Below, piece after piece: positions 1-64,000 of a stretch of DNA of 64,000 bases (its first letter is position 1; every line of letters begins with the position of its first letter). Location: NCBI GenBank assembly GCA_021234155.1, contig JAJEKV010000001.1:24787189-24851188 (forward strand), given 5' to 3'. The notes under the pieces are model-generated. The model was given only the letters and a program-made list of their open reading frames with translations. It was not told the DNA's origin and searched no databases. This DNA is from Isoetes taiwanensis. Its lineage: Eukaryota > Streptophyta > Lycopodiopsida > Isoetales > Isoetaceae. The translations under genes and the position numbers were made by a program.

Positions 1-306
1 ACCAAATTCTTAACACCAGAGGTAAGTTGATTCGCCATCTGTCTAATATGCATAAGCTGTCATCTATCGTCAACTGCATGAACGTATATAAAAATTGAAA
101 TGAGAGAATGTGGTGTCAATAAGATGGACGTCTAATTGCAGAACTTTGGCTACTGCCACAACTTAGGCCGCCTATATTTCATGCACAGACGTCTTAAAGT
201 ATATGGTGAAGCATGCTTTTCCTAAAAATGTTCATATTACACTGCAGAGAAGCAAAATGTCGAATCACACCTAACAACTTCAATAAGCCTCTTGCCTGAG
301 CATATG
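1..306. other. unassigned flank, no gene seen
   Basis: AT-rich sequence with no recognisable coding frame. It lies directly upstream of the shared 5' sequence of the YR retroelement, but it does not match the upstream flank of the related copies near 45.7 and 51.2 kb. It may be older flanking DNA or a divergent part of the element. Confidence 0.4.
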
Positions 307-324
307 CCAATTTAAATCACGGCT

Positions 325-1145
325 GTGTCAAATTATTATTCGTACACCATCACAATGCCGCATCGCACTGTTCATTCTTGTCAATCACCACCTTTGGTCT
401 CACTACAATTGGATTTCTGGGGCTTAGCAAAAAAATCGGTTCTTGCTCATTCTTTTCTTCGATGCTGCCATCTGGCAGAATTTATAGTTCAGATTCTGCG
501 TCTAGAACTGCTTTTAAACATCTCCGCTAAATACATGTGAACCCTAATGCTCAAACTTTTCTGCTCTCCGCCTTCTGCCCTCAAACTCTTTGCTCCGATC
601 GATATAGCTGCTTCACCCAAATTGCCCACTCTCCAGGCCACCGAACCAATGAATCCTGATCTTTTTTTATCTGTGCACTTCTTGACACCGAGTATTCAGC
701 CGACTCTTGAAGATGCCAGTAGAGAGGTTGCAGAAAGTGTGGATTTGCTTGATTTTGCCAATCAAGAACTCCCTATCCAAATTCGGCGCAACTTCGGCAG
801 TTTGTCGCTTATTTGGTCAAGACTGATGTGGGGTACCAGATGATGGTCGATCATACAAGGATAACCCTCAATCAAAGTCTTTTGGTCCAGGTATTTCAAT
901 TGCCCAAATGAACTCCTTCTTTAAATTGGGCTGCCTTGCAGGATCATGATGTTATAATATATGGTCAAGTTCCTTATGCGGCCACAACACACAAGCTTAC
1001 GACAATTGCTAAGCCTCATGAAGCTTTCATAAAGTTTTTGTGGCAAAAATTCTATGGGTATTCTGTCAAGAACACCCACATCAACAAGCCTTTCTTCCAT
1101 CCAGCCATTGTCGCTATTTACTCCACGAGCTTTGTTGATTGGCCC
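325..1145 (+). pseudogene. YR-element ORF1 (gag-like) remnant
   Basis: Open stretches at 325-540 and 547-843 in different frames, then sequence to about 1,145. The nucleotide sequence matches 51,250-52,080 closely and 45,770-46,060 in part, so this is a repeat-family ORF rather than a host gene. The phrase encoding a WVFxxEYPHQQ-like segment near 1,050-1,085 recurs in the divergent member near 57,330. No zinc knuckle or other named domain is visible. The call as ORF1 rests on its position upstream of RT and on the related copies; the product's role is presumed nucleocapsid-like. Confidence 0.5.
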
Positions 1146-1676
1146 AAGCTCTCTCATCTTTGCAAACTTGCCGATTTCCTTTTTGCGATAGACTTGAAAT
1201 CGGGTTATCATCATGTCTCCATTTGGCCTCTTCACCATCCTTTTCTTAGTTTTTCGCTGGACGGTCAGTTTTTTGTCTTCAATGTTCTCCCCTTTGGACT
1301 CGCCTCTGCTCCCTTTGTGTTCACCAAACTCATTCGACAATTGTTTCGCCGGTGGCGTGCTCAGGGTATCTGTTGCTCCCCATATGTTGATGATATCCTG
1401 TTTCTGTGTCACTCCTCGCCCGAGTCCCTTCAAGTCCAGATTATTTCTGACTTACAGCAAGCCGGTTTTCTCCCCGCTTGGAAAAAGTGTCGTTTTCGCA
1501 TTTCTCATCGCACTATCTTCTTAGGTTTCATAGTTGATGCCCATGATGGTTTGTTCCGCATCTCAGCCTCTAAAAAGTCCCGCGCTTTGTCTCTTTGTTC
1601 TGGCTTGCTTGCTGCTCCTATGGTCTCCGCTCGCTTGATTGCTCGTTTCCTCGGTTCATTCAGTCCTTGCGTCTAG
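936..1676 (+). pseudogene. reverse transcriptase domain of YR retrotransposon
   Basis: The 246-codon open frame reads through from ORF1 sequence into RT at about codon 70. RT motif A is IDLKSGYHHV, motif B is LPFGLASAPFVFTK and motif C is YVDDILF; the downstream thumb region reads FLGFIVD. This spacing fits Ty3-like and DIRS-like RTs, which copy the element RNA into DNA. The palm N-terminus is missing because ORF1 sequence is fused directly to motif A by the internal deletion. The frame ends at 1,676 in a C-terminal region that should continue into RNase H, so a frameshift or stop separates the two. The catalytic aspartates of motifs A and C are present. Confidence 0.8.
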
Positions 1677-1799
1677 TTTTCGACCACCTTTGTGTTGTCT
1701 TAACATCAGGCCTTCACGCTGATCTCCGCGGCTCTGAGCTTTGGGATACTCTTTTTTAAGCTTCCCCACGCGTCACGTCCGCGTGTCTTTGGCAGACTA

Positions 1800-2556
1800 T
1801 TGTGTTCACAAAAGCCTCCTCTCCTCACAAAAGTCACCCTTGGGTTTGATGCTAGCAATGAGGGTTGGGGTGGTTGGTTGTCTATTCCTGGTACGCCCGT
1901 TCTCTCCTTTCATGGCTTTTTTACCGCATCTGAGCATCTTCAATCCTCTACATGGCGTGAGTTGTTTGCCCTACTCCAATTGTTGCAGCATTTTGCTGGC
2001 CTTCTCTTCAACTCCATTGTAGTTGCTCGTGGCAATAATCAGAATCTCACATTTTTGTTGCAAAAGGGTGGTTCCCTGTCTCCAGTTCTCCATTTGCTTT
2101 TAGTCGAGCTCTTCATCTTTTGTTATCACCATAGGATTCGACTCGAGCCATCGTGGGTTCCCCGTTTGGACAATGAGTGGGCTGACTATTTGTCAAAGAT
2201 TTGTAAGTTCGATGAGTTCTCTCTTTCCTCTGAGGCTTTTAGCTTGATTGAGTCTAGATGGGGCCCTCACCATGTCGACCTAATGCTTTACTTCCCGTAT
2301 TCAATACCAAGGATGCTTACCCTACAATTGGCGCTTGTTCAACAATTTCTACTTTCCTCCTGCCTCCTTGGTCCCTGCTGTCTTGCACCATGCTCGTCTA
2401 ACATTGGTTGTCTTTTCATGGCCTTCTGCCCCTTGGTGGCCGTTGGTCGCTTCTGACACGAACTTCTGGCAGCCATTTGTGGTAGATGCACTATTTCTTC
2501 ATGAGTTTTCTCGTGCTTTGCTCCCGTCGGTCTCGCGTCTTGCGGGTGAAAAATGA
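1800..2556 (+). pseudogene. RNase H domain and C-terminal linker of YR retrotransposon
   Basis: The frame at 1,800-2,456 shows RNase H landmarks: GFDASNEGWGGWL with the first catalytic Asp, STWRELFALL with the Glu, and VPRLDNEWADYLSK with the last Asp. The usual TDN motif reads RGNNQN, so the third catalytic Asp appears as Asn. After this, RWGPHHVDL and, one frame later (2,335-2,556), WPSAPWWPLV match the linker conserved between RNase H and the recombinase in DIRS/Ngaro/PAT elements. The frame switch between about 2,280 and 2,335 breaks the ORF. RNase H would degrade the RNA strand during reverse transcription. Confidence 0.75.
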
Positions 2557-2622
2557 CATGTGGCTTTATTTGCTCTACGCTGTGTATTTGAATAAGGTTG
2601 GTGATGTGATTCAGTTCTGATT

Positions 2623-3178
2623 ATGTTTATGTGGTTGTGTGTTTCAGATGTCTTACCGCATTTTTCTGCAGTATCCCCTGTTTTGGTGGCTCCTATCCTC
2701 ACCTCCATTCTTCAATCCCATGCTGCTTCTACCCTTCTTGCTTATGCCTCTGTTTGGCGGCAGTTTCGGTCTTGCTGCTTGTCCCACGGTGTCCCTTTTC
2801 TTCCTGCTTCGTCCATTCATGTCGCGGCCTTCTTTGCCTCGTCTGTGTCTTCTCGCCAGTGCCCCTCCTCAATGGGTGGTGCTTCTGCTGCCATCTCCTT
2901 TTTTCACAGTTTGATTAATGCCCCTTCTCCATGTTCAGGTCCTTTGCCCTCATTAGCTGCCAGTCTGCCCCTCGGCTTCGGTCAACACCTCGACCGCGGT
3001 TGCCCCTCACCGCTGCTCACGTCCATCTTGTTATGTTATCTTTTGCCTCGACCCATGCGAAGTGGCGGGACTTGATGAAAGCCTCTTTAGTCACCTTATG
3101 TTTGCTGGTTTTCTCCGTATTTCCGAAGCCCTTCATTTAAATTGGCGAGACCTGACTCTCGGCGTACCTATGGGCTTC
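2623..3178 (+). pseudogene. tyrosine recombinase, N-terminal half with catalytic Arg box
   Basis: The frame at 2,623-3,075 encodes a SAM-like core-binding domain (HAASTLLAYASVWRQF, then SIHVAAFFASSV), as in phage-integrase-type recombinases. Shifting one frame at about 3,074 gives FAGFLRISEALHLNWRDL, which is box I with the catalytic arginine. A stop follows at about 3,178 and no H-x-x-R box or catalytic tyrosine was found downstream to 3.5 kb. The enzyme would integrate the circular cDNA without target-site duplication. This copy cannot encode a full recombinase as written; the frameshift may be real decay or a sequence error. Confidence 0.7.
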
Positions 3179-3180
3179 TG

Positions 3181-3519
3181 AGTGAATCAATTTCTCTCGA
3201 ATCCATTTGTCTTTTTGTTCTTTTTTATATACACGTTGGTTGATGTTTGGCCTGTCAGGCTTCTAACCCATGATCTTGCTTTAACTTTCCATGAGGTCTG
3301 TTTATGTGCAGTGACCGGATGACCCTCTTCTTGACAGTTCCCGAGCGGTCTCTACGTGTTTGGAGGTCGAGTTTGGGGTTCTGGGCGTTCGGTGAGGACG
3401 GCGCGAGGAATGATGCTGGTCTGGTGGATACACCAGGAGATTTTGCAAACATGTATGCTTTGAGATGAGGCAGTTGATGCTCAACTTGGGGTGTTAAATG
3501 GGCTACCTAGGATGATCTT
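3181..3519. other. non-coding 3' region after the YR fragment
   Basis: No recombinase box II or tyrosine box, no convincing gene and no poly(A) tail. It could be the untranslated 3' end of the YR element or flanking DNA. Confidence 0.35.
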
Positions 3520-4233
3520 ATGATCTTCATATTGTTACTCACCCATTTGGGGTCATTTGTGAACTCCTATGTTGCATTGTACTCATTTTCATGGTACTCA
3601 TTTTCATTCAGCTCAATAGAACACCACTTCACTTCGGTTGTTATTGTTTTGCAAAGGAACGCTTCATATAATATATGTTTTCTGGAGATGATTGTCCGAT
3701 TCTTCTATGTTATCAGGTTTTTTCTAGTATATGGGCTACTCTCGCTTGTGAATGTCCATCTCTGTGGTTTCAAATCTTCCTTTCGAAGTTCAGATCATAC
3801 CATGTGGGCTTCTTGGAGTTTGGCCTACATTATTAAGCTACCTACTGATGTCTTGTATCTATTCAAGTTTTGGCTAATAAATTATGTGGTAGACAAAATC
3901 AATTCCTCTGATGGTATCTGGCTCTGTTTATTGGAGCACTCTAAGAACATTCTTGGGTTCCCTCTGCTCTACTCAAATAAAGATGAAAGTTTCATTTCAT
4001 ATCGAACCGAGTGCTACCCCAAATGGAAGTTAGGAATGATTTGGACATTAGGAATGAATGACTCATTATTGAACAATATTGGAGCCATGGGTCAATACTT
4101 ATTTGTCAATCCATGGTGGCCTTTTTTTCACCTTGATGTCCTTCTAGAGAATATTAGAATGGCAGTTCATTCATGGGAGATTCTCTCGCTTTGCCCCACT
4201 TATCAAGTATGGCATTTATTTATGGAACATTAA
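3520..4233 (+). CDS. unrecognised hydrophobic 237-codon open frame
   Basis: A single open frame of 237 codons in AT-rich DNA, rich in Phe, Leu, Ser and Tyr, with hydrophobic stretches near residues 1-45 and 55-85. I recognise no domain, and no frame continues it on either side. The last 60 bp contain TATCAAGTATGGCATTTATTT, which also occurs in the 81-bp repeats at 23.9-24.3 kb, so at least the end is repeat-derived. It may be a chance ORF; the length is somewhat unusual for this composition but not decisive. Confidence 0.2.
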   Translation: MIFILLLTHLGSFVNSYVALYSFSWYSFSFSSIEHHFTSVVIVLQRNASYNICFLEMIVRFFYVIRFFLVYGLLSLVNVHLCGFKSSFRSSDHTMWASWSLAYIIKLPTDVLYLFKFWLINYVVDKINSSDGIWLCLLEHSKNILGFPLLYSNKDESFISYRTECYPKWKLGMIWTLGMNDSLLNNIGAMGQYLFVNPWWPFFHLDVLLENIRMAVHSWEILSLCPTYQVWHLFMEH

Positions 4234-4361
4234 AAAGTGGAATGAACGAGAGCGGCGAAGAAGCGGACGCGGCTGCCGGAATTCGACCTGGGTCCGACCC
4301 AGGTATAATCAACGGGGCCCTATGGCCCCTGAATCGCTCTGCCAGCGCCCGGTCGCGGTGC

Positions 4362-4680
4362 CGACATCCATCCGGCCCGGACCCCAGTGCGCAAATCGTC
4401 CCCTGCTGATGGGGTTTTCAACAGTCCTGACCCAAAAATTGGGGCTTTTGCCCTGCATAAGGTAAACCATCCTGCCATTGCTTCAGATAAGAATCTAGGA
4501 TCATTTGCAGCAGCCCACGCTCGAAAGCATCCATCCGTGGACCCGAGTGCGCAAATCGTCCCCTGCTGATGGGGTTTTCAACAATCCTGACCCAAAAATT
4601 GGGGCTTTTGCCATGCATAAGGTAAACCATCCTGCCATTGCTTAAGATAAGAATCTAGGATCATTTATAACGGCCCCCAC
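4362..4680. repeat. two tandem copies of a 160-bp unit
   Basis: The string AGTGCGCAAATCGTCCCCTG starts at 4,386 and again at 4,546, and the following 120 bp repeat with few changes (GGGGTTTTCAACA, CCCAAAAATTGGGGCTTTTG, TAAGGTAAACCATCCTGCC). Each unit has the inverted pair CCCAA/TTGGG. The block is more GC-rich than its surroundings and lies upstream of a possible LINE 5' end, so it may be part of a 5' UTR; that role is inference. Confidence 0.7.
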
Positions 4681-5029
4681 TCCGGATAGTACAAATCATT
4701 CCCCAAAGGGCAAGGGAGTAGGTAAGGCATTAGCGAGGGAAGATCGGCCTCAAGGCAAGTGTGGCGCCATCGGTGCCATCCAGAAAATTGAAAAGCGCAA
4801 TGTTAGGGGCGGGGGCGGAGATAGTGCAAATGGGCGAGAAAAAAATTCACCGCGTTACAGCGGTCGAGTTCATCCATGATATCTTCTCCGATGGAAAAAG
4901 CAGAAACCGAAGCAAACAAAAAAGAACTAGATGCAAATAAAAATTTAGCAGAGACAAAGCACCAACAAGGCTCTAAAGGAAAGCGCCCGGGGCTTACCGT
5001 TCACCGCACCACATGCCCCTAGGCATAGA
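4681..5029 (+). other. possible LINE 5' segment cut off by the chromovirus
   Basis: A short open frame at 4,891-5,022 (43 codons, starting MEKAETEANKK, rich in Lys, Glu and Ala) sits just before the chromovirus LTR. The LINE resumes on the other side of the LTR element at 18,341, so this stretch could be its original 5' region. The flanking 5-mers ATAGA (5,025-5,029) and ATAAA (18,341-18,345) agree at four of five positions and may be the target-site duplication. Assignment to the LINE is inference. Confidence 0.3.
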
Positions 5030-6606
5030 TGTGGCGTCCCCTACTTTTTTCTGATGCGCGTCATTATTCGAAGGAAGGAGCATTCCCCACAGTAGGCGGC
5101 GGGGGCCATCCACTGACTCTACTCCCATGGGGGCGAGCCCGGCAAAGGGAAGAGTGGATGTGTCATTCATCAAAGTCTCCCATCGGTCGACCTATCTGCA
5201 GGGCGTGAACAAACAAGCGTGAGCACAACTAACAATATACAAATACAATCATCATAGAGATAGTAACATCACGAGAGATAACAATACCTTCATAGCGACA
5301 ATACAAAGGGAGATCCTACCCGGGGACTCGGACTCAAGGAGAATGGTGGCTAGGTCTCCGAGTTCATTCTGGCGAAATTCATGGCAATGGATTTGGGGCA
5401 TAGAACATGGCTTAGGGTAGTCCACTCCATCCGCCCCTCCGGTGCACACTTTGCGAGTAAGCTGAAAAGTGTTGGGACTTCTGGCGTAACTTTAGGGGTG
5501 AATAGCCGAGGGGGCTACTACTGGCTGGTTGCATCTCCCCAACCCGATGAGGCGGGAAGAGAGTTGCCTCTCCTCCGGAGGTGTCCATGCTCATCGCCCG
5601 GCGGCTAGAGGGCCCTTGCCCTTATTGACTTGAACTCCTTTGGAAGGTCATATCCACCACCCCACGGTGTCGAGCTCATGCCTTGCCCACCGCGGGTGAC
5701 AAGCCATTAAGCCTAGCCAGCCAAAGACCCCGATAGGCTTTACTACCCGGAGGGTCGGTCCGCGATGAGACAAGTTCCTCCTTATCAACCGGCCTTGCCC
5801 CTTCACCCACCGGGTGGGCTCACGTTACCGCGGGCGCATTTATTTGGGAACTAAGGTGCTATGCTAGGGCATCTTTGCCGCGACCTTTAGGTCTCTACCC
5901 CCTTCCCAAAACAAGGAGATCCGCGAGTGGAATACATACAATATCCGCGAACAGAAATAGAGAATCACATCAATCTATCTACTTAACATCCAATGTTAGG
6001 TTCATTCGTTAGAGTCTCGGATCTAGGGATCTACAAGGCTTCGAGAGATGATCTAACATACTAAACCGGCATATTGCCATGCCCAAAGGCGGTTTTACTG
6101 TGAGAACAAGGGATACCTGCTCCTTGGCTTGCTCGATCCTCGGAAGCGTCCATGCTCCTGGTCTTGCCGAAGGCGGCGCTACTCAACAACCTTGTTGTGC
6201 AATTCCGACTTTTGAACGGCAATGCGATTTTGAGTCCCACCTTGGCGGAATTGGCGGGGGAACCCTAATTGCGAAGAGGAAAGGAAGCTCTAGAGAACCC
6301 TAATTGGCAAAGTGAAAAGGAGAGCTAGGGTCTAGGGTTTTAGCCCTTATATAGACCCTATCTAGGTTAGGGCATCCACATAGACAAATGGCTTTAAGCC
6401 ATTTGGAAATGGATGAACAAGGAACCTTTTGTTGTGTATGTTTAATTACATACCCAACATCCAAAGTTGCCCCCTAGGTGCAACCTTTGGCTCCTAGGTG
6501 CAGCGTTATCCGGCTCTCAAGTACATGTCATCCGTGACGTATGCGTGTGGCGACGTCTTGCGATATAATATACGTGTTGGGGCGTATATTATCTTTGGGC
6601 GTCACA
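5030..6606 (-). repeat. chromovirus 3' LTR (left copy)
   Basis: Matches 16,765-18,340 along its length, with differences concentrated at CAG/CTG-type positions. On the minus strand it begins TGTGACGCCC at 6,606 and ends CGCCACA at 5,030. A TATA box (minus-strand TATATAAGGG) lies at about 6,344-6,356. Several ACCCTAA-type telobox motifs lie at about 6,250-6,340. The 1,577-bp length implies a long R-U5 relative to U3. Confidence 0.88.
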
Positions 6607-6616
6607 TTCTCCCCTT
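6607..6616 (-). other. polypurine tract of the chromovirus
   Basis: On the minus strand AAGGGGAGAA directly precedes the 3' LTR start TGTGACG. A purine run in this position primes plus-strand DNA synthesis in LTR retrotransposons. It fixes both the element's orientation and the LTR boundary. Confidence 0.85.
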
Positions 6617-7468
6617 GACTTGATCTTTGTCCTCGGCATCACGCGTCTCCCCACCTTGGGTACATATCCACGTAATTCTGAGAACTTTTACATCCATGTT
6701 ATATTAATTACCTCGGGTAATATTTATAGTTTATTGTAATTGTCTTTGTGGTGAGGCTCTTAGTCCTCTACTTCATAATCTCTTATTGACAAAAAATTAA
6801 CATCGGTTATAGTTTAGAAGTTTTAAGCTAGAACTCCATGTCGCCTCCTCACAACACATTATAGCCAAAATTATGTGTTGTGAGTTCTCGTAGCGCTATC
6901 CTCCTGCCGCTTAGTCCTTTGAATTGCCTGCAGGATGTACGCTACGTTAGTACATTTTTAATTATTATAAAGGTTGGTTGTAAGGGAACCACCCATTAAA
7001 TACAATTATATGGATGCAAGGCATATCTCCGGCATAGGAAGATTATGTTTCTTCCATCATGGCGAGGAGAGGCCCTATCATGCCTATATGCCACTCATGC
7101 CTACACACATAGTTGCCTAGCGTGGGACTTGGGTCCTTCCGGTATATGGGGCGTGAAGGGCCCTCCCGTGAGCATTGACTAGAGGTGCTTTTCCTATCAA
7201 TGCATGCACAGGCCTCCTTTCTCTCCGGTGGAGTCTACTTCCGTGGAGCAGTAGACTTCTAATCTACCTTCCACTCACTCAAAGCGAGCTTGGCGGTCAT
7301 GCCTACATTGACATTACACCACGCCCTAGAGAACCCTAGTGGTCTCATCGCCGGTAACAACGCATGCAACCCATGCCTAGCATAGGCTGCATCGTGGATT
7401 AACTATAGCTACACATGCTTAAATCTAAACCCAAATCGACATGCACGAGCGATTTCTTGGTTCTTGAT
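6617..7468 (-). other. 3' untranslated region between integrase and PPT
   Basis: About 850 bp on the minus strand between the end of the integrase/chromodomain frame and the PPT. No conserved frame or RNA gene seen. Confidence 0.5.
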
Positions 7469-8943
7469 GTCGACTACTTCCGGTGGCGAGCCGACCCTTG
7501 CATTGCTCCATAAACTTCGAGTGCTTGCTTCTTAAGATCGATTCCGGTACCCGTGGCGTCTTCCAGCGGTAAGTGCTTCCACTTCACAAGATATTGGAGA
7601 AATTTTGACCTTCTTGTCTTCTTATAAGATCTATTAAGAAGGACTTCGGGACGATTTCAATATGCTTTCGTCCGTCATTTCTAAAAACTCATTTGTTTCC
7701 AATACTTCCTCGGGATTAGGGGTGTGCCTCTTTAGCGGACTTCGTGGAATACTTTATGGATTTTGAGATTTCTTTGGCAGGTCCAACTTGTAGGATTGGG
7801 TACCTACTCTCTTCTCTATCTTGAAAGGTCCAGCCATCTTGGAGCAAGCTTCTTGCAATTGCCGATCTTGGGGAGCTTGGCCTGCTTGACTTTGATCTTC
7901 AACCATACTTTGTCTCCCACTTCAAATTCTCTTCTTTGTCCTATGCTTGTCGGCGATGCTTTTACGCTTTGCTTCTTCTTTGCAAGGAGGTATCCTCTCA
8001 CTTCTTCCACCAAGTCTTGCATTTCCGAAAGCATTTCTTTGGGGAGACTTCCACCTTGGACCACGGGGTTGTGCCAAGTATCAGGGGTAAGACAACGATA
8101 CCCGTAGTTAATCATAAAAGGACTCATCTGCGATGACTCACCTTTGGTCTTTGTTGTATACAAACTCTACTAGGTGGATGAAATCATCCCACTTGGATTG
8201 CTTGTTCCATACATAGCTTCTTAACATATCTTCGATGATCCTGTTTGTCCTCTCCGTCTGACCATCTGTTTGGGGATGATATGCCATGCTCATCGAAAGC
8301 TTTGTCTGGATGGTGGTGAATAGGTCCTGCCAAAGGCACTCATAAACTTGGAGTCTCTATCGAGAGATTATCTCCCTCGGCATGCCATGGAGCCTAAAAA
8401 TCTCCTTAACAAATAGGTTGGCGTGTCTAATGCGTGTATCTATTGTCTTGCCGCGGCACAAAGTGTGCCATCTTTGACAACTTATCTACTACCACCATCA
8501 AGGCATCTTTGCCCCTTCTTGTTCTTGGGAGTCCTGTAATAAAATCCATACTTATTACCTCCCACTTGGCGTTTAGTACAGGCAATGGTTCCAAGGCACA
8601 CGGAATCGAGAGCTGTTCCGCCTTTGTCTGGCGGCATATCGGCACTCTCTAATATATCTTGCTATTTTCTTCTTCATGCCGGGCCAATAATAAGCGCTTC
8701 TAATCTTGAAATGCGTCTTCATGAACCACATGCCACTGCTATGGGACTATTGTGTGTATCATTCAAGATAAGCTTTCTAACTTGAGAAGATTTTGGTACA
8801 CACAATTTATTTTTTATAATATAGCAAATTTCCTTCCTTCTTGTAGTGCACGAACATCTCCCTTTCCTTGTCCGTCCTGGCTTCTTTGGAAGGCTAAGCC
8901 CAAACTTCCTTGAAGTCGAGGTCCGTCGGCAATGTTTCCTCAA
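7469..8943 (-). pseudogene. chromovirus integrase with C-terminal chromodomain
   Basis: Read from 8,943 downward. The HHCC zinc-binding region includes a YYWPGM-like stretch near 8,680-8,700 and the C-P-I-C pair at about 8,637-8,650. The catalytic core shows [13 protein letters not shown] at about 8,530-8,565 and [14 protein letters not shown] at about 8,445-8,485. The C-terminal part (7,816-8,163) has MSPFMINYGYRC and GDKVWLKIK. At about 7,575-7,690, in shifted frames, IDLIRRQEGQ is followed by FLQYLVKWKHLPLEDAT, a chromodomain. Integrase inserts the cDNA; the chromodomain can steer insertion towards marked chromatin. The usual tryptophan after DAT is lost where the DNA reads GCCACGGGTACC, consistent with a missing CTG. 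Several frameshifts are present. Confidence 0.85.
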
Positions 8944-8989
8944 TCTTCACCCAAACTAAACTTCACGAGTGTTGATATGGCATTACAAT

Positions 8990-10350
8990 GGATTCTTGTT
9001 GCCAATGGCTTTCTGGAAAGGGCATCCGCAACCACATTGAGCTTCCACGGTTTATAACTTATCTCAAAGTCATATTCTTCGGGGAATTCCATCCATCTCC
9101 TTTGCCTCAAATTGAGGGCGGTGCGTAAATATGTATTGAAGGCTTTGGTGATCTGTGTCTAGCTGGAATTTTCTTCCCAATAGGTAATGCCTCCAAATTC
9201 TTAAGGCCCTTACTATAGCCGGGGAGCTCTTGATGCGTCGTTGGGTAAGCGGCTTGCTTTCGGCGTCGTTCAACTTCTTGGAGTCATAGGCCACTACTCT
9301 TTCCTCCTCGCATGAGGGACTGCGCTGTTGCTATCACCTAGCATCTGTTGCTCTGAGCTTATCTTTGGTGGGATCGGCAAGACCAATACCGGTGCGTCGT
9401 CAAAGCTTCCTTTAGAGTCTCAAATGCTTTACGGGCCTTGTTTTGCCAATGAGTTGCCCAATCTTTTATCTTCCACCTTTTGTGAGATCTGTTAATGGCG
9501 GCGCTACCTTGGCAAAATTCTTCACAAATCTTCTATAATAGCACCTTTAGCCCTAGGAAGCTCGACTTCATGCGTATTATTTGGTGCCGGCCAGCCGATT
9601 CACGGCTTCTATCTTCGCGAGTGCGTGGAAATGCCTTCTGGCGTGATCCGCGTGCCCCAAGTACTCCACTCTTTCCGTTCGCGAAGTGGCGCCGATAACT
9701 TCCCAAAGAGTTGATGCCTTCTTAACTTTTCAAGCACCTTCCTCAAATGTTGGGCGTGCTCCTCCACCGAACTTCTTTACACCAAGATATCGTCGAAGAA
9801 GACTATGATGAAGGAATCTAAAATTTCGCGGAAGGCGTCGTTCATTAACCTCATGAATGTGGCTGGCGCATTAGACAATCAAAGGGCATAGCGTGAACTC
9901 ATAGTGCCCATATCTTGTCTGAGCAACGTTGTCTTATGGATGTCTTCCTCTTTGATCCTAATCTGGTGATACCACGATCGAGATCTATTTTGGAGAAGAT
10001 CTTTGCTCCACCAGCAACTGATCCATTAAGTCATCGACCTAGGCAAGGCATACTTATTTTTGATGGTGTGCTTATTTAGCCCGCGGTAATCAATGCACAT
10101 CCTAAGGCTCCCATCCTTCTTCTTCACAAAGAGAATAGGGGCTCGAGCGGGGAGACACTAGGTCTTATGAACCCTAGGTCTAGCAATTCACTGCAATTGC
10201 TTCTTTAACTCCGTCAACTCCTCGGTTGACATCCTATAAAATTGCCTTGCTTGTAGGCTTAGTCCCGGGTTCAAGTGCTATTTCACACTTTCGACTCCTC
10301 TATAGGGGGAAGCTGCTTAATCTCATCGGGGAAACAAGTCATGAAATTCC
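8990..10350 (-). pseudogene. chromovirus reverse transcriptase and RNase H
   Basis: The RT palm is visible in minus-strand frames between about 9,400 and 10,250: [13 protein letters not shown] (about 9,845-9,885) and [11 protein letters not shown] (about 9,785-9,820), where FFDD is the catalytic motif C. RNase H follows at 9,070-9,294 with VVAYDSKKLNDAE-like sequence, RRIKSSPAIVRALRIWRHYLLG and [14 protein letters not shown], the last containing the conserved TDH. Together they convert element RNA to cDNA. Order and sequence are typical of Ty3/gypsy. The frame is broken repeatedly; whether the copy is dead or the sequence faulty cannot be told here. Confidence 0.82.
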
Positions 10351-10401
10351 TCGATCAACTTTGCTATTGGCACAGGAAGCTTGCTAGATTCTTTGATCTC
10401 T

Positions 10402-10900
10402 TTATTTCTCTCGGGCTCGATCTTGGAGCTCAAGCTTAAGGAGATAGGCCACTGCTTGCTTTCTTATGCACTTAAGCAATTTTTCACTACTCATGCATTG
10501 CATGATTGGGGTTACTTCTTTACACGTGATCTCGATGACTTTGCCCTCGGCGTTGTTAAAGGTCACCTTCGTTTCCCACAATCGATGATTGCTCTGTTGG
10601 TCCAAGATATTCCATTCCAATAATCGGATCATACTTGCCTATATTCATGACTTCCGCTCCCGATTGCAACATTAACACCTAGCAAGTCTACATTGAAGTT
10701 TATTCTCTTCCTGTTTGTATGCCTAAGCGCTCCATTGGCTAAGGCGGTGGCACGGGCTTGGACTTTAACGGCTTTAACTTCAACATGTTTACCATCCTAG
10801 GGGATGCAAAATTATGGCTTGCTCCACGAGTCTATCAATACTATAAAGGATTTTTCTTTGGCTTTTCCGGTCGTTGAGATCACCTTATCTTGACTTTCTG
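10402..10900 (-). pseudogene. chromovirus aspartic protease region and RT linker
   Basis: On the minus strand FIVLIDS at about 10,830-10,855 is the start of the retroviral-type protease active site (D-S/T-G). The stretch ending 10,402 contains YDPIIGMEYL-like sequence followed by WETKVTFNNAEGKVIEI, the usual segment between protease and RT. The protease processes the Gag-Pol polyprotein. The glycine after the active-site DS reads differently because of a frame break. Confidence 0.65.
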
Positions 10901-12299
10901 CATTTCTGTATCAATAGCTGCAAAATGTGACACTCACCATGGATGTAATCCGTGCTTACCGTCGTCGTCTGCGTCCAGATGGTGTCTCCCATCCCGGTTA
11001 CGCCAATGCGCATTCATTATCGGGGGCAATTGTTGGTCCTATGCCACTGGCTGGAAGCATCTGAAAACATAGCTGCTTTTCTATACACTCCTGCTTCTTC
11101 TCCTTGGGAATGGACTGCGAAATTGCCTCAACTGCTTGGGAATAGTTAGACCTGGCTCCTTGCTCCTTGAAGCTTACTGTTTCCTTTCACCTTGCCACCA
11201 CTTGTGTTGCCTTGCTTCCCATAATTTGAGTTGTCTTTGCGTCTTGCTAGCTCTTGGGATTGCAGCTTGCCCTTGGGCTATAGCCTCCTGTGCCCTTCCC
11301 TTATCCACGGAAATATTGCTGCCTTGGTGTACGCTCTTGTGGTCACGTTCGCTTGCAAACTTATGGCCTTTGCTTACGCCTCGACCACGGACTTGGGTTT
11401 ATTGCCCTTACGAGCTTGCGGATTTCCTCGTTCAAGCCTTCAATATAGCCTTCCACACATGCTTTTAAACTCAACTTTGGCACATAAAGCCTTAGTCTCA
11501 TGAATTCCTCCGGTGTATTTACGGGGTGATTTGTTGCCTTGTTGCGACCTATAGAACTTCTTTGCATCATGTTGCACCTATGTTCTCTTGGCGCGTAATG
11601 ATGTTTGAGCAGCCTTGGCGAACTTCACAATTTGCAACTGTCCTGCTTTCGCCCATGTGCTTTGGCATACCCCTTCCACCAAATTCTTGCTGCTCCCTTG
11701 AGATTTGCTGTTGCTACTCTGCCTTTGTCTTTATCTTTCATGCCATAAGCGTTGCCATACTCGCTCATCTCGTCCAGCCACGCCTCTGCTTCCATTCCGG
11801 ATCTGTTTTCTCCTGAAAACTGTTCTAACTTTCTGGCTTTCCACACATTACTAAGGTCGGAGTCAACTTTCTTACGGTAATCGGTCGTGATCATCCCATC
11901 ACGGTTTGGATCCTGCCGGCGATCCCGTCTCTCTTCTTCCTGCTCCTCCGTCTGCCGAGTGCGTATCGAGCTTTTGGGCTTCGAGGATCCCGAACTAGGA
12001 GATCTTCTCCTTACGCTTCTCTTCCTTTGTTTGCCTTTGTCCGGCCAGGCGGTGTTTCCGGCAAGGGTACATTAAGTCTGTCCTCCTATTCTTTTGCTAC
12101 CCACTAACAATGCCCTTATGTCGTGGATGTCCGATCTGATCTGGGATAGCTCTTCTTCCGGTGTTACTGCCTCGAATTCTGGGCGCAGATTCCTCGGCTG
12201 AAAGCGCCTTGGTGGGGTATGCTCTTGTTCTCGCTGCCTGTGTTCATCAAGGTTTCTAGGTACTCTAGCTGCATGCACATTAGAGTACATTCTGATCAT
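10901..12299 (-). pseudogene. chromovirus gag
   Basis: Starts at an ATG at 12,299 (MIRMYSNVHAARVPRNL). A segment rich in basic and Pro residues is followed by the capsid-like core at 11,625-11,894 (RKLEQFSGENRSGMEAEAWLDEM, LKGAARIWWKGY) and its continuation at 11,361-11,570 (EEFMRLRLYVPKLSLKACVEGYIEGLNEEIR). This is the plant retrotransposon Gag fold that builds the particle. Sequence between 10,901 and 11,360 probably encodes the nucleocapsid end, but I could not confirm a CCHC knuckle. At least three frame breaks. Confidence 0.75.
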
Positions 12300-12749
12300 T
12301 AGCTCTTGTTTTGTGTGTTACGTTGCTTTACTTGTTTATACAATTTGAGGGAACAATTATATACAAAAAGAGGTGTATATTATATTCATATATATATACT
12401 AAAACTTTTACATGCAAATTAATAAACTTCTACTCTTGAAATTTCTTGAGGTAGTCAGGGTGGTCTTCCAAAAATTTCTTCACTTGGGCCATTACCTAAT
12501 GACCTGTTAAATTCCTAAGGATATTTGTTGTCGTTCCTCCTTGAGTCTTTGCCTCCATGTCTTCAATTCTCCTATCGATGTATCAGCGGTTTGTCCTTTG
12601 CCAATCTGCCCTGCCGCCTATAAGGGATTGCAAAGTCGAAGATGGTCAATGCAATCGCTCTCTTGATCAGGACAACATGATCGATGTTTGATGCTAATCG
12701 AGCATGGTGTCCAAATCTGAGGAGAGGCGATAAGCATAAAGACCCCTTC
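12300..12749 (-). other. AT-rich spacer between ORF-B and gag
   Basis: No convincing coding frame. Contains a TA-rich stretch around 12,375-12,400 (minus-strand TATATATATGAATATAATATA), which could serve as a promoter for gag or be chance. No copy of the palindromic unit occurs here. Confidence 0.4.
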
Positions 12750-13960
12750 TTAAGCCTCGTGGGCTAAATTGGCGGTGAATAACCGCCATATTCTTCCGTC
12801 TAGCGACAGCGGCGGTAGTATCGAGTGCTTTATCATGCCACCTTCTTCTTGGACGAGGAAGTTGCCACAATGCCTTCCCCCGAAGTCATCCACTTGTACT
12901 TCCTCTAGCTCTCTGAAGTCTTGGTGCACCGGCCTCCTTAGATTGATCTTTATGCCTCCATGTTGCTTGAGGATTGGTGTTGGCGAGCTCGGTAACAATG
13001 CTGATGTGGACTTGCCCTTGATGCCCATTTGTTCTTGAATCGCCATGAACTCCTCCTCCTCAGGGCAATTCCCTTTCGGTCATCATCACGCGATGCTGCG
13101 TAAGCTTCTATATCGATGATGTCTATGCCGGTGAAGGTCACGGCTTCTCTTATCTTTGATAGGGAAGTCACGAGCTTCTCGATCGATGAAGTCGTCGAGA
13201 TCTGCTTTCTTGTCGTAGAAGGTGCAAAATCTCATCCACCCTAAGGCCTCTGCATGGCGGCATTGTGGGAGATTCTTAATGTCATGGAGGGTGAGGTATG
13301 CCTCACACGCTATGAATCTGGGTGTCAAGCTTGTAATGCCACTGCCCGGTGGTGGGGCTCTTCTTGTTGCTCTTAGTCCCTCTTTGAAGCTTTGGATCTG
13401 GCTGTTTGCACTTCTTTGCCCCTCTTGCTCCGGATCCGGTCTTGAGGGGTCCGACTTCGTATTCCCTCTTCTTCTTCTCTTCTTCTTGCTTTCATTACTT
13501 TCGAAAGTCGCATCCGTTCCTCCTCCATTGCGGCCATGGCTATGGGTTCAACTTCTAAAGGCTGGTGGGGTTCCCCTATCTGGGTTTGACCCGAAGAGAT
13601 AGAAAGATGGCTCAGATTGGCTTGTATAGGAGAAGTACCTCCTCCTATTGACAGAAATGGACATGTAGTTGGGAAGGCGGACTGCTTTATTCTCTAAATA
13701 CTTATCTACATTTGGGATATCTTGCAGGGCTGACTTGAGGGCAGTGTTAGGTGCAAAATATCCTACACAAGGTGGGAGTTCTACTAAAGATGGTCCTATC
13801 TTGGCGTGGAACTTCGGACATAATGCTCGGTAGAAGGGAGTGGCGTTGATGGTAGCTTCAATGTCGAGTTCCCTTCGGAAGACACGAAAAGCGGTTCGAT
13901 GTCAGCTTCAGCCACATGAGCTGTGGCGCTGTACCATCGCTTGAATGAAGAAGTGGCCAT
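12750..13960 (-). pseudogene. chromovirus leader ORF-B, unknown function
   Basis: Start taken at the ATG at 13,960 (MATSSFKRWYSATAHVAEAD), 110 bp after a TATA box; a GTG at 14,062 would extend the frame but is unlikely in a eukaryote. Reading with frame changes gives roughly 400 codons ending at 12,750. Features: IGPSLVELPPCVGYFAP and PNVDKYLENKAVRLPNY at 13,640-13,800; a Lys/Arg/Glu-rich stretch near 13,400-13,540; TPRFIACEAYLTLHDIK and EALGWMRFCTFYDKKADLDD at 13,200-13,328; a C-terminal part with ELEEVQVDDFGG. It lies between ORF-A and gag, a position where the Ogre/Tat group carries an extra ORF, but I see no similarity to any named family. Frames are broken about four times. Confidence 0.55.
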
Positions 13961-14069
13961 GGGCACTGAGGAGCTGGGGATGACAGACAGATGCTGAAGC
14001 GCCCTAAGGATCAGGGAAATCGGCTTGGAAGCGAGAGGCGAGGTTGTAAAGGCAAATGACACTTGGGTT

Positions 14070-14081
14070 CCCCTTTATAGG
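14070..14081 (-). promoter_or_regulatory. TATA box upstream of ORF-B
   Basis: Minus-strand CCTATAAAGGGG, preceded by TTAGGGTTTTG (telobox-like, AAACCCTAA on the other strand) at about 14,084-14,096. It lies about 110 bp before the ORF-B ATG, a normal distance for a plant promoter with a short 5' UTR. Role inferred from sequence alone. Confidence 0.5.
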
Positions 14082-14243
14082 CAAAACCCTAATTTTGGGA
14101 AAATTTTAGGTTAGCATTTGTCTACAATTTCTAGGGTCTAGAGGTATAATTCATGGGCTAACTGAGCTTGGAAATACTTCTAAGGATCCCTAAGCAATGA
14201 TTTTGGTTCGTTTAAGGGCGACTTTGGGTCAATTGGACGACCA

Positions 14244-14712
14244 CCACTCACCGCATCGCCCAGTGGGATTGGTTTGGGGACCAAATGGGTTCGAGCGCAC
14301 TCTGTGAGGGGTGGGCTCTTATTTAGATCAATAATGATGCTAACTAGAGAACTAAGGGTATAATCACGGGTATCTCATTGAGATAACTGGATTGAGCCCT
14401 TACTATATTTGGGCAAGTTTTGGTCTAGATTGGGGTCGACCACTCACCGCGATCGCCATGGGGATCGGTTTGCAAACCCGAATGAGCACAGGCGCTCTCG
14501 TGAGGGTGGAACTCCATTCGGCTGATAGTTGGTGGGTTTTGACAAACTATGGGTCAAATCCTACTAATTAAGGTGAGTTGGGTCGAATGGTATACCTACT
14601 TTTCGCATTTAGGCAAGATTGGGCACCAAACTATGCTCGACCACTCACCACGGCGCCCGGGGAAGAGTTGGTTTATAAACCGAACTGGTTGGGCGCGATA
14701 CGTGAGGGGTGG
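14244..14712 (-). repeat. palindromic leader repeat, block 1 (three units)
   Basis: Units at 14,244-14,314, 14,440-14,509 and 14,641-14,712, spaced 196 and 201 bp apart. Each starts CCACTCACC and ends GTGAGGG(G)TGG, forming an outer stem. Each has an inner palindrome: ATTGGT...ACCAA, ATCGGTTTGCAAACC and GGTTTATAAACC respectively. Sequence between units is also partly alike (TTTAGGCAAG/TTGGGCAAG). The block separates ORF-A from the ORF-B promoter. Confidence 0.8.
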
Positions 14713-14935
14713 GACCAAAATGCTTGGTTTTTGTTCCAATTTTACTAATTTCTAAATCTGAGAATTCGGTAATGCATCCTACTTACACTCAATTAATTTA
14801 CTGAACTACAAACTTATACTAGAGAGAAGGTTATCTACAACAGTTCAAAAGGTTCTTTCTTAATATACCGCTAGCCTCATATCTTTGGGCATACAAGTGA
14901 CTCTCTTAGCGTCTTTGGGCACATGCAACGAGTCT

Positions 14936-16047
14936 TCAAAGTGGTGTCACGATGTGCTGCTCCGGCGCCTCACGCAATGCAAGCGGCATGTCGTCCGTGA
15001 CCCGTTTGGGCGGGTCGAACTCTACAAAATCTCCCTCGTCGGGGCGTGCAAAGGAAGCTCGGGGGAATAAAGGAAGCCATAGCTCTGCTTTGGAAGTGCT
15101 TGATTTCTGGACCGCCCTCGCCAATTTTGAGTCCGCCCGGTCTCTTCATTGGCTTCTTGGGAGGGGTTGGCTGTTCGGTGGGGGCTTCAGCGTATTTTTT
15201 TCTTAGGTCGGCCGACCTCCTTCAATGGTCCTCACCACTGTGTTCTTCATAGTATTTGGAGTATTCTTACGTACATTTTCATGTATGCAGTGTACTCCTT
15301 CAACTCCTTCCGGTACTTCAAATCCCGCTTGACATAAGACTCCCTTTGCGGCCTTGGTTTCTTGAATGCTTTTGTCATTTGGGGTGCTTCGGCGACGGCC
15401 ATTTAGGATAGGGCGGTGCATTAGCCACAGGGTCTTCTTCCTCCGGTATTGGGTTGGAAGGCCCCGAAGTCCCTCCCGGTTCGTGTCCTCCCGCTCCCTC
15501 CTCAGATGCGGAGTCGGACGAAGATGGGGGCTTCTCGAGATCCGGCTCTGTATGGTCACTCCCTACGGCCCGGCGTCTTCTTCTTCTTCGGTTTCTTTGC
15601 AGCACCTCCGGGTCCTTGCCTTTCTCCGCTCTCACCCTCTCCCGCTCCTCCTTGCGCTTCCTCCTTTCTTCCCTCCTCTGTTCCTTCTCCTCCCTCCTCT
15701 TCCGCCGCTCCTCTTTTTCTTTCTGCGGCCTTTCGCCTTTGATTTCTTGGTGGCTTTCTTCTCTTTTTCCTCTTTGCCTTCTTTGGTTCGGGCTCTGGGT
15801 TACGGTTCGGTTCTTTGTCATCGCGAAGATCTCCCTCTCCGGCTCCTTCTCAATTCCTCGGCGTCCATCCCCGGTCGAGCTGCTCCGATACTTGTTCTGC
15901 TCTTAAGGTTAGGGTTAGGTGGTTCTCTGGTGCCTCTGTTCTTCGATGTGTTCTTATGCGTGTCTAGCCTTACGTCGGACGGCCCGGCTCTGGCCCGACA
16001 TAACCGGGTGGCATAACCTTGCGTGCGGTTTGTTTCGTCCGTGCCAT
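14936..16047 (-). pseudogene. chromovirus leader ORF-A with histone H3 N-terminal tail mimic
   Basis: The ATG at 16,047 has A at -3 and G at +4. The first ten residues, MARTKQTARK, equal the histone H3 start including K4 and K9; then VMPPGYVGPEPG, which is not H3. With frame changes near 15,970 and 15,800 the reading continues as SDVRLDTHKNTSKNRG, then a long alternating Glu/Arg/Lys stretch (about 15,600-15,780) like a single alpha-helix, a run of seven Arg (about 15,575-15,600) that could be a nuclear signal, and an acidic Ser/Pro/Glu-rich part. Later, in other frames, RDLKYRKELKEYTAYM and FVEFDPPKRVTDDMPLALRE lead to a stop near 14,936. Estimated length about 370 residues. As written, the frame stops about 25 codons after the start; the breaks may be sequence error. 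A chromatin-interacting role is inferred only. Confidence 0.6.
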
Positions 16048-16146
16048 GCTTTTGTTTGACGAGTTTGAGCTTTGGCGCTGAAGATCGTCTTCTTGAAGCG
16101 ATTTGTCCTCAGGAAAAGGTGGGGATAAAATAGAAAACCTAATTTT

Positions 16147-16158
16147 CTATTTATAGGG
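16147..16158 (-). promoter_or_regulatory. TATA box upstream of ORF-A
   Basis: Minus-strand CCCTATAAATAG, a near-perfect plant TATA box, 100 bp before the ORF-A ATG. The predicted leader after it has no upstream ATG that I can see before MARTKQ. It suggests that ORF-A can be transcribed from its own internal promoter rather than only from the LTR. Confidence 0.55.
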
Positions 16159-16265
16159 AGGTGGAATTTAGGGTTGGGACCTGCAATTCATATGGGGAAA
16201 AACAAACTAGGGCATTAGCGAAGGTGCGAGGCGTTACGGTGGTTTACCATACTCTAAAACACCCA

Positions 16266-16550
16266 CCACTCACACAATGCTTTGGGCCAGATTGGATTAC
16301 CAATCGAATGAGTGCAGGCACTTTCTGTGAGAGGGTCGATTTTTTTGAAGCTATTTTATAATTCACGGGGGAGTTTCTTAGTGTTATAAAATACAAACCC
16401 GGACTAGAATGAAGGGAGTAAACTAATCTATACTATCGGTTTAATTAACTTGTACTTCTATTTAGGTCAATGTTGGTCAACCACTCACCGCAGTCGCTGG
16501 GTTCGATTCGGATTACAAACCGAATGGGCACAGGCGCCTCTCAGGGGTGG
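16266..16550 (-). repeat. palindromic leader repeat, block 2 (two units)
   Basis: Units at 16,266-16,336 and 16,481-16,550, 215 bp apart. Inner palindromes are GATTGG-ATTA-CCAATC and ATTCGG...CCGAAT; the extra C on one arm of the second is matched by a G on the other. Outer arms are CCACTCAC with GTGAGAGGG, and CCACTCACCGC with CAGGGGTGG. The block lies between the PBS and the ORF-A promoter. Confidence 0.78.
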
Positions 16551-16751
16551 CCCGCTTTCTTAACAATTTAGGTTGGGTGATGCTACACTTCACTAGCAAT
16601 CTAGCATGGAGCTATGTTCTAACCCAAAATTGGAAAATTTTCCCAATTTTTGAAGCTCTTGCTTGGGTGGCTATACCCCAAGACTTCGAATCTCTTGTTA
16701 GTCCTAAAGGGAAAAATGGCGATTGCTTTCGATCTTGGATGCCAAGATCAT

Positions 16752-16762
16752 GCTCGATACCA
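16752..16762 (-). other. primer-binding site, initiator tRNA-Met type
   Basis: The minus strand directly after the 5' LTR reads TGGTATCGAGC. The usual plant PBS for initiator tRNA-Met is TGGTATCAGAGC, so this copy differs by one missing A inside CAG. It confirms that the right-hand repeat is the 5' LTR. Confidence 0.8.
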
Positions 16763-16764
16763 CT

Positions 16765-18340
16765 TGTGGCGTCCCCTACTCCTTATACAATGCCCGCGCC
16801 ATTATTCGAGGAGCATTCCCCACAGCATTTGCACGGCGGGGGCCATCCACGACTCTACTCCCATGGGGCGAGCCAACAAGGGAAGAGTGGATGTGTCATT
16901 CACCCGTCTCCCATCGAATTGACCTATCTGCGGAGCGTGAACAAACAAGCGTAAGCACAACTAACAATATACAAATACAATCATCATAGAGATAGTAACA
17001 TCCGAGATAACAATACCTTCATAGCAACAATACAAAGGGAGATCCTACCGGGACTCGGACTCAAGGAGAATGGCCGGCGGCTAGGTCTCGAGTTCATTCT
17101 TGGGAGGCGAAATTCATGGCAATGGATTTGGCTGGCATAGAACATGGCTTAGGGTAGTCCACTCCATCCGCCCCTCCCATGCACACTTTGCGAGTAGGCT
17201 GAAAAGTGTTGGGACTTCAAGCCGTAACTGCCGGGTGAATAGCGGAGGGGCTACTACTGTTGGGTTGCATCTCCCCAACCCGATGAGGCGGGGAAGAGTT
17301 GCCTCTCCTCGAGAGGTATCCATGCTCATCGCTGGCTAGAGGGCCCTTGCCCTTATTGACTTGAACTCACTTGGAAGGTCATATCCACCACCCCCGCAGT
17401 GTCGAGCTCATGCCTTGCCCACCGCGGTGACAAGCCATTAAGCCCTAGCCAGCAAAGACCCCGATAGGCTTTACTACCCGGAGGGGGTCAGTCGATGAGA
17501 CAAGTTCCTCCTTATCAACCGGCCTTGCCCTTCACCCACGACCCGGTGGGCTCACATTACCGCGGCGCATTTATTTGGGAACTAAGGTGCTATGCTAGGA
17601 GCATATCTTGCCGCGACCTTTAGGTCTCTACCCCCTTCCCAAAACAAGGAGATCCGCGAGTGGAATACATACAATATCACATAGCAGAAATAGAGAATCA
17701 CATCAATCTATCTACTTAACATCCAATGTTAGGTTCATTCGTTAGAGTCTCGGATCTAGGGATCTACAAGGCTTCGAGAGATGATCTAACATACTAAACC
17801 GCATATTACCACGCCCAAAACGGTTTTGCACTGTGAACAAGCTTGGATACCTGCTCCTTGGCTTGCTCCCGATCCTCGGAGCGTCCATGCTCTGGTCTTG
17901 CCGAAGGCGGCGCTACTCAACAACTTTGTTGTGCAATTCCGACTTTTTGAACACGCAATCGCGATTTTGAGTCCCACCTTGGCGGATTGGCCCGGGGAAC
18001 CCTAATTGCGAAAGAGGAAAGGAAGCTCTAGAGAACCCTAATTGGCAAAGTGAAAAGGAGATCTAGGGTCTAGGGTTTTAGCCCTTATATAGACCCTATC
18101 TAGGTTAGGGCATCCACATAGACAAATGGCTTTAAGCCATTTGGAAATGGATGAACAAGGAACCTTTTGTTGTGTATGTTTAATTACATACCCAACATCC
18201 AAAGTTGCCCCCAGGTGCAACCTTTAGCTCCCTAGGTGCAACGTTATCCCGCTCTCAAGTACATGTCATCCATGACATATGCGTGTAACGTCAGCGATAT
18301 AATATACGTGTTGGGGCGTATATTATCTTTGGAGCGTCTA
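16765..18340 (-). repeat. chromovirus 5' LTR (right copy)
   Basis: Direct repeat of 5,030-6,606. It starts TGTGGCGTCCCCTAC on the plus strand. Its outer end reads GAGCGTCTA where the left copy reads GGGCGTCACA, so the terminal CA is altered. Differences between the two LTRs lie mostly at CAG/CTG sites, so their true divergence, and hence the insertion age, cannot be read off this sequence. Confidence 0.87.
18082..18096 (-). promoter_or_regulatory. LTR promoter TATA box
   Basis: Minus-strand GGTCTATATAAGGGC inside the 5' LTR, about 250 bp from its outer end, flanked by TAGGGTTTTA and CTAGGGTCTAGGG. This is the likely start of the genomic transcript. The same motif is in the left LTR at about 6,344-6,358. 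Confidence 0.6.
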
Positions 18341-18370
18341 ATAAAACAATCAACTTAAACCGATAAGATC

Positions 18371-20056
18371 ATGATGGAGGCTGAAGCGGATGATAATCAA
18401 ACATTCCCAAAAGGACTTAAAAAGAGGTAAGAGTTCTCCCTCTACATCGATAGATAAAGTGATCTTCGGAACCCGAGAAGCGGGATAGTGAAGCGGACAA
18501 AGTAAGAGTAGGGGAAGATCGGGGCCGGCTAGAGGTAATGCAAGGAGCAATGCAAGGGAGGCTTGGAAAAACAATGACCGCGATAGCAAGAGTTAACAAG
18601 CCTAGATTCTCGAGTGGATAAAGAATAAGATGCCAATAGAAACAACCGGGGAGTTTGAGAGTAGATCGACACTTAAAATAGTAGAAGCGGGTTTTTGCTC
18701 AAGATCCAGGCAAAAGCGAACAAAGGCCAACTTGAAGAAAATGGCCCGAAAAGTCTTTGTGCTTGGGAATATGGAAGTAGGCGAGGAGTCTAACTATCAA
18801 TAGCGAGAGATAGATCATGGTATGCGTAAAAGTGGTGGAGAACACGGTATCCGCGATCGTCATTGGTTTCTTCTGAGGAGGATTCACGGACCTCCCTCCA
18901 GCGGAATCTTGGCTCTCGGCATACACAGAAGAAATTAGGTCTACCTCAACACGAATCGCTAAAGGCACTGGGGAGTAACTTCTTTCTCATTCTTTTTATA
19001 GCGAAGCGATGGTAGATAAGATGGTGTCCCATGCCGATAGACTCATTCATGGGAGAGTACATTTTATATCAATATTACTCACCTGGTTTCTCTCCCCATC
19101 AAATCTCGGCCATCAAAATTCCGTGTTGGTTAGAGATCGAACACTTACCTCCAGATATGTTGGTACCTGAATTCTTAAAGGTCATTGCTAACACAGTAGG
19201 AGCATATATCTCACATTCCATCGCCAAAGGACCAAAGATTTGTGTAGCAATACCGGCAACATCAGGCATACCTAAAGGGGTGGTAGTTAAGAGTGGCAAA
19301 TGCTCTTTCAAGCTCCCCCTGAAATTGACCAATAGATGGGAAATATACAGAATGTTCCCGGACATAAAGATTGAAGGACTAGAAGAGAACCCTCAAGTCA
19401 GGCCTAGAAAAGTTGGGACTCCTCAACAACAAGCTCCGACTGGCCTTAAGGATCCTCCCACATCCAATGGTGCACCAGTTAGTCATCCCATCACTCAAGT
19501 AAGTATCACCCCATGCTAGCTAGCGGGGAGGTGAGAATCACTGCTCAACATCGTGGGGAAAGCTAGCTAATGAATGCGACAATACAGCCCAATAATCTCA
19601 TAAGTTTACCAAAAGCGGGCGATCAGGTCATGGGAAGTGGTAGGTTCCAAACAAAAAGGGAGGACTAGGAACATTGCTCGGAGGAGCGGAGCACTCCGGT
19701 CAAAACCTCTTCCCCAAGCATCTCCGAGTACTCACATTGCTCTAGGAGTAAAAAATCCTCTCTCTCAGTACATTCTGGAAACAACAAACACAGAGAAGGG
19801 AACGCTTTCTGGAGCGGAAGGAGGGATTGGGAGAGATATAGTGGTATATGGGGAATTGGATGAAATAGAGAGAGTCATTCCCCCAAACAAAAATAAGTGG
19901 GCGGATCTAATGGAAGAGGAGGATATGGTGGATGAAGATCCCCCCACCCTAACAGGGAAAAAAAACAAAAAGGCAACAAGCACAAGTCTAGAAGAAGAAG
20001 GGTTGGATAGCATGAAAAGGAAAAAGGGTCCGGAAACATCTCTTTATGAATCATAA
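18371..20056 (+). pseudogene. LINE ORF1 (RNA-binding gag-like protein)
   Basis: Probable start ATG ATG at 18,371 (MMEAEADDNQTFPKGLKKR, then a stop). The best segment is 19,031-19,519: FSPHQISAIKIPCWLEIEHLP, VIANTVGAYISHSIAKGPKICV and FKLPLKLTNRWEIYRMFPDI. This pattern fits the plant LINE ORF1 DUF4283-like domain, with its W-(V/I)-x-(L/I)-x-x-L-P and I-G/A-N-x-(V/I)-G landmarks. The 3' part (19,637-20,056) encodes a hydrophilic Lys/Glu-rich tail (EEEDMVDEDPP). No zinc knuckle was confirmed. It would bind LINE RNA. Confidence 0.6.
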
Positions 20057-20770
20057 AATTCTCAGTTGGAATATTAGGGGAGTAAAATCCTCTGAATACA
20101 AGAAGAGTAGGTTAGCAAGCGCCATAAAGGGGATCAACCCGGATGTGATATGTTTACAAGAACATAAGTGCAAAAAGGAAGAAATCACGGTTGTTCAAAG
20201 TAATAGGCAATGAATAATTGGGTATTGCTGCGGTAAAAGAAAACTTCTAGTCACGGGGACCCTCATCGGCGTGGAAAAAAGAAGTAAAAGTATGTGAGTC
20301 CGCGGTGTAGGCGATTTGGGAGATGGTCTTTAATCATATGGCAACATGAAGGTAAATTATGGGGCTTGGTGAGCGTTTACGCCCATAACAACCCAGTGAG
20401 GTAGAGGAGCCCTATGGGCCACTCTTAGGCACAAATTAAAAGGTTTAGGGAACAAGGTAGCTTGGCTAATGGTAGGAGATTTCAATATGGTGGAAGGCGG
20501 TGAGGATAGACAAGGGGTATCATCACGCAATTGTGCATGGGTTTGAGAAAGCACGATGGTGCAAACTGTTAGAAGATATAGGCTTCATGGAAGTAGGCGG
20601 AGATAAGGGCTATACATGGTGTAGCGGATAGATAGGCATGGGTAGGACTTATGCAAGACATGATAGATGCTACATCAGCGATGAGGCACTTACCATCCTT
20701 CCAAATGTGCATAGATCCAACCTTCTACAAAATGTTATCTCGGATCACAATCCACGAGGTCATATCTACC
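20044..20770 (+). pseudogene. LINE AP-like endonuclease domain
   Basis: Opens with KILSWNIRGVKSSEYKKSRL and INPDVICLQEHK (motifs I and II; the latter contains the catalytic Glu), continues with MVGDFNMVEGG at about 20,467-20,500 (the GDFN motif), GYTWCSG near 20,610, and SDHNP at about 20,740-20,753. This nuclease nicks the target to prime reverse transcription. Frame shifts occur after each conserved block. Confidence 0.75.
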
Positions 20771-21088
20771 CAGTTTGCAGTTAGAACCTCTAAAAGCGAT
20801 ATTCAAACTCAACACTAGATATCTGAAAGATCCGAAATTTGTGGAGGCTTGTAAAAGCATATGGCAATCCACCTTTAGAGCGGGCTCGGGGGATGGAAAC
20901 CATGATAGCGGCCACAGGTAAAATAAAAATTATGCCAAAAGTTGGGGTAGAGCTAAAGTGCAAAGGGAGGGGAGAGTTGGATAGCCTCTACAATCAGCTC
21001 CACTCACTTAGAGCATTGGGCCCGAATGATGGGATAGAGGAGAAGGGAATAATAGAAACGGATAAAGGCACTGGAGGAAATCAAGATA

Positions 21089-23221
21089 ATGGAGAACAGA
21101 TGCAAAGCAGGATTGACTTGGCTAAATGAAGGTGATAAATGCACCAAGTTCTTCTTTAAGTCAGCTAAAGAAAAGAAGAGGTCCTCTACTCTATCAACCA
21201 TTGCACTAGGCGACGGCTCGATCCTCAAATCCCCAGGGGATCTAAAAAGGTACTTACATAATCATTTCCAAGGTTTTTTTGGGGAACATAACTTGCCATT
21301 CCAAGATACATATGAAGAGCTAGTGATCTCTAAAGTTTCACCTATAATGAGCTCTAGCCAAAAAGATATTAAAAGTCTCTCTCTCTCTATGGAGGATCTT
21401 GAAAAAGCCACCCTCTTATTGGCTAAGAATAAATGTCCGGGTATGGATGGAATTCCCATCGAATTCTACCAATGCAATTGGGAATGGATTAAAAATGATA
21501 TCTTTTCTGCATACACAAACTTCTTGCAAGCTGAAAATTTAAATCCAAGATTGAATACAGGCTGCATTGCCTTGGTACCCAAGTGTAAAGAGCCAAGCAC
21601 AATTAACGATTGGAGGCCTATCACACTCCTATCTGCATTTTACAAAATCATAGCCAAGGCTATGGCAGAGAAGATCAAACCAATTTTAGCGGAAGGTATC
21701 TCACAGGCTCAATCTGGCTTCTTACCGGGTAGGAGTATTCTGAGCAATGTGGCAGCAGCTTTTGAAGGGTTGCACTGGGCCAGAAAAACAGGACAAAAAG
21801 TAGCCTATCTAAAGCTAGATTTCACCAAGGCATATGACAGCATTAGATGGAGTTTTCTGCATAAAATGATGCTCAAGCTGGGTTGTGGGGATATTTTTAC
21901 AGAAGGGGTAATGAAACTATTGAGATCAGCTCGAGCCTCAGTCTTATTTCAAGGTGAATCATCTCCTATATTTGAGATTAAGAGGGGCATCAGGCAAGGT
22001 TGTCCCCTGGCTCCCTTCCTCTTCAATATAGCAGCAGAAGCCCTCTCACAGTTATTCCTGCAAGCATCTGCAAACGGTCTCATTCAGGGACTAGAAATGT
22101 GGGATGGTTCTCAACAAATCTGTAACCAGTATGCAGACGACTCATTTCTGTTTATCGAGGCAGAGGAAAACAATATGTCATGTGCAGGACAACTACTGGC
22201 CACCTTCTCAATAGCTTCAGGTTGCCTCATAAATTGGAAAAAGTGCTCAGTGCAGTGGCCTTTGGAGAACAGGCATCCCATATGTTTGGAAAGCTTACCA
22301 TGGAAAATTATCCCTGAGGGTGAACACTCCAGCTTGTTAGGAATCCCAGTGGGCATTAACATCACTAGTGCACGAATATGGGATGAAATGCTACTAGGCC
22401 TACATAAACACCTAAATTGGTGGAAGGTAGCAAAGTTATCCCTTGCAGGGAGGATTACTGTGGCAAAACATGTGCTAAGTAATACTTATGTATACATATC
22501 ATCAATTCTACTTGCTCCGAGGGAGAAGGTGCATGAGTTAGAAGGGTTGATTCGTAACTTCGTCTGGGGAGGTAATGAAGAAGGTGCAACGATCAAAATT
22601 GCTTGGTGGAAGTGCAAGAGGGACAAAGCAGAAGGGGGAATTGGTATGTTCGACATAGTCTTACAGAGCAAAGTATTAATAGCCAAATTCATATGGATGA
22701 TTCTTCAGGAAAAGGTGAAGTCTCCAGGTTTGCACCTCATCAACCAAGCTCTATTATACTCTTGTAAGCATAGTAAGCCCTCCGTCAAGGTCTCGCTTCC
22801 ATGGTCTCTCTTTTTTTATCTCAAGCCATGTAAAGAAGCCTCCCCCTTCCTGAAGGGTCTTATTTCGGCTTGGAATGCCATAAAGAAACTATTCACGCTT
22901 GATATCAGCAAATTTAAAGCAGGGACCTCCCCTCCATGGTGGGTACCAGTGGAATTGCACAATAAACAAGGTCCACTAGGTATAGTGGCTGACGCAAGGA
23001 TTGTGAAGAGATGGAAAAACTGTGGTATACATTCTTGTGCTCAGTGGTATATGGGAGAGCACACGGCCCGGTTAGGAAGCATTTCAAGTCTGTTTTGGTT
23101 TAAAGGAGGCGACAAGATAATTTGGGAATGTGTGGCTTCCGTACTCCCAAACACAATAAATAGAGGAGATCAAAGTCCATGGCTCATACATCCTTCGACA
23201 TCTGACCAAACAAGTTTGTGA
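21089..23221 (+). CDS. LINE reverse transcriptase (open 710-codon frame)
   Basis: The start (MENRCKAGLTWLNEGDKCTKFFF) is the first Met of the open frame; the natural polyprotein would begin in the endonuclease upstream. Landmarks: LAKNKCPGMDGIPIEFY (about residue 115), NDWRPITLLSAFYKI (about 170), QAQSGFLPGRSI (about 210), YLKLDFTKAYDSIRW (about 245, catalytic Asp), GIRQGCPLAPFLFN (about 305) and NQYADDSFLF (about 350, catalytic DD). After the thumb comes LLGIPVG, then a long connection domain (LIRNFVWGG, GGIGMFDI). All polymerase residues are intact, so this part could be functional if the flanking breaks are sequence errors. Confidence 0.88.
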   Translation: MENRCKAGLTWLNEGDKCTKFFFKSAKEKKRSSTLSTIALGDGSILKSPGDLKRYLHNHFQGFFGEHNLPFQDTYEELVISKVSPIMSSSQKDIKSLSLSMEDLEKATLLLAKNKCPGMDGIPIEFYQCNWEWIKNDIFSAYTNFLQAENLNPRLNTGCIALVPKCKEPSTINDWRPITLLSAFYKIIAKAMAEKIKPILAEGISQAQSGFLPGRSILSNVAAAFEGLHWARKTGQKVAYLKLDFTKAYDSIRWSFLHKMMLKLGCGDIFTEGVMKLLRSARASVLFQGESSPIFEIKRGIRQGCPLAPFLFNIAAEALSQLFLQASANGLIQGLEMWDGSQQICNQYADDSFLFIEAEENNMSCAGQLLATFSIASGCLINWKKCSVQWPLENRHPICLESLPWKIIPEGEHSSLLGIPVGINITSARIWDEMLLGLHKHLNWWKVAKLSLAGRITVAKHVLSNTYVYISSILLAPREKVHELEGLIRNFVWGGNEEGATIKIAWWKCKRDKAEGGIGMFDIVLQSKVLIAKFIWMILQEKVKSPGLHLINQALLYSCKHSKPSVKVSLPWSLFFYLKPCKEASPFLKGLISAWNAIKKLFTLDISKFKAGTSPPWWVPVELHNKQGPLGIVADARIVKRWKNCGIHSCAQWYMGEHTARLGSISSLFWFKGGDKIIWECVASVLPNTINRGDQSPWLIHPSTSDQTSL

Positions 23222-23740
23222 AGTCATGCTACAAGAGTTTGAAGACTAAGGGATTTCTTCGGTATCTCCCAAGTGGGAGCTAGTGATCACGGAGGACATC
23301 CTTAAAAACATCCGGAGAAACGCTTGGCTGAAATTTCTCCCCACGAATCAACGCCTTTCTTTGGCAAGTGATCCACAGGGGTCCCAAGGGTCAATCATCT
23401 AGTCTCCAAATGGGACAATAATGTGAGCCCACTTTGCCCTATGTGTAAAGAGGAAGAAGAATCCATAGAACATTGTCCGGTGGAATGTGGGATCTTTGCA
23501 TGAAGTATGGGCACGGAGTGCGGATAGGTTCGAATACCCCTTAGGAACCAAAAAATTGCTGCTAGGAATTCTCCCTCCGAATGGTGTCCCAAGAAGAAAA
23601 ATAGCCGGGGCACAGGCGATCCGGTCAATATGGAAAAGGAGGAATGCTTTCGTCTTCGGGAGAATCGGGAGGTATTCATATCATCAACTTCGGCTACTTC
23701 TAGTACTTGAAAGACTTAAAAATTTAGGCTAGTTTTAAAA
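23222..23740 (+). pseudogene. LINE C-terminal zinc-finger segment
   Basis: Continues the RT in broken frames: RRNAWLKFLPTNQR, then CPMCKEEEESIEHC at about 23,437-23,480, the C-x2-C...H-x-C pattern of the plant LINE C-terminal zinc finger (zf-RVT). The frame then degrades. The same motif is seen in the third LINE near 48,020-48,060. Confidence 0.65.
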
Positions 23741-23900
23741 GTGAAGAAGAGATAAAGGAAGAAATATGGGGCACCTATTTTAATCTGGTCTAGGTCGGAA
23801 AGAGAATAGTACAAGCTTGGAGCTACATTAGCTACCCCCATCTCATATTCGTGGATGGGTGCACCTCTGCCATGTGGCTTTGTATCATTCTCTCTAAGTA

Positions 23901-23937
23901 AATAAAATCTTTTTTATCCCTCAAAAAAAAAAAAAAA
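23901..23937 (+). terminator. LINE polyadenylation signal and A tail
   Basis: AATAAA at 23,901-23,906, then TTATCCCTC and an A run at 23,924-23,937. Marks the 3' end of the LINE insertion. Confidence 0.75.
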
Positions 23938-23942
23938 CTTCT

Positions 23943-24284
23943 ATGGCATTTATTTGCCAAGCCATGCCCTCTAAGAAGTATTTGAATGGTTGCCCGCTCG
24001 TGGTACTCCTATGTCTATCAAGTATGACATTTATTTGCCAGGTGGTCATGCTTTTTAAGAAATATTCCAATAAGGAATATTCGAATGGTTGCTCGTTCGT
24101 GGTACTCCTATGTCTATCAAGTATGGCATTTATTTGCCAAGTCATGCTTTTTAAGAAATATTCCAATGGTTGCCCACTCATGGCACTCTTTTGTCTATCA
24201 AGTATGGCATTTATTTGCCAAGTCATGCTTTTTAAGAAATATTCCATTGGTTGCCACTCGTGGCATTCTTTTGTCTATCTAGCC
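23943..24284 (+). repeat. four tandem repeats of about 81 bp
   Basis: Units start ATGGCATTTATTTGCC or a close variant at 23,943, 24,024, 24,123 and 24,204, giving lengths of 81, 99, 81 and about 81 bp. All are multiples of three, so one plus-strand frame stays open through all four (repeating MAFICQVMLFKKYSNGC). The 99-bp unit has an 18-bp insertion containing AAGGAATATTC. The array sits between the A tail of the first LINE and the endonuclease of the second. Confidence 0.85.
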
Positions 24285-25390
24285 AAGTTCTGGTCTATCT
24301 GGGAGTCTCTCTTGCCTTGCTCCTCTGCTTCCATCAACAATACCTGGCACACTGTCATCTACTTGTGGGGTTGCCTTGCTCTTCTACCAGAACTATCCTT
24401 TCTTTCTAGAGGCCTCATATGCTGGAATCTAAGCCAGATCTTACCCCTTATCAGATCCCTGCATATAGGCTCGGTCTAGGGCGAAACATTAAGAAATAGT
24501 CACCCCCCTCATTAATGATTATAGTATCATGGAATTTGCGTGGCATCAAAGGGATACTCAAACGTGATAGGAAACTAGCAGCTGTCAGGTCCATGCAGGC
24601 GGACATCATCATGTTACAAGAACACAGACTACCGGACTTCGAGGCCAAATCTCTTGGTAATTGGGTAGGCTGCGGTTACTCATCTTTTAGTTGTGATGCC
24701 CAAGGTACCAAGGGGGGCAAGTGCATTCTTTGGAAAGGACAGGGGCAAAAACGCTCGTTTGTAGAGCCTGGGGGCAGGTGGCAGATAGTTATCTTTGAAG
24801 GCCAATTGTCAATGGGGGCTTGTTAATGTTACTGGATATCCCAACATGAGAATATGGTTGAAAACTGGATACTGGAGGGGGACTTGAATATGACAGACAC
24901 GTGGGACCAAAAAGTAGGGCTGCACAAGAATTTGCAAGCAGAGGAGGAGCACTCACGGCACTCGCTTCTAAATACGGTGGGTCTCTCCTTAGTACCTCCC
25001 TCTAATACTACATTTTCCTGGTCTAACAAACAAAAAGGTCAGGAGAGGGTGTATTGCCTGCTGGACAGATTCTACATGGCCAACAAAACGACAAGCTTTA
25101 TGGATAAGTGTTATGTAGGAGGTGATCTCGCGTTCTCACACTCGGATCATGTCCCAAAAAAATGGTCTTAGAAGACATCTCCACTTCAAGGAAAAACGGT
25201 GATGTCCCTTTTAAATTCAATACCTCATGGCTGAAAAAGAAGGCTTTTTGCAACCCTTTTAGGGAATTCCTTGGCACATTATACAACGAGGTGACTATCC
25301 TTCCCTCCATGAAAGCTTGGGTCCATAAGCTCAATTCCATGAAGGCTTGGATAAAAATCTGGGGCAAGAACAGAGTCTTGAATTTTAGCG
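24285..25390 (+). pseudogene. second LINE, endonuclease fragment lacking RT
   Basis: The frame at 24,515-24,826 begins MIIVSWNLRGIKGILKRDRK, ADIIMLQEHRLPDFE and has GTKGGKCILWK, typical of LINE endonuclease motifs I-III. The frame at 24,854-25,171 continues with WILEGDLNMTD, TFSWSNK, LLDRFYM and SHSDHVP (last catalytic His). A third frame (to about 25,380) encodes FKFNTSWLKKKAFCNPFREF, the linker before RT. It stops there: the RT and tail are absent. Loss of the 3' rather than the 5' part is unusual for a LINE insertion, suggesting later deletion or recombination. The 230 bp before the endonuclease carry no clear frame. Confidence 0.75.
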
Positions 25391-28129
25391 AGAAATGCTT
25401 ATCTGATTTCTTGCTAATTCCCTTCTCCTTTTTTTTCCCATATTTCTATCAGAGGTTGCCTCACAGTCCAGAGAGCAAGCCTTGGATTGTCTATCAAATC
25501 TATCTATCTATTTGTCTATCGGATCTGGCATAACCTCTGCCAGGCTTCTACCATTAGAACACCGTCCAGCCATGCTTTCAGTGTGTCTCATCCAGTCGTC
25601 AACAAATCAACTCCTTTTTACCCTTTTTCTTACCTGTTTCATCCAATCGTCATCAAATTAGCCAGAATCGACTTCTATTCCGTCGTTGTTCATCTGTTTC
25701 TCCGCCTCCATAACTTTTGCCCTTTTCTTATTATAGTTGATAACGTCCTCATCAATAGACCATTAAAATTTACACTTGCATTATAACTTATTTCATGTGT
25801 AGTCACCATTGTTTCTTTCTTATATATAGTTAGCCATGAAAAAAAAATGTACCAAACAAACGAGGTGTGAGCTCATCAGCATGAACAGGAGTTGTGATCG
25901 AGATTTTTGGAGAGGATTTTAGCATAAAGGTTTTAAGTTCAAGTGAAATTTACCCCCGCGATCAACTCTCCATCAACACCTGGTCAAATTATGGGTCAAT
26001 CTGTAGTTTCTATTTTCTATTTTGATTTTGCAGTGGGCTTCATTCCCATACCATTTTGTATTTCAATTTTGTAGTGGGAGTTTGGACGATTATTCCACTT
26101 TTTGCAATCATTTCAGATAGATCTGCGGCAGACATAGAGCTAATTCAGGGGAATCTTGATAGAATCTTGGAGAATCTAGAGGAATCTTCATAGAGTCTAA
26201 GAGAATCTAGAGAATCTACATAGAATGTTATGGAATCTAGAGACATCTGGAGGTAACGCTTGGAAATCTATAGGAATCTCTCGAGAATCTAAGAATCTAG
26301 AGGAATTTTTATAAAATCTTAGAGAATATGAGGGAAATCCAAGGGGATCTAGTAAAATTACCTTTCTCTTGTAGTCTCTATTATTATATTTATAAGGTTT
26401 CACGCGAAGTCGAGTTGGGTCTGAAAATCAGGGACGCAAAGGATAATAGGTTTGTAAGGGTAATTTCCTCTAGTTTTGTCAATCCTCTAGGTTAGTTGGA
26501 TCCATATGTTATTGTAGAAGACGTTCGGCAATTTACATTTGGACTATTGATGGATAAATGGTTTAATGAAGAAATGTCTGAAATAACATTTGTTGATATT
26601 TTGTGTAGCTTTTATAAGTTGTAAGTGGGTGATGGCTTCGTAAGTGTAACTTTAACATACCCTCCCAATGCCCACTGTTTACTTTAAATGCATACTTGTT
26701 TTTTAATTTTATAGTATCAATGGGTCTGTCAGCTATGGTTTATGAACATCTGGGAGTAAATCCAATCTTAAGAGGGTCAGTATCTAAGTTGAGTGCCAAG
26801 AATTAAGTTAGAAGAAGTCATAGACAAATAACAAAATTTTGTTCTCAAATTCAAGTAAAGTAATCGACTTATTTATTATCAGCACTTGGTGCGATATTAG
26901 TGTCTTTAATGATAGTCACTCAATGAAACTCTCCATTGTTCTCTTCAATTCCACATTGTCATTTGGCACATTGTTGAATGCCTTAAAAACACTTGTTTGG
27001 AAGTTAAAAAATGTGCTCCAAGGGGAGCATCATTTGCTAAACCAGTGATACATCGCCCCACTTTGGAACCACTAAATTGGTTCTGTAAATCAATAACTCT
27101 GATACTTTTGCCCATTGCTACTGCCTTCCTTTCTTGAATCCTAACTTTAAATGCAGTCAGAGTATGTTTGTGAATGGAAAGCAATCTGTTAGCAAAAATA
27201 ATATCACCCACCACTACATAGTTTTTGGAGAAGAGTTTACCTTGAAAGTTGAAATTACCTTAATGGGCAAGGTCAAATCGAAAGCGAAATAAAAGAGTCG
27301 AGCAAAATGAATAATTCATAATCAAAGCTATAGTCAAAGATTGATTTGTGGAACTCGAAATCACTATAAGTGGTTGTACCATGACAATTTTAGCATACGG
27401 ATTTCTAGACGAACGTGGTTCATTTTGTTTTTTAATGATTGCTTGCTATAGAACACAAAAACTAGAAATTTGAAAGTCAAAGTTGCACTGCGGCCCTAGT
27501 CAGCAAGGGAAATGAAAATGCCAAGCCAAATTTGAACTAAATTTGAGCTAAAGCTGAAAATGCACAAGTCAAAGGTAGTAAGGTCAAATCAAAAGGTCGA
27601 CTTTGATTTAAACTAAAAGAGTCAAGCTAAAAATGAAGATGTCAAAGTCATAGTCAACATTTAATTCGTCATCATGTCATACACTAGAAGTCAAGTAGGA
27701 ATGTTAGAGAATCCAATGGAATCTAGGGGAATCTTGATAAAGCCTTAGGGAATCTATGAGGATATTTGCGGAATATTAGGGAGCCTTCTTGATTGTCGGT
27801 AGTAAAAAGGTGCATTGCTAGGAACCTGAAAGAAAAAAGGTGATCCATAGAGTACTTGAATATATTTATTTGTAAGACTGTGTGAGGTCCTCACGTATTT
27901 TGCAACATTGTCTTCTACATAAATGTCTTTATGACATGGATGGTAATTTAGGCTACCAGTTTCATTAACGAATTGAGGAAGAACTTCTAATTCTGCGAAT
28001 CGTAAGAACCACCAAAAAAAAAAAAAATTGTTTGTAACATTGTCTAGTTTCCTCCAGACGCTTCAAGTTATTGTGAAGCTGAATCGTTATGAATTCATGT
28101 TACAAAGTATGGACTCCATCAATGGGATC
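25391..28129. other. AT-rich spacer without a recognisable gene
   Basis: Contains pyrimidine-rich stretches at 25,400-25,800, degenerate GAATCT repeats (26,140-26,350 and about 27,710-27,790), an unrecognised minus-strand frame at 26,945-27,214 (VGDIIFANRLLSIHKHTLTA), many AAAGTCAAA/GTCAAAT phrases at 27,270-27,660, and an isolated A run at 28,014-28,027. I assign no gene. Confidence 0.4.
26140..26350. repeat. degenerate GAATCT-rich simple repeat
   Basis: About ten exact GAATCT hexamers in 200 bp, mostly as AGAATCTAGAG or GGAATCTTGATAG, at irregular 10-20 bp spacing. The same motif recurs at about 27,710-27,790, 30,765-30,850 and 59,655-59,740, next to the poly(A)-tailed element copies. Confidence 0.6.
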
Positions 28130-29047
28130 CATTTTATTCTATTGAAATAGTTCGACCTGAATTACCAACTTGGCATAAGTTGCTTGTCATATTAATGATA
28201 TTGAGGATTAGGTCTTGCAACCATGTTGCTCGTAACGATCTGACAATAAAGTTTTATGACACTAAGAGATTCCCTAGGAATTATAAAAATTATAACGATC
28301 AACTGTAATTAGGGCTAAAGGTAACAATGTCCATCTTGGGCCTTGTAGGCAATCAATTCCATAGGCTACCATTTTCAAAATACCTTGAAGATTACTTCAT
28401 TTGAATATTGTTTTCATTCAATCTAGAACATACATCTAGACCACAGTCATGCTTGCTTAAACTAATCAATTGCATGAGGTCAATGGATCCATCCAAGGTT
28501 TCCGATGCATAACTGAAGACATCAAAGTTGAAGTCAAAGTTGACATTAAATTCGTACTAGATCTCAAGTGGAATGTTGGGGAGTTAACGCGCAGATGCCA
28601 CTCCTTGGATGCTAGGGTATCTTTTCGGAAGGTGTTTAAAGTGGTTCCTTCTCACTAAGGCTTCTAGCCAGCCAGTCTAATCTGAACAGTTGCTGCTTGA
28701 ACTCTGCTCTTGAGCCTGGGCGCTTTGTGATCCATACAGGGATCCTCACAGGTTTAAAGTCCTCTTTCTGGTGACCATGTACGTATAGCTTATATCAGGC
28801 CTATTGTGGAGCCGCTATAATAAGGTCATAGACCTTCATTGTTAAAAACTTTAGTCTAGGAACAATTCCTCTCCTATAGTATCCATTGGAGAAGAAGTTG
28901 AGAGAGGCTCTAAGTACCAGGCTCAGAGTCTGGACTACTATCCATGGATTCGAGAAGTGATAGTAGTTCTAGACTCGACTGTATGTGTAAACACTCTTAT
29001 CCTCTGAATACAATACAAACACTCTTGCCTTCAAAAAAAAAAAAAAA
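28130..29047 (+). mobile_element. poly(A)-tailed retroelement copy 1 (LINE 3' end or SINE-like)
   Basis: A 918-bp unit from CATTTTATTCTATTGAAATAG to GCCTTCA followed by a 15-base A run. It is nearly identical to 29,833-30,752 and similar to 58,716-59,642. It encodes short open frames (for example MHEVNGSIQGFRCITEDIK at 28,470-28,658) but no RT or endonuclease motif, so it is either a 5'-truncated LINE tail or a non-autonomous element. Its last bases, CTTCA(n), resemble the ends of the LINEs at 23.9 and 48.5 kb. Confidence 0.65.
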
Positions 29048-29832
29048 TCCAGCAGCCACTAGCCATGACAAAAGCCAACTAGCAGACTCATCTACCAAGG
29101 GTCAATCCCCCTAGTAGTATTATCTGTCCACACTAAGATCCGAAAATCTATGGTGGCACTTGTATCCCAAAACATCAAGTATTTAATATATATCCTGGAC
29201 TTGAAAAGACATAAAACTGTCCTGATCATTTTTTAATAATAATATTTTAAGCCATTAGCCTTAAAGACAATTATACCTCAAGACAATCTTATGTTCATAA
29301 GAGTCTAGAAAAGCCTCTGGTCATATGCATGTATGGTCAAAGCTTATTGTTCCAATCATTTTAAGCAGAGGAATAAGCAGGATAAATAAAACTCACTACT
29401 ACTTTTAAGAAAAATGCTAGTCCCAAAGCATTATTACATTCCTTGTACACAAGCTTTGCTTACACAAAAAGCTTTCTCGTATATTGTGTGTCTGATGTAA
29501 AAGGGACTTTTCATTTCAAGGTTTTAACATTGCCCTCAAAGCTGCCACTATATAGCAGAATAATAGACATACTTTGAAAGATGAAAGATAAGCACAAATC
29601 TGAGCTAAAGAACAACTCTAATTTTAGTAGATCATATATCTGCCTGCAGGTCTGCAGCCCCATTATGGTAAATATCAGAGCTTGAAAAAGAGAATGATAT
29701 TATTTGATGTGTATCTTTTGATGTAGATAGCATAGAAAAACTTCTTCATTTGTAAAAATTCGTCCATCATCAAATCTAAAGCGTAAATAAACTTGGTATG
29801 TAGAACTTGGCTGAAAACTTATTGCATGTCTT

Positions 29833-30752
29833 CATTTTATTCTATTGAAATAGTTCGACCTGAATTACCAACTTGGCATAAGTTGCTTGTCATATTAATG
29901 ATATTGAGGATTAGGTCTTGCAACCATGTTGCTCGTAACGATCTGACAATAAAGTTTTATGACACTAAGAGATTCCCTAGGAATTATAAAAATTATAACG
30001 ATCAACTGTAATTAGGGCTAAAGGTAACAATGTCCATCTTGGGCCTTGTAGGCAATCAATTCCATAGGCTACCATTTTCAAAATACCTTGAAGATTACTT
30101 CATTTGAATATTGTTTTCATTCAATCTAGAACATACATCTAGACCACAGTCATGCTTGCTTAAACTAATCAATTGCATGAGGTCAATGGATCCATCCAAG
30201 GTTTCCGATGCATAACTGAAGACATCAAAGTTGAAGTCAAAGTTGACATTAAATTCGTACTAGATCTCAAGTGGAATGTTGGGGAGTTAACGCGCAGATG
30301 CCACTCCTTGGATGCTAGGGTATCTTTTCGGAAGGTGTTTAAAGTGGTTCCTTCTCACTAAGGCTTCTAGCCAGCCAGTCTAATCTGAACAGTTGCTGCT
30401 TGAACTCTGCTCTTGAGCCTGGGCGCTTTGTGATCCATACAGGGATCCTCACAGGTTTAAAGTCCTCTTTCTGGTGACCATGTACGTATAGCTTATATCA
30501 GGCCTATTGTGGAGCCGCTATAATAAGGTCATAGACCTTCATTGTTAAAAACTTTAGTCTAGGAACAATTCCTCTCCTATAGTATCCATTGGAGAAGAAG
30601 TTGAGAGAGGCTCTAAGTACCAGGCTCAGAGTCTGGACTACTATCCATGGATTCGAGAAGTGGTAGTAGTTCTAGACTCGACTGTATGTGTAAACACTCT
30701 TATCCTCTGAATACAATACAAACACTCTTGCCTTCAAAAAAAAAAAAAAAAA
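29833..30752 (+). mobile_element. poly(A)-tailed retroelement copy 2
   Basis: Same unit as 28,130-29,047, differing at very few positions (for example GTGGTAG for GTGATAG near 30,660), ending in a 17-base A run. Near identity implies a recent origin. Clear target-site duplications were not found around either copy. Confidence 0.65.
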
Positions 30753-30859
30753 TGTTGGGGAGTAATGGAATCTAAAAGAATCTTGATAGAATCTTTGGGC
30801 ATCTATGACAATATTGATAGAAAGCATCAAGAAATCTTAAGGGAATCTTGCAAAATCTA

Positions 30860-31020
30860 GTAGATATGTAATTGAAATTGTCATTTTCTTTTTTTCTTTT
30901 TTTATGTTTTTTCATTTATTTTTAATAGGCAATTTCGCATGGCAAACGATATGTAGTTGTAATTGTCATTGTTTTATGTTTTAAATTTATTCTTAATAGG
31001 CAGTTTCGCATGGCAAACTA
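30860..31020. repeat. two imperfect tandem units ending GCATGGCAAAC
   Basis: Each unit runs from GATATGTA(G/A)TTG(T/A)AATTGTCATT to AATAGGCA(A/G)TTTCGCATGGCAAAC, about 75-95 bp. The first contains an expanded pyrimidine tract. Also present in the second duplicated block near 59,750-59,910. Confidence 0.65.
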
Positions 31021-31486
31021 AATTTTCTATGGCGCATGTTCCTCTAACTATTTTTCTATGGTGCATGCTCTTCTATACTAAGTTGAGTTAGCAACATTGG
31101 CCCAAAATTACAAACTCCTATATCACATATTCTATCCCCTAACATCTGTTGCAAAAGTAAATTGTCAAATTATTTCTTGGCAAGTTTTTATTTTGAAGGT
31201 TGGAGCATACTATGCACGGAAATTTGCATTCGTACTAGCACAAACATCAATAATATTGTCTATGCATGTTGTGAACTTGTCTTAAAATCCTTGAATTTCC
31301 AAAGGAACTTTAGTATATTGTCATTATTCTTTACTATTGAAGTCCCAAATTCTCACCTTTCCCATACGAACAAACATTGGCACTCCTAGGTGCTAATGGC
31401 AAAATGTACTACACAATTTAATTGTTCACAATTTAGTTGTTCAGCTTCGCAAGTTATTACATATAATACACATAACAACAAACACA

Positions 31487-32060
31487 TAACAACCAACACA
31501 TAACTACCATTGACATTAATTAACACAACCATTGGGTCCAACACATTTAAATTAAAATCCCCCTTAAACCCCCTTTGGTTTGGGTGCCTATTCACCACGG
31601 GCAACCAACACATAACTACCATTGACATTAATTAATACAACCATTGGGTCCAACACATTTAAATTAAAATCCCCCTTAAACCCCCTTTGGTTTGGGTGCC
31701 TATTCACACGGGGGGTGACTCCGGGCAACGAGAGCTGTTGGATAGGTATATTCACCCCTTATTCCTTAATCTACACCGTACGTAAAGTTCCTCATTTGTG
31801 GGGTATGCAAGTACAAAATTTGCTATACTGTATAACAAGATTCGCAAAATACTATAAGATTTCAAGCAGAATACTATATGGTGTTGATTTCGTACGTGCA
31901 AAATACAATTATGAGGGCTCTCGCCAGACACGCGTCACCCCCTCGTGAATATGCACCCAAACCAAAGGGGGTTTAAGGGGGATTTTAATTTAAATGTGTT
32001 GGACCCAATGGTTGTGTTAATTAATGTCAATGGTAGTTATGTGTTGGTTGTTATGTGTTG
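31487..32060. mobile_element. foldback/MITE-like element with direct and inverted arms
   Basis: An arm of about 110 bp (CAACCAACACATAACTACC ... GGTTTGGGTGCCTATTCAC) occurs twice in direct order (31,487-31,597 and 31,602-31,707) and once inverted (31,945-32,060). The central 240 bp start ACGGGGGGTGAC and end GTCACCCCCTCGTG, a second, inner inverted pair. There is no transposase frame. This is the form of a non-autonomous DNA element, perhaps one MITE inside another. The copy in the second block is at about 60,380-60,960. Confidence 0.7.
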
Positions 32061-33930
32061 GGGGATTTAATTTTTATATGTTGGATGTTAATGGTTTGTG
32101 TTGCAAAAAATTTTTTTGGCCCCTTCTTTAGGACGACGTCACCCCCCCTGTGACAAAAATTTTAGAATTCAAACCAGAAAAAAACTAGAATTCATTTGAG
32201 GCTTTCATCACCTGTAGCTTTTGAATTTGATCACAATAAAACAAATAGAACATAAGTAAAAGTTACCATAACGATAGAGCAAAATGATCCCATTATTCTG
32301 AAAGTCATAAAGTTTGCAACACCCATACACAAACATTTTTCAACTGGAATTTAATAGCAGCCTTTGGCCTCCATGGATTCTTGTGGTGAGAAACCAAAGT
32401 GGGAAACTTTTCTGCTTGTTAGCACAAGGATCTAGAAGCCTTGGAATTTGCTTAATAACTGCCTCAAAATCTAAAAATGCATGGTAATTTTTTGCAAGCT
32501 TCATTCGGGAATGAGCCATAAAATAATATCCAATAGCGCAATCCTGTATTAATCAACTGGTAGGATGTGAAAGCCTACCAAACCCGGCCGAAAAATTGCT
32601 GTTTTAGCATACATAAGTTAACCAAACATATCCATATCCATATCATACACTATCAAAAAGATCTCGGAGAGAGCTTTCCAACGCAATAAAAATCATCTCA
32701 AACAGAGCTCTGGATCAAAAGTTATGATAAGAAATGTGTTGCCGGCGGAAAAACTGCACTACATGCGCCCTTCAAGCCCTTCATGTGCCCATTATGCACC
32801 ACACACACACAAAAAGAGGGCTTTTATTGTGAGCCATTGGTTGTTGACCATTGAAAAAAAATGCTAAAATCAATGGCCCTTCATGTGCCAATTATGCACC
32901 ACACGCACAAAAAAAGGGCTTTTGTTGTGAGCCATTGGTTGTTGACCATTGAAAAAAAAAAGGCTAAAATCAATGGCTCAGAAATGGTGCACTCTAGATG
33001 TACGCATTAGTATATCCATTTGAATACATCACGAAATCATAGGAAAACCTTAGTGAAAAGCGTACAAAAACACACAGAAAACCCCCTGTTATTATGCTAC
33101 ATATTACACTCAAGGCATAGTTTTGAAAGCTGAAAGCAAAGCATCCTATTATTTCCTTAGCAATTTGACACCATTGCTCTTCACGTGAAATGTCTTTCAA
33201 GGACCCATGCCCATGGGTGCCTAATATAGAACATTTGTATCAAAAGTAGACGAAACATGTTCAAATGCTTCTAAATTCACTAGACGATAGATCAGAATGC
33301 TTATCTAAATTTATAAAACGTCCTATAAATAGCACATCATAATTCACTACCAAATACATCTTCACATTGTAGTAGTGGCATCTATGCACTTTTTAAATCA
33401 AGTAGGAATGCATAATGATGTAAAAGCTTAAAGGCCAGTTGATGAGGCATCATAATGCAAGCTAAATTGAATAAGCATTCTCCCTTCTTCAACCTACTTC
33501 ACTTACGTGCGAAGCATTTCTTTCCTCCCAAAAATGCTAAATTTTTGCAACGCCATTTTAGATATTTGATAAATGGCATCTGCAAACTAGAACAAATTTA
33601 AGTATAGCCACATATCCCTCGAAGAAAATTCGAAGAGAATGAGTGAAAATAACCATTGTTAGACTACAAACTAGAGACACAAACAATAATCTTGACATTG
33701 ATGTTCTGCTTCTTCCTCATGCTTCCTCCTCATACTAAAAATGTTTAAATCAATGATGAGGTGAAGCTCATATTATTTTTATGGTTTATCTAATATTTGA
33801 CCTTCAGGGCAAGAGAAGTCACAAACAAATTCAATGTTGCGACAAATAAGAACATGAAAACATATGATAAACCACCACATAAGATTGTCCCTGGCCATAG
33901 ATAATAAGGGTAAAATAGAAGTTAGCACCA
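32061..33930. other. AT-rich sequence within the duplicated block
   Basis: Contains another GTCACCCCCCCTGTGAC palindrome-like site at about 32,139-32,155, and a tandem pair of about 110 bp (CCCTTCATGTGCC...CCATTG) at about 32,770-32,975 repeated around TTATGCACCACAC. No gene recognised. Confidence 0.4.
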
Positions 33931-34263
33931 TTAGCAGTTCATGTCAACCATAAAAATAACATCGAATTCATTCGCACTAATAAGTGAATCTATCTTCTTC
34001 TCTAATTTTAGATAGCTCTCAACAATATAGCCTACAATTTGTTCTCCTTGCTCATTGAAGGTCATTACTGTAGTTTTTGATGTTGAATCTGATAATATCG
34101 AGAATCTAGGAACTTTGAAAGAGCTTATGTGCAACGTTCCATATTGATAGAGTGGTCTCCATATTGATGGCATATCAAGATGTCTATTTCCAACAACAAC
34201 ATTAAGAGCAACAATAATAAGAGGCACAACCTCCTCAATATCCTTAGAAAGATACAACTTCAA
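33931..34263 (-). pseudogene. unrecognised frame downstream of NPH3-like fragment
   Basis: A 110-codon minus-strand frame (MKLYLSKDIEEVVPLIIVAL..., ending IFMVDMNC) that follows the NPH3-like frame with a 14-bp gap and a frame change. It reads like real protein (mixed composition, amphipathic stretches), but I cannot name a domain. It may be the continuation of the same captured gene. In the second block it is shortened by a frame break near 62,965. Confidence 0.35.
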
Positions 34264-34277
34264 TTCTGGAACATTCT

Positions 34278-34630
34278 CTATGAGATTTTTAAGCTTCGTT
34301 GTGCCAAGAAAAGGGGCGATCTCATTTCGAGTTCACAGAGAGTATCCAGCTCTGGATGAATTTCATTATTACAGCACTCACCCTTGCGCCCGAAATGCTG
34401 CACAATTCGAATAAAAATTTTTAAAGGCAAGGCCAGCAAATCATCGACCCACAGGCCAGATGCCCCTTTTTCTGTGTCAAATCTGGTCTTAGTGTTTGCC
34501 ATTTCCTTGCAAACTATAATGGCTATAGAATCTACACATTTAGGGAAAATAGGAAACTCTACTGACAAAGCAAGAAACTATTCGCAGTTTGCAAAAACCT
34601 CTGATGCCCCTTCCCAGGTTTTCAAGGCTA
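34278..34630 (-). pseudogene. NPH3-like domain fragment
   Basis: The minus strand reads ALKTWEGASEVFANCE, stop, FLALSVEFPIFPKCVDSIAI, then ASGLWVDDLLALPLKIFIRIV. The order (AL-x-T/S-C/W..., C-(I/V)-D-x-IA, W-x-x-DL-x-x-L-x-(I/L)-x-x-F-x-R-(I/V)-I) fits the plant NPH3 domain of BTB-NPH3 ubiquitin-ligase adaptors acting in phototropin and auxin signalling. There is an in-frame stop, no BTB domain and no catalytic function expected. The copy at 63,174-63,525 is nearly the same. Probably a host gene piece copied within a repeat. Confidence 0.5.
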
Positions 34631-35108
34631 CTTAATTCAGGTAAAGATTGCTCAATTTTCACAGATTTCCTTTTCCTAAATCCTCACCCATTTCCAGATA
34701 CCATGCTGCAAAACAAAGCTTGCTACATTTGTTGGCTCGAATAGGATGGTGAAACCATAGCAGAAATTGGCCATCGTTTAAAAAATACCTGCATTGCTTG
34801 CAAATTTTTGGCAATTTTACTTCTTTCTTTTCTGCCATGATTCTCTAAAATAAACACCTCTGGACATACGAGGGAACTGGGAGACAAAAAAAGTCCAGAA
34901 AGATATTTAGTTTAGTTAAAGACTGTATGGTATATTTTATGCCGAAGGATTAAGAACTTCCTAGTACTGCTTGGATGCTAGTTTTGCAGGACGCCAATTA
35001 TTTGCACTCAGTTGGGTTTATAGTCTTTCTATTTGCGAGGAAGGAGTATCCTCAACTTGTACTCCCACCTCTGGCATGAGGTGTGGTTGGCATGAGTTGT
35101 GATAACTG

Positions 35109-38100
35109 CCTTGTGATTTTGTAGCAGTGTCTCTTTTTCTCAATGTTTTTTGTACCTTAGTTTGTCCTTTCCTACTTTGTTGTGATGCTTTAGTCTCTTA
35201 CGATATCATGTAACAGCCTACAGGCATTAGTTTAGAGTGTGGACTGTTTTCACACCTTTCTTCCACTTGAGAAGTTGCTTTTCCTTTCAGAGCTAGAATA
35301 ATTTTTATTCCTTCCTTTCCCAACACCTTTGGGATCTCATCAAGAACGCCTTATCATATGCTAGCATGGTTGGGACTTTTTATATTCCAGCTTGAGCTTC
35401 ATTAGGTTCATTAAGCTTGTTCTATGCATGATTCATTTCGATGTAGCAACCACAACAAGATTGTCTCTTTAGTTCCATTATGTATGGAAAAGAGAGAGGG
35501 TATAATAGACGAAGCTTCAGGAGGTATGTTTGAGTTGGTGTGCTAACAAAGTGTGTTATTCATTATTTGTCAAGAATTGGGAGGTTTGTTTGTGCTAAGA
35601 GACTCTGTCATTTTTTGCATTCCTTGTTAGACAGGCTCCAGTTTGCCAAGACATGTCATTTTTTTGCATTTCATTGTTTGGTAAGCAATAGAGAATATTA
35701 AGTGGAATGAGGATTTGCGTTGCTTGGCAAGGTGTTAAGAACAAGAAGCGGAATAGGAAATGGCGTACTGTTTTGCTTTTGATGTCTCGCAAGTAGTCGA
35801 GAATATTAATTTGATTGTTTGATTATTTTGTGCCTTTATATGCAAGTGTGCCGTCAATTTGAGCCCAGACCTAACAACATTCGTCTTTCATCTCTTAAAT
35901 TTTGCACATTTATCTAGATTGTCATCCTTGGAAGGACCCTAGGACCGCAATAAATCTAGCTCTCTAAGTTGGTGCTCCATCATTGTTCATGTATCATTTT
36001 CCTCATTTGTTCAAGTTTTCTTGAGTTTATGGTATAGCACATTAAATGCCCTCTTTAAAAGTGGCTCAGCTCTTTAGATGTTCTCTTGGATATACTTTTT
36101 TTTAGGTCTTAAATGTCAAATCACTTTGCAGAGCTTGTGTTGTCGTGAGGCCCTTTGTGTTATTTAAGTCATCCCTTTTACTTGCCTTATGTGTTCGATT
36201 AGAGTACATTTTGTTAATGTTCGTGTTTTTCTTCTTCAAAGTCTCGTTTCGTCTAGTTCATGGTTTTATTGGTTTGTATCTTCACCTGTTGTGGTTTTCA
36301 AGAGCCCCTAGCAATTGTAGTGCTAGTCTTTTATTACAATTTGCATGGCTTTCAACTTATATTGTCTATCTTTGCAACGTTAAATTCCTCATTCCTTAGG
36401 TTTAGGTATGCGCATGACTGACATCATATTCTACTTTTGTGCGATTGACAATTCATTAGAGTTAGAGATTTTATTTTTCTCCATGTTGTTTTGTCGAGAG
36501 GTGAAAATGACCTTTGTGCTAGGTGGAGAATGGCTCTTGCTTTATTGCCTACTTGGTTTAAGGGAGCAAAAGTTAAGAGACTCCCTTTGATTTCTAGTCC
36601 CCTCCAATGCTCATAGTATTTTGGGCTCAAATTTGTGCAATGGTACTTCAATTTTGAAGCTCTTCAACTAATTGTCAATCCACTTATTATTACAGTTGAT
36701 TGGTACATACTTGTTCTGTACTTGTCAACGTTGAGTGGTGTTCACATGCCCACGTGGGAGTTTGAAGGGCAAAATCGCTTTGGTTGATCCTTGTTGTGTG
36801 ATGTGGTGGCATGCAAGACCGCTCACCTTAGTTGTCTTTCAAGCCTTGTTTTATAGTAACATGCCTCCATTCCTTTTTGTAGTGTTATATAGGTCATATC
36901 ATTTTGTTGTGTCTTCTCGGCATTCATTGAATTGAGTAGGTGTTTGGTATATTATGGAAGTATATAGCTTCCTCTGCTTTTAGCAGTTTTGCATGCTCTA
37001 TAAATTGATGGAGGTTTTATGCTTGCTTGCCTGCTTTTTTGATTTCCACAATTTGATCTTGGCTCTACCTTCTCAAACTTCTTTCCTAGTGGGTGCAAAA
37101 TTTCAGCTTTATAGATTTCTTATCCGATTGTTCTTTTGAGTTGCATCTAACTAGTTTATCATTTTGTGATAAGTTGTTCCGCTCCGCCGCTGCCTTCGAC
37201 CTTGAAGTTTGAAGCATTCTCTTTGTTTAATGGAGATGCAGATTTGAGTTTTCGAGGCTCACAGGCTTCCTTTGAGTGGGTTAAGTCCTTACTTTTGTCC
37301 TGTGGAGCTACACTTTTGAGCTTATAAGGTCATTAATTTTTCCTTGAGTAGTTAATACCTTCTTTTTCTTCCTCTATTTTCAGCATGGTTGTTGGGTTGT
37401 TTGATTTGTGTTTATAGGGTCTAGAAGTATGATTTATCTCAGATTTGGAGATTAGCGATAAACCGCCTTTGAGGCTAGTTGAGGGGTTCCCCTTTAGAGT
37501 ATTTATAGCCTTTTGCATCTCTTTCATTTTCATCACTGCCTTTTCACCTCTCCTTTTGTGATCGTTGCCCCCAATTTAAGTTTTTTATCCCTACGCTATT
37601 GAGTATTCTTTTTAGTCGATGTTTTAGTTTCTCATGTCGATTGTTTCATTGTAGACCGCTTTGGTATGGTATCTTGTTGATGTTGTGGCAACTCTCATGT
37701 CTTAAATGTTGATTCAAGTGGGTGGCGCAGGCCTTCATGCCATGTATTTGCATTAGGATTGCTCTTTCCTCAAGATATATGGTGTTCATTACCGACACAG
37801 TTGATGGCCCTCAAGCAACCATAGTGGTTGGCCCCTCGTATAGGTTATCATTCTTATGCCGCTGTGGTGGCCTTGTGACGTGGTGCTTCCATGTTTTGCG
37901 TGTTTCATTATTAGCCCGCTGGCATCTTGTGGGGTCGTGGTTTCAGAAGACTTTAATGGTGAAGGCTTTCATAAGACACTTCTAGCTAGTGTATTGTGCA
38001 CCCAAAAAGGCCATTAGGCAATGAGAGACTACGAAAATAAAGATATATTTGTGATGTTTTAAGAAGACACTGTACATTTTGGTTTAAAAAATAAAAGGGA

Positions 38101-38227
38101 GGGCTATATGGCTCATTCATAAGCATGGTTGTTGGGTTGTTTGATTTGTGTTTAGAGTGTGTGCAACTAGGCTCTAGAAACATGCGCTACAATCCTCTGA
38201 CACTACGAACAGAATGGTCAATATCAG
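35109..38227. other. AT-rich spacer, no gene recognised
   Basis: T-rich on the plus strand with only short frames, none resembling a known family. Holds the 33-bp direct repeat pair at 37,382 and 38,122. It may be old degraded repeat or intron-like DNA. Confidence 0.45.
37382..38154. repeat. 33-bp direct repeat pair 740 bp apart
   Basis: AGCATGGTTGTTGGGTTG and the next 15 bases (to GTGTTTA) occur identically at 37,382-37,414 and 38,122-38,154, each followed within 25 bp by (G)TCTAGAA. They may bound a small insertion or be leftover terminal repeats. Confidence 0.6.
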
Positions 38228-38760
38228 CTAACAAAGCTTGCTCAATAGCAAAGCTAATCTCATCAACTTTCTTCCTTTTACTAAAGATTCCAGGAGTAAG
38301 CCAAGATCTATTGTGGCAATGCACGCCTTTCTAGCTTTGAAAAATATTGATCTTGTTCTTATATCAAAAGCAATTTCTTCCACACCTATGATTCTAATCC
38401 TCACTACTTGAGCCCTCCTAATATTTGCACCAAACTTTCGAAACATATCTTGCAAACTGAAATGGAAATCAAGATATTAATACAAAAAACAAAAGAAGAA
38501 AAAAACTAGTACTTACGCCTCGCTTGGGTACAATCCACCTTTTAATCTTGCAAACCTGCAATATAAACTGCTCTTAAGCATCCTAGAAAAATCGTGTAGA
38601 TCTAACTCTTCAATTTTTTTGTCAATTGGTAAGTTTCTTTTGATCCTCCATGCATCAAATCTTGTTCTAGCCCATTCAATCTTATCAAACTTTTTTATGA
38701 AGCAGCATGAACTTCCTTCAAAGTTGCTTCATCGTGATTCCAAAACGCCATCGACTTCCT
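38228..38760 (-). pseudogene. unrecognised broken coding region
   Basis: Read downward: FWNHDEATLKEVHAA, KKFDKIEWARTRFDAWRI, KIEELDLHDFSRMLKSSLY, RFARLKGGLYPSEA, then MFRKFGANIRRAQVVRIRII and KARKACIATIDLGLLLESL. The composition is protein-like across several frames, so a degraded gene or transposon ORF is likely. I do not recognise the family. It lies next to a minus-strand LINE fragment but does not match the LINE RTs in this window. Confidence 0.35.
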
Positions 38761-38939
38761 GTGACTAGTCCGACAATATTCTCGTGCGACACGAAAAATA
38801 CTATCTATCTTATCATCCTCCCATGCAAACAATGCAGATCTTTTCTATATCATTGATATATTCCTTCAATTCCTCTTCCGCCAAACTCCTTGAAAGGTCT
38901 ACCAAAGCTATCTTCAACATCATCGCCTTGATCCGTAAA

Positions 38940-39780
38940 GCCCTCCACAACCCCATTTCCCGTTATATTTAGAGCACTTCTTGAAAGAATTCAATAGGAA
39001 AGCCATCAAGACCCCGCATTTGTCCCTTTTCAAGAGAGCCACGCCTTTTTTTAAGTCCTCCTTCACTATATTAGACTCAAGAAGTAACCTCTCGCTTCTT
39101 CAAACAATGCGATGCACCTTAGTCAACACCTACCAATTGCATGTCCTTCCGAAAGGGCAATGGGTGTCGTAAAAAGAATGAAGAAAAGTGATGATGAAGA
39201 TATCGCTTAAGATTCACCGGATCGAGATAAGAGCCATCCGGCAACACCAAAGAATGCATAGAAGTGGCGAAGTTTCTTTCTTGGTAAAAAAAAAAGAACC
39301 ACAGTACATCTATCTCCGCTCTTGAACCATCGCGAACCTCGCTTTCACTTTGGCTTCAAAGAACTTTTACAGCTTCCATAGCCTTGATCCGAGATAATAA
39401 CTCCTTTCCTCTAACTCCACTAATATGGCCATGAGCCGAGTACTTCTAATTCCCCGGGTACAATGCAAATAATAGTCCTCTAGCTTCAAAGCAGCCCCTC
39501 ACTCTCCCATATTCTTTTGCAAATGACTTCACCGGGCAGACAACGCCGCGGACACCCCCGCACATGCCCCCTACGAGGTGAGAAGGCTCGAGACCAAGCC
39601 CGACTACAGCCTAGTTTGAACTCATCATCCTCCAAGTACTTGCAATTAAGCTTAAAGTAGGTCCTGGTAGGTCGATGACAATTAGCCACATCATTAGTTA
39701 GAAGTTGTGGATTATGATCAAACACGGAGCTATCCAGAAGATTTGAGCGACGAAAATCCACTAGCCGAGCAGTTGCACAA
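38940..39780 (-). pseudogene. LINE fragment: endonuclease end to RT start
   Basis: Minus-strand reading: FDHNPQLLT (last endonuclease motif) and YFKLNCKYLEDDEFK at 39,640-39,720; then, in other frames, VNLKRYLHHHFSSFF (about 39,180-39,230) and LKKGVALLKRDKCG followed by LMAFLLNSF (about 38,985-39,060). These parallel DLKRYLHNHFQGFF and LAKNKCPGMDGIPIEF of the LINE at 21 kb. Heavily frame-broken; no polymerase catalytic motifs remain. Confidence 0.6.
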
Positions 39781-40894
39781 GTATTAAAATATCCTCTATC
39801 ATGCCTTTGATAAGCTCCTCACACCTGTCCAACCATCACTTGCAATTGATTTATATAAAACCTTGTGTCCATCTTTATTCCCATCACAAACAGCAGAAAC
39901 AGAATAAGGCACGTTCATTGATGCAAGACATAGACAAATGGCATTGTCTTCACATATTAATGATGAGCTTTAAAGGCCAGAGCTAGATGTAGAAGCGAAA
40001 ATTTTTCTAAAAACACTGCACGGGCTGCAACAAACAATAAGGTTGCTTCATTACCCCACACCTTGCCAATAAGTGTATTTTCTGGCTATGAAATTTTCTC
40101 AGAGCTTCAAGAATAATACAATGGCTTTATGATAATGGGTGGGCTTCTAAAGAGATTAATGGTACTTCCTATCTCTTATGAGCAATAACAAATCAAATAG
40201 CTTATCGTTTATCAAGCATCAACTACATTACCAAGGAGAATAATAATGCATCAATTCCTTTCAGCCAAATGTTTATTAAGGTGCTCCTCCACCTATCTCA
40301 CTGTTTTGACAATTTGACTTGGCTATAATACCCAGATAAAATTATAGGAAAATGATAATCCATCACTTTCTTTGCACAGGATATGTATTTCCACGTAAAG
40401 CAACTGCAGTAGCTTGGTAGCACCTTCTTGGCAATTTGACTTGCCAATCTACACAATAGCACGTTGCAAGATATGTCTTGCTCAATTGCAAGAGTGAAAC
40501 CATTAAGGTTATAGAGTGGAAAAACTAAAGCAATTTTTAGCAAGTTGATCATGGTGTTTTAAAATACGGGTTTGTATCATTGTAATAGTCTAGCCTGAAG
40601 CATTTGAAATTATCCGACCTTTATCCTTAAAGGTATGAAGGGCATCTTTATCACGTTCGGTAATCTGAATATAGAGAACGTGATTTTTATCCTTGAGGAT
40701 CAGAATGAAAACCAAAAAACATTAAAAACATGTTTTATCTTTGACTGCAATATCAAAATTTACTAGCATCACCAATTCTTCAGATCTTGGCAAAATTTTG
40801 CCAATCTTGGTGTTTGTCTCCGCAATCTAGCCGTCTTCATAGGAAAAGCTTTAGATCCATTGATCTAAAGCTTTCTTGACACGTTTGTCATAAA
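39781..40894. other. spacer with two hairpin-forming sequences
   Basis: No gene seen. ATCACGTTC...GAACGTGAT at about 40,650-40,684 and AAAGCTTTAGATC/GATCTAAAGCTTT at about 40,852-40,882 are inverted repeats just upstream of the copia gag. Confidence 0.4.
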
Positions 40895-40981
40895 TTGGGC
40901 CTGGTTTTGTGTCTGGTTGGGATTATTTCTAGTCATCTCAATCACAGATTATTTATGTTCTGTTTCTGTTTCGATTTGATC

Positions 40982-41901
40982 ATGGCTACCATGCATTCTT
41001 GGAAGTTTGTAGCAGCAAGTTTGCTTGATGGTGAGAATTATTACTCTTGGAGAGATAATTTACACATCAATCTTCAGTTGAATGATCTAGGAGATGTGCT
41101 GCTGCCTACATGGTCTCCTCTTACTCCAAAAGAGAAAAAGAAGGATAATCTTGCACTGTATATGTTGAGGGCTACTGTTTCAGATGCATTTAAGAGAGAT
41201 CTTAGAGGTCTTCTCAGTTTTAAAGATGCTCGTCTCTTTCTTAAGCAAGCTTGTGTCCTTAAGCAAACTTGTGTCCAAGCAGGAGTTGGCCAGCAGTTAG
41301 CAATCAAGGGTAAGATGAACAGCCTTAGATTGCAAGATTGTGTCAATATGAAGGATTATCTGGAGCAGTTGAAGGTGCTAAACGAGAAATTATATGGAGC
41401 TGGTGGAACTATTGATGACCCGACTTTGATCATGTATGCTTTGCAAAGTTTAACTAGGAATTACAAGAGTATTTCTGATCATTACAAGACGAAGGTTAAG
41501 ATCAAGATTTCTTTTAATCAGTTACAGCAGCAACTTCTTGATGCAGAACTTGAGAACAAAAGGTATGATCAAATTGAGTCAGCCCATTTTCCAAAGGTTC
41601 AATCCCTTCCTAGTGTTTCAAAAAACTTTGCCTACATCTTTACCTCCTACAAGTTCCTGCTTTCTAAATCTATGGCTGCTCCAATTTCAACCCTTTCTTT
41701 GTCGGCACTGTGGGCCGAAAGGTCACTATAAGAAAGATTGTAGGCAATTCCAAAAAAGATTTGGCTCAATATTTTAAAGATCAAGCACAAAAAATCTTCT
41801 CGATCGATCTCCAAACATCGTATCAACTTCTTCCACGATTTCTTCACAAGTTTCTCCATCACTTCCCACAAAAGAACTTTCTACTCAAGTTTCTAGTATG
41901 A
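40982..41901 (+). pseudogene. Ty1/copia gag (UBN2-type) with zinc knuckle
   Basis: From the ATG at 40,982: MATMHSWKFVAASLLDGENY then YYSWRDNLHINLQL, the LxGxNYxxW pattern that opens copia Gag; MLRATVSDAFKRDL; LRLQDCVNMKDYLEQLKVL; ALQSLTRNYKSISDHY. The first frame ends at 41,731. In the next frame CRHCGPKGHYKKDC (about 41,702-41,745) is a CCHC zinc knuckle, so one frameshift splits capsid from nucleocapsid. The rest of the copia element is absent: within about 50 bp the sequence passes into a minus-strand gypsy fragment. The clean frame and many intact CAG/CTG sites show this stretch is of good sequence quality. Confidence 0.8.
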
Positions 41902-41982
41902 CTGTTCAAGTATGACTGTTCATTGCATAAGTTCCCCAAGATGTGATGAAAGTCGCTTTTTAGCTTGGTCTTCTTCTCTATG

Positions 41983-42495
41983 CTAACTGATTGAAGCCCG
42001 AGAATCCATCCAAGAATGAGTAGATTTCTTTCCCCTCGCAACAAAGATGCAAAACTTGTTCCAAGAAGGGTAAAGGATAACAATCCTGATAGTGGCTTTA
42101 TTTAGATCCCTATAGTCGATACAAATTGTGATGGTTTTATTTTTTTTCTTTTCCATAGGAACAATACAGACAGCCAACTGATTCACTATTGCACCTATGA
42201 CACCTGCATCTTCCATTTTGCACAATTCTTCCTTGATCAGATCTAGCAAAGCAATGTTAATTCTTCTGAGCTTCTGCACAACAGGCTTCACATCTTTTTT
42301 TATCTTTATTTCAAATTCACACACTTTCCTATCCACTCCTACCAGTCCATTGTAATCCCAAGCAAACACATCTTTCCATTCATCAAACATTTGAGTGACC
42401 TTGTCTCTACTCTCTTCCTTAAACAAATCTCCCACAAACAATGTTTTTTCCTTACCATTTTTTTCAATTTTTACCTCCTTTACCTCTTTTCTCAA
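41983..42495 (-). pseudogene. gypsy RT N-terminus and linker
   Basis: A 170-codon frame: LFVGDLFKEESRDKV, FDEWKDVFAWDYNGLVGVD, VKPVVQKLRRIN, MEDAGVIGAI, CIDYRDLNKATI. In the neighbouring frame the sequence continues to FLDGFSGFNQ, the RT motif A region. The YxDD motif is missing because the fragment ends here. The frame shift falls near 42,060. Confidence 0.78.
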
Positions 42496-42639
42496 AGATT
42501 GGCATTGATAACCAAAGATAGGGTGTAGCCGCCTTTAGATCCTCCTCCTCCAATTTTCCTCCTTGATAGCTCCCTCAAAGAAGATGCTCAAGCAAAACAC
42601 TTTTTTGCAAAGTGCATCGCTTTTTCATTGAGATCCCCG

Positions 42640-43027
42640 AGATGTGATGTAGAAGCTCCCACCGGTTCCGCTAACACCTTCGTGAGCCTTATCTCCGAAA
42701 GCATCATCATGTCTTCATGTTTATCTTGGTATTCCTTTAATATTTACCTCCGCACTAACCGAATCTCCAAATATCACAATGTTAGTTATTTCTAGTGTTT
42801 TGGCCTCTTTTGTAATCCCGCTATCATAGCTTTGTACTCGCCATGTTTGAAGTGGTATTAGGATAAATCCTGCCAACTTTAGCAAGTAGTTTACAATTAT
42901 GATCCTTGATAATGGCAGCAGAGGATGCAATGCTCAACTTTTTTGAAACTCCTCCATCAAACCATAGAAAAGCAAAGTTCTTTTTACCTGATGTAATGCT
43001 TCCCTTAGTTGACTTTGATTCAAACAC
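42640..43027 (-). pseudogene. archaeal-type RNase H-like domain
   Basis: Minus-strand reading: FAFLWFDGGVSKKLSIASSAAII (first catalytic Asp), GRIYPNTTSNMA, then after a one-base frame change EYKAMIAGL (catalytic Glu), and EITNIVIFGDS (third Asp). The pattern D-G-x-x-S, TTSN-x-A-E-Y, and (I/L)-x-(I/G)-GDS is that of the RVT_3 or archaeal-type RNase H found as a second RNase H in some plant gypsy elements. The frame change coincides with GCGAGTAC where GCAGAGTAC would be expected. Its place between protease and RT is unusual as far as I know. Confidence 0.6.
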
Positions 43028-43403
43028 CTGCTGCAGCTATTGAAATTTCATACTCACCAAATAGGTCAGTGACCAACAAATCTTCCTCAATAAAATTTAA
43101 AGACTCAAACTCTCCAAGTTTGTTGAGTAGGGTAATTGTCTTCTTACCATCTGATATGGTGCACTCTCCCTTCGACCAGATTGGTCTTGTATCCACAGTA
43201 GACAGCCATCTTCTTCCTAATAATAGATCATAGATATCAATTTTTTCATCAGCTCCTTCAAATGCAACCACTACAAAGTTTGCAGCAACCTTTATACCTT
43301 CTACATCAATTAGAATGTTGCTAAGCACACTTATTGGATTGATCCTGGAATTAGAGAACGATTTGAGCACCATAGGGCTTTTTATCAGCCTTCTAAGCCA
43401 CAT
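43020..43403 (-). pseudogene. gypsy aspartic protease region
   Basis: A 127-codon frame with VLKSFSNSRINPISVLSNIL, VVVAFEGADEKIDIYDLLLGRRWL and STVDTRPIWSKGECTISDGKK. The YDLLLGRRWL motif is the conserved ILG-x-x-WL end of retrotransposon proteases. The active-site D-S/T-G lies upstream in broken sequence (about 43,440). It overlaps the RNase H-like frame by a few bases. Confidence 0.7.
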
Positions 43404-43556
43404 GATTTCATTATGTGATGAGGCATCACATTAAGTGGAGAACCCCCATCAAGAAGCACTTTGAAAGCAACTTTTACCTATCTTAGCTTCACATGTGAAG
43501 ACACCAGATCACATTCATTATGCACAAGCATTTGCTCACTAATATGGTTTGTAAAG

Positions 43557-45087
43557 CTATTTGTTCCTCTTTGAGAGAGATTGACTTGATCTTCTTTTGT
43601 CGTCCATGATCTTGCTTCTATAAGATGGAGCAATTTTTAGCAATGTCAACAAGTCTACACTCACCTTAGCATTTTTCATTAGACACTCAAAGTCATCACT
43701 TTTTTTTTCTTTCTTTATAAACTTTTGATTAGGAGGAAGGTACAACCCCGATTTTTCTCGACCGCTTTTTCCTTGATTACCCGCAGCTTTTGTCGGTTGA
43801 TGTACAATCCTTGTACTGCATAGCTCTCATGTGTACAGCCATGGCCTCTTCTTCTTGTTCTTCCTGCATAAACCTGATTGAAGTACTAATGTCAGTAGCA
43901 AATCTAACTGAAGGAGAAGTTACTGTGGCCAATCTATTAGGTGCACTTGGTTCAACACTCTTGGTCACGTCTTGCCTTGCAAAATACTTTTTGACACTGC
44001 ATCTCTCTTCATAATGACCAACAACTTTGCGTATGGGCGACCGACACTTTTACCATAATGTCCTCTTTTTCCACACTTTGGGCAGGGCCTGTACCAACAA
44101 AAATCTGAGGAATGAGTATCCCTGAGGCAGTGTACACATGGGGGATAGGTCTTCCTCCTCGTGCCTTTTGCCTTACTTTTAGTAGTTGCTTGGTAACTTC
44201 AAGCAAGGCTTCTGACACTTTAGTGATCTCTGCCCTGACATCAGAAGTATGATTTGTTGAATCTTCTGCTTTTGCTTTCTCCTTTTCTTTTTGTAAAGCA
44301 TAAACTAGCACTAGTCCAGGGCCCATGTATTCTGGTTCATAATCTGGAAAGAAAGGATCATTAGACAAATGCACATCATCAGGAAGATAGGAAAACATGT
44401 TAGCAATCTCAATAGCTTTGGTAAAAGCCTTATGTATGGTATCAAAGCCTTCTTGCTTATCAAGAACTTATACATTTTTCTCAGGCACCCTTGGTCTCAC
44501 GCTCAAGCCTCTTATGAAACAAGCCACAAGGTGTAGGGTATGATTTGGAACCCGACTTGTTTGACATTTAGTTAGATAAACATGGAATCTTTTCCACATA
44601 TTGGTGTACAATCTCACCATGCTTAACTGGGTCTGCAATTCAAAACCAAATCTTGTGGTTCAATCGTCTTACCAAACTTTTCAATAAACTGCTTTTCGAT
44701 CTCCTCCCAAGTGCTGACACCTGTGCTGATGGTGTACTCCAACCATACTCTCACTTCTTCATTCTTGAAACATTTCTTGAATTCTGAAAACTTATTACCT
44801 TTTTTATGACCATATTCTTGATAGTATTCCTCATAACTCTTCAAAAAGTTATTAGCATTGATGCTTGATCAAAAGTAGGAGGAGGAATTGGCATATTGAG
44901 TTCAAAATATCAGATACCGATTACCTTGGTTGTCGGTACCGAGATTGTAGCAGCACACCTCGTTTTTTCTCGGGTGGTTCAATGTGAATTTGGTCAGCCA
45001 TCTCATTGTTTCTTCTAGGAGCCATGAGTTCCCAAAGATCCGTGGGATCTCAGAGAACCTCCAAAATGTTGAAGGTATTCCTAGCAA
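43557..45087 (-). pseudogene. gypsy gag, broken into several frames
   Basis: The N-terminal part at 44,902-45,087 carries RNNEMADQIHIEPPEKKR-like sequence. Gag core at 44,623-44,844: YYQEYGHKKGNKFSEFKK, VWLEYTISTGVSTWEEIEKQ, FIEKFG. Further down, 44,009-44,398 (MFSYLPDDVHLSNDPFFPDY...) and 43,777-43,968 (VRFATDISTSIRFMQEEQEE). A zinc-knuckle-like H-Y-E-E-R-C occurs near 44,015. Encodes the particle protein; not intact. Confidence 0.62.
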
Positions 45088-45127
45088 ACCTTCAACTTCA
45101 AGGGTGTAGAACCTCCAGGTTGCTATT

Positions 45128-46070
45128 AAGGTAGTACAACCAAGTGTGTTTCAACTCACTGAATTAAATGACACTCCATTACCTACCTTGATTAATGGCT
45201 TTGGCCTCAAAACATTTCATACAGTGTTCAAGACAAGACACAATCCATGACACATGCACAGTGATTGAGCAATTGACTTATATTATATCAAAAAGAGTAA
45301 GATTAAAAATGGACATCGCCTTTACTTAGGCGATGGGTATCGCTTTTTGAGCAAAGAATGCACGCAGATCACATAATCCCGCCGAGATCCCAAGCAGTAA
45401 AAGCGTAATCACGCCCACATAATTGGACTAGGGCTCCGATTATCGCTGGTGCGCATGTACCTCTATTTTCCATTTTCCGCAGGTCCGTGATCGCTCATTC
45501 TAAGATGTAAGCCACCCAAGCAGCTTCTTCTAAGATAGTGTTCACCATCTCCATTGCTGCACCGTAGTGTTCTCAACTCCATCCTTGTTCGCCTTATATA
45601 GCCCACCGCCTTTGATGCCACGGTGGCCCAATGCCTTTTGCTGACCTATCTATATTATTCCCAAATCTCACGCGAAATCTAGTAGCTGTATCTTTGTCTT
45701 TGGCATGTTGTTCCCGCCACCTTCTTCATTAAAACATTCGCAGACGCCGAAGTTGTTCTTCTTAATTATGCCAACTTAAATCATGGTCGTGTCAAATTAT
45801 TATTCAGACACCACCACAATGCCGATCACACCGTTTCATTCTTGTCAATCACCACCTTTGATCTCACTACAATTGATTTCTCGCTTAGCAAAAAAAATTG
45901 GTTCTGCTCATTCTTTTTTCGATGTCGCCATCTCGGCGTAATTTACGCTTCGTATTCTCGCCTAGAACTGCGCTTTTAAAAATCTCCGCTTAAATAGACG
46001 GAACCCTAATGCTCAAACTTTTTCGCTTTCGCTTTTGCCCCTCAAACTCTTTTGTTCGGGACGATATGGT
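45128..46070 (+). repeat. composite repeat: gypsy integrase end joined to YR-element 5' region, copy 1
   Basis: Matches 50,590-51,560. It begins abruptly with ATTAAGGTAGTACAACCAAG, which in the other copy is the integrase C-terminus (IKVVQPSVFQLTELN), and runs into the 5' leader and ORF1 start of the YR element (45,770-46,060, homologous to 307-560). The same junction in both copies shows that one composite was copied. Confidence 0.75.
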
Positions 46071-46099
46071 CGCTTTGAGGATGACATATATGATGCCTT

Positions 46100-47440
46100 T
46101 TGTGAGTTTCAGAGATTTAGAGCCTTGATAAGATTTTGAATACAAAGTTGTATCTCTCATTCCAAAGAGCAAGGAACCCAAGACTATTTCTGGACCGACG
46201 ACCTATTACATTGCTTTCCTCTCGTACAAGATCTTTTGCTAAGACATTGGCGTAAAGAGTCCGAGACATCTTGGCCGACGCTTATCTCGCCAACACAACT
46301 GGCTTTCTCCCCTCGCCATTGTATTCTCAACAACGGGTCACCGATATGAAGGAATATATTGGGCCCTACATGGTCATAGAGCAAAGGTATCTTAAGCTTG
46401 ATTTTGCTAAAGCTACGATAGTGTTGATTGGGGTTTCTTGGAGAAGTGTCTTCTTGCACTTGGGTTTGGGGAGTCATTCACAAGGAATGTCATGAAGCTC
46501 CATACATCAGCCGATCTACCGGCCCTTTCCGTATGCAGCCATCGGATATTTTTGTAGTGGGTAGAGGAATTCGCAAGGTTGTCCCTTAGCACCCTTTGCT
46601 TTTCACAATTGTGGCGTAAGTATTATCCCAAAATTTCTCCGTGGCCACCCAAGATGGCTATTCAAGGCCTCCCAATGGACGATGGTTCTCAAGAGGTATG
46701 TAACCAATATGCCGATGACACTTTTTTGTTCTTAATTGCCGAGGCCGAAATCTTCGTAATGCTAAGCTATTATTAGACACATTCTCCTTAGCATCGGGAG
46801 TTCTTGTAGGGTGGAAAATGTACAAATTTTTTGGGACGCTTGGACAAATTCCATCCCTCCTCAGATTTTGACTATCCATGGAAGATTCTTCCGCATGGCA
46901 ATACCACAAAGTTGCTTGGTATCCCAGCTTGGAATTCACGCCCCCGCCTCGATGCTTAGGATGAAATCATTAGTGGGTTGCAAAAGCACTTGTTTTGGTG
47001 GAATACAGCCTAAACCGGCCCATGCCCTGTGAGAATCACCGTGGCTAAATGTGTTCTTAGTAATACTCATGTCTAGATGGTGTCACTTCTATTAGCTCCG
47101 CAGTGTAAGATGGAGGAGATTGTGCTGCGATCGTCGTAAATTTTATTTGGGGTGGAGATGAGTTAGCAGCAAAATCAAGGTAGCTTGGGCTAAATGCATT
47201 AGACCTAAGGCACCGGTGGTCTTGGTATGTTGGATTTTCACCTCCAAAGCAAGGTGATGATATCAAAGTTCATTTGGAGGATTTTCATTGGTAAGGATGA
47301 TTCTCCTGGCCCGAGGTTGTTGGTGCAGTTTGATTCAAAGATTGTCTCCCCATTTCATAAGGCCACCATTAAGCCCCTCCTTCCTTGGGCTTTGCTTTAT
47401 CATATGCATCCGTATCCTAATGCTTCCCCTTTCTAAAGGG
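46100..47440 (+). pseudogene. LINE RT remnant (third LINE)
   Basis: In shifting frames: RRPITLLSS (about 46,200-46,225), RDILADAYLANTTGFLPS, LKLDFAKA (about 46,393-46,415), then NQYADDTFLF at about 46,702-46,730, so the catalytic Asp residues can be read. After the thumb, LDFHLQSKVMISKFIWRIF and DSPGPRLLVQFDSK parallel FDIVLQSKVLIAKFIWMIL and SPGLHLINQ of the LINE at 22.6 kb. At least six frame breaks. Confidence 0.75.
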
Positions 47441-48380
47441 TTGCTTGCCGCTTGGGACACCGCCGCCCTTTTCTATATCAATCCCGAGGCATGTCTTTAG
47501 TTGTCCACTCCATGTCGGTGGATTCCTTTGGCAGACACCCGCAGAATGTGCCTCTAAGTGTGGTTGTTTATCCAAAGACACAACGATGGTGGGTAGCAGC
47601 CGGTATCAGACTATTGCAGCCTTTGGTATGAGTCCGTCATCTCATGCCATGGGATGCATTTAGAACAAAGTTCTTGTACAGATGGGGACGAGTAACTGAA
47701 TCATATTGCTGCTTGTTGCCACAGATTCTGGTCCACGATTGAGGTAGTCGATGGGGTTGCCATCAGATATCCAGCCAGGGCGCTTTGTGTCTTCTCGGTA
47801 TAAATTGCTTTTTGCATTCTCAAATCCTCCGCCATCTAACGTGGGCATCTTCAGTCCCTCACCACAATGGAAAAGTGTTTGATATGGGTGTGGGATAAGT
47901 CGCTTCATCCCAAAGTAGTAGTTTTGTGGTGACAAGTGATCCATAGATGCCTCGTGAGTCAAAATCGTGTTAGTCCATAACATGGATAATCGATTTCGTG
48001 AGTTCATTCCTTTATGCCAAAGAAAGGGTTGAGAGTATTGAGCATTGTTTTTCTCAGGTGAGCCGCTTTTCAAGCGTGGTCTTGGTTGTTGACCCTATTT
48101 GGCACGCCTCGATCTACTCAAAGAAATTTTGCTTGCTATCTATCCCGATGTTTGGCCCAAACTACGAAACGAAGCTTTTCATCTCGCATGTGGTCGGGCT
48201 TTTATGGTCAATCTGAAGAGAAGGAGGTTGTTTATCTTTAAGGGTGTAGATACTGCAGATGAGATTGTTCATCAATGGGCGCAAAATAAAATTGTTATAA
48301 CTTACAATTGTTCTTCTCTTGCTCAAGAGAAGAAAGTACTGATCTGGCATACTTACCTTCAAATTCATTCTATTGCATAG
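47441..48380 (+). pseudogene. LINE C-terminal region with zinc finger (third LINE)
   Basis: Plus-strand frames carry LYRWGRVTESYCCLLPQI (about 47,665-47,720), a zf-RVT-like K-x-ESIEHCFS at about 48,025-48,055, and an open terminal frame 48,099-48,380 (LLKEILLAIYPDVWPKLRNE, ACGRAFMVNLKRRRLFIFKG). The 3' UTR is about 110 bp. Confidence 0.6.
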
Positions 48381-48502
48381 GCAGTGTGGTTGTGCCTCGC
48401 TTGATCGGTTTGTCCACGGGTTATAATCCCCGCCTTTGCATTTTATGTTGCTCTAGTTTTAGTTGGTGAATAAAGCTTGTCGCCCTTCAAAAAAAAAAAA
48501 AA

Positions 48503-50119
48503 TTTTGCAAGTGAGTGCAATGTTAATTTGTATCGGATAGCTAATACTCTGATTGGCATGGAGGTTTCATTTCATACACCATAATTATTGGAACTGAGAT
48601 ACATGCAATCATCTTTTGACATAAAAACTTTTTCTCAGAAATATTACAACACTCTGTTTATGCATTTCTCTCACACTTACACTGGAAGGGCAAGGTACGT
48701 GAATAAATTGTTTTTACTCGCGGAAGTTTCATCGTAAGAATGGACCGCAATCATTAAGTTCTTAACATGTATGATGGTATTTTGCAAGAGCTATGCATTT
48801 TAGAGATGGACTTGTTAGTCAAAGATTTTCTATAAGGTTATTGTTGGTGACACTGTCCCGTTTATTCTTCTGTGCACAGCCTGTGGATGCTCATTAACAG
48901 TATATGAAGATAAGATTTTTACAGTTGGAATTCTGTGCCATTGGACTTAAACATGGAATAAAAAAAAAAATCACAAGAGATTCTTAATAGAATAAGAAAT
49001 AAGCTCTTTCAAAGGGTTTAAGACTTATTAAGGGCTATGTAAGAGATTATCCTTTTGAAAGTCAAATACATTGCATTAAGCATATGAAAACGAGTAGTCT
49101 GATTGCTTGGAAACAGAAACCGATACAGGTTTCATTTGTCATTGAGCATTCAATGATGTCAAAGAGTTGTCGTGTTTGCAAACACGTTACACAAGCCTAA
49201 CGTATTAGATGCATGCATGAGGCAAGGTCAACGGCAATATCTCATGTCTATGAAGTTAATATATTATTAGGACTATATCTCTATGATTTTAAGGATGTTG
49301 GGTAGTTGGTTTCTTTTACTAGCATTTGCACCAGTATAGGGATCATTTTGTTCAAATTGTTTGGGTGGAATTTTAAAACCTCCAATTTCTCACAGTTTTC
49401 TCACAAAAAAGAACACAAATCTACCCTACGGCACTAGTTCCCTCTACTCGACCTTATTATGGTTTACATATGTCGATAACCCCTATGTGTTCAAGGAACT
49501 TACCCATGTAACTCAATATCCATTAAAGCTTCCTCACATCTACTCAATTCTAAAGTATCACTCACTCAACATCCATTTGCCGGCTTACTTGTACCTACTA
49601 TGATTTCCGAAGTATCACGCACCTATTCTTCATTGTTGCCAAGTTTGAACATGTTAATCAACCCCTATATCCTCAAGGGGCAAATGCACACCATTTTTTT
49701 GGGATTTACTCATATTAATCTACACCTATAGCTTTATATCCATGTTACCTAACATCCGTTGGTCAATCTATAAGGAGCCTACTCCCACTTAGTACTAATT
49801 CTAAAGTAGCACCAATGAGAAGCCTATTCATACCTACTACCATGCAAATTCCCATACGCCGCCTTTCTTCTTCGACACAATAATCTCTACGAGGGCTCCC
49901 GGACCGACTTGAACACATAGATTATATAAATTACTAGAAATTTTCCCACATCCAGTGGCATTCCCATGTGATTGTTCACGGTGGACTATTCATGTGGGGG
50001 GTATATACCTTTCACCATGTTGTGCAAGGAACCACGCCTACATTCAAAACTCTATCAAATTGGCACTCGCATTCGTATGAAGAATGATGTCACATAAAAT
50101 GAAATGCAAGTGGAGGTAA
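48503..50119. other. AT-rich spacer, no gene recognised
   Basis: Includes an 80-codon plus-strand frame at 49,361-49,603 without family resemblance. Phrases such as ACTCAATATCCATTAAAGC and CTCAACATCCATTTG recur loosely, suggesting old repeat. Confidence 0.4.
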
Positions 50120-50660
50120 GCTCTCCTTTGCCTCCTCGTAATTTTATGCAATGGTTTCGCCACTATCTACTAGGTAGCAAAATCAAGTGCTTTGTAGGCC
50201 ATCAAGCTCTGCTTTATCTGATCAATAAAACCATGCTCATGGGATGCATTGCTCGCTGAGTGCTGCTACTACAGGAGCTTGCTCCCTTTGAAATCATTCA
50301 TGTGGTGTCCGACATCTTTCACACATCCACACCGATGATCCGGCCCTTAGAGTCTCCGACATCCTCTCGCTGCTTTACAGGAAAGGGTTTATCAGTTGCA
50401 ACAACTCGATGAAATTTGCAGGGATGCCTATCTTAGGGTTCTTACTGGACAACAATTGAGGAAATCCTGACATGACAACTAGATCAAAACAAAAACTTTC
50501 AAAGAAGGAGATTTAGTTCTTCTCTATGACTCCGTGATGCAAGAATTTTCCGCAAGCTCAAATTTCGCTATTTGGCCTTTACAAGATTATTAAGGTAGTA
50601 CAACCAAGTGTGTTTCAACTCACTGAATTAAATGAACTCCATTACCTACCTTGATTAATG
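50120..50660 (+). pseudogene. gypsy RNase H and integrase C-terminus fragment
   Basis: Plus-strand reading: FRHYLLGSKIKCFVGHQALLYLINKT, CIAR-stop-VLLLQEL then FEIIHV, the RNase H end of Tat/Athila-type gypsy elements; then, skipping most of integrase, FKEGDLVLLYDS and, after a break, KVVQPSVFQLTELNELHYLP, the integrase tail. So an internal deletion joins RNase H to the end of integrase. It may belong to the same family as the fragment at 42-45 kb. Confidence 0.65.
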
Positions 50661-50880
50661 GCTTTGGCCTCAAAACATTTCATACATGTTCGTCACAAGA
50701 CACAATCCATGACACATGCACAGGTGATTGAGCAATTGACTTATATTATATCAAAAAGAGTAAGATTAAAAATGGACATCGCCTTTTACTTAGGCGCATG
50801 GGCATCGCTTTTGAGCAAAGACAGGCACGCAGATCACATAATCCCCGCCGAGATCCCAAAGGTGTGCGTAATCACGCCCA
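50661..50880 (+). other. gypsy 3' region shared with copy at 45.2 kb
   Basis: Follows the integrase tail; contains CATGACACATGCACA and AGAGTAAGATTAAAAATGGACATCGCC in both copies. A 75-codon frame at 50,658-50,885 is probably not a gene. Confidence 0.4.
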
Positions 50881-52990
50881 CATAATTGGACTAGGGGTCT
50901 GGATTATCGGGTGCATGCGCAAACCACCCATCCATTGTGATACCTCTATTTTCCATTTTCCGTGAGGTCCGTGATCTTTCATTTGGCATGTAAGCCACTC
51001 CAAGCAGCTTCTTCGCATAGTGTTCACCATCTCCATTGCCGCACCGGTAGTGTTCTCAACTCCATCCTTGTTCGCCTTATATAGCCTACCCTCTTTGATG
51101 CCACGGGCCCAATGCCTTTTGTCGACCTATCTATATTATTCCTAAATCTCACCGCAGAAATCTAGTAGCGGTATCTTTGTCTTTGGCATGTTGTTCCCGC
51201 CACCTTCTTTCATTAAAACGTTTCAGACGCCGAAAGGTTCTTTCTTAATTAGGCCAACTTAAATCATGGCTATGTCAAATTATTATTCGTACATCACCAC
51301 AATGCCGCATCGCACTGTTCATTCTTGTCAATCACCACCTTTGATCTCACTACAATTGGATTTCTGGGGCTTAGCAAAAAATTGGTTCTTGCTCATTCTT
51401 TTTCTTCGAGCGTCGCTTATCCGCAGAATTTACGCTCAGATTCTCAAGGCCTAGAACTGCCTTTAAAAATCTCCGCTAAATAGACGTGAACCCTAATGCT
51501 CAAACTTTTCTGCTCTTCGCCTTTTGCCCTCAAACTCTTTGCTCCGATCGATATGGATGCTTCACCCAAATTGCCCACTCTCCGTGCAATCAACCAATGA
51601 ATCCCGATCTTTTTTATCCGTGGCACTTCTTGACACCGAGTATTCAAATTCTCACTTTGAAGGCTTTAGAGAGGTTGTAGAAAGTGTGGGTTTGCTTGAT
51701 TTCGCCAATCAAGAACTCCCTCGTTCAATTCGCAACTTCTAGCTTTGTCGCCATTTGACCGATGTGGGGTACCGTAAGATGGTCGATCATACAAGGATAA
51801 CCCTCAATCAAAGTCTTTTGGTCCGTATTTCAATTGCCCGTATGCACTCCTTCTTTAAATTGGGCTGTTAGCGTGGATCATGATGTCATAGTATATGGTC
51901 AAGTTCCTTATGCGCCACAACACACAAGCTTATGACAATTGCTAAGCCTCACAATAAGCTTTCATAAAGTTTTTGTGGCAAAAATTTATGGGTATTCTCA
52001 CAAGAACACCCACATCAACAAGCCTTTCTTCCATTTAGCCATTGTCGCTATTTACTCCACGAGCTTTTGTTGATTGGCCCCAAATTCTATTCCAATGCCT
52101 TCTAAGAAGTGGACCGGCCTTCGCCAAGCTCTAGGCTCGGTCTTGATTTTGCTACGGGGGCATAATGCTCAGCCATCATTCAACAATGCTTTCCACTCTC
52201 TAGTCTGATCTCCACTGCCCTTTGAAGCCACTTCACAAGCTTTCGCTAGACACATTCGGGTCATCCAACCTATTCAACTTCAAGAAGAGACCTCTCAACC
52301 ACATATGGAGGCCCAACATTCTCGGGCCGACAAGAAATCCCAACAAAAGCTTCAACCTTCTCCCTCAAAGGTCATCAATATCACTCCTCTCACCCACGCG
52401 ATGCTAACGATCTACTTCCCACTGTGTATCACATGCATTCATGCATATTGTCCAACCACCTATTCTCGCTTATGATTCCACCCACCCCCTCGTCATGCCA
52501 TCTCAATCGAAAGCATTGTATGAGTATGAACAGATCGGGGCTGCCATATGCTCAAGCTCCACTTAATCTCAAGATCACCTTATGAATGGCATCAAAGATT
52601 ATATAGATTCTATGGAAGCTTTGTAGCATGACCTTTAGGCAGCCCACGCCGCACCCGTGCTCGATGAAAGCCTTCAAAGTAAATATAGTGTTTTGTTGAG
52701 AGACGAAGTCGCTTTTTCTTAAGGAACAGAGACTCGGCTACACTGAAGAACAACAAGCACACCTCCATATTTCTTTCGAATGTCCTCGCTCACCAATGTC
52801 AAGGACAAGGCTCTTGCGATACCCAAGCTCTCTATGGGCTCTCTATACGGGGTTACAGAATGAAGTCACCACAACAAAGATGCAACCACGCAAGGTGAAC
52901 TGTGTGATACGCTTTTGAAGGCCAAATAGTCAGCAGCTTAAAACCTAGGTCACTGCACTTCAAGCACAAAAGGTGATAAGTCTAAGCTAG
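50881..52990 (+). mobile_element. YR retrotransposon 5' half (leader and ORF1)
   Basis: Homologous to 45,400-46,060 and, from 51,250 to 52,080, to 307-1,145. Beyond 52,080 it continues ORF1 where the first copy has lost it: MNGIKDYIDSMEAL at about 52,580-52,620 parallels MNGVQVYMEATEAA of the divergent member at 57,853. A TATA-like CCTTATATAGCC at about 51,077-51,088 may mark the promoter. No RT follows. Truncated near 52,990. Confidence 0.6.
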
Positions 52991-53457
52991 TAGATAATGT
53001 GGCATATTATATATTTATTTATAGTCTTGATAATGTGGCTAGCGCTTTATTTATTTATTTATTCTAGTCTTGACTTTTGATGTCTTGGCATGTCGATTAA
53101 TTTTGTCATCACTATGGCTAAAAAGGAAGAAGTAAGTTATGGGATAAATATACCAAGAATAGGAAAAAGTGCAGCTTTCACCGGAGTTTATAGTTGAATT
53201 GTGTTTTTGTGACGATTATTGCACGGAACGAAGACACGCCTTGTTGCTCATCTTGGCGGGCTAGCGTGTTATGGAAAATCAGCATGTCAACAAGTACCTC
53301 CTAAGTTTATCAAGAGGCACTTGGAGAATCAAAAATATGGGCACTAAAAACGTTCTAGAGAAGTAGAGACAATTGCTTGATTTGGAGGATGAAGATGAGG
53401 TCGAGGAGCCCATTGGTGGTGTTCATACTCCCGCATGGCGTGTTCATCTCTGCTCAT
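52991..53457. other. spacer, no gene recognised
   Basis: Short TTTATTTA-rich stretches at 53,010-53,065; no domain-bearing frame. Confidence 0.4.
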
Positions 53458-54640
53458 CTATCGACAATCGGATTTGCCCTTTAAGACTAGGATTCGTAGA
53501 TAAAGGCATCCCAAGTAACTTGGTAGCTTGCATGGTATTAAGAATCTTGACATCACATATAATATGCTGGTCACAATCACCAATAATAACACTTTTGAGA
53601 GATTTAAATAAATACCCCGGCAGCAGAATTGATCAATGATGTTAAGAAATCTAGCAATATTCTCTTTGGGTAAATTCAAGAAATGCAAAGGTGTCATCTC
53701 GTGATATTGAGATATTATGAGGTCGCCATTATTGTTTGGAAGATTGAGTCCTCTAATATTTCCCTGAGTCTTGATGAAAGTCAACTCGTCCTTGTAAGCA
53801 TTTCACCACCACTAAAAATAAATAGGGAGCTAAGGGACAACCCCTCGCCTAACCCCTCGAGTCAATTGGAAGAAATTTGTTGGAGAGCCATTAATTAAGA
53901 CAAGAGAGTTAGCCATTGAATTAAGACCATGAATTAGAGAAATGATTTTAGAATCAAAACCAATCTTTTAAGGCAAGCATAAGGAATTCCCACCAATGTA
54001 ATCAAATGCTCTTTTAAAATCCAAATTTAACATAGCACAATTTTGGCCGTAGACCTTATTCCAATGTAAACCTTCTATGGCCACAATGTAATTGTCAAGA
54101 ATAAACCTCAAGTAGGGCAAGAAAGCGTGTTGTTTGATATTGATAACTTTCAAGGAAAGGCTTAACACGATTTGCTATAATCTTGGCATAAAGCTTGTAG
54201 GTGCTATTAGTTAATGAGCTATTGGCCTCCATTCAAAAAGCGTATGGGTTATCAACTTTTAGGGATGAGAGTGATAAATCCAAATGGTAAAATAGAAGAG
54301 TGCAAAATGATCAACATTCCAAAAAGCCATAAATCATTGAAATAATATCTTCTTTTCCAATGTCCCAAAATTGCATGTAAAATTGGGAAGACCATCCGAC
54401 CTAGGGACTTACCTTTTGCTAAAGCTCATAAGAACCTTATAGATCTCCCAGCCTCAGAGGAATTGCAAAGAATAGAATCGCCCTCGGCCCATCGAACTAA
54501 TGGAATTTGGAATGATATGATCTAGCAGGGAAATAAACTTATTTTTCTTGATGTAATTATCAAGGTTGGTGTCATCAAGCTTTCTCAAAAGAGAAGCATA
54601 CTTTTCATGGAAAAACTTTTAATCTCACAGAAGTCTTAAT
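53458..54640 (-). pseudogene. LINE RT remnant on the minus strand
   Basis: Read downward from 54,640: YASLLRKLDDTNLDNYIKKN, PRSDGLPNF (the PGxDGLP motif), YKLYAKIIANRV, AFLPYLRFILDNYIVAIEGL, CAMLNLDFKRAFDYI (motif A) and, after a gap, DDTFAFL at the motif C position followed by ENIARFLNIIDQFC, IYLNLSKV and PSYLGC. The DNA at motif C reads TATCACGAGATGACACC where TATGCAGATGACACC would give YADDT, so the frame is broken exactly at a CAG. No endonuclease or tail. Confidence 0.72.
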
Positions 54641-54689
54641 GCTAATACCATTATCGATAGACCATGGTAGTACATGATATCCGCGGTAC

Positions 54690-55560
54690 TCCATAATAGT
54701 TACTTCCTTTGCACCACCTCACCATGAGGTATTTTAAGATGCCATCCATTTGTACCATAGGAAGAAGTAACACAAAGTGCAATGGATCATATGTCGAGTG
54801 ATATGCATCTATAAGCTTCAAGCCACCGGCCCTGGGGAGAGTGTATAATAATATCCCTCCTCAACCATCCCGGGGCTTATTATCAATAGGCTTTAAGGTA
54901 GCCACTTCATTTACAATTGAGCATTATATTGCCTCCTCACGTAATTTTGCATGTTGCCGTAAAAGTATACACAAATGGATATCCATAGTTGGATGAATAC
55001 GCATAACTGCGTCCGCATTCAAAAATATGCTAACAAATGGATTGTGCTTTGTCATAAGGGCCTCGCATTGTAATAACTATTTTATTGCCTCAATCCATCA
55101 AGAATGGACATACTACGCTCGACTTGCATGTCATCACCATCCATGCCTGATGCACTTATGGTGGCAATAGCATTCTCATCTTATGGCACATGCGCCATTG
55201 ACTCTAAAAAAGTATAGTCCCCACCAATAGCATTTGCCAACGCCATCAATTTTCACCAATCGAGGCAAATGAGAATATATTATTATACTTTCAATGTTCA
55301 TGCGAAGTGATCACCTAAACTATCTCGTTTTGTATATAGTCAAACAATGTTCTTGTGGTTCGAATCAATGTCACCGAATGTTTCCATTTGCACATCCCCA
55401 ACATTTCTTCTTAATCGAGAGCTTTGCTATCCATTGCATAGCCCCACAATACAAACATGTATAATCCATATTACCAAGGTCATGAGGAGGAGGTAAATTC
55501 CATGTCTATGCTATCTTATTGAAACCGCTTTCACTTAGACATTCTTTGAGGACCAATACC
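54690..55560 (-). pseudogene. Helitron N-terminal helicase-like region fragment
   Basis: Minus-strand reading: NMDYTCLYCGAMQWI (about 55,430-55,475), then GCANGN, the C-x2-C-x-A-x-(H/Q)-W pattern that opens plant Helitron RepHel proteins; further down NPFVSIFLNADAVMRIHPTM, GGLKLIDAYHSTYDPLHFVL (about 54,760-54,830) and NGWHLK-like sequence. YDPL followed by F-x-L-L-x-P is the Helitron_like_N landmark. The HUH nuclease and helicase domains are absent. Helitrons move by rolling-circle transposition. Confidence 0.6.
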
Positions 55561-56249
55561 AAAGTGTCGTGAATCCAACCTCCGAGCTGCATGCTTTGCC
55601 TTCCTTCTTCTTCGGTCCGGGCCTCTCCTTTGACTATTGCTCTACTTCAGTGTCTTATAGATGGGTTATTCTCATTGCTGCGTGCAATTCCGCAAGATCA
55701 TTTCCTAATCTTGTATGATCATTACATTGTAACCCTCAAGGCTCTACACTTTGGCCATTCAGATGGCCGCTTTTGCATCTCCTTGTGAGTATTACTTTCA
55801 TTTCCGTGTGTCTTATAAGAGGGATTACCGCTATGGTAGGTGGTGTTACTCGATAGGAGGTTCTAGTTACCCTCGCTTGACATGGTGTGCTAAAGCAGCC
55901 AACATTCACGTCCGTAGTTTCTGGCAAACATTGCATCATCACCCGCTTGTTGTTGTATTGTGGAAAATAATTGCACCCTAACATCATTATATTATAGGAG
56001 GAAATTTTACAAAATGAGGGCAGAGCCCATCTATTTTCTCCGGGCTATGGGCGAGCCCTCTATTTACAAAATGGGCAAAGTGTCTCTATTTACAAAAATC
56101 CTGTTAAAATCCCCTACTCGTGGTTAGGAGCGTAGGTGATGCGAGGGATGTGGTAGTAGTTCGGCCCGGATCCTGATCCCAGTAGAGCAAAGACCACCCC
56201 ATGGCGCTTTGGTCGAGGGTTCGGATGCTCAAATCCCCATCGCACTAGC
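55561..56249. other. spacer between Helitron and YR-element remnants
   Basis: 55,561-55,750 may be upstream Helitron sequence. A tandem phrase, (C)TCTATTTACAAAATGGGC/CTCTATTTACAAAAATC, lies at about 56,067-56,101. No gene recognised. Confidence 0.35.
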
Positions 56250-58021
56250 CTCGCCCATCTAATGCCGCGGGTTACGCATTTCGCAGGGTCCGTGATCATT
56301 CATTTTGCAAGTCATCCACCGCGTCATTTCCGGCATAGTGCGCTTTCGCTCACAGCCGCCATGCTTCCCATCGCTAACCGGTGGTCTCAGTTCACCTCGC
56401 CGCCTTATATAGCTAAACCGACCGCACCCGCCGACATGGACTAATCAGCTAATCGCCAACGGGTTGCCATGCAAGGCTCTTTCTAAATCCGTAACCTTTT
56501 CTCCCGCCGCATATCTAGCCATGGTAATTCTTCGACACTTCCTTTTTATGACATCCCCTTCGAAGTTGCCTCGTGATAAATGATATTCCTTCCTTTCAAT
56601 CCCGCTGAAATTAATGTTTGTTCTTCGCAAATTGCCACCTCAGATCGTTTCCTTCACGCCTCATCTCCACCGCTCATAGCTTCTCCTTTTAATCGCTTTG
56701 GGACTTAGCCAAATTTTTGCCTCTCAATCGCTTTCTTCGATCTATCGCCACTGCACCATCAATCTGTCGCTTTCTCCTCCTCACGCTTCGGGCCATACAA
56801 ACTTGTGCACCTTTAAAACCTTTTTCGCCTTCTTTGTTTTCGCTTTCCGCCCGCGACCCGCTTCACGCCCGCTTCTTCCAGCCTCTTTCGCTCTTTTTCA
56901 TGGCCACTACACCCAAATTCCTCAACTTCAAGCTTCGCCCAAGGATCCGCTCTTTGAATCTGCGGACTTTCAACACCAACTTCGCGGATGCCCCAGCAAG
57001 TCCAAGTCGAAGCCGCGCGTAAATGCCATGGGCTTTATCCATTCTCCACAGAACCGCCGCACTAAATCCGGAGCAACCGGCGCAGCTTTGTCGCCACATG
57101 ATCAATGTACCGGAAGGATACGCCCACCACGGTCGATGGCAATTCACCATTTTGTCACCTGCCTCTCGCTTCCAGGTATTCCAAATTCTCTAAATCGCAT
57201 CTTCTTTATCTTGGGCAAGCCTTACAGACCGATGTCACTCAAGATGGCCAGCTCTTATCAAACCAACATGCACGCACCAACATTGCAAAGACCCACGATG
57301 CTTTGTAAAGTTTCTCAGGCGCAAATTCTATGGGTATTCCATCAAGAATACCCATATCAATAAACAGCTTTTATAACATTGTTGTTATGGCTGCCTATTC
57401 CACTTCCATCCTATTTATTGGGTCTCAAATTTTGTTCCTCCGCCTTCTCCATGAAATTGATCACAAGGCGGGCAAGACCTTCTTCAGCTCGACACTTCGT
57501 GGGTGCTCACCTCCGTTACCATCATCCACATTATCTTCCCCTGCCACCCCGGGCCAGGGTCCCTTCCACTTCGCATCCACTCATCAATCCTTTCATTCCT
57601 TCACAAACAGCCAGGCCGAACTTCACGCCTCTTCTTTCTCCCCGGGTCATGATCAACATCAAGAAAACCTATTAATGTCTCCCCTCTTCCTCCACGTAAT
57701 CCATGCCCTCCACTTCATCCCGCTTCTCGTGACGCCCCCGACTCCATCACCAATGGCCCTATTCCACCTTCTCAAGCCCTCGTGATCAATACCAAAGAAG
57801 ATGTCCAAGCCGTTGTTCTCAAGCTTCATGACTCCTCAAGAAGAAGTCTTCATGAATGGTGTTCAAGTTTACATGGAGGCCACGGAAGCCGCTCACGTGG
57901 ATCTTCGTTGCAAACACGCCGCTCAAACCCCGAAGAAAAACTTTACCGTATAATTTATGGGCTCCTTTTACGTGCCCATGACGATCTCAAGAATGCACAA
58001 GATCGCATACAATACGTAACT
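56250..58021 (+). pseudogene. divergent YR-retrotransposon leader and ORF1
   Basis: GGGTCCGTGATCATTCATTTTGCA (56,285-56,308) and CGCCTTATATAGC (56,400-56,412) match the leader of the 51-kb copy. The 221-codon frame 56,698-57,363 ends WVFHQEYPYQ, the counterpart of the segment near 51,990 and 1,050. Frames at 57,379-58,075 continue; in one, MNGVQVYMEATEAAHVDLRC (57,853 onward) matches the other ORF1. Sequence is much more GC-rich than its neighbours. No RT; it is cut at 58,022 by the duplicated block. Confidence 0.5.
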
Positions 58022-58715
58022 GGTGGCACTTGTATCCCAAAACATCAAGTATTTAATATATATCACCGGACTTGAAAAAAGACATAAAATTGTCACGATC
58101 ATTTTTTTAATAATAATATTTTAAGCCATTAGCCTTAAAGACAATTATACCTCAAGACAATCTTATGTTCATAAGAGTCTAGAAAAGCCTCTGGTCATAT
58201 GCATGTATGGTCAAAGCTTATTGTTCAATCATTTTAAAAGCGGAGGAATAAAAGCGGGATAAATAAAACTCACTACTACTTTTAAGAAAAATGCTAGTCC
58301 CAAAGCATTATTACATTCCTTGTACACAAGCTTTGCTTACACAAAAAAGCTTTCTCGTATATTGTTGTGTAATGCGATGTAAAAGGGACTTTTCATTTCA
58401 AAGGTTTTAACATTGCCCTCAAAGCTGCCACTATATAGCGAGAATAATAGACATACTTTGAAAGATGAAAGATAAGCACAAATCACGAGGCTAAAGAACA
58501 ACTCTAATTTTAGTAGATCATATATGCACTGCTGGTCTGCGACCCATTATGGTAAATGTCGAGCTTGAAAAAGAGAATGATATTATTTGATGTGTATCTT
58601 TTGATGTAGATAGCATAGAAAAACCTCTTCATTTGTAAAATTAAGGTCCATCATCAAATCTAAAGCGTAAATAAACTTGGTATGTAGAACTTGGTGAAAA
58701 CTTATTGCATGTCTT

Positions 58716-59642
58716 CATTTTATTCTATTGAAATAGTTAGACCTGAATTACCAACTTGGCATAAGTTGCTTGTCATATTAATGATATTGAGGATTAGGTC
58801 TTGCAACCATGTTGCTCAATAACGATCGACAATAAAGTTTTATGACACTAAAAGATTCCCTAGGAATTATAAAAATTATAACGATCAAGCGTAATTAGGG
58901 CTAAAGGTAACAATGTCCATCTTGGGCCTTGTAGGCAATCAATTCCATAGGCTACCATTTTCAAAATACCTTGAAGATTACTTCATTTGAATATTGTTTT
59001 CATTCAATCTAGAACATACATCTAGACCCACGGTCATGCTTGCTTAAACTAATCAATTGCATGAGGTCAATGGATCCATCAAGGTTTCCATGCATAGCGA
59101 AGACATCAAAGTTGAAGTCAAAGTTGACATTAAATTAAATTACTAGATCTCAAAGTGGAATGTTGGGGGAGTTAGCAGCCTTGGATGCCACTCCTTGGAT
59201 GCTAGGGTATCTTTTTGGAAGGTGTTTAAAGTGGTTCCTTCTCACTAAGGCTTCTAGCCGACCAGGTCTAATCTGAGCGATTCTTTGCTTGAACTCTGCT
59301 CTTGAGCACAGGCTTTGTGATCCATCAGAGGGGATCCTCCACCGGGTTTAAAGTCCTCTTTTAAGTGACCATGTACATATAGCTTATATCAGGGCCTATT
59401 GTGGAGCCGCTATAATAAGGTCATAGACCTTCATTGTTAAAACTTTAGTCTAGGAGCAGAGTCCTCTCCTATAGTATCCATTGGAGAAGAAGTTGAGAGA
59501 GGCTCTAAGTACCGGGGCTCGAGTGCGGACTACTATCCATGGATTAGAAGTGGTAGTAGTTCTGGACTTCGGCTTGTATCAATAAACACTCTTATCCTCT
59601 GAATACAATACAAACACTCTTGCCTTCAAAAAAAAAAAAAAA
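58716..59642 (+). mobile_element. poly(A)-tailed retroelement copy 3
   Basis: Counterpart of 29,833-30,752 in the second block, with the same flanks, so it was carried by the block duplication and is not a separate insertion. It ends GCCTTCA plus an A run at 59,628-59,642. Confidence 0.65.
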
Positions 59643-60379
59643 TGTTGGGGGTAATGGAATCTAAAAGAATCTTGATAGAATCTTTGGGCATCTATGACAA
59701 TATTGATAGAAAGCATCAAGAAATCTTAAGGGAATCTTGCAAAATCTAGTAGATATGTAATTGAAATTGTCATTTTCTTTTTTTCTTTTTTATGTTTTTC
59801 ATTTATTTTTAATAAACAATTTAGCATGGCAAGCGATATGTAGTTGTAATTGTCATTGTTTTATGTTTTAAATTTATTCTTAATAGGCAGTTTCGCATGG
59901 CAAACTAAATTTTCTATGGCGCATGTTCCTCTAGCTATTTTTCTATGGTGCATGCTCTTCTATACTAAGTTGAGTTAGCAACATTGGCCCAAAATTACAA
60001 ACTCCTATATCACATATTCTATCCCCTAACATCTGTTGCAAAAGTAAATTGTCAAATTATTTCTTGGCAAGTTTTTATTTTGAAGGTTGGAGCATACTAT
60101 GCACGGAAATTTGCATTCGTACTAGCACAAACATCAATAATATTGTCTATGCATGTTGTGAACTTGTCTTAAAATCCTTGAATTTCCAAAGGAACTTTAG
60201 TATATTGTCATTATTCTTTACTATTGAAGTCCCAAATTCTCACCTTTCCCATACGAACAAACATTGGCACTCCTAGGTGCTAATGGCAAAATGTACTACA
60301 CAATTTAATTGTTCACAATTTAGTTGTTCGAACCCATGAGTTATTACATATAATACACATAACAACAAACACATAACAA

Positions 60380-60960
60380 CCAACACATAACTACCATTGA
60401 CATTAATTAACACAACCATTGGGTCCAACACATTTAAATTAAAATCCCCCTTAAACCCCCTTTGGTTTGGGTGCCTATTCACACGGGGGCAACCAACACA
60501 TAACTACCATTGACATTAATTAATACAACCATTGGGTCCAACACATTTAAATTAAAATCCCCCTTAAACCCCCTTTGGTTTGGGTGCCTATTCACCGGGG
60601 GTGACTCAGAGACAGCAGAGAGCTGTTGGATAGGTATATTCACCCCTTATTCCTTAATCTACACCGTCATTAAAGTTCCTCATTTGTGGGGTATGCAAGT
60701 ACAAAATTTGCTATCTTGTATAACAAGATTAGCAAAATACTATAAGATTTCAAGCGAGAATACTATATGGTGTTGATTTAAATGCGTGCAAAATACAAAT
60801 TATGAGGGGCTCTCTTTATTTGCGTGCGTCACCCCGGTGTGAATATGCACCCAAACCAAAAGGGGTTTAAAGGGATTTTAATTTAAATGTGTTGGACCCA
60901 ATGGTTGTGTTAATTAATGTCAATGTCAATAATGTTATTTGAATTGTTATGTGTTGGGGG
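60380..60960. mobile_element. foldback/MITE-like element, copy 2
   Basis: Counterpart of 31,487-32,060, with two direct arms (60,380-60,480 and about 60,489-60,594) and one inverted arm (from about 60,840). The inner GGGGGTGAC/GTCACCCCGGTGTG pair is kept in altered form. The inverted arm is shortened near 60,925. Confidence 0.65.
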
Positions 60961-63173
60961 ATTTAATTTTTTTTATATGTTGGATGTTAATGGTTTGTGT
61001 TACAAAATTTTTTGCCCCTTGAGGGGCCTTAGGAACGTCACCCCTCCCCGGTGTGACAAAATTTTAGAATTCAAACCCGAGAAAAAAACTAGAATTCATT
61101 TGAGGGCTTTCATCACACAGTAGCTTTTGAATTTGATCACAATAAAACAAATAGAACATAAGTAAAAGTTACCATAACGATAGAGCAAAATGATCCCATT
61201 ATTCTGAAAGTCATAAAGTTTGCAACACCCATACACAAACATTTTCAAAGCGGAATTTAATAGCGACCTTTGGCCTCCATGGATTCTTGTGGTGAGAAAC
61301 CAAAGTGGGAAACTTTTCTGCTTGTTAGCACAAGGATCTAGAAGCCTTGGAATTTGTAATAAGCGCCTCAAAATCTAAAATGCATGGTAATTTTTGCAAG
61401 CTTCATTGAATGAGCCATAAAATAATATCCAATAGCGCAATCCTGTATTAATCAACTGGTAGGATGTGAAAGCCTACCAAACCCGGCCGAAAAATTGCTG
61501 TTTTAGCATACATAAGTTAACCAAACATATCCATATCCATATCATACACTATCAAAAGATCTGGGAGAGAGCTTTCCAACATAATAAAAATCATCTCAAA
61601 AGCAGAGCTCACGGATCAAAGTTATGATAAAATGTGTTGCCCGTAGGAAAAACTGCACTACATGCGCCCTTCAAGCCCTTCATGTGCCCATTATGCACCA
61701 CACACACACACAAAAAAGGGGCTTTTATTGTGAGCCATTGGTTGTTGACCATTGAAAAAAATGCTAAAATCAATGGCCCTTCATGTGCCAATTATGCACC
61801 ACCGCACAAAAAGGGCTTTTGTTGTGAGCCATTGGTTGTTGACCATTGAAAAAAAAGGCTAAAATCAATGGCTCGAGAAATGGTGCACTCTAGATATGCG
61901 CATTAGTATATCCATTTGAATACATCACGAAATCATAGGAAAACCTTAGTGAAAAGCGTACAAAAACACACAGAAAACCCCCTGTTATTATGCTACATAT
62001 TACACTCAAGGCATAGTTTTGAAAGCTGAAAGCAAAGCAACCTGTTATTTCCTTAGCAATTTGACACCACCACTCTTCATGTGAAATGCCTTTCAAGGAC
62101 CCCTGCCCATGGGTCCCTAATATAGAACATTTGTATCAAAAGTAGACGAAACATGTTCAAATGCTTCTAAATTCACTAGACGATAGATCAGAATGCTTAT
62201 CTAAATTTATAAAGCGTCCTATAAATATGGCATCATAATTCACTACCAAATACATCTTCACATTGTAGTAGTGGCATCTCTGCACTTTTAAATCAAGTAG
62301 GAATGCATAATGATGTAAAAGCTTAAAGGCTGGTTCATGAGGCATCACAATGCAAGCTAAATTGAATAAGCATTCTCCTTCTTCAACCTACTTCACTTAC
62401 GTCGAAGCATTTCTTTCCTCCCAAAATGCTAAATTTTTTGCAGCGCCATTTAGATATTTGATAAATGGCATCTGCAAACTAGAACAAATTTAAGTATATA
62501 GCCACATATCCCTCGAAGAAAATTCGAAGAGAATGAGTGAAAATAACCATTGTTAGACTACAAACTAGAGACACAAACAATAATCTTGACATTGATGTTA
62601 CGCTTCTTCCTCATGCTTCCTCCTCATACTAAAAATGTTTAAATCAATGATGAGGTGAAGCTCATATTATTTTATGGTTTATCTAATATTTGACCTTGAG
62701 GGGGCAAGAGAAGTCTAAAACAAATTCAATGTTGCGACAAATAAGAACATGAAAACATATGATAAACCACCACATAAGATTGTCCACGGCCATAGATAAT
62801 AAGGGTAAAATAGAAGTTAGCACCATTAGCGGTTCATGTCAACCATAAAAAAATAACATCAAATTCATTCACACTAATAAGTGAATCTATCTTCTTCTCT
62901 AATTTTAGATAGCTCTCAACAATATAGCCTACAATTTGTTCTCCTTGCTCATTGAAGGTCATTCTTGTAGTTTTTGATGTTGAATCGATAATATCGAGAA
63001 TCTAGGAACTTTGAAAGAGCTTATGTGCAACGTTCCATATTGATAGAGTGGTCTCCATATTGATGGCATATCAAGATGTCTATTTCCAACAACAACATTA
63101 AGAGCAACAATAATAAGAGGCACAACCTCCTCAATATCCTTAGAAAGATACAACTTCAATTCTGGAACATTCT

Positions 63174-63530
63174 CTATGAGATTTTTAAGCTTCGTTGTGC
63201 CAAGAAAAGGGGCGATCTCATTTCGAGTTCACAGAGAGTATCCAGCTCTGGATGAATTTCATTATTACAGCACTCACCCTTGCGCCCGAAATGCTGCACA
63301 ATTCGAATAAAAATTTTTAAAGGCAAGGCCAGCAAATCATCGACCCACAGGCCAGATGCCCCTTTTTCTGTGTCAAATCTGGTCTTAGTGTTTGCCATTT
63401 CCTTGCAAACTATAATGGCTATAGAATCTACACATTTAGGGAAAATAGGAAACTCTACTGACAAAGCAAGAAACTATTCGCGGTTGCAAAACCTCGATGC
63501 CCCTCCGGGGTTTTCAAGGCTACTTAATTC
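63174..63530 (-). pseudogene. NPH3-like domain fragment, copy 2
   Basis: Identical protein to 34,278-34,568 over 96 codons (FPKCVDSIAI, GLWVDDLLALPLKIFIRIV). Upstream, CGGTTGCAAAACCTCGATG replaces CAGTTTGCAAAAACCTCTGATG, changing frame. The companion frame at 62,959-63,159 is shorter than its counterpart in copy 1 (33,931-34,263) because of a break near 62,985. Confidence 0.5.
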
Positions 63531-64000
63531 AGGTAAAGATTGCTCAATTTTCACAGATTTCCTTTTCCTAAATCCTCACCCATTTCCAGATACCATGCTG
63601 CAAAACAAAGCTTGCTACATTTGTTGGCTCGAATAGGATGGTGAAACCATAGCAGAAATTGGCCATCGTTTAAAAAATACCTGCATTGCTTGCAAATTTT
63701 TGGCAATTTTACTTCTTTCTTTTCTGCCATGATTCTCTAAAATAAACACCTCTGGACATACGAGGGAACTGGGAGACAAAAAAAGTCCAGAAAGATATTT
63801 AGTTTAGTTAAAGACTGTATGGTATATTTTATGCCGAAGGATTAAGAACTTCCTAGTACTGCTTGGATGCTAGTTTTGCAGGACGCCAATTATTTGCACT
63901 CAGTTGGGTTTATAGTCTTTCTATTTGCGAGGAAGGAGTATCCTCAACTTGTACTCCCACCTCTGGCATGAGGTGTGGTTGGCATGAGTTGTGATAACTG

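Follow-up and report, generated by a model that had tools for sequence, protein, structure and literature searches.

Why does a reading frame within a plant retrotransposon open with the tail of histone H3? The question is raised by a 64,000-nucleotide stretch of the genome of the quillwort Isoetes taiwanensis (referred to here as the window), whose minus strand contains ATGGCACGGACGAAACAAACCGCACGCAAG, encoding MARTKQTARK, identical to histone H3 from the initiator Met to K9. H3 is one of the spool proteins of chromosomes, and marks placed on this tip turn genes on or off. Rereading the letters of the window bore out both this translation and the start codon context, A at −3 and G at +4, given in the original prediction. 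In the window copy, the ten residues are followed by VMPPGYVGPEPGRPT and then a stop, giving an ORF of 25 aa; residues past VMPPGYV have been altered by indels, and nine intact copies of the same gene have SAQERA at this place. The prediction had also regarded the frame as the leader ORF of a chromovirus, encoding a histone mimic. The first half of this holds, as the tail opens the leader ORF of an LTR element bearing a chromodomain. The second half is too narrow: the ORF ends in an H3 histone fold, so the tail does not sit as a brief mimic on some other kind of protein.

The element in the window

The frame, denoted ORF1, lies in what its sequence identifies as a chromodomain Ty3/Gypsy LTR element on the minus strand (Table 1). 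The two LTRs are 90.6% identical over 1613 alignment columns, with 73 mismatches and 46 gap openings, and TGGTATCGAGCA, next to the 5′ LTR, resembles a primer-binding site, putatively for initiator-Met tRNA. ORF1, ORF2 and gag-pol are all frame-broken in this copy. A tblastn search with ORF1 of copy L021 aligned its residues 270–374 to positions 15235–14915 and residues 227–391 to 15363–14863, and a gag match was obtained at 11882–11055. ORF2, located between the histone ORF and gag, is 504 aa long in copy L032 and has no Pfam match at E ≤ 1.

Table 1. Features of the element in the window
Feature	Position	Strand	Basis
5′ LTR	16765..18338	−	LTR–LTR alignment
Leader, LTR to ORF1 start	16048..16764	−	Primer-binding-like TGGTATCGAGCA adjoining the LTR; two copies of a hairpin-forming repeat
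ORF1 start, MARTKQTARK, matching histone H3 exactly up to K9	16018..16047	−	Direct reading
ORF1 footprint (histone H3-like gene), frame-broken	14845..16047	−	tblastn of L021 ORF1; stop position read
H3 histone fold footprint in ORF1, approximate, broken frame	14848..15120	−	tblastn; fold identified from intact copies
ORF2 footprint, frame-broken	12429..13960	−	tblastn of L032 ORF2, residues 1–504 at 13960–12433
gag-pol footprint (gag, protease, reverse transcriptase, integrase, chromodomain), frame-broken, approximate limits	7420..12299	−	Start placed from gag start of intact copies
3′ LTR	5030..6603	−	LTR–LTR alignment
~80-base repeat copies	16466–16548, 16252–16342, 14634–14716, 14434–14512, 14240–14318	−	

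The chromovirus assignment is borne out by Pfam matches in other copies (L032, L033 and L038), which cover gag with its zinc knuckle, the protease, the integrase and the chromodomain. The cut-off is exceeded by Retrotrans_gag (55.6 and 63.2 bits) and by the integrase core (40.6 bits); the zinc-knuckle region of gag scores below it, and the reverse transcriptase was recognised by eye only. The Chromo match, 27.7 bits against a cut-off of 25.1, comes from L038, a copy with ORF1 and an internal deletion, in which the chromodomain follows the integrase; the chromodomain of the window copy is frame-broken. By reading, the L038 domain keeps the central tryptophan, lacks the first and third cage aromatics and appears to be of the group II type among the chromodomain types defined in a study of plant chromoviruses (PMC3350952). 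The quillwort element resembles the group II plant chromoviruses described there in its Ty3 gag-pol, in the position of the chromodomain and in the missing cage aromatics, but differs from them in that it also encodes an H3.

Three further features of the window were observed. A repeat of ~80 bases sharing GTGAGTGGT occurs in five copies on the minus strand: two precede ORF1, and three lie in the interval from ORF1 to ORF2. Its ends are paired in the predicted fold in four of the five (z-scores 0.03, −1.47, −2.92, −1.05 and −2.08), and an Rfam scan of 13900–16800 gave no match at E ≤ 1, leaving the repeat without an Rfam family. Judged by eye, open frames at 21089–23221 and 24515–24826 resemble a LINE-type reverse transcriptase (710 aa) and the start of an endonuclease. 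Finally, the same set of tandem repeats is found at 31412–32977 and 60299–61872, ~29 kb apart, which suggests either two copies of one element or a duplication.

Copies, histone fold and selection

We then asked whether the gene recurs in the genome. The assembly, which was derived from nanopore and Illumina reads and for which the genome paper states 1658.30 Mb, with 204 scaffolds plus 909 unplaced contigs (PMC8566536), was searched as 1,658,258,908 bases in 1110 contigs, with the window lying in contig C907. A DNA search yielded 464 first-look candidates, of which 40 were scored and all 40 examined (L001–L030 and L039–L048). One is the window itself; the others are 80–91% identical to it, two of them over part of the query only. 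This recurrence rules out a fragment of a host H3 gene stranded at a single place.

Exact MARTKQTARK is present in 28 of the 40 scored copies, the window's included, so that other copies do carry both the motif and its start codon. Twenty-nine copies were classed as free of indels across and directly after the tail, and all but one of these are exact, the exception (L046) lacking the ATG. The other 11 fall outside this class, and some have substitutions, such as R2W in L013 and T3M in L023, the latter copy also having an indel just behind the tail. In 12 of the 40 copies the ORF reaches 370 aa or more, the other 28 falling short of this, and 9 of the first 30 loci have an intact ORF1 of 394–401 aa. 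The frame that the prediction described is broken in the window and intact in nine other copies.

Of the first 30 copies, 21 are not intact, and the broken frames were assessed in all of these except L028, using the best alignment piece only. Relative to the nearest intact copy, these 20 contain 371 indels, 346 of them not multiples of three; the window copy accounts for 38. As many as 79% of the indels lie within 3 bases of a CG or CHG site, compared with 47% of positions in general. This enrichment fits base-calling error at methylated sites without proving it, and true decay may contribute instead.

The intact copies disclose what follows the tail. At the C-terminal end of ORF1, the Pfam Histone model matches with an E-value of 3e-23 (82.7 bits against a cut-off of 26.4), and H3 chains in PDB match with 8.1e-20, or 2.4e-23 when a profile of nine rows is used. 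The fold aligns to host H3 over 87 aa with 49% identity and no gaps, and in all nine intact copies the last residue corresponds to H3 residue 135, the canonical last position. Judged by its sequence, ORF1 is an H3 variant encoded by the element and made up of the tip (residues 1–9), ~260 mostly charged residues and the H3 histone fold. Residues kept in all nine copies include R69, R72 and R83, as well as C110, H113, D123, L126 and I130, and K115, R116, T118 and K122, these last two sets being positions of the H3–H3′ bundle and the dyad. Differences from host H3 are equally uniform: in all nine, Q stands in place of R49 and K56, P in place of R63 and D in place of K79, and residues 40–43 are ADSK. 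Given these changes, contacts with entry DNA may have been lost.

The continuous canonical tail of residues 10–38 is absent; K9 is followed by V and then by the ~260 residues, a long insert that has no histone counterpart. The stretch before the fold is only weakly tail-like. Some of the profile-based PDB alignments start at ORF1 residues 271–275, on H3 residues 8–13, and others only at 307–309. The simplest description would be an H3 tail split after K9 by ~260 charged residues, with a weak boundary; a second copy of the H3 tip within ORF1 is possible.

Selection on ORF1 is purifying. Since the copies share ancestry, the pooled figures are descriptive: dN/dS is 0.13 over the nine intact ORFs, with 0.29 for codons 21–60, 0.14 for the middle and 0.074 for the last 92 columns, which hold the fold. 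The ten tail codons show pS of 0.24 with dN of 0 and no amino-acid difference. Among the 28 exact copies, the tail occurs in six DNA versions that differ at four codons, always synonymously; if the four changes are independent, the chance of this without selection is ~0.004. The check proposed with the prediction, whether the tail stays at the N-terminus under purifying selection in related copies, came out in its favor.

Further H3-like genes and the origin of the histone gene

How widespread are such genes? A degenerate DNA pattern for the MARTKQTARK start has 1051 matches in the 1.66 Gb assembly and the reversed pattern none, while the host H3 genes seen number 15. This control, together with the purely synonymous variation of the tail among copies, rules out a chance match, as the prediction had argued from the length of the identity. 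One hundred of the places were listed, and for the 35 whose letters were available we counted 25 distinct synonymous versions of the start. Two places have versions of the window family (family A), two have host versions and 31 have neither; these 31 may represent further element families. Among viral contigs, a search with two short patterns only gave 74 matches, none of which was confirmed.

Searching the genome with Pfam Histone produced 8705 first-look candidates, of which 150 were scored, all 150 above the cut-off, and the best 30 of these were cut out as loci. Fifteen of the 30 are host H3 genes (L049–L063), reading MARTKQTARKSTGG. The other 15 (L064–L078) have H3 folds in other settings. 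Thirteen loci make up family B, which combines an N-terminal domain beginning M(P/S)RFKLT with the H3 fold. The domain of L067 (family C) is related to it (hhalign E 1e-23); in L075, the H3 fold is present and no N-terminal domain of the family B type was seen. L064–L078 thus present a second and a third type of H3-fold ORF, having another N-terminal domain, no exposed H3 tip and a place in other LTR elements.

Identity to host H3 is 72% over 131 aa in one family B protein and 82% over 110 aa in another, and the family B fold has a dN/dS of 0.047 (13 loci). Gag is encoded downstream of the H3-fold ORF in L074, and in the stretch after L070 (L079) gag is followed by a retroviral-type protease. 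The L074 gag is 50% identical to that of family A over 290 aa. Other element families also have an ORF at the position of ORF2, with a weak C-terminal match; between families A and B, ORF2 gives no more than a weak collinear match (hhalign probability 27%, P 7e-4).

As for the origin of the histone gene, recent capture from the host H3 genes found is unsupported: silent sites of family B are saturated relative to all 15, although the host genes are themselves diverged (pS 0.60 at silent sites). Because of this saturation, the H3 gene of family B appears to have been kept for long. In a tree of 31 rows, family A forms one clade (100/100) on a long branch. It stands beside three CENH3/CENP-A rows with support of 86/78, a placement made with the bootstrap not settled, with CENH3 rows entered by hand and without a host CENH3, which was looked for in the same genome and not found. 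An origin from CENH3 is shown neither by this tree nor by the profile search, in which the best 60 PDB rows are H3. A single clade of the family A and B histone genes was neither rejected (p-AU 0.112) nor demonstrated on the 31-row tree, and these genes may stem from one ancient capture or from several.

Possible roles of an element-encoded H3

What might the element gain from this protein? The reading to which we give a little more belief than doubt is that the ORF1 product is an H3 variant working in chromatin. After Met removal, the protein would pair with host H4 and H3–H4 chaperones and enter nucleosomes or tetramers. Its free ART-K4-QTAR-K9 tip would be read and written like that of host H3, while the missing S10, K27–K36 region and K79 would remove other marks. 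The most likely benefit would be altered chromatin on or near element copies, either weakening silencing or providing a landmark for integration. An H3-like role is favored because the bundle and dyad residues are kept. On the other hand, the loss of arginines near the DNA entry argues for looser DNA ends or for activity away from the nucleosome. There is no support for a simple scheme in which the integrase would read the tail encoded by its own element, since chromodomains of the group II type are not known to bind H3K9me. Nor need the integrase chromodomain read H3K9me at all, as L038 lacks the first and third cage aromatics.

The alternative closest to the original prediction is a soluble decoy or recruiter that is not incorporated into nucleosomes, its H3 tip binding or occupying readers and writers of H3K4 and H3K9 and its fold serving only for chaperone binding or dimers. 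We consider this unlikely. The exact tip kept by selection, the free N-terminus expected after Met removal, the long charged linker and the altered DNA-contact residues are all consistent with it, but a decoy would not need a fold held at a dN/dS of 0.07 and ending at residue 135. Less probable again is a particle protein, whose basic linker and fold would pack the element's RNA or cDNA, or bring the pre-integration complex to chromatin, with the tail as a docking tag. Such a function would accord with the highly charged middle of ORF1 and with its place, immediately preceding ORF2 and gag and transcribed in the same sense as these. However, gag already has a zinc-knuckle region, albeit one below the Pfam cut-off, and packaging alone leaves the invariant H3 tip unexplained.

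The neighborhood of family A and the CENH3 rows in the tree raises another alternative, namely a fold derived from, or imitating, CENH3 that directs the element to centromeres. LIPRASF and RVTDDMLLALQEA of ORF1 also resemble stretches of plant CENH3. However, the CENH3 fold has a longer loop 1, whereas that of ORF1 is of H3 length, as the ungapped alignment to host H3 indicates; moreover, the top rows of the profile search include no CENP-A, and the tree support is not decisive. We therefore regard a centromeric type as quite improbable. That ORF1 is a host H3 gene picked up by the element and of no use to it is barely credible: a review records that plant LTR elements capture genes (PMC7264820), and many copies are broken, but the selection test contradicts a passenger, with dN/dS of 0.13 and 0.047 in two element families.

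The preferred reading, an H3 variant acting in chromatin, can be set beside known systems in which selfish genomes carry host-type genes. The same review lists plant LTR retrotransposons with additional ORFs as a known class, and the quillwort element shares with them an ORF additional to gag-pol that lies before gag in the sense orientation; it differs in that this ORF is a histone H3, and the word "histone" does not appear in the review (PMC7264820). In an orchid Ty3/Gypsy lineage with an AlkB-type ORF, a host-type gene also acts on host epigenetic control, but there it is an RNA demethylase and here a chromatin component (PMC12786077). Among the matches listed in searches of the open-licence literature on histones, histone mimics and additional ORFs in connection with retrotransposons, we found no report of a retrotransposon-encoded histone H3, and the word "histone" is absent from the text of the Isoetes genome papers checked. 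Giant viruses encode histones and are likewise selfish genomes with relatives of core histones, but they are DNA viruses with histones for their own genome, whereas the quillwort case concerns one H3 in an RNA-copying element. Mimics of the histone H3 tail are known from viruses and likewise involve residues resembling this tail in a protein encoded by a foreign genome; the tail of the quillwort element differs in sitting on a protein that has the H3 fold too.

Taken more broadly, we tentatively propose that a lineage of chromodomain retrotransposons has long carried a core histone gene, as the saturation of silent sites relative to host H3 suggests, and that this genome contains many hundreds of copies marked by an H3-tail start or by an H3 fold. 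Its own H3 variant might then be a self-made nucleosome mark, serving escape from silencing or as an integration landmark, and most of the H3-type coding sequence of one plant might reside in mobile elements. Hosts silence retrotransposons through marks written on histone H3. An element with an H3 of its own, retaining K4 and K9 and missing several marked sites, would be making a direct move in this conflict, and the integrase of the same element already bears a chromatin-type domain. H3 is among the most constrained of eukaryotic proteins, which makes the case testable by simple biochemistry. For annotators, it is a warning that most H3-like genes in a genome of this kind may be genes of mobile elements, and for the biology of these elements it means that some jumping genes may act on chromatin through a histone of their own.
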